22,920 nucleotides of DNA from a virus. This document shows positions 1 through 22,920 of this stretch, one piece after another; within the stretch, counting starts at the first letter, position 1; every line of letters begins with the position of its first letter. Under the pieces are notes generated by a model. The model saw nothing but the letters and a program-made list of their open reading frames with translations, was not told the origin of the DNA and did not search any database. The stretch covers positions 1 through 22,920 of IMG/VR virus record IMGVR_UViG_3300025086_000263; one strand, given 5' to 3'. The position numbers and the translations under genes were made by a program.

Positions 1-1
1 T

Positions 2-1258
2 GATAAATCCAAGTCATGGGTAAAGGATCGTGGCCTTGGTATGAATTATCTTTTCGGACCTGAGTTTAATGCAGGTACAGGTAAGCGTATATACATAACA
101 GAAGGTGAGTTTGATGCGGCATCACTATACCAGATACTTGGTAAGTCATTTCCTGTTAAGTCACTACCCTCATCTTCTATCGGTGAGAAGTTCATCAAGC
201 ACAACCTTAAATATCTATCATCGTTTAAAGAGATAGTGTATGCAGGTGAGTTAGACCCACCGGGGCGTAGAGCCGCAGATAAATTGTATCAGGCATTCCC
301 TGAGAAGTTCTTCTACGTACCTATGACAGAGTGTAAGGATGCTAATGAGTTCCTTATGACAGGTAAGCAGGACAAGATAATGTGGGCGGCTAGATCGCCA
401 CAGAGATACACACCAGAGAACTTCTTCTGTTCTGATGCTGATGTAGAAGCAGCAATTAAGAATGAGAACCCATATGAGTACGTACCTACAGGTCATACAG
501 GATTAGATGAAAAGATACGTGGTATGGTTAAGGGTGGGCTTACATTCATCAAAGCACCTCGTGGTACTGGTAAGACAGAAGTGATTCGATATTTCGAGAC
601 AGGCTTACTGGCTAACGGTGAAGATGCTGTAGCTATGCTTCACATGGAAGAGATGAAGTCTACCACATACAGAGCTATGGCTACGTATGAACTAGGTGTG
701 AACGTGAGAACAAAAGAAGATGCGGCACACAATAACGTATCAGAAAGTAATGTCATTGAAGCGGCAAAGATTGCTACCAAGGGTGAGAAGTCAATCATCT
801 TTGAGATGATGTCACATGATGATCCACTCAAGGTGTTGGACTACGTGAGACTATCTGCAACCGTGTATGGTGCAGGGTATGTATTTATTGACCATGTACA
901 ACGCCTTGCATACCTGTCCAGTTCAGGTGTTGATGGTGCTACCAGTACACTCACCACACTAGGATCTCGAATGGCTCAGTTAGCTAAAGAGTTAAACATT
1001 GGTGTCGTATTCATATCACAAGTAAATGATGATGGACGTACAAAGTATGCGGCTTCTCTTGAGGAAGAGGCAATCATTTGTATTAAGCTTGAACGTACAG
1101 CAGAGAGTGAGGATGAGGTGGAGCAGAACACTACAAACTTTATCGTAGATAAGAACAGACCGTTTGCTAAACTAGGCAGAGCAGGTTCTGTATACTACGA
1201 TCCTACAACTACAATACTAAGAGAGGATTTGTTTACAACTGAGGCTGAAGTAGCATGA
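2..1258 (+). CDS. T7 gp4-like DNA primase-helicase, 5' end missing
   Basis: Replicative primase-helicase that unwinds the fork and makes primers. The reading frame is open to the left edge, so the start and the usual N-terminal zinc-binding domain lie outside; the first ATG in frame (41) is internal. Residues below count from that ATG. A TOPRIM half is seen: YITEGEFD (18-25), then GELDPPGRRAA (69-79) where T7 has FDMDEAGRKA, then CKDANEF (98-104). The RecA/DnaB-like helicase half has Walker A APRGTGKT (172-179), MEE (202-204) after the next strand, Walker B VFIDH (281-285), ISQVND further on, and a probable arginine finger in VDKNRPFAKLG. The first acidic residue of the TOPRIM DxD pair is Glu, not Asp. 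The stop overlaps the next start as ATGA. Family assignment is secure from motif order. Confidence 0.93.
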   Translation, partial: DKSKSWVKDRGLGMNYLFGPEFNAGTGKRIYITEGEFDAASLYQILGKSFPVKSLPSSSIGEKFIKHNLKYLSSFKEIVYAGELDPPGRRAADKLYQAFPEKFFYVPMTECKDANEFLMTGKQDKIMWAARSPQRYTPENFFCSDADVEAAIKNENPYEYVPTGHTGLDEKIRGMVKGGLTFIKAPRGTGKTEVIRYFETGLLANGEDAVAMLHMEEMKSTTYRAMATYELGVNVRTKEDAAHNNVSESNVIEAAKIATKGEKSIIFEMMSHDDPLKVLDYVRLSATVYGAGYVFIDHVQRLAYLSSSGVDGATSTLTTLGSRMAQLAKELNIGVVFISQVNDDGRTKYAASLEEEAIICIKLERTAESEDEVEQNTTNFIVDKNRPFAKLGRAGSVYYDPTTTILREDLFTTEAEVA

Positions 1259-1413
1259 GATGTTGGCACTGTAACACAAGATTGATTTGGGGTGGTGACC
1301 ATGACTGCCACGAAGATAGTGCTTTTGTTATGGAAACAAATCTAAGCTGTCCTAAATGTAAATCTTTAGTACTTGTGTACTACCCGAATGAGGATGAAGA
1401 GGAAGAAGAATAA
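1255..1413 (+). CDS. 52-residue zinc-ribbon protein
   Basis: Small gene fitted exactly between helicase and polymerase: its ATG overlaps the helicase stop (ATGA, 1255-1258) and its TAA overlaps the polymerase ATG (TAATG, 1411-1415). The protein starts MRCWHC and has SCPKCKS at residues 31-37, giving two CxxC pairs, the usual layout of a zinc ribbon. A further Cys and His lie between them in DHDCHE (15-20). It ends in an acidic tail of seven residues. GAGG at 1241-1244 may serve as ribosome site. The zinc role is inferred from cysteine spacing. The position suggests a replication accessory factor, for example a partner of helicase or polymerase, but I do not recognise a named family. Loss of the detached primase zinc domain is not a likely explanation, because that domain is N-terminal and would lie left of the window. 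Confidence 0.8.
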   Translation: MRCWHCNTRLIWGGDHDCHEDSAFVMETNLSCPKCKSLVLVYYPNEDEEEEE

Positions 1414-3275
1414 TGGCGATAGAGCAAGGAATTATATTTGATATCGAAGCAGATGGCTTGCTTGAAGATGCAACCAGAATACATTGTATGTCTTATACTA
1501 GAGATGGATTAAGTATACAAACCACAGATAACTATGAGTACATGCGTAGGATACTACGAAGAGAAAAATGTCTGATAGGACACAACATAGTCAGGTATGA
1601 TGTACCATTACTAGAAAAGATATTAGGAGTAAAAATAAAATCTAGATTGATTGATACCTTACCTATGTCTTGGGTGATGAATACAGACAGAGCCAATCAT
1701 AAACTAGAATCATTTGGTGAAGAGTTTGGTATACCTAAACCTGTTGTAGAGGATTGGGAAAACCTTGATGCTCGTGTATATAAACACAGATGCGAACAAG
1801 ATGTTAGAATAAACCACAAGCTTTACAAAAACCTAAATGATAGGTACATGATGTTGTATATTAGTCAGGATCATTTAAATAGATTTTACCAGTACCTAAC
1901 ATTTAAAATGCAATGTGCATATGCCGCAGAAGAAAGCGGATGGAAACTCGACAAAGAGTTAGCACTTAGTTGTATAGATAAACTAAAAACAGAGCAGGAA
2001 GAAAAAGTAGTTGAACTTAAAACAGTTATGCCAATGAGGACTTTGTTTCGTAAGAAGTCTAGGCCAAAGGTTATGCATAAAAAAGATGGTTCACTATCTA
2101 AACAAGGTGAAGAATGGACTACATTATTATTTGAGCATGACCTACCATCAACCTATTCTAGGGAAATAAATATTGTTAAAGGTGTTGAGGAAGCTAATCC
2201 AAAATCATCTGATCAAGTTAAAGAGTGGTTGTTCTCTTTAGGTTGGGAACCTTGTACCTTTAAATATATTAAAGAGTCACCAACAGAAACAAGGCTTATA
2301 CCACAAGTCAGAAAGAATGGTGAGCTTACTAAGTCAGTTAAACTCTTAATAGAAAAGAACCCAGTTGTAGGTGTGCTAGATGGACTCACAGTTATACAAC
2401 ACAGACTCGGTATCTTTGAAGGGTTAATCGAATGCGAGAGGGATGGGTATGTACAAGCGAGTGTGAATGGTCTTACAAATACTTTTCGTTTCAAACATAA
2501 CAAACCTCTGGTCAACTTACCTAGTATTGATAAGCCTTGGGGTAAGGAGATACGTGGGTGCTTGATTGCACCAGAAGGTTACAAGTTATGTGGTGCTGAT
2601 ATGACTTCTCTTGAGGACACAACTAAACGACACTACATGAAACCATACGACCCTGCATACGTAGAAGAAATGTCTCGTGATGGGTTTGATCCACACTTAG
2701 ACTTAGCAAAACATGCAGGTGCTATTACACAACAGGATATAGATAAGCACAATTCAGGTGAAGTATCTTTGAAAGATCTACGTAAGAACTATAAGGTGGT
2801 GAACTACTCTGCGACCTACGGTGTAGGTGCGGCTAAGTTATCTAGAGAGACAGGTATGACAGAGTTAGAAGCAAAGAAACTTTTAAATGCATACTGGGCA
2901 AGGAACTGGTCAGTAGCTAAGTTCTCTACTGATAGCCTAAAGAGAGTTAGGAAGATTGCAGGACAGATGTGGATAAAGAATCCTATAAGTAATTTTTGGC
3001 ACACACTTCGTTATGAGAAAGATGTATTCTCCACACTTAATCAATCCACTGGTTCTTACTGCTTCGATAAATGGTTAGCTATCTATCGTAAGTCCAGACC
3101 TAATATATGTGGACAGTTCCACGATGAATCAATCAACCTCGTGAAAGAGGGTGAAGAAGAACGACACAAGTTTATACTTGTATCTGCTATTAATAAACTA
3201 AATGAGGAGTTAAAATTAAATGTTGAATTAGGAATAGATGTACAGTTCGGAAATAAATATTCTGAAATACATTAA
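1413..3275 (+). CDS. Family A DNA polymerase with 3'-5' exonuclease domain (T7 gp5-like)
   Basis: Replicative polymerase. The exonuclease domain shows Exo I FDIEADG near residue 10, Exo II GHNIVRYDVPLLEK near 57-70 and Exo III CEQDVRIN near 127, so proofreading looks intact. The polymerase domain has motif A GADMTSLED with Asp396 and Glu401, motif B RKNYKVVNYSATYG with Tyr465 at the place of T7 Tyr526 (E. coli Phe762), and motif C FHDES with His570-Asp571-Glu572. At 620 residues it is shorter than T7 gp5 (704), so the thumb or its thioredoxin-binding insertion may be reduced; this is inference. The start is set by the TAATG junction and AGAGGA nine bases upstream. After its stop comes a 66-base gap with a promoter, so it probably ends one translation-coupled block. 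Confidence 0.95.
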   Translation: MAIEQGIIFDIEADGLLEDATRIHCMSYTRDGLSIQTTDNYEYMRRILRREKCLIGHNIVRYDVPLLEKILGVKIKSRLIDTLPMSWVMNTDRANHKLESFGEEFGIPKPVVEDWENLDARVYKHRCEQDVRINHKLYKNLNDRYMMLYISQDHLNRFYQYLTFKMQCAYAAEESGWKLDKELALSCIDKLKTEQEEKVVELKTVMPMRTLFRKKSRPKVMHKKDGSLSKQGEEWTTLLFEHDLPSTYSREINIVKGVEEANPKSSDQVKEWLFSLGWEPCTFKYIKESPTETRLIPQVRKNGELTKSVKLLIEKNPVVGVLDGLTVIQHRLGIFEGLIECERDGYVQASVNGLTNTFRFKHNKPLVNLPSIDKPWGKEIRGCLIAPEGYKLCGADMTSLEDTTKRHYMKPYDPAYVEEMSRDGFDPHLDLAKHAGAITQQDIDKHNSGEVSLKDLRKNYKVVNYSATYGVGAAKLSRETGMTELEAKKLLNAYWARNWSVAKFSTDSLKRVRKIAGQMWIKNPISNFWHTLRYEKDVFSTLNQSTGSYCFDKWLAIYRKSRPNICGQFHDESINLVKEGEEERHKFILVSAINKLNEELKLNVELGIDVQFGNKYSEIH

Positions 3276-3282
3276 AAAAGTC

Positions 3283-3312
3283 TTGCATGTGCTTTTTGAT
3301 ACATGCTACAAT
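3283..3312 (+). promoter_or_regulatory. Sigma70-type promoter with extended -10, ahead of the ssDNA-binding protein
   Basis: In the 66-base gap after the polymerase, TTGCAT (3283-3288) and TACAAT (3307-3312) are 18 bases apart. The -10 matches TATAAT at five of six bases and is preceded by TGC, giving the extended form TGnTACAAT. The -35 matches TTGACA only in TTG, as tolerated with an extended -10. Transcription would start near 3319-3321, about 20 bases before the ATG at 3342. The site would give extra messenger for the ssDNA-binding protein and the genes after it through host RNA polymerase. It is a sequence call without experimental support. Confidence 0.6.
3285..3306. repeat. Inverted repeat in the promoter spacer, possible operator
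   Basis: GCATGT (3285-3290) and ACATGC (3301-3306) are perfect inverted copies separated by ten bases. They fill the spacer between the -35 and -10 boxes, with the left arm overlapping the -35. This is a usual geometry for a repressor or activator site. It is not followed by a T run, so it is not a terminator. Six-base arms can arise by chance; confidence is modest. Confidence 0.35.
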
Positions 3313-3341
3313 TCAATTCTAAACACTAAAGGAGTTAGCAA

Positions 3342-3857
3342 ATGGCTAAAATTACTGTAACAGGAATCGCTCAATGGGCAAAAGTATTTGAAGAGAACCG
3401 TGACCTAGAAGGTTATCAGGGTCAGTGGAAAGATACTGATGGACGTTGTACTATCAATGTTATCTTAGATGAAGATAATTATTCTAAGGTAAAGAATGCA
3501 GGGTGTATGTCTAATGGTAAGGATGATCCACAAGGACGTGGTATGGACATAAAGTTCTCACGTAAGTTTGACACACCAAATGATTGGGATGGTGGAGCAC
3601 CATCAGTATACAAGTCAGATGGTAGTCTGTGGAACTTTGAAACCGATGGTGTCATTGGTAATGGTTCAGAAGTTCTTGTGGAGTTAGACATCTACAAAAA
3701 CAAAAACTATGGTACTACTACTACTCGACTTGAGAGAGTAAAGGTAATCAAACATTTGGAGTATGACTCATCTTCCTCTGATAGAGAAGATCCATTCACA
3801 CAGAATGTTGCTTCAACTGCTACAAAGGAAGTCGCTGCTGAAGAAATCCCATTTTAA
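3342..3857 (+). CDS. Single-stranded DNA-binding protein (gp2.5-type)
   Basis: 171-residue protein between the polymerase and the nucleases, preceded by AGGAG and its own promoter. It coats exposed single strands and recruits partners at the fork. The body (about 1-140) is mixed beta and charged with many aromatic residues, as in OB-fold proteins. A low-complexity Ser/Asp/Glu linker follows, and the protein ends in AAEEIPF. An acidic tail closed by Phe is the hallmark of both T7 gp2.5 and bacterial SSB (DDDIPF). No catalytic motif is visible. I base the call on size, tail and context, not on a strong core motif. The nuclease gene follows after ten bases. Confidence 0.75.
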   Translation: MAKITVTGIAQWAKVFEENRDLEGYQGQWKDTDGRCTINVILDEDNYSKVKNAGCMSNGKDDPQGRGMDIKFSRKFDTPNDWDGGAPSVYKSDGSLWNFETDGVIGNGSEVLVELDIYKNKNYGTTTTRLERVKVIKHLEYDSSSSDREDPFTQNVASTATKEVAAEEIPF

Positions 3858-3867
3858 GGAGTGAGTA

Positions 3868-4719
3868 ATGCCTAACATTGAAACACTCGTTGAAGATATC
3901 TATGGTGTCATTGAAGGAAAGGGTGGGTGGGATAAGACAATCACAGATTATCTAGCAAAAAATATTTCTCAAATAGCTGAATCAAGGTTTAAAGAACCTC
4001 AGAAACCCAGAGGGTATTTAAGTTTATCCTCTGTGGGTTCACCCTGTAAAAGAAAGACTTGGTATAGAATAAATAAAACAGAGGAAGCTGCACCGCTAAA
4101 ACCTCAACTACTTGGTCTTTTCTTTTACGGGGATCTTTTAGAAGCCTTAGTCCTTTCACTTGCTAAAGCGGCAGGACATGATGTTCAAGGTGAGCAGGAC
4201 AGACTATCAGTTCATGGTATCAAAGGTCACAGAGATGCGGTCATTGATGGTATTACTATTGATGTAAAGTCTACCTCACGTTATGGTATGAATAAGTTTA
4301 AGACAAACTCATTACGTAACGATGATCCCTATGGTTATATAAGTCAGCTTAGTTCCTATGTCTATGCAGGTAAAGATGATCCTCTAGTTACAGACAAAAA
4401 TCGTGGTGCTTTTCTTGTCGTACAAAAAGATAGTTTCGAACTACACTTAGATATGTACGACTTTGATAAAGAACTTACTACTAAAGAAAAAGAAATAGAG
4501 GAAGTAAAAAATATAGTTACTGGTAAATTACCAGATCAAAGACTGAAACCTGTACCGCAGTCAGGTGCATCTGAGAATACTAAACTATCTTATGCATGTA
4601 GTTCATGCGAGTATCGTAAGATATGTTGGCCTGAAGCTCGTGTATTTAAATACTCACATGGTAAAGAGTATCTAATTGACGTAGTTAAAAAGCCCAGAGT
4701 AGAGGAGCTTATAGATTGA
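3868..4719 (+). CDS. PD-(D/E)XK exonuclease with Fe-S cysteines (Cas4/RecB-nuclease-like)
   Basis: 283-residue nuclease. The catalytic core is visible as GHRDAVID (120-127, Asp123) followed by IDVKSTS (131-137, Asp132-x-Lys134), then the RecB-type QxxxY motif as QLSSY (160-164). A single cysteine lies before the core (Cys60 in GSPCKRKTWY) and three follow it (Cys244, Cys247, Cys253 in ACSSCEYRKICWPEA). This one-plus-three layout is that of the 4Fe-4S cluster in Cas4 and AddB. No other CRISPR gene or array is present, so a phage recombination or end-resection role, filling the place of the T7 gp6 exonuclease, is the likely reading. The ribosome site AAGGAG stands just before ATG. The stop overlaps the next start. 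Confidence 0.82.
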   Translation: MPNIETLVEDIYGVIEGKGGWDKTITDYLAKNISQIAESRFKEPQKPRGYLSLSSVGSPCKRKTWYRINKTEEAAPLKPQLLGLFFYGDLLEALVLSLAKAAGHDVQGEQDRLSVHGIKGHRDAVIDGITIDVKSTSRYGMNKFKTNSLRNDDPYGYISQLSSYVYAGKDDPLVTDKNRGAFLVVQKDSFELHLDMYDFDKELTTKEKEIEEVKNIVTGKLPDQRLKPVPQSGASENTKLSYACSSCEYRKICWPEARVFKYSHGKEYLIDVVKKPRVEELID

Positions 4720-5072
4720 GTAGACGTGCCAAACAAAAAGGGAGATTAGGTCAACAGGAAATAAGAGATGCTTTGCTTGAGTCGTTTCCTGAACTAGAAC
4801 CAGACGATGTAAAGTCTACAGTTATGGGAGAAACTGGTGCAGATATCCAGTTATCCCCTGCTGCTAGAAAATACATACCTATTTCTATAGAAGTAAAAAG
4901 AAGAAAGTCTGCACTCAAGACTGTGTATGATTGGATAAAGCAATGTACTAACCATGACAAAGGTGACCCTGTAGTTTTCTACAGATCAGATAGACATCAA
5001 TGGTTAGTAATATCAGAACTACCACACTACCTTAAACTGATAAGGAGTTTAACAGAAGATGGCAAACAGTGA
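4716..5072 (+). CDS. Hjc-like PD-(D/E)XK endonuclease, candidate Holliday-junction resolvase
   Basis: 118-residue basic protein starting at TTG (4716), chosen because AGAGGAG lies eight bases upstream and the start overlaps the previous stop as TTGA. The fold signature is Glu15 in KGRLGQQE, Asp43 in GETGADIQL, then IEVKRR with Glu59-x-Lys61, and a later region (GDPVVFYRSD near 83-92) resembling the last strand of archaeal Hjc. In T7 the junction-cutting enzyme gp3 is a different PD-(D/E)XK branch; this protein probably fills that role. It could equally be a nicking or host-DNA-degrading nuclease. Immediate pairing with the Cas4-like exonuclease supports recombination or DNA processing. Confidence 0.68.
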   Translation: MSRRAKQKGRLGQQEIRDALLESFPELEPDDVKSTVMGETGADIQLSPAARKYIPISIEVKRRKSALKTVYDWIKQCTNHDKGDPVVFYRSDRHQWLVISELPHYLKLIRSLTEDGKQ

Positions 5073-5301
5073 CGTAGTACAAATGAAACAGGTTAAGATT
5101 TGGGATGTGCTATCAGGTCCATACCAATGTGATTTACCTGATGAACAAGACGTACACTACAATGTATGCAAAGTTGAGATAGAAGGAAAGGTAATACAAA
5201 TGGAATACTTTTTTGATAGCTTCAATGACGCATATGAAATGGTAAAATATTTTCAGTCTAACATCGAACCTCTTGAGCTAGAGATTGATGATCGTGATTG
5301 A
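5059..5301 (+). CDS. 80-residue acidic protein of unknown function
   Basis: Begins inside the end of the nuclease gene (14-base overlap), with AGGAG at 5043-5047, eleven bases before ATG. A second in-frame ATG at 5083 could also serve as the start. The protein is acidic, with a beta-rich middle (VCKVEIEGKVIQMEYFF) and a helical part (DAYEMVKYFQSN), and ends in ELEIDDRD. It has no membrane segment or cysteine pair of note. I do not recognise a family. It sits in the coupled series of replication genes, so it is expressed with them. Confidence 0.7.
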   Translation: MANSDVVQMKQVKIWDVLSGPYQCDLPDEQDVHYNVCKVEIEGKVIQMEYFFDSFNDAYEMVKYFQSNIEPLELEIDDRD

Positions 5302-5339
5302 CTTTGAGTTTTACTTGAGTATAACTAAGGACTTTAGCT

Positions 5340-5501
5340 GTGGAATATGAGGTAATAATAAAATTAAAAATAGATCCAGATTCTTATATATTTGAGTTAG
5401 GAAAAGACAACAACTCAGATGATGTAAAAGAACTTATGGAAAATGTTTTGTATGACATAGAAGATGTAGAAATAATTGAATGTGAGGTAACAAGACTATG
5501 A
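5340..5501 (+). CDS. 53-residue acidic protein with GTG start
   Basis: Short gene read from GTG at 5340, with AAGGA at 5327-5331 eight bases upstream. Its TGA overlaps the mazG start as ATGA (5498-5501). The product is MEYEVIIKLKIDPDSY at its start, then a helix (DDVKELMENVLYDIED) and a strand-like end (VEIIECEV). This suggests a tiny beta-alpha-beta fold. No function is recognised. The good ribosome site and exact coupling to mazG make it a real gene despite its size. Confidence 0.7.
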   Translation: MEYEVIIKLKIDPDSYIFELGKDNNSDDVKELMENVLYDIEDVEIIECEVTRL

Positions 5502-5860
5502 TAACGAAAGAAGATATGGATCATTTTAAATATTGGAATGAACCTAATATGGAAATGACTTGGTATCAAGCCCGTGCTGCTGAAACAGCAGTATATAAAG
5601 ATACACATCAGGTAATCTACCCTGCTTTAGGACTAGCTGCAGAAGCAGGTGAAGTGGCTAATAAGGTTAAGAAGATATTACGTGACGGAAACTTTGACAG
5701 GGATGCCATTGCAGATGAGGTAGGAGATTGTCTGTGGTACATAGCTGCACTATGTCGTGACCTAAATGTAGAGATGGCTGACATAGCACAAAAGAATTTA
5801 GATAAATTACAAGATAGAAAAAGTCGTGGTAAGATACAAGGTAGTGGAGATAAAAGATGA
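5498..5860 (+). CDS. mazG: MazG-like nucleoside triphosphate pyrophosphohydrolase
   Basis: 120-residue all-alpha NTP pyrophosphohydrolase, which splits (d)NTPs to monophosphate and pyrophosphate. Metal-binding residues are seen as LAAEAGEV (Glu49, Glu52) and ADEVGDCLW (Glu74, Asp77), the ExxE...ExxD pattern of the family, followed by a helix starting YIAALCRDLN and the basic tail RKSRGKIQGSGDKR. It is a single-domain form, about half the size of bacterial two-domain MazG. In marine phages this enzyme is often encoded next to nucleotide-metabolism genes; here ribonucleotide reductase follows shortly. Possible targets are dGTP and dCTP or unusual nucleotides; a role in (p)ppGpp removal has also been proposed for the family but is not shown by sequence. 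It is coupled at both ends by ATGA. Confidence 0.9.
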   Translation: MITKEDMDHFKYWNEPNMEMTWYQARAAETAVYKDTHQVIYPALGLAAEAGEVANKVKKILRDGNFDRDAIADEVGDCLWYIAALCRDLNVEMADIAQKNLDKLQDRKSRGKIQGSGDKR

Positions 5861-6003
5861 ACTATTGTGATATGAAAGGTTTAGTGTGGCCTCTATTGTT
5901 TTGTGTGTTTGTTATATGTATATTACCTGTCTTGTTGGTAGACAATGCAAAGTATTGTAAGCAAAGTATTGTACCTTGTTATCCTTGGACTGTACCAGAA
6001 TGA
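5857..6003 (+). CDS. 48-residue single-pass membrane protein
   Basis: Starts at the ATGA overlap with mazG, with GGAG seven bases before ATG. Residues about 9-28 (LVWPLLFCVFVICILPVLLV) form one hydrophobic span. A short hydrophilic end follows, with two cysteines in KYCKQSIVPCYPW that could form a disulphide outside the membrane. Its TGA overlaps the next ATG (6000-6003). No family is recognised. The location between mazG and a possible lipoprotein suggests a membrane function such as superinfection exclusion or an envelope partner, but this is conjecture. Confidence 0.65.
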   Translation: MNYCDMKGLVWPLLFCVFVICILPVLLVDNAKYCKQSIVPCYPWTVPE

Positions 6004-6209
6004 CACCAAGACAATCAGCAGAGACAGAAGCAAAGAAAACTTTTGAAGGGTTTATATTGTGGACAAAGAGAGTACTGTACGTATCTACGTCTTTCTTACT
6101 AGTAGTTGTAATAGGCTGTAATAGTGGAGTAGAAACAGGAAAAGGTTCCACAGGAAGTAAATATAATGGTGAGGTGTACGCACCAACAAATATAGGGGAA
6201 GATAAATGA
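6000..6209 (+). CDS. Small putative lipoprotein
   Basis: Taken from ATG 6000, which overlaps the previous stop (ATGA), giving 69 residues. Residues 25-39 are hydrophobic and end in VVVIGC, a good lipobox with Cys40. A Gly/Ser/Asn-rich mature part of 30 residues follows (CNSGVETGKGSTG at its start). There is no good ribosome site before 6000. A TTG at 6057 has GAAGG eight bases upstream and would give a 50-residue form starting MWTKR, with an ideal short lipoprotein signal. The true start is therefore open. The product is probably anchored in a membrane of the infected cell. The stop overlaps the reductase start. Confidence 0.65.
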   Translation: MTPRQSAETEAKKTFEGFILWTKRVLYVSTSFLLVVVIGCNSGVETGKGSTGSKYNGEVYAPTNIGEDK

Positions 6210-8104
6210 GTAACTTATTACCAACAGACTATCAAAGTTTTATACACACCTCACGTTATGCACGTTGGCTAGAGAGTGAGGGGCGAAGAGAGTCATGGAC
6301 TGAGACAGTGGGTAGATATGTATCTAATGTTGTCCATGCAAATGTAGATGAAGAAACAACAAACAAAATAGAACAAGCTATACTTGGGTTAGAAGTAATG
6401 CCTAGTATGAGAGCAATGATGACTGCTGGCCCTGCTGCTGACAGAGATAATACCTGTATGTACAACTGTTCTTATCTGCCAGTAGATGACCCTAAGTCTT
6501 TCGATGAAGCTATGTTTATATTACTATGTGGTACTGGTGTAGGCTTTTCTGTAGAACGTCAGTTCATACAACAACTACCAGAAGTTCCTGAACTGTACGA
6601 TAGTGATACTGTTATTGCAGTAAAAGATAGTAAAGAAGGTTGGGCAAAAGCACTGCGACAAGTAATAGCATTACTATATAGTGGCGAGATACCTAAGTGG
6701 GATGTATCAAATGTAAGACCTGCAGGTTCTAGGCTTAAAACATTTGGTGGTAGAGCTAGTGGCCCTGCCCCTTTGGTAGACTTGTTTAACTTTGTTATCA
6801 AAATGTTTAAAGACTCACAAGGACGTAGGCTATCATCAATAGAGTGCCATGATATAATGTGTAAGATTGGTGAAGTGGTTGTAGTAGGTGGTGTTAGACG
6901 TAGTGCTATGATCTCTCTATCTAACCTGAGTGATGATCGTATGCGACATGCTAAGTCAGGTCAGTGGTGGGAGAACGAACCACAACGTGCATTAGCTAAT
7001 AACTCTGTGTCTTATACAGAGAAACCAGATGCCATATCTTTTATGAGAGAATGGATGGCATTAGTAGAATCAGGGAGTGGAGAACGTGGTATATTTAATC
7101 GTGAAGCGAGTAAGAAACAAGCTGCAAAGTATGGCAGACGTGACCCCAACTACGAGTTTGGTACTAACCCCTGCTCGGAAATTATTTTACGGCCTTACCA
7201 GTTTTGTAACCTCACTGAGGTTGTCGTTAGAGCTACAGATACGTATGACGATCTGGCACGTAAGGTTAGGTTGGCAACAATTCTTGGAACTATTCAGTCT
7301 ACCTTCACTAAGTTCCCATATCTGCGAAAAGTGTGGCAACGAAATACCGAAGAAGAACGATTGTTGGGTGTGTCGCTCACTGGAATAATGGACAACCCAC
7401 TAATGACTACAAAGAATAAAGGATTGGAAAAGACACTTGCAAACTTACGTGCTGTTGCAGAAGCTACTAATCATGAGTATGCTGACTTACTTGGTATATC
7501 TCAGTCTGTCTCTATCACTTGTGTCAAACCTTCTGGTACTGTTTCACAACTTGTTGACTCAGCCAGTGGTATCCATTCCAGACATTCCCCATATTACATC
7601 AGAACAGTTAGAGGAGATAACAAAGACCCACTGACACAGTTTATGATGGATCAGGGAATACCAAGTGAACCTTGTGTTATGAAAGGAGATACTACAACAG
7701 TATTTAGTTTCCCAATCAAATCACCAAGGGGTTCAGTTGTTACTGCAGATCAAACTGCTATTGAGCAGCTAGAGATGTGGTTAATCTATCAACGTAATTG
7801 GTGTGAACACAAACCAAGTGTGACTATCAATGTTAAAAAGGATGAGTGGTTTGAAGTCGGAGCGTTTGTATATGAACACTTCGATGAAATGTCAGGTGTA
7901 TCTTTCTTACCATATAATGAGCATACGTACCAACAAGCGCCATATCAAGAGGTTGACAAGCAGACTTACAATAGTTTACTATTAACCATGCCAAAGAAAA
8001 TTGATTGGTCTAAACTCTCGGACTATGAGAAAGAAGATGGTACTAGTTCTAGTCAGCAGTTTGCTTGTACTGGTGACGTTTGTGAAATTGTAGATATAAC
8101 TTAG
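6206..8104 (+). CDS. nrdJ: Class II (adenosylcobalamin-dependent) ribonucleotide reductase, monomeric type
   Basis: Reduces ribonucleotides to deoxyribonucleotides by a thiyl radical made with adenosylcobalamin. The active-site motif NPCSEI has Asn321, Cys323 and Glu325, and Cys334 follows exactly eleven residues later, the same spacing as Cys408 and Cys419 in Lactobacillus RTPR. An N-terminal redox cysteine candidate is Cys88 in YNCSYLPVDD. The C-terminal swinging pair is Cys621 and Cys626 in CTGDVC, again with the RTPR spacing of five. CVKPSGTVSQL and LLCGTGVGFS are further family signatures. At 632 residues it is shorter than RTPR (739). No class I small subunit is seen, as expected. It would feed dNTPs to the polymerase upstream. 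The start is at the ATGA junction. Confidence 0.93.
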   Translation: MSNLLPTDYQSFIHTSRYARWLESEGRRESWTETVGRYVSNVVHANVDEETTNKIEQAILGLEVMPSMRAMMTAGPAADRDNTCMYNCSYLPVDDPKSFDEAMFILLCGTGVGFSVERQFIQQLPEVPELYDSDTVIAVKDSKEGWAKALRQVIALLYSGEIPKWDVSNVRPAGSRLKTFGGRASGPAPLVDLFNFVIKMFKDSQGRRLSSIECHDIMCKIGEVVVVGGVRRSAMISLSNLSDDRMRHAKSGQWWENEPQRALANNSVSYTEKPDAISFMREWMALVESGSGERGIFNREASKKQAAKYGRRDPNYEFGTNPCSEIILRPYQFCNLTEVVVRATDTYDDLARKVRLATILGTIQSTFTKFPYLRKVWQRNTEEERLLGVSLTGIMDNPLMTTKNKGLEKTLANLRAVAEATNHEYADLLGISQSVSITCVKPSGTVSQLVDSASGIHSRHSPYYIRTVRGDNKDPLTQFMMDQGIPSEPCVMKGDTTTVFSFPIKSPRGSVVTADQTAIEQLEMWLIYQRNWCEHKPSVTINVKKDEWFEVGAFVYEHFDEMSGVSFLPYNEHTYQQAPYQEVDKQTYNSLLLTMPKKIDWSKLSDYEKEDGTSSSQQFACTGDVCEIVDIT

Positions 8105-8113
8105 GAGTATATA

Positions 8114-8584
8114 ATGCTACAACCAATTAAAGGATCATACTACAGAAAGTTTCAACCGCAGTCATATAAGGAGAATGACAGTAAAGCTAAAACAGTAATA
8201 ACAAATTACCTAGAGGGTATCGGACATACTATCCTTGATACAGAAGAAGATTTTTCTTTTGATATAAAGAGTGAAAAGAATGGTGGTATGTATTACTCTG
8301 AAGTAGAGATGAAGAACCAGTGGACAGGTGATTGGAATCCTAAATGGAAAGAGATACGTATACCATACAGAAAGTATAGACTAATTAATAAGTACAAGAA
8401 AGTAGAGGGTGACAATACTTACTGTAACTTTTATGTAATACGTCACGACTGTAAACAAGCATGGAGAATCAAAGACTACCAACTCACTGAAGAGTGTGCA
8501 AAGGAGATATGGTTAGCCAATGCTAGAAGAAAAGAATACTTCTTTCATATCCCTTACACTGAAGCGGAGCTAGTTACATTATGA
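8114..8584 (+). CDS. Unknown protein, possible PD-(D/E)XK nuclease
   Basis: 156-residue protein with TAGGAG before its ATG. A central region reads DFSFDIKSEKNGG then YYSEVEMKNQW: Asp50, then Glu63-x-Glu65-x-Lys67. A buried acid followed by an E-x-K strand is the pattern of restriction-like nucleases, and helices on both sides fit that fold. The second half is basic and aromatic (YRKYRLINKYKK), suited to nucleic-acid contact. It contains no cysteine cluster. The assignment is by pattern only; I do not recognise the family. It lies between the reductase and DUF3310, and its stop overlaps the next start (ATGA). Confidence 0.75.
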   Translation: MLQPIKGSYYRKFQPQSYKENDSKAKTVITNYLEGIGHTILDTEEDFSFDIKSEKNGGMYYSEVEMKNQWTGDWNPKWKEIRIPYRKYRLINKYKKVEGDNTYCNFYVIRHDCKQAWRIKDYQLTEECAKEIWLANARRKEYFFHIPYTEAELVTL

Positions 8585-8814
8585 GTTTTGATCCTGTCAA
8601 CAAACCTGCCCACTACAATTTAAGTGGTGGTGTAGAGTGTATTGATTATATAAAACAAGTGTTAGGTGAGGATGGTTTCATAGCATACTGTCACGGTAAT
8701 ATGATAAAGTATCAACATCGACACAGATACAAGACTAACCCTATAGAAGATATGGAGAAAGCACAATGGTATCTAAACAAAATGCTAGACACAATGAAGG
8801 AAAAAAGAAAATAA
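8581..8814 (+). CDS. DUF3310-family protein (related to the end of T7 gp1.7)
   Basis: 77-residue protein matching DUF3310 almost end to end: VNKPAHYNLSGGVECIDYI (6-24), CHGNMIKYQHRHRYK near 37-51, then DMEKAQWYLNKM near the end. T7 gp1.7, a dGMP/dTMP kinase, carries the same arrangement in its C-terminal half (KPSHY, FGNILKYRLR). A nucleotide-related role is therefore plausible, and the neighbouring reductase and MazG agree. However, the catalytic basis of gp1.7 is not clear from sequence, so this is not a firm kinase call. The start is at the ATGA overlap with the previous gene. Confidence 0.85.
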   Translation: MSFDPVNKPAHYNLSGGVECIDYIKQVLGEDGFIAYCHGNMIKYQHRHRYKTNPIEDMEKAQWYLNKMLDTMKEKRK

Positions 8815-9011
8815 ATCCCTTCAATGAAGGTCAGGTTGCTTTTAGAAAAGGTGAGTTGGGTAATCCATACCCAACCAATACTAACAATAACAGAAGTTGG
8901 GAGTTTGGTTTTAATACTGCATACTTCACCAACCTAAAAAAAGTAAAAGAGTATGAGCAAAAAATTAGCAGAAGAAGCGAAAAAGTTTACAGAGAAGAAA
9001 CGAACCTCTAA
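8766..9011 (+). CDS. Small unknown protein resembling the Rmf/CrpP-type short fold
   Basis: The frame is open from ATG 8766, but the first 15 residues lie inside the DUF3310 gene and look like shadow sequence. The conserved-looking core begins NPFNEGQVAFRKGELGNPYP and goes on to SWEFGFNTAYF. This is the xGxxAxxxGxxxNPY...WxxGF pattern of short Rmf/CrpP-like proteins, some of which bind ribosomes. A Lys/Arg/Glu-rich tail follows. AAGGA at 8797-8801 points to a start near 8811, where the codon is ATA and overlaps the previous stop as ATAA. The protein would then have 66 residues. The start is uncertain and the family likeness is from memory of the pattern. Confidence 0.6.
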   Translation: MVSKQNARHNEGKKKINPFNEGQVAFRKGELGNPYPTNTNNNRSWEFGFNTAYFTNLKKVKEYEQKISRRSEKVYREETNL

Positions 9012-9156
9012 AGCTATGAAGCCCCTCACGGCAAGAAGATACCTAGCAGGTCAAGCACTTGCTGGGTTACTTCCTAGCGTGAAAGGGGCTTCACAAATGG
9101 CAGATGTAAAGAGAACAGCCTACGATTGGGCAGACTATATGCTAGAAGATGATTAA
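8953..9156 (+). CDS. Short conserved phage protein of unknown function, last gene of the + strand arm
   Basis: 67 residues, overlapping the previous gene by 59 bases. After a basic start (MSKKLAEEAKKFTEKK) it contains LTARRYLAGQALAGLLPS and ends in RTAYDWADYMLEDD. Many phages carry short proteins with this same outline (a T-x-R-x-Y-x-A-x-x-AL-x-G helix, then an AD-x-ML helix), which supports a true gene; its function is unknown to me. The ribosome site is weak. The stop TAA (9154-9156) overlaps the stop of the opposing gene. The middle of the gene holds a long hairpin (9018-9092). Confidence 0.7.
   Translation: MSKKLAEEAKKFTEKKRTSKAMKPLTARRYLAGQALAGLLPSVKGASQMADVKRTAYDWADYMLEDD
9018..9092. 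other. 75-base nested hairpin inside the last + strand gene
   Basis: GAAGCCCCT (9018-9026) pairs with AGGGGCTTC (9084-9092), and CACG (9027-9030) pairs with CGTG (9078-9081), leaving a two-base AA bulge. The pairing extends one base outward. Inside, GAAG (9035-9038) pairs with CTTC (9070-9073) and ACCTAGCA (9041-9048) pairs with TGCTGGGT (9060-9067) with one G-T wobble. It is far richer in G+C than its surroundings. No T run follows on either strand, so it is not a standard intrinsic terminator. It lies 61 bases beyond the stop of the - strand operon and could stabilise or process the 3' end of either transcript. The pairing is seen; the role is inferred. Confidence 0.6.
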
Positions 9157-12100
9157 CGAGTTATTTGTATTGCAGGTCCAATACTTTCGCTAGGATCTTC
9201 TTTAGCAATTACATCCATAATGTATTGTCTTCTGTCTATTTCATTTTCAATACTTGTGGCTCTTGCTAGATACTCTTTGGCACTTTTAGCACCATTAAAT
9301 TTGTCAGGGTATCTAGCAATAATACCGTCTAGTTTTTTATTGCCTACATCTGCAGTAATCAGTTCGTATTGATTTCTTATGTATCCTACTGTTCTTTTCT
9401 TTAACTTAGGATTCATTAATGCATTTTGAAAAGCTGCCTCTACAGCTTTCTCTTCTGCTTTAACATACGTATCTATAAATGCCTCTAAGTAATTTGCTTT
9501 TAGAGAGTTTCTTTCTCCATCAGACATAGGCACTTGATCTAATTCATCATAAGTAAGATTTGCATACTTATTATTTTTCCCACCTAACATTACATCTTCT
9601 TTCCAGACATCAAATATAACATGCAACTTTTGCGACAAGTTGTATTGAACTTGATAGGCAAGACTACTATTACGTACACTTTTATTTGTATAAAGCTTAT
9701 ATTCTTTTAGGTTAAGTTTTGTAATCTCTCTTTGTAGTCCAGTGCTTGGTGGTTCTTGTGTCGTACCAAACTGCTTGGTAATAGGGTTATAACTACCCAC
9801 TGCATACGGATTAAATATGCTGTAGAGTTTATAATCATAACCTTCCTTACCAGATATTGGTGTTCTAGATTGATTATAGCTAAACATATTTGTGTCCAGT
9901 AAAAATCTAGATGCTTGGTTTTTTAACATTTCACTATTAAATATATCAGAGATAAAATTTCTTTCCCCGTAGATATCTGGGCTATCTTTTTCTCCGGGCA
10001 TAAGAGGTCTTGTATAAGCATTACCTGCTGCATCAAAGTTAAGTTGTGCATACACATCTCTTGCAATAGTTGCAGGATAGCTAAACGTAGCAATAATGTT
10101 ACCTAGCTCTTTTTCTAAACCTTCCGTAGCTTCGCCTTGATCTATTGATTTAAACAATTCCCTTGCGAAAGGGAACTCTAGGCTAAAGCTACCTGTACTC
10201 AGGTCTGGTACACCACCTAGTATCTCTGCTACATTTTCTTTTGTTGTAGTAGGATTAATAGGAAGCTTGTTTATATATCTATATATCAAGTCACCTAGTA
10301 AAAGGTTAGCTGACCAAGGTCCAGCAACTCTAGCAAGATCTATCTCACCTGCACCACCTTCAAGTTCCATCTTATCAAAATCTATTTCGCCCTGCTTGGC
10401 TGCTGCAGCATATACACCACCTAATAATAATGATATACCTGTCATCTGTCGAGCAAGCCTATCATTTGTAGTTTTTATACCATCACTCCAAGCACCACCA
10501 AAACTTCTTTTAGTAACTTCATCTAGCTTATCTAGACCACCAGTGACCATACCAATAGGTGTATAGTCATTAATGTATTCTAAATGGTTTGCCAAGTATC
10601 TTGGAAATGGTATATCTGCACCTGCAGAAATTAAGTATGGATACTTTCTGTGTAGCTGTTGTAGTGCTGATGCACCACGACCAAACAAAGAAGAATCTTT
10701 TTTATAATCTCTTTGAAAGGTAAATCTTTTTGCTTCATCTACGGCTTTATCTAATACGTTATCTGGTAAGTCTTTTAAAGATCCACCATTTAAAACAAAC
10801 TCAGAAAAGTTTCTACCTAATAGAGGGTTGTTTACTTCTCTAAGTTGTCTATCTATAGAAGAATACAGAGCACCTTGTTTAAATACTGCATCAGTTGCAA
10901 TGTTAGCAATGTTTACTGCCCTACCGATTCTAGATGCAAAACTATTACTATTAGTTTGATTGAGTGTACGAGTATTTTCATAGAATAAATCTCTGTATTT
11001 AATCGGTGCATCTTGCATTAACATGTCTTTGGCAACTATAGCTTCTTCACGATTCATAGTAAGGCCACGTAAGTTTGACAGTGTACCACCTACCCAACGT
11101 CTATTTACAGTGCCATCAGGTAGTTTTTCCCCAAGTGAAACACGAATAGCATTTTTCCAGAAGTGATCTGATATATCAATAAAGGTGTTAAAACCTTGTG
11201 TTGTTACGTTAGCAACGGTTGTACCTATTTGTGATGTCATAAATGCAATTCTTAATGCATCTGTATCTTGTAATCCTCGTAAGGCTTTCTGAGGAATACT
11301 AGGTGCATCTGCATTTTTATTTTTGAAACCTTGCTCTCTACCGCCTACAGCTTCAAATAGATCAGCAACTTCTCTGTCAGCTAAACTAGAAATACCATGA
11401 TTAGCTAGTACATCTATGTTTGCAAAAGTTTTTTTAATTTGACCTGCTTCACCAAGGAGTTTACCTGCTTTAGATAACTCTGCTAAAAATATATAAGAGA
11501 ACTCTTCTGGTGATAGTCCATATTTTTCTCTTATATTATCTGCGAGTAAAGAATCTATAAGTCTTTCACCGTCAGGCTTACGTAGCTCTTCTGTTATTGC
11601 TGCTGTTATTCTTTGACCCGGTTTTAGTTTTAATACATCTTTCATTTCTATTGCAGCAGCAGTAATACTTTTTACAGTATCTAAATCAAGACCTGCATCA
11701 AGCATTCTGTTACCTTTAGTGTTTAAAACTTTATCTTTTAGTTCTTGTCCTCTTGCAACCAAATCAGGATCTAAAGGATCTAACTTTTCATTTAACTTTT
11801 TTGCACGTACAAGATTAACAGCATCAACTACATCCTCTAAAGTCTCATCTATTATCTTTGGTTTTGCATTTGTAATAGTTGTATTGGCTGCTCTATTTGC
11901 CTCTGCTCTAGCTTTTTTACCAACTTGTATATTTCTCATTGTAATATCTACAGCCTTGTTTGCTTTCTTAGCATCCAATGCACCAAAAGCTCCCCCCATA
12001 GTTGCACCAAAAGCTCCAGATATTAAACCATCTCGTATTACATCACCCTTTGTATACGTATAATCATCTATTGTTTCTGCTCTTGTCTCTTGTTGTGCGT

Positions 12101-12737
12101 ATGCCATACCACCACCAAGGGTTCCCTCTATAGCAAATCCTGCACCTGCACCTTTAGCTGCACCTGCTGTAAGAGTCTTTTTAAATTTTTCTTTTACTGC
12201 AGCTTCCTTTATCCCTTCAGATAATAACTTTGACATATGAGCACGAAGAGATAACTGTGCAGTTTTAGAAGCACCTTTAGCTGCTATCTTAGAGAAGATA
12301 CCAGTGCCTAGTGTTCCCACTGTTGCTATTGTAGATGGTGACGAAGCAAAAGCTCTAAGGTAATCTCCTGCACCTTCTAGCACACCAGTACCACCACCTG
12401 CACTAACATCGTAGGCATTCATTAATCTGCCAAAAGCTTTTTTACCTTCTTTAAATTGTCTATCTCTACCTTCTACAGCAGGAACTTTTTCATTCGTACC
12501 AAAGTCTCTTTGTACATAAAGTAAATCTTTTACTGCTGTTGTTTCATTCGTAGACTGATATCTCATATGTTCTACAAAATCATTGGCAAGACCTTGTACA
12601 CCTTTTTCTTCTATTTCTTTTTGGGAATAATTATATCGACCACCAGTAAAAAACTTTTTAAGATCATTTTCAAAAGTTTCATCACCAATTAGATCTGTGA
12701 AATAATTGTCTTCTGCTTTTTGTATATACTCAGCCAT
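9153..12737 (-). CDS. Large virion protein, probable ejection (internal virion) protein
   Basis: 1194 residues, the last gene of the - strand operon. It starts MAEYIQKAEDNYFTDL. Gly/Ala-rich hydrophobic stretches lie at about 112-150, 190-213 and 236-255, the last with GAFGATMGGAFGA, a glycine-zipper-like pattern found in membrane-inserting segments. The remainder is mostly helical and charged, with no cysteine or enzyme motif that I can see. Size, position at the end of the virion genes and membrane-seeking segments fit a T7 gp16-like ejection protein that enters the host envelope with the DNA. No transglycosylase motif is evident; a separate lysozyme-domain gene lies upstream. The ribosome site before the ATG is weak. 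The function is inferred from context. Confidence 0.8.
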   Translation of the reverse strand: MAEYIQKAEDNYFTDLIGDETFENDLKKFFTGGRYNYSQKEIEEKGVQGLANDFVEHMRYQSTNETTAVKDLLYVQRDFGTNEKVPAVEGRDRQFKEGKKAFGRLMNAYDVSAGGGTGVLEGAGDYLRAFASSPSTIATVGTLGTGIFSKIAAKGASKTAQLSLRAHMSKLLSEGIKEAAVKEKFKKTLTAGAAKGAGAGFAIEGTLGGGMAYAQQETRAETIDDYTYTKGDVIRDGLISGAFGATMGGAFGALDAKKANKAVDITMRNIQVGKKARAEANRAANTTITNAKPKIIDETLEDVVDAVNLVRAKKLNEKLDPLDPDLVARGQELKDKVLNTKGNRMLDAGLDLDTVKSITAAAIEMKDVLKLKPGQRITAAITEELRKPDGERLIDSLLADNIREKYGLSPEEFSYIFLAELSKAGKLLGEAGQIKKTFANIDVLANHGISSLADREVADLFEAVGGREQGFKNKNADAPSIPQKALRGLQDTDALRIAFMTSQIGTTVANVTTQGFNTFIDISDHFWKNAIRVSLGEKLPDGTVNRRWVGGTLSNLRGLTMNREEAIVAKDMLMQDAPIKYRDLFYENTRTLNQTNSNSFASRIGRAVNIANIATDAVFKQGALYSSIDRQLREVNNPLLGRNFSEFVLNGGSLKDLPDNVLDKAVDEAKRFTFQRDYKKDSSLFGRGASALQQLHRKYPYLISAGADIPFPRYLANHLEYINDYTPIGMVTGGLDKLDEVTKRSFGGAWSDGIKTTNDRLARQMTGISLLLGGVYAAAAKQGEIDFDKMELEGGAGEIDLARVAGPWSANLLLGDLIYRYINKLPINPTTTKENVAEILGGVPDLSTGSFSLEFPFARELFKSIDQGEATEGLEKELGNIIATFSYPATIARDVYAQLNFDAAGNAYTRPLMPGEKDSPDIYGERNFISDIFNSEMLKNQASRFLLDTNMFSYNQSRTPISGKEGYDYKLYSIFNPYAVGSYNPITKQFGTTQEPPSTGLQREITKLNLKEYKLYTNKSVRNSSLAYQVQYNLSQKLHVIFDVWKEDVMLGGKNNKYANLTYDELDQVPMSDGERNSLKANYLEAFIDTYVKAEEKAVEAAFQNALMNPKLKKRTVGYIRNQYELITADVGNKKLDGIIARYPDKFNGAKSAKEYLARATSIENEIDRRQYIMDVIAKEDPSESIGPAIQITR

Positions 12738-12748
12738 TAATTATGTGC

Positions 12749-13810
12749 CTATATTGTTGGTATTTGTAAAGGTTCTGGAATTGATGGGTCTATAGGTGGT
12801 GTTTCAGATCCACCACCAGTGCCACCATCAGATCCACCACCAGTGCCACCACCTGTTGGTGTTGGTACTTGTAACTTTTGTTCCCACAACCCTCTAACAT
12901 TAGATGCAGGTTCATATAGCTCTGCTAAAAATATGCTGTCAAAATGTTCTTGAAAATGACTTGGGTTTGTTTCTAATCCATTAGTAGCTTTAACATAGTC
13001 TGAATAATCTTGAACAATATTTGAAGCTATACTGGTAAGAAGTTCATCATCCTGCAATATACTAGGGTCTATATATTTATCTTTTATACTATCTGCAATT
13101 TGTAATAAAATTCTATTTTTATTTTCATCTTCTAGTTGATAAACTTGTAAACCTGCTGCATCAGTTCCTGTAGGAATAAACTTAGTTTCAAGCATGGGAG
13201 CAATACGTTTTGCAAGTTCGCTTCTTACTCTTACTCCTACAGTATCTTTTACCTTACCACCCTTATAAATATTATATTCTATTCTAGCTGGTTTAAGTGT
13301 TTCAGTTTCTTCTGTGGGTAATAAATTTATAAGTGCTTCATTTAAATCTTCTTCATTAGTTGCACTGATAGCTTTCATCAATCCTTCTAATCTTTCATCA
13401 TCACTTCTAGTATCATTAATATCTAAACCTGCTTTAACTGAATTAGCTAATACTTCATCGTAAGTATCATCACTAGGATTTAATTCGTTTTCAATCATTT
13501 CAGTAAGCTCTCTTATATACTCCCCAGAAATATCTTTCTTAGATAGTTTTTCTAATTCAAACTCTAACTGTCCAGTTTTTTCTAAAGCCAAAGCTGCTTT
13601 GCGGCTAAAACCAATAGTTTCTGCCATTGCAACTCTTTCTTTTCTTACTGCAGACTTTTTATTATTATTCTCAAGTCTAGTTAAAAGTTCTGGAATAACA
13701 ATAGATTTTGTTTTTTCTAAAGACTCATCTTTAAATCTTTCTCTAGCTTCTATCCTAGCTCTTCTTTCTATTCTAAACTCATTTGCTCCAGACCAAAAAC
13801 CTAACGACAT
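12749..13810 (-). CDS. 353-residue putative virion protein with Gly-rich C-terminal linker
   Basis: Preceded by AGAGG eight bases before ATG, directly after the 175-residue gene. The first 110 residues are highly charged and helical (RIERRARIEARERF, then LEKLSKKD). A middle domain of mixed structure follows (near 170-310). The end is a flexible Gly/Thr/Ser linker, TGGGTGGGSDGG and a second copy, then a Pro-rich end (PPIDPSIPEPLQIP). No enzymatic motif or membrane segment is seen. Its place between the lysozyme-domain and giant proteins suggests a structural or ejected component. I do not recognise a family. Confidence 0.75.
   Translation of the reverse strand: MSLGFWSGANEFRIERRARIEARERFKDESLEKTKSIVIPELLTRLENNNKKSAVRKERVAMAETIGFSRKAALALEKTGQLEFELEKLSKKDISGEYIRELTEMIENELNPSDDTYDEVLANSVKAGLDINDTRSDDERLEGLMKAISATNEEDLNEALINLLPTEETETLKPARIEYNIYKGGKVKDTVGVRVRSELAKRIAPMLETKFIPTGTDAAGLQVYQLEDENKNRILLQIADSIKDKYIDPSILQDDELLTSIASNIVQDYSDYVKATNGLETNPSHFQEHFDSIFLAELYEPASNVRGLWEQKLQVPTPTGGGTGGGSDGGTGGGSETPPIDPSIPEPLQIPTI
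12805..12851. repeat. Tandem 24-base direct repeat in the Gly-rich linker
   Basis: Two copies of the same 23 bases begin at 12805 and 12829 (period 24, start CAGATCCACCACC). They encode the Gly/Ser linker of the 353-residue protein on the - strand. Such a repeat can change copy number by slippage without breaking the frame, since 24 is a multiple of three. Confidence 0.8.
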
Positions 13811-13811
13811 A

Positions 13812-14339
13812 TTAATTACCTCTTGCCATTAAACCTACAGGAGCTTCTTCTTTAGGAGCTTCTTCTGTAGGTTCTTCTTCCATATCAAGTTCACCAACTT
13901 CATCTATAAACACTTCTATTGCTGACTCATTTTTCTTTAAGTCTTGAAGTTCTCTATCTATTTCTCTTAAACTTGCATCCACCTCTTCAGATAAATCTTG
14001 TTCAACCATTGAGTATGGTACACCTACAGCATCTAATATTTTAGCTATAAACTCCATAAGTGGTTTCTTTACTGCAAGACTTACATCAATAGTGTGTACA
14101 CCTTCCAATACAACAGAACGAAGGTAACCTTCAACAAGTGTTTCTACATCAAAACCAAAGTCTATTGCAGCGATAACTTTTTCCATTACATCAGCATCGT
14201 TAAAATAATTTATATGCCCCATTAAAGCTTGTTCAGCATTAACTATTTCTGGTGGTTGTTCGTATGGTGCATTCCCCGGTTCTCTTACAAGAGATTGCCC
14301 CGGTATCGGTGCTGTAAAATCAAAGGCTTCTTGTTTCAT
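13812..14339 (-). CDS. 175-residue acidic putative virion protein
   Basis: Begins with the ATG overlapping the lysozyme gene's stop (ATGA). The N-terminus is extended and Pro-rich, with PIPGQSLVREPGNAPYEQPP at 12-31, a segment I associate with structural proteins of marine phages. A helical domain follows (about 35-115), then a coiled-coil-like part (SLREIDRELQDLKKNE) and a long acidic Glu/Pro tail. It contains no cysteine, membrane span or enzyme motif. It is probably a minor virion or ejection component given its neighbours. The function is unknown. Confidence 0.75.
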   Translation of the reverse strand: MKQEAFDFTAPIPGQSLVREPGNAPYEQPPEIVNAEQALMGHINYFNDADVMEKVIAAIDFGFDVETLVEGYLRSVVLEGVHTIDVSLAVKKPLMEFIAKILDAVGVPYSMVEQDLSEEVDASLREIDRELQDLKKNESAIEVFIDEVGELDMEEEPTEEAPKEEAPVGLMARGN

Positions 14340-15127
14340 TTACCTGTCCTTCTTGGTACTAGTGATGAGTTTGTAGCTGGTAACTTAACTAACTCTGCTT
14401 CCATAATTCTACGGTTTCTATTTTCACCATCATTATCTTCAGTTAGTGTTAGTATTGCTTCTGCTATTCTGTCATTGTCACCAGACTTTAAAGCTTCTCT
14501 AATTCTTTTTGGAACTCTTCCGTAGTTATATGTAATAGACACTGTAGCAGCTTTAGCATTATCAGATAAACTATCCCAAGATTCTCCGATAGTATTTTTT
14601 ATTATTGGTACAAAGTCATCTGTTATTCTTTTCTCTAAAGATTTTAATGCTTGTTCTTTACTTACAACAGTGTCTTGTGTAACTTCAACTGGCTTACCAG
14701 TGTCATCATACAAAGTATCTGTACCATATCCTACTCTATAATGATCAACATCCCAATAAGCTTTATCTTTAAAACCCTCAAACTGTATTAAACTATTCCT
14801 AGATATTTCTTTCCAGTTAGCACCTTTAGCTACTGCTGTAGCACCAACACCTTCTGCTCTAGTCTTTGGTCTTTTTTCTCTATCCTCAAGCTCATCAATA
14901 ATATCTGAGGCTGTAAGAGTGCCAAAGTCATATTCAGAAATACTAGAAGAATATCCACTTATAACATCTGATATAGGCTCTTCTTCCGTAATTTCTTGAG
15001 TCTCTTTAAATCTTTGTAGTATACTACCAGATGATTTCATTGGTTTTGGTTTTTCTAGATTTTTCATCCTAGATGAAAAACTACCTACCCTAGTTTGTTT
15101 ATCACCTAAATTAGTTTCTTCTGCCAT
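14336..15127 (-). CDS. Lysozyme-domain (T4 lysozyme / GH24-like) protein with long disordered N-terminus
   Basis: 263 residues. Residues 1-100 are polar, low-complexity and probably disordered. From about 105 a muramidase-like domain follows: SLIQFEGFKDKAYWDVDHYR (112-131) and then VGYGTDT. Glu117 and Asp126 are nine apart, as Glu11 and Asp20 in T4 lysozyme. SDNAKAATVSITYNYG near 200 resembles the second conserved region (LS...QQALLSFxFNxG). The residue at the usual catalytic Thr place appears to be Arg131, and the segment after Asp is one shorter. The protein would cut peptidoglycan, either during DNA entry as a virion lysozyme or at lysis as endolysin. The extended N-terminus and the setting among virion genes favour the first. 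No signal peptide is seen. Confidence 0.8.
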   Translation of the reverse strand: MAEETNLGDKQTRVGSFSSRMKNLEKPKPMKSSGSILQRFKETQEITEEEPISDVISGYSSSISEYDFGTLTASDIIDELEDREKRPKTRAEGVGATAVAKGANWKEISRNSLIQFEGFKDKAYWDVDHYRVGYGTDTLYDDTGKPVEVTQDTVVSKEQALKSLEKRITDDFVPIIKNTIGESWDSLSDNAKAATVSITYNYGRVPKRIREALKSGDNDRIAEAILTLTEDNDGENRNRRIMEAELVKLPATNSSLVPRRTGK

Positions 15128-15143
15128 AGTTTAATTCTTTCTA

Positions 15144-17462
15144 TTAATCAAAAGGCCATAACAAGTCCATCCAAAAACTTGTCTTCGCTTTCTCATCTGC
15201 AAATTCTAATTGCTTTCTAACAGCTTCCATATCTTTATCTGCTAACAGGAGACTTAATATTCTAGTCATTCTAGAGTCTTCAGCCCTAAAAGCCATATCC
15301 ATAATGTCTCTTTCTCTTTGCCAAAGCTCATCTAAATTTTTATTTGTAAGTGCATTTACATCTTTAGCATATGTTCTGTTATCTTCATTCTCTGCTGCAG
15401 TATTTAATGTTGCTACATTCTGTCTCCAGAGAGTGTTTGCTTGTGCAACAACTAATCTGTTTGTAGCATTAAATTGTTTTCTTTGTTCTCTTAATCCTGC
15501 ATTGTATTGTTTAGCAGCATTATCTTGACCTGCATTGTATTGACTTGTTGCATTTAAAGCAGAAGCATTAAACTGATCTGTTTGAAATACTAAGTTTTTC
15601 ATAAATTGATCTGTTTGGTTTTGACTTGAGGCATTAAACTGTTTAGCAGCATTATCTGCAGCAGCATCATTAAATAAAGATTGTACCATAGATTGAGCTT
15701 TAAAGATATTAGTTGCTTGTCTATTATTTAAATTAGTAATATCCATTTGTAAAAATGCATTTGCATTTTGTACCGCAGCTTGTTGCTCATTAGATAAATT
15801 CTGTGCTTCTAAATTTGCTATAGCAGCAGCTTCTGCCATTACCATAGCTTGTTGATTAGTTAAATTTTGTAAATTCATTGTATTTGCAATACGACTATTT
15901 TCTAAAGCTACCTGCTGTTCTGCGGTAAAATTCATATTAGCTACGTCAGCAATACGAGATGCATTCTGTACTCTTGATTGAAATGCCTGATCAAACTCTT
16001 GACCAATAAATTGAGCACGTTGTTGTGCTGATAGCATAGCACGTTGTTGACGGTTTGACAAGTTCTGCATTTCAAATTGTGCAACTGTTTGTGCATCAGC
16101 TTGGGCAATAGGTAATGCAGACTCCATAGCAGCCTGTACAACAGCCTGTCCTGCAAGGCTAGATGCACCTAATCCTCTAGCTGCCATCTTACCCATAGCG
16201 GCTCTCATAGCTCCTGCAGCCCATGTAGGTGTAGCACCACCCTCAAAATCTTGCATTAAGCCAGATAATTGTTCTTGTACCATAGCTTTTTGAGATGGGG
16301 TTGCTTGTGCAGCTTGTACTTGTTCTGTAAATGCAACAGCCTTTTGTGCATCTGCAACACCAGAGACAAGCTCACCTTCCTGTATTTCTCTTTGTACAGG
16401 ATTATCCATCATAATACCAGTACCTTGGGCAGCTTGCATATTACCTACAGCAGTTTTAGTTGGGTCTACTGTTGCAGCTTGAGCTAATGCTTCTGCAGAA
16501 ATTTCACCTTGTTCTGCCTGTACACCTTCTAATGCTTTATCGACATCTGCTTGTGATTGAGTAGCTTGATATAAATTTGCATCTATTGGGTCTGCAGCAG
16601 CTATTTGTGATGTTGTAGCTTTAGTAGCAGTATAACCTAAATTATCAGCTACACTTAAACCTGTAGCAGGATCAACAGTAAATTCTGGTATTTGACCTAC
16701 ATCCGAAGGTAATAAAGTAGTTGTTGTATCTCCTACATCAATTAATTGTGTATCTGATTTTGTAATCGTACCTTCAGGATCTGTTAAAGCACTTTCAAGC
16801 AAGTCTGAACTTGCTCCTGTCATTTTTAACAGTCTTTCTTGTGTTTGTTTTTGTACCTGTTCATTGTAAGCATCTGCATCTTTTTGATACTGTACAACAT
16901 CTTTATCATATTGAGCTTTATCTGCTACATACTTATCATAAGCTGCTTTATCTTGAAGATACTTTGCATTTTGTACTTTCCAATCTTCATATGGTTTATT
17001 TGCATTTTTTAACCAAGCAGCAACAGCACTAGCAATTACACTTTTTCTGTTAGGTGTACTTAATGGATATCTCTGAGTAACTGGATTATCTGTATTAGCA
17101 TTTCCAACACCTACTTGATAAGCAGTACCGTATTCAAATGTTTTATTGTCGGTTCTGTTATAACCACCTGCATATTTAGGTGGTTCATTTCCTATAGAAG
17201 TTGGTTGTTGTACTAGTTCAGGCTCTTTAGGTCTTTTAGGCATTTCTAAACCACCATCTGTATAACCTTTTATATAACCACCATTATTTAATTTTGCTAT
17301 TGGTTTTCCCATAGTCATTTTATTTAATGCACTGGACATTCTCCCAACACCAGAAGCTGCACCGGGATTAGATGCAAGAAAAGCTTGTATCTCATCCGAT
17401 TGGTTAGAACCATTATAGTTCCAAAATTTATTTAGATAAGTTTGTGTTTGAGTTCTATCCAT
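15144..17462 (-). CDS. Repeat-rich 772-residue virion protein, probable ejection protein
   Basis: Gln/Ala/Asn-rich protein in four parts. An N-terminal tail has NNGGYIKGYTDGG (59-71). A heptad coiled coil follows at about 160-205, with Tyr at 168, 175, 185, 192 and 199. Then comes a Thr/Asp/Ala-rich middle. From 461 to 670 there is a long helical array with a 22-residue period: NLSNRQQ at 467, NFTAEQQ at 511, NLTNQQ at 533, NLSNEQQ at 555 and NLNNRQ at 577. It then runs at 11 residues: Q[FY] at 608, 619, 630, 641, 652 and 663. The end is helical and charged, closing with FWMDLLWPFD. Periods of 11 and 22 favour right-handed coiled coils or amphipathic membrane helices. Together with its place before the lysozyme gene, this suggests a T7 gp14/gp15-like ejection role. 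No enzyme motif is seen. Confidence 0.78.
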   Translation of the reverse strand: MDRTQTQTYLNKFWNYNGSNQSDEIQAFLASNPGAASGVGRMSSALNKMTMGKPIAKLNNGGYIKGYTDGGLEMPKRPKEPELVQQPTSIGNEPPKYAGGYNRTDNKTFEYGTAYQVGVGNANTDNPVTQRYPLSTPNRKSVIASAVAAWLKNANKPYEDWKVQNAKYLQDKAAYDKYVADKAQYDKDVVQYQKDADAYNEQVQKQTQERLLKMTGASSDLLESALTDPEGTITKSDTQLIDVGDTTTTLLPSDVGQIPEFTVDPATGLSVADNLGYTATKATTSQIAAADPIDANLYQATQSQADVDKALEGVQAEQGEISAEALAQAATVDPTKTAVGNMQAAQGTGIMMDNPVQREIQEGELVSGVADAQKAVAFTEQVQAAQATPSQKAMVQEQLSGLMQDFEGGATPTWAAGAMRAAMGKMAARGLGASSLAGQAVVQAAMESALPIAQADAQTVAQFEMQNLSNRQQRAMLSAQQRAQFIGQEFDQAFQSRVQNASRIADVANMNFTAEQQVALENSRIANTMNLQNLTNQQAMVMAEAAAIANLEAQNLSNEQQAAVQNANAFLQMDITNLNNRQATNIFKAQSMVQSLFNDAAADNAAKQFNASSQNQTDQFMKNLVFQTDQFNASALNATSQYNAGQDNAAKQYNAGLREQRKQFNATNRLVVAQANTLWRQNVATLNTAAENEDNRTYAKDVNALTNKNLDELWQRERDIMDMAFRAEDSRMTRILSLLLADKDMEAVRKQLEFADEKAKTSFWMDLLWPFD
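15453..16082 (-). repeat. 66-base and 33-base coding repeats (22- and 11-residue units)
   Basis: This is the array inside the 772-residue protein. The left part (coded at 16064 and below) repeats every 66 bases, and the right part every 33 bases. Some units keep identity in DNA: CCTGCATTGTATTG occurs at 15496 and again at 15529, 33 bases apart. GTTTAGCAGCATTATCT occurs near 15509 and again near 15641. Recent duplication is therefore likely for some units. Periods were counted by hand from conserved residues. Confidence 0.75.
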
Positions 17463-17489
17463 TATAATTACCTATTTATATTTATAAAA

Positions 17490-17948
17490 TTACCAAGGCC
17501 AATAATCTTTTATGTCTATCCATCTCATATGGTGTAGGTATGCTGTAGAGCCAATAGCAGAGGCTGTTATAAGAAAGAAGATACCTGCTAGGGTTACTGC
17601 TAACTCTTGTCTTGCTATAGCGTCACGTCTTGCTTGGGCTTCTGCTTCACGTTTTTCTTGTAGAACTTCTTTCCTTATGCGGAGGAGTTCCAACCACTTG
17701 CTACGCCCATACGTCTGTGTGATCCATTCCTGCAATTCACTTTCAGCTTCTGCTGCTTGACGTACCTTTGCCCAACGATCTAGTGCAGTAGCATTTGTGC
17801 TTTTACTTGAGACACCTTTTTTCTGTAAAGTTTTTTTAGCACTGTCCGTTGCATCAAAGAATTTACCTATGTCTTTAGATAGTGCAGCTACGCTACGGCC
17901 TGTGCTTAAACCTAACTTTATTCCTGAAAGGATTGTTATGGGGTCCAT
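17490..17948 (-). CDS. 152-residue membrane protein with coiled coil
   Basis: GGAG precedes the ATG. Residues 55-115 are helical and highly charged (WLELLRIRKEVLQEKREAEA), and residues about 115-137 form one hydrophobic span (ELAVTLAGIFFLITASAIG). A short aromatic end follows, closing with DYWPW. The soluble coil lies before the span, so it is a tail-anchored type, opposite in layout to its upstream neighbour. No family name is recognised. As part of a run of three small membrane genes between the fibre and ejection modules, a role in lysis or envelope passage is plausible but not shown. Confidence 0.72.
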   Translation of the reverse strand: MDPITILSGIKLGLSTGRSVAALSKDIGKFFDATDSAKKTLQKKGVSSKSTNATALDRWAKVRQAAEAESELQEWITQTYGRSKWLELLRIRKEVLQEKREAEAQARRDAIARQELAVTLAGIFFLITASAIGSTAYLHHMRWIDIKDYWPW

Positions 17949-17950
17949 AA

Positions 17951-18313
17951 TTAGACTCCATCATCATTCATTATCATTCTGTTATGGTCACGGTTCATGT
18001 ACTTTAACTCTGTTTCAAGTAAAGCAATTCTCTGTTTGAGATCATTGATAGAACTAAATGAAGCAAGCATTGCTGCCATCTCTTCCCATAGTTCATCACT
18101 GTCTTCCCACAGTTCTATTATGTCAGACTTACTTTCTTGCACATCTCGTTTAAGATTTACTGTATTTTCTACAGCCATGCGACTAGCAAACTGTTCTACG
18201 TTTTCTTCTAATGATGATATAGTAGCTGCCTGTTGAGATACCCACCAGACTGCACCTGCTAGTTGTACAGCCATTGCTGCAACTAAAGCTATAGGAAGTT
18301 TCATGTTTTCCAT
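17951..18313 (-). CDS. 120-residue N-anchored coiled-coil protein, spanin-like outline
   Basis: The start overlaps the previous stop by one base (TAATG). Residues 6-25 (LPIALVAAMAVQLAGAVWWV) are a membrane span or uncleaved signal anchor. Residues 30-110 are polar, heptad-like helix (ISSLEENVEQFA, INDLKQRIALLETELKYMN). A short N-terminal anchor with a long periplasmic coil is the layout of inner-membrane spanins (Rz). No overlapping Rz1-type lipoprotein frame was noticed here, so this is only a structural likeness. It could also be a virion or membrane scaffold protein. Confidence 0.7.
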   Translation of the reverse strand: MENMKLPIALVAAMAVQLAGAVWWVSQQAATISSLEENVEQFASRMAVENTVNLKRDVQESKSDIIELWEDSDELWEEMAAMLASFSSINDLKQRIALLETELKYMNRDHNRMIMNDDGV

Positions 18314-18495
18314 TACTTACTCGCTACTTGTGAGTTACGAACCAAGAAGTCTTCCCACATAGGTTTGATCATCTTGTGGTTCTCATCTACTTTATACGAC
18401 ATGAGCAAGACTTTGGCATTGATTTGGTATATTTGGAGAGAACCCCAACTTAATAAACCTAACGCAACAATACCAATGACTTGCTCAAATTTCAT
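18313..18495 (-). CDS. 60-residue single-span membrane protein, holin candidate
   Basis: Residues about 5-24 (QVIGIVALGLLSWGSLQIYQ) are hydrophobic. The rest is a charged helix (VDENHKMIKPMWEDFLVRN). Its stop overlaps the next start (TAATG), so the two are translated together. Its size and single span fit small class III-type holins or pinholins, but such proteins lack sequence signatures, so the holin idea rests on size and neighbourhood only. Confidence 0.65.
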   Translation of the reverse strand: MKFEQVIGIVALGLLSWGSLQIYQINAKVLLMSYKVDENHKMIKPMWEDFLVRNSQVASK

Positions 18496-18498
18496 TTT

Positions 18499-18738
18499 TT
18501 ATGCAGCCTCATCTTCGTCTACAATTTCTGCTTCTACTGGTGCTTCCACAGATTGTGCAAGAAGATTAACAAAAGCTTCACGCCCAACGCTTAGTTGGTC
18601 TAAGTTAAATCTAGCACTTGATAGTTTACGATCTAAATCTGCTACATGATTAACCATAGTTTGTTGTTCTTGTGTTAAATCTTCTATTAAATATTCTTTA
18701 TCGTTGATAGTTATAGGGGTTTTTTCATTTTTTCCCAT
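18499..18738 (-). CDS. 79-residue acidic protein, possibly DUF6447-like
   Basis: AAGGAG precedes the ATG at a good distance. The protein reads ITINDKEYLIEDLTQEQQTM (9-28), then a helix with ADLDRKLSSARFNLDQLSVG and a Val/Glu/Asp/Ala-rich end. The outline (short beta hairpin T-I-N-x-K-x-Y, then a coiled coil with LDQL-x-VG) resembles small phage proteins that I recall as DUF6447; the link is not certain. Its function is unknown. It lies directly downstream of the fibre and its 72-residue companion, so it may be expressed late. Confidence 0.7.
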   Translation of the reverse strand: MGKNEKTPITINDKEYLIEDLTQEQQTMVNHVADLDRKLSSARFNLDQLSVGREAFVNLLAQSVEAPVEAEIVDEDEAA

Positions 18739-18760
18739 TGCTATTCTCCTTTGTTATAGT

Positions 18761-18979
18761 TTATTTATTATCTGCAATAGCTTTATCTACAGCAGTCATG
18801 TCTTCTGAAGTCCAATAGTCTTTGGCTTTCATCAGTTCTAAATGCTCTACGTTACGAGCTTTGGTTGCAGTCCAATCGTCTGCTTCCATGTCAGCAGGTT
18901 TTCCTGCGTTTAATACTTCAACACTATGACCCATTGCTGTGTAGTGCTGTGCAATTTGTTCTTTAGTTATTTCTTCCAT
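18761..18979 (-). CDS. 72-residue protein downstream of the fibre gene
   Basis: Starts five bases after the fibre stop. It is helical and acidic, with the segment WTATKARNVEHLELMKAKDY (31-50) and then WTSEDMTAVDKAIADN. I recall short proteins with ARNVxHLExMxAKDxWTxEDxT next to tail-fibre genes in marine phages, without a known function. A fibre-assembly or chaperone role would fit the location but is inference. No membrane span or cysteine is present. Confidence 0.7.
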   Translation of the reverse strand: MEEITKEQIAQHYTAMGHSVEVLNAGKPADMEADDWTATKARNVEHLELMKAKDYWTSEDMTAVDKAIADNK

Positions 18980-18983
18980 TTGT

Positions 18984-21900
18984 TTATCCTTCTAATGTTG
19001 TAATTCGTGCTTCTAATGCATCATTCTTTGCTGATAGTTCTTGTATTGCTTTAACAAGAACTGGTATTAATGCAGCTTCCGCAACTTCTTGAGATCCATC
19101 TGCTCGTTCATCCCAAAACTTAAACCCATCTTTAATGCCATTATCAGCATCAATCGCTGCTTTAACCTCTTGTGCTATAAAACCGTGTTGAGTTTTATCA
19201 GACTTAAATACTTCAGTAGAACCTTCTTCATAAGCAAGGAAAGTATCTGGCAGTTCTCCTAGAGTTTTGTACTTAAATGTACGAGGCTTTAGGTTATTAA
19301 TAAAAGATAAACCTGTTGTTGAATCTACAATGTCTTTTTTATAACGCTCATCAGATACCGTAGACCACGTTGCTACCCCATGTTGCGCTCTAATGTCAGA
19401 AGAACCGTTACCAAGAGTTGTATAACCTCCTGCACAATCTAAATTATATCCAAGACCGTGAGAATAGTTATCAGTTCCATCAACAGGATCACAGTATGGT
19501 CCTACTAAACAACAACCATCACCTGATGATAAATTAGTTTGATATGTTCCTGCTTTGTAACCAATAGCAAGATTATCAGTACCTGTTTGTGCATCAGACC
19601 CTGCTTCATATCCAATATAGGTGTTTCTAAATCCAGTAGTTGTGTTGAACCCTGCATAAGAACCGATATATGTATTACTATGACCAGTAGTGCTATTATA
19701 AGATGCCTGATATCCCATAACAACATTATCATTTGCAGTGGTGTTATTGATTAATGCATTTTTACCTACCGCAGTATTAGAAGACCCTGTGGTATTATAA
19801 TACATACTACTGTAACCAATAGAGGTATTGTTATTTCCAGTACTAATTGTATAAAGAGAAGAGCTACCCATTGCAACATTGTCACCGCCTGTAGTTCCAT
19901 TATGACCAGACCCACGACCTATATAAGTATTGTGTGTTCCAGTTGTGATATTATATCCTGACTCCCAACCAACCGTAGTGTTATTGTTTCCTGTGGTTAG
20001 ATTTCTCATAGCTTGATAACCCACTGCCGTTCCATATTCAGCACTAGTAGCTTCAAACATAGCACCTTGACCAATAGCGACATTCTGATTTCCCGAGGTC
20101 ATGTCATAACCTGCGTATGACCCTACAAGAACATTAGAGTTTCCAGTTAATACACCAAGCCCTGCTGCACTGTAACCTATTGCTACAAGTTCATTTGGTG
20201 TTGTTGCATTAAAACCTGAATTAGCACCTACTGCCGTGTTAAGAGTACCTGTTGTATTGTCTAGCAACGAAGCATATCCAATAGCAGTGTTGTCGGATAC
20301 TGTATTAGTATACAAAGCACTGTCGCCAACAGCAGTGTTGTTGTCTCCAGTAGAGTTGGTATATGCTGCAACATAACCTAAAGATGTGTTACGTCCAGTA
20401 GTATTGGTATATCCTGCTTGAAATCCCAGTGCTGTACTAAAACTTCCTGTGGTATTATAACGCAAAGCCTCACGACCCACAGCTACATTTCTAATCCCTG
20501 TCGTTGTTTGCCGCAAAGCATAATAGCCAACACCGACATGGCTTTCACCTGTTGTGTTTGTATATAAAGCATCGCCACCTATTGCTACGTTAGCCGTACC
20601 TGTCGTTGTGCTATAAGCTGCATTGTGACCAAATGCGTTATTTGAGCCACCTGTCGTCTGGCTGTTCAAAGACCCATACCCAACAGAAGTGGTATAAGAT
20701 GCGGTGGTGTTGGCTTGTAATGCGCCATAACCAACGCCAGTGTTTTGGGTTCCTGAAGTTATATTTGTTCCTGCGAAACCACCTATTCCAATATTATAAT
20801 CGCCAGTTAAAGCATTGCCATTTGCTCCAAGAGCAGAGTAACCAATACCAACACCATAGTCACCAGTAGTAATATCCGTTCCTGCAAATGAACCTAGTAA
20901 AACGTTCCTAACGCCTGTTGTGATATCATAACCTGCTTTATATCCAAATGCATTGTTGTAGCTTCCAGTGGTATTTGTAAAAAGAGAACCCCCACCAACA
21001 GAAGTATTATAAGATGCGGTAGTATTGTTCTGCAAAGCATCACGACCTATCCCTACATTATCTTGCCCTGTTGTATTATCATAAAGCACCCACTGACCTA
21101 TTGATGTATTATTACTACCAGTAGTATTACTATATCCTGCCTGATATCCTATACCTACATTAGATTCACCTGTAGTGTTATTATTTAAGGTTGACTGACC
21201 AACCCCTACATTTCTAATTCCAGTAGTGGTACTATAAACAGCATTTCTACCTATCCCTACATTACTTGCACCTGAAGTAACACTGTATAATGCTTGATAG
21301 CCAAGGGCTGAATTGCTATTTCCAGTGGTATGCTCTTCTAAAGCAAGCGATCCGACAGCAACATTATAAAAACCTGTGGTATTATCAGCTAGTGCTTTAT
21401 AACCTACTCCTACATTATCATAACCAGTGGTGTTGGCCTCAATTGCTTTATAACCTACTGCTGTGTTATTCGCACCAGTAGTATTCAACTCTAATGCTGA
21501 GTATCCAATACCAGTGTTATTTTCAGCAGTAGTATTAGTTGTAAGTGCAAAAGCACCTAAAGCTACGTTAGCTGCACCTGTAGTATTTGAACCTAATGCT
21601 GCATGTCCAACAGCAGTTCCATAGTTTGCGGTAGTATTAGCAAAAAGAGCATTTGTACCGATAGCAGTAAGTTGTGCTCCTGTGGTATTTGACTTAGCAG
21701 CTTGATACCCAAATGCCGTATTGTTATCTGCGGTAGTATTTTCACCTAAAGCAGCAACTCCCATCGCAGTATTATTATCACCAGTAGTGTTTGCATCTAG
21801 GGCAGTAGAACCAAGAGCAGAGTTATTTGCACCAGTGGTATTTGATAGCATTGTTTGTTGACCAACGGCAGTATTAGAAGCTCCGGTGGTAGTAAGTGAC

Positions 21901-22820
21901 AAAGCCTTATCACCCACACCAGTATTACCATCGGCTGTTGCTGTTGTTAAAACAGTATAACCTACAGCAGTGTTGTTAGTATTAGTAACATTTGCATCTA
22001 AAGCATATGCACCAATCGCAGTATTAGTAGACGCTGTAGTGTTAGCACCTAATGCGTTCAAACCAATAGCCGTGTTTTCACCTCCAGTAGTAATTGCGTC
22101 TCCTGCAGAAGCACCTAGTAGAGTATTATTAACACCAGTTGTAACTGCAGTACCTGCTTGGTATCCAACTGCTACGTTTAAACCAGAAGCTCCTGCGTTT
22201 TGTGTTTTGAGTGCTTGATAACCAATGGCAACACTTTCACCATTACCATCTTCTGTTGATAAAGCTTCATGACCGATTGCTATGTTTTTACCACCAGTTG
22301 TTAAAGCATCACCTGCAAACGAACCTATAGCTATGTTGTGATCACCTGTTGTAAGTGCAGTAAGAGCAGCATTACCTATAGCAATGTTATCACCACCGGG
22401 GCTTGAGCCATCTAAACTATCTAGTGCAGTTAAACCAAACGCTATATTTCTAGAACCAGTAGGAAAGTTACCATCTAGTCTAATGGTAGCATCTGTACCT
22501 TCATCGTCAAAAACTGTTATTCCATGTGTTGTTATTGATCCATCAAAAAATGCATTCTTATACATTAGTGATGATGTACCTAAGTCTACAGTATTATCTG
22601 TCTTAGGACGCATAACTGATGCAGTAATAACTACATCTTGCGTTGGACCAACGACTTCAATAGGTGCACCTTCAGCAGATGTACCATCGTGTGTATGACC
22701 AGAAGAAGAATTAAATGCGGATTCTACTGCATCAAACTCACCATCTAAATCAGAAGCATTAATAATGTTACCGTCAGCAATGTTATTTGCCGAATCATTT
22801 CTAGTGTAACCTGTTCCCAT
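18984..22820 (-). CDS. Giant repeat tail fibre with Peptidase_S74 chaperone end
   Basis: 1278-residue adhesion fibre. The N-terminal 60 residues (with NIINASDLDGEFDAVESAFN and GHTHDGTSAEGAPI) look like the virion-attachment part common in marine phage fibres. From about residue 124 to 1096 there are about 57 copies of a 17-residue unit of the form NNTAVGYxALxxNTTG, like YadA-head or beta-helix repeats, building a long trimeric stalk. A Cys-containing piece follows (Cys1103, 1104, 1110, 1129). The last 123 residues are the intramolecular chaperone: SDERYKKDI with Ser1156 and Lys1161 as the expected self-cleavage dyad, then HGFIAQEV and a terminal helix (LSAKNDALEARITTLEG). Cleavage before Ser1156 would leave the mature fibre. 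AAGG lies before the ATG. Confidence 0.93.
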   Translation of the reverse strand: MGTGYTRNDSANNIADGNIINASDLDGEFDAVESAFNSSSGHTHDGTSAEGAPIEVVGPTQDVVITASVMRPKTDNTVDLGTSSLMYKNAFFDGSITTHGITVFDDEGTDATIRLDGNFPTGSRNIAFGLTALDSLDGSSPGGDNIAIGNAALTALTTGDHNIAIGSFAGDALTTGGKNIAIGHEALSTEDGNGESVAIGYQALKTQNAGASGLNVAVGYQAGTAVTTGVNNTLLGASAGDAITTGGENTAIGLNALGANTTASTNTAIGAYALDANVTNTNNTAVGYTVLTTATADGNTGVGDKALSLTTTGASNTAVGQQTMLSNTTGANNSALGSTALDANTTGDNNTAMGVAALGENTTADNNTAFGYQAAKSNTTGAQLTAIGTNALFANTTANYGTAVGHAALGSNTTGAANVALGAFALTTNTTAENNTGIGYSALELNTTGANNTAVGYKAIEANTTGYDNVGVGYKALADNTTGFYNVAVGSLALEEHTTGNSNSALGYQALYSVTSGASNVGIGRNAVYSTTTGIRNVGVGQSTLNNNTTGESNVGIGYQAGYSNTTGSNNTSIGQWVLYDNTTGQDNVGIGRDALQNNTTASYNTSVGGGSLFTNTTGSYNNAFGYKAGYDITTGVRNVLLGSFAGTDITTGDYGVGIGYSALGANGNALTGDYNIGIGGFAGTNITSGTQNTGVGYGALQANTTASYTTSVGYGSLNSQTTGGSNNAFGHNAAYSTTTGTANVAIGGDALYTNTTGESHVGVGYYALRQTTTGIRNVAVGREALRYNTTGSFSTALGFQAGYTNTTGRNTSLGYVAAYTNSTGDNNTAVGDSALYTNTVSDNTAIGYASLLDNTTGTLNTAVGANSGFNATTPNELVAIGYSAAGLGVLTGNSNVLVGSYAGYDMTSGNQNVAIGQGAMFEATSAEYGTAVGYQAMRNLTTGNNNTTVGWESGYNITTGTHNTYIGRGSGHNGTTGGDNVAMGSSSLYTISTGNNNTSIGYSSMYYNTTGSSNTAVGKNALINNTTANDNVVMGYQASYNSTTGHSNTYIGSYAGFNTTTGFRNTYIGYEAGSDAQTGTDNLAIGYKAGTYQTNLSSGDGCCLVGPYCDPVDGTDNYSHGLGYNLDCAGGYTTLGNGSSDIRAQHGVATWSTVSDERYKKDIVDSTTGLSFINNLKPRTFKYKTLGELPDTFLAYEEGSTEVFKSDKTQHGFIAQEVKAAIDADNGIKDGFKFWDERADGSQEVAEAALIPVLVKAIQELSAKNDALEARITTLEG
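19533..22451 (-). repeat. About 57 diverged 51-base repeats coding the fibre stalk
   Basis: Period 51 bases (17 residues) over about 2.9 kb, coding xxNTAVGxxALxxNTTG units. Nearly all units keep exactly 17 residues; a few are longer (for example the unit DYGVGIGYSALGANGNALTG) or one shorter (RNTSLGYVAAYTNSTG). Copies are clearly diverged in DNA, so it is an old array under protein-level constraint. I counted the units by hand, so the number may be off by one or two. Confidence 0.85.
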
Positions 22821-22826
22821 AATAAT

Positions 22827-22920
22827 TTACCTTCTTGTATTTGTTCCGTACTCTAGTGTGATAGCATCTAAAGAATATGGTGGATCAGTGCTATCAGATG
22901 TGAATTGTAGAGATACAACA
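22827..22920 (-). CDS. C-terminal end of an upstream virion protein (partial)
   Basis: The - strand frame is open from the right edge to TAA at 22827-22829, giving 30 residues ending ITLEYGTNTRR. The preceding residues (LQFTSDSTDPPYSLDAITLE) suggest a final beta-strand pair, as at the ends of tail or connector proteins. It stands six bases before the fibre ATG, so it belongs to the same transcript. Too little is present to name it; a tail-tube or stabilisation protein is possible from position. Confidence 0.6.
   Translation of the reverse strand, partial: VVSLQFTSDSTDPPYSLDAITLEYGTNTRR

What the first reader, a model, noticed from the sequence alone, without database searches (positions are those of the whole stretch)
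18984..22820. Fibre with about 57 seventeen-residue repeats and a self-cleaving S74 end
Seen: nearly invariant 17-residue spacing through about 970 residues, then SDERYKKDI with the Ser1156/Lys1161 pair. Known: S74 domains assist trimer folding and cut themselves off. The constant unit length with strongly varied faces suggests a stalk of fixed rise per unit whose surface changes fast. The array is unusually long for a small podovirus and could set fibre length by unit number.
Basis: partly seen in the sequence, partly recalled or inferred. Interest (0 to 1): 0.5.

Follow-up and report, generated by a model that had tools for sequence, protein, structure and literature searches.

The report
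Long repeat-built phage tail fibre
A marine phage tail-fibre protein built from 57 copies of a 17-residue unit and ending in a known self-cutting folding helper; related phages carry the same kind of fibre with anything from no units to about seventy, swapped and lengthened in whole units.

Summary
The ORF lies on the minus strand (18984-22820, 1278 aa): 57 units of 17 residues over residues 124-1098 (49 of 56 intervals exactly 17; shuffled proteins at most 3 units), then a Peptidase_S74 domain with Ser1156/Lys1161. It reads as N-terminal anchor (1-123), beta-solenoid shaft, short distal tip (1099-1155) and self-cleaving chaperone (1156-1278), in a phage whose structural genes resemble HMO-2011-type roseophage CRP-345.

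It is ordinary in kind: 124 of 50,697 phage records match the protein, and S/K is kept in 94 of 94 complete C-terminal relatives. Fifty-seven units exceed the 23-37 of six isolate fibres counted, but are joint sixth of 94 mostly metagenomic relatives (0-72).

'Surface changes fast' is not supported: dN/dS at variable positions is 0.16-0.33. Arrays change by whole-unit blocks. Two fibres, near-identical over anchor and most of the shaft, differ by exactly 210 nt (four units); others by 522 nt (ten). The window's array is a patchwork, and its tip and chaperone match (83%) a fibre with another anchor and 11 units. Handedness and trimer were not established: the models were monomers; weak sequence hints favour a left-handed beta-helix.

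The parts
18984..22820 (-). tail-fibre gene, 1278 aa
   Evidence: open frame; PHROGs 23837, 6002 (virion structural) and 4636 (tail spike)
22452..22820 (-). N-terminal anchor, residues 1-123, shared with the fibre genes of CRP-603, CRP-345 and CRP-207
   Evidence: 67%, 62% and 57% identity to CRP-603, CRP-345 and CRP-207 over about the first 100 residues; that it anchors the fibre is inferred
19527..22451 (-). array of 57 units of 17 residues, residues 124-1098
22080..22451 (-). units 1-7: units 1-6 are shared at the DNA level with relatives of the same anchor; units 4-7 look like one 4-unit super-repeat (17+19+17+17)
19527..22079 (-). units 8-57: simple 17-residue units; patches resemble arrays of other fibres (units 9-10 like L080, 36-37 like L006, 57 like L013)
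19356..19526 (-). region between last unit and cleavage site, residues 1099-1155, holding all four cysteines; predicted distal tip after cleavage
   Evidence: its role as a tip is inferred from other S74 fibres
18987..19355 (-). Peptidase_S74 / intramolecular chaperone domain, residues 1156-1278
19353..19355 (-). codon of Ser1156 (predicted nucleophile)
   Evidence: conserved 94 of 94
19338..19340 (-). codon of Lys1161 (predicted activating base)
   Evidence: conserved 94 of 94

Best explanation
It is the tail-fibre protein of a marine Caudoviricetes phage with HMO-2011/CRP-345-like structural genes. Residues 1-123 fix the fibre to the virion. The 57 units each make one coil of a beta-solenoid, so three chains form a stiff shaft of roughly 27 nm if the rise is 4.8 Angstrom per coil. 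Residues 1099-1155 become the distal tip. The S74 domain helps the three chains register and then cuts itself off before Ser1156, with Lys1161 as base. The shaft evolves mainly by in-register exchange, gain and loss of whole-unit blocks, which keeps frame and fold while changing length and surface. Shown here: architecture, conserved dyad, variable unit number, in-register indels, mosaic array. Inferred: anchoring role, trimer, coil geometry, cleavage, length in nm, receptor binding at the tip, recombination as the route.
For: array and dyad; S74 domain, dyad 94 of 94; anchor and neighbouring genes as in CRP-345; AF2: strands repeat every 17 residues, array pLDDT about 74-89 in blocks of ten; array profile: both solved-structure hits and the two Pfam families hit by more than one segment are left-handed beta-helix type, all weak; unit number, block exchange, mosaic.
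Against: The S74 part and the linker of the AF2 model are low in confidence and the N-terminal model is poor. No solved structure matches the model at Foldseek E <= 0.001; the best is the MyRF auto-cleavage domain at 0.023. Structure alignment ranks right-handed beta-helix tailspikes first (Z 15.8, rmsd 3.1, 229 aligned), which conflicts with the left-handed sequence hints. No virion data exist for this phage in anything I saw. The long arrays come from metagenome assemblies, where mosaic repeats could in part be chimeric. Some complete relatives with long arrays and the same anchor end without an S-D-x-x-x-K motif (L061, 45 units; L063, 40 units), so the chaperone is not obligatory for such shafts.
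Confidence: 0.82

Rival explanations
1. The array is not a passive stalk but a multivalent adhesin, like the YadA-type heads of trimeric autotransporters, binding along its whole length.
For: The half-unit G-x-x-N-[TV]-A-[IV]-G matches the YadA head motif GxNSVAIG (motif from passages of PMC9543794; alignment by eye). Arrays turn over in blocks while anchors stay nearly identical, as expected of a binding surface.
Against: No YadA-head family among the Pfam matches; unit 17 residues against about 14; no sign of positive selection at variable positions; several fibres with related S74 ends carry very few units.
Confidence: 0.3
2. The shaft is a right-handed parallel beta-helix like the P22/Sf6 tailspikes, perhaps with glycan-cleaving activity.
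For: Second-look structure alignment: Sf6 tailspike Z 15.8, rmsd 3.1, 229 aligned; the 50 rows shown are tailspikes, lyases, epimerases and other beta-helix proteins at Z 12-16.
Against: Monomer model from an 11-row alignment; Foldseek itself gives no hit at E <= 0.001, and solenoids score high against each other in general; uniform short units leave little room for an active site; sequence profiles point weakly to left-handed helices.
Confidence: 0.15
3. The shaft is an inert spacer whose units drift under purifying selection; host range sits only in the tip and unit number has little effect.
For: dN/dS 0.16-0.33 at variable and 0.15-0.20 at conserved positions; the stretch 1099-1122 is the most variable part of the C-terminus (23% mean identity to the window).
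Against: Distal arrays are replaced wholesale between fibres whose anchors are 95-100% identical at the DNA level, more than drift would give.
Confidence: 0.4
4. The unit number and the patchwork are assembly artefacts of short reads in a repeat.
For: The viral arrays longer than 37 units seen here are metagenome contigs; many contigs end inside the array.
Against: Within the window's array no two units exceed 0.745 DNA identity, so collapse is unlikely; the short form of L065 recurs in L068, a different metagenome record; six isolate genomes carry arrays of 23-37 units.
Confidence: 0.06

Closest known systems
Peptidase_S74 / intramolecular chaperone auto-processing fibres and spikes (K1F endosialidase, T5 pb1, phi29 gp12, MyRF)
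   Same: C-terminal domain with the S-D-x-x-x-K motif, Ser to Lys spacing of five as T5 Ser1264/Lys1269 (PMC4690869, passages); profile match to 7dc3, 8jov and 6f45
   Different: the shaft before it is a uniform 57-unit array rather than a tailspike beta-helix, bullet domain or lyase
Phage fibre proteins with the same 17-residue units (PHROGs 23837, 6002, 4636; e.g. HTVC111P gp52, HTVC112P gp48, CRP-7 gp48, Venkman gp55, P-SSM2_298)
   Same: same repeat: 32, 30, 23, 33 and 37 units, each with an S-D-x-x-x-K string near the end; 124 of 50,697 phage records match the window protein by array or S74 end
   Different: fewer units; other N-termini (the anchor search found none of these five)
YadA-like left-handed parallel beta-roll heads, above all BpaC (42 layers with a three-layer expansion, PMC9543794, passages)
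   Same: repeat with an invariant Gly; long arrays; higher-order repeat; length change by whole layers already proposed there; one coil per unit as modelled here
   Different: about 14 residues per layer; outer-membrane anchor of autotransporters; no S74 end (the last point recalled)
Bdellovibrio mosaic adhesive trimer (MAT) fibres (PMC10769870, passages)
   Same: conserved N-terminal domain, beta-helix fibre, diverse tips, S74 or non-S74 end
   Different: cell-surface proteins of a predator with signal peptide; no 17-residue array mentioned in the passages read

Membership tests
Peptidase_S74 (PF13884) | profile match above the curated cut-off at the C-terminus | tested here: met
   44.2 bits, cut-off 22, residues 1156-1224
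Peptidase_S74 (PF13884) | Ser/Lys pair at S-D-x-x-x-K | tested here: met
   present; S and K in 94 of 94 complete C-terminal relatives (chosen by similarity to that region)
Peptidase_S74 (PF13884) | self-cleavage before Ser and release of the chaperone | not testable with these tools
   needs protein
Peptidase_S74 (PF13884) | trimeric assembly | not testable with these tools
   only monomer prediction was on offer
YadA-type LPBR head of trimeric autotransporters | 14-15-residue unit GxNSVAIGAxSxAx | tested here: not met
   units are 17 residues; no YadA-head family among the Pfam matches
YadA-type LPBR head of trimeric autotransporters | left-handed coils | tested here: inconclusive
   weak sequence hits to left-handed helices against right-handed structural matches of a monomer model
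Left-handed beta-helix (hexapeptide) proteins | Pfam gathering score | tested here: not met
   the window's segment scores 14.6 bits with LbH_EIF2B, cut-off 54. LbH_EIF2B appears in 7 of 11 segments (best E 0.002) and LbH_GLGC in 3 of 11 (best 0.0003), a resemblance rather than membership; six other families appear in one segment each
HMO-2011-type phage group | structural genes in the CRP-345 order | tested here: met
   fibre anchor and the 79-, 60-, 120-, 152-, 772- and 175-aa neighbours match CRP-345 in the same order (RNR too, 78%); only the part inside the window was tested. The 772-aa protein also has a match in 5 of 6 relatives' records searched (the sixth is a 5.8-kb fragment)
HMO-2011-type phage group | DNA polymerase with DnaJ-type CXXCXGXG motifs (PMC9038755, passages) | tested here: not met
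   motif absent and no match to the CRP-345 polymerase at E <= 1e-4; nearest polymerase in the phage collection is CRP-6, 56%

The most novel reading that the evidence does not exclude
The fibre shaft is a recombination-built ladder: arrays of homologous coils let phages trade, add and drop blocks of whole coils in register, with a four-coil super-repeat (210 nt) as a frequent step. Fibre length and surface are then free, selectable traits while the anchor and the self-cleaving chaperone stay compatible.
Probability: 0.35. Interest if true: 0.55.

Novelty: new member of a known kind. Interest (0 to 1): 0.35.

Why it matters
The fibre itself is one more member of a widespread kind. What could matter is the comparison: many natural length variants of one kind of shaft (0-72 units) on the same anchor family, including a pair that is near-identical over the anchor and some 40 units apart from exactly four inserted coils. 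That makes 'does fibre length matter for adsorption' a testable question in abundant marine phages.

Tried and rejected
Diversity-generating retroelement as source of variation: no reverse transcriptase (PF00078) in 5 of 5 records searched, the window record included; none is known to be complete, so this is weak.

Recent internal duplication in the window's array: rejected; mean unit-to-unit DNA identity is about 0.5 at short lags and the maximum is 0.745.

Fast positive selection on unit faces: rejected. Unit pairs were chosen at >=70-80% DNA identity, are not independent, and in the unrestricted run lean to the first units. With distal units at the loosest threshold the variable positions reach 0.325 against 0.151 for conserved ones, which is relaxed constraint rather than a value above 1; positions 12-13 give 0.09-0.22.

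Fold by structure search: the model of residues 895-1278 has no solved match at E <= 0.001 (best MyRF auto-cleavage domain, 0.023); the predicted-virus library gives 27 matches at E <= 0.001, several of them named as S74-type or adhesin proteins; the N-terminal model (mean pLDDT 63) has no match at all. No YadA-type head appears in the printed rows; that excludes nothing. No NCBIfam model matches. The window protein alone has no sequence match among solved structures at E <= 1, and its C-terminal 184 residues alone only chance-like ones (best E 0.099; one tail fibre, 8jov, at 0.44); the S74 matches need the profile.

Literature: in the listings of searches, and in the passages read from eight papers, I saw no description of this 17-residue array or its length steps. 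The library lacks most subscription journals, and the motif search only finds letters printed in text.

One search dropped 6 of 36 sequences as near-identical. Of the 33 complete anchor-bearing ORFs, four (L053, L054, L056, L090) look like one sequence and L109/L114 another; the 35 super-repeat arrays include such near-duplicates too. Alignment A1 used 11 of the 13 segments listed, A3 11 of the 12 listed (L112 left out, similar to L116), A2 all 16. One row (L067/L069, 0 nt) is a unit-calling artefact, not an indel. An indel scan with a stricter DNA search found only the L065/L066 and L066/L068 pairs; one search used looser unit matching.

The S74 pattern in the script was too narrow: it missed ends that do carry the motif (for example L074 and L078, seen), so its '-' entries are not used; motif absence in L061 and L063 rests.

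Full report
What is there. The reading frame is on the minus strand, 18984-22820, 1278 residues. The 17-residue period is beyond doubt: lag-17 identity 0.39 against a shuffled maximum of 0.14, 57 units against at most 3 in shuffled proteins. Forty-nine of 56 intervals are exactly 17; the rest are 16, 18, 19 or 20. The consensus is N-N-T-A-I-G-Y-Q-A-L-Y-A-N-T-T-G-S, and Gly stands at position 6 in 56 of 56 scored units of the window and in about 99% or more of 3,917 pooled 17-residue units from 157 arrays. Residue 1156 starts the Peptidase_S74 match.

Who carries it. The window is a 22.9-kb virus record with no further sequence held. The fibre anchor, genes after it up to the 175-aa protein (in the same order) and the ribonucleotide reductase match Roseobacter phage CRP-345, one of the new isolates of an HMO-2011-type study that places the group in Podoviridae (PMC9038755, passages). 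The fibre gene of CRP-345 itself (gp50) shares the anchor (62%) but has no array (2 chance-level units). The window's DNA polymerase is not of the HMO-2011 type; the nearest in the phage collection is CRP-6 at 56%.

S74 end. A profile of the last 384 residues of 11 fibres matches the MyRF auto-cleavage domain (7dc3, E 7e-9), a phage tail fibre (8jov, 1e-7) and a long-tail-fibre distal subunit (6f45, 4e-6); a fourth hit at 0.025 falls in the array (7ar9). Ser1156 and Lys1161 are both kept in 94 of 94 complete ORFs with a matching C-terminus, the window included; these were chosen by similarity to that region, so the count shows constraint within the family, not independence. T5 pb1 uses Ser1264/Lys1269 with the same spacing and an Arg of the neighbouring chain, so that cleavage requires a correctly formed trimer (PMC4690869, passages). 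Cleavage here is inferred.

How long is long. Among the 94 complete ORFs with a related C-terminus, unit numbers run 72, 70, 69, 62, 58, 57, 57, 55 ... down to 0. Among 33 complete ORFs with a related anchor, 21 carry 11-72 units and 12 carry four or fewer at the scan threshold. Six isolate phage fibres counted have 23 (CRP-1), 23 (CRP-7), 30, 32, 33 and 37 units, all fewer than 57, and two bacterial frames reach 80 and 81. So 57 is in the upper tail but not exceptional, and the same anchor is used with and without an array. Long arrays with this anchor also occur without an S-D-x-x-x-K motif at the end (L061, 45 units; L063, 40 units).

How the array changes. L003 has the same anchor (97% DNA, 99% protein) yet shares only the first four units with the window; from unit 5 on no unit exceeds 0.73 DNA identity. 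Among 34 pairs (from 30 non-redundant sequences) with anchors at least 95% identical in DNA, the run of shared leading units is 2-4 in 21 pairs and 6-34 in 13 (in a few pairs the contig ends first). Length differences are whole units: L065 and L066 have anchors 99.5% identical, 12 units at 0.987 before and 23 units at 0.996 after an insertion of exactly 210 nt, four units; the likeness runs on to unit 43 of L065, with dips, and is lost beyond it. 210 nt recurs in L066/L068 (probably the same event) and L073/L074; a ten-unit, 522-nt difference recurs in 8 junctions that probably reflect one or two events; 843, 303 and 51 nt occur once each. Units 5-6 of the window are 0.96-1.00 identical in DNA to units 15-16 of L001, L004 and L007, so the window has the ten-unit-shorter form.

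The window's array is a patchwork. Units 1-6 belong with its anchor family (best matches 0.90-1.00); units 9-10 are 0.92/0.90 identical to units of L080; units 36-37 are 0.94/0.88 identical to units of L006; unit 57 is 0.88 identical to unit 11 of L013; the remaining units have best matches of 0.65-0.80. The tip and chaperone are 83% identical to L134, a fibre of 513 residues with 11 units and no match to the anchor. The simplest reading is in-register recombination between co-infecting phages (inference).

Not a fast-evolving face. In homologous units (1,099 distinct pairs from 250 array pairs) dN/dS is 0.16 at the variable positions 1, 7, 8, 11 and 17 and 0.16 at conserved ones; with distal units only it is 0.20-0.33 against 0.15-0.20. 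The variety of faces within one array is therefore more likely old diversity reshuffled in blocks than rapid point change.

A higher-order repeat. Of 116 arrays with at least 20 units, 35 show a four-unit super-repeat, about 70-72 residues, one unit of which is 19-21 residues long. The window carries one such block (units 4-7) and simple units after it. BpaC of Burkholderia shows a comparable three-layer expansion, and its authors already speculated on length change by whole layers (PMC9543794, passages), so the idea is not new in kind.

Fold. AF2 on a monomer (residues 895-1278) puts strands at 17-residue spacing with pLDDT about 74-89 in the array and poorly models the tip and S74 part. Solved-structure search finds nothing at E <= 0.001; a second alignment ranks right-handed tailspikes first, Z up to 15.8. 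Sequence profiles of nine units point elsewhere: the only two hits in the PDB at E <= 1 are chains named CA3 and CAG1 (E 0.022 and 0.13; gamma-type carbonic anhydrase subunits, left-handed helices, both recalled), and the two Pfam families hit by more than one of 11 segments are left-handed beta-helix models. None is significant alone. One coil per unit is likely; handedness and trimer are open. At 4.8 Angstrom per layer, the BpaC value, 57 coils would be about 27 nm (inference).

Verdict. A real, well-read feature, of a common kind. Interest lies in the set of natural length variants, not in this protein alone.

Noticed in passing
L001, L003, L004, L053, L063, L078, L083, L100 (fibre ORFs): Arrays with a four-unit super-repeat (about 17+17+21+17 residues), so a longer loop would recur every four coils; 35 of 116 arrays of 20 or more units show it, near-duplicates included.
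   Followed up: partly
window 1413-3275 versus 13812-22820: The DNA polymerase (56% to Roseobacter phage CRP-6, no match to CRP-345) and the structural genes (CRP-345-like) appear to come from different phage groups.
   Followed up: partly
window 19356-19526 (residues 1099-1155): All four cysteines of the 1278-residue protein lie in the presumed tip (1103, 1104, 1110, 1129); a metal or disulfide site is possible, and three are also seen in L134.
   Followed up: no
L127 (CRP-1) 1956-5198 and 8959-10782; L050 (CRP-7) 14446-16857: In CRP-1 the anchor relative (gp43) and the 23-unit array (gp37) are in two different genes; gp37 lacks an S-D-x-x-x-K string in its last 220 residues although its end aligns with the S74 part. 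CRP-7 has a 23-unit array in gp48.
   Followed up: partly
L213-L233: Relatives of the array occur in 21 bacterial contigs, 16 of them Bacteroidota by record title (phylum recalled from the names); the best frames hold 2-81 units (80 in L213, 81 in L216), the last two contigs hardly any. Whether they are prophage or host genes was not checked.
   Followed up: partly
window 17951-18979: Small unnamed genes between the fibre and the 772-aa protein: the 60-, 79- and 120-aa ones have matches in CRP-345, the 72- and 79-aa ones in CRP-1 and CRP-7.
   Followed up: no
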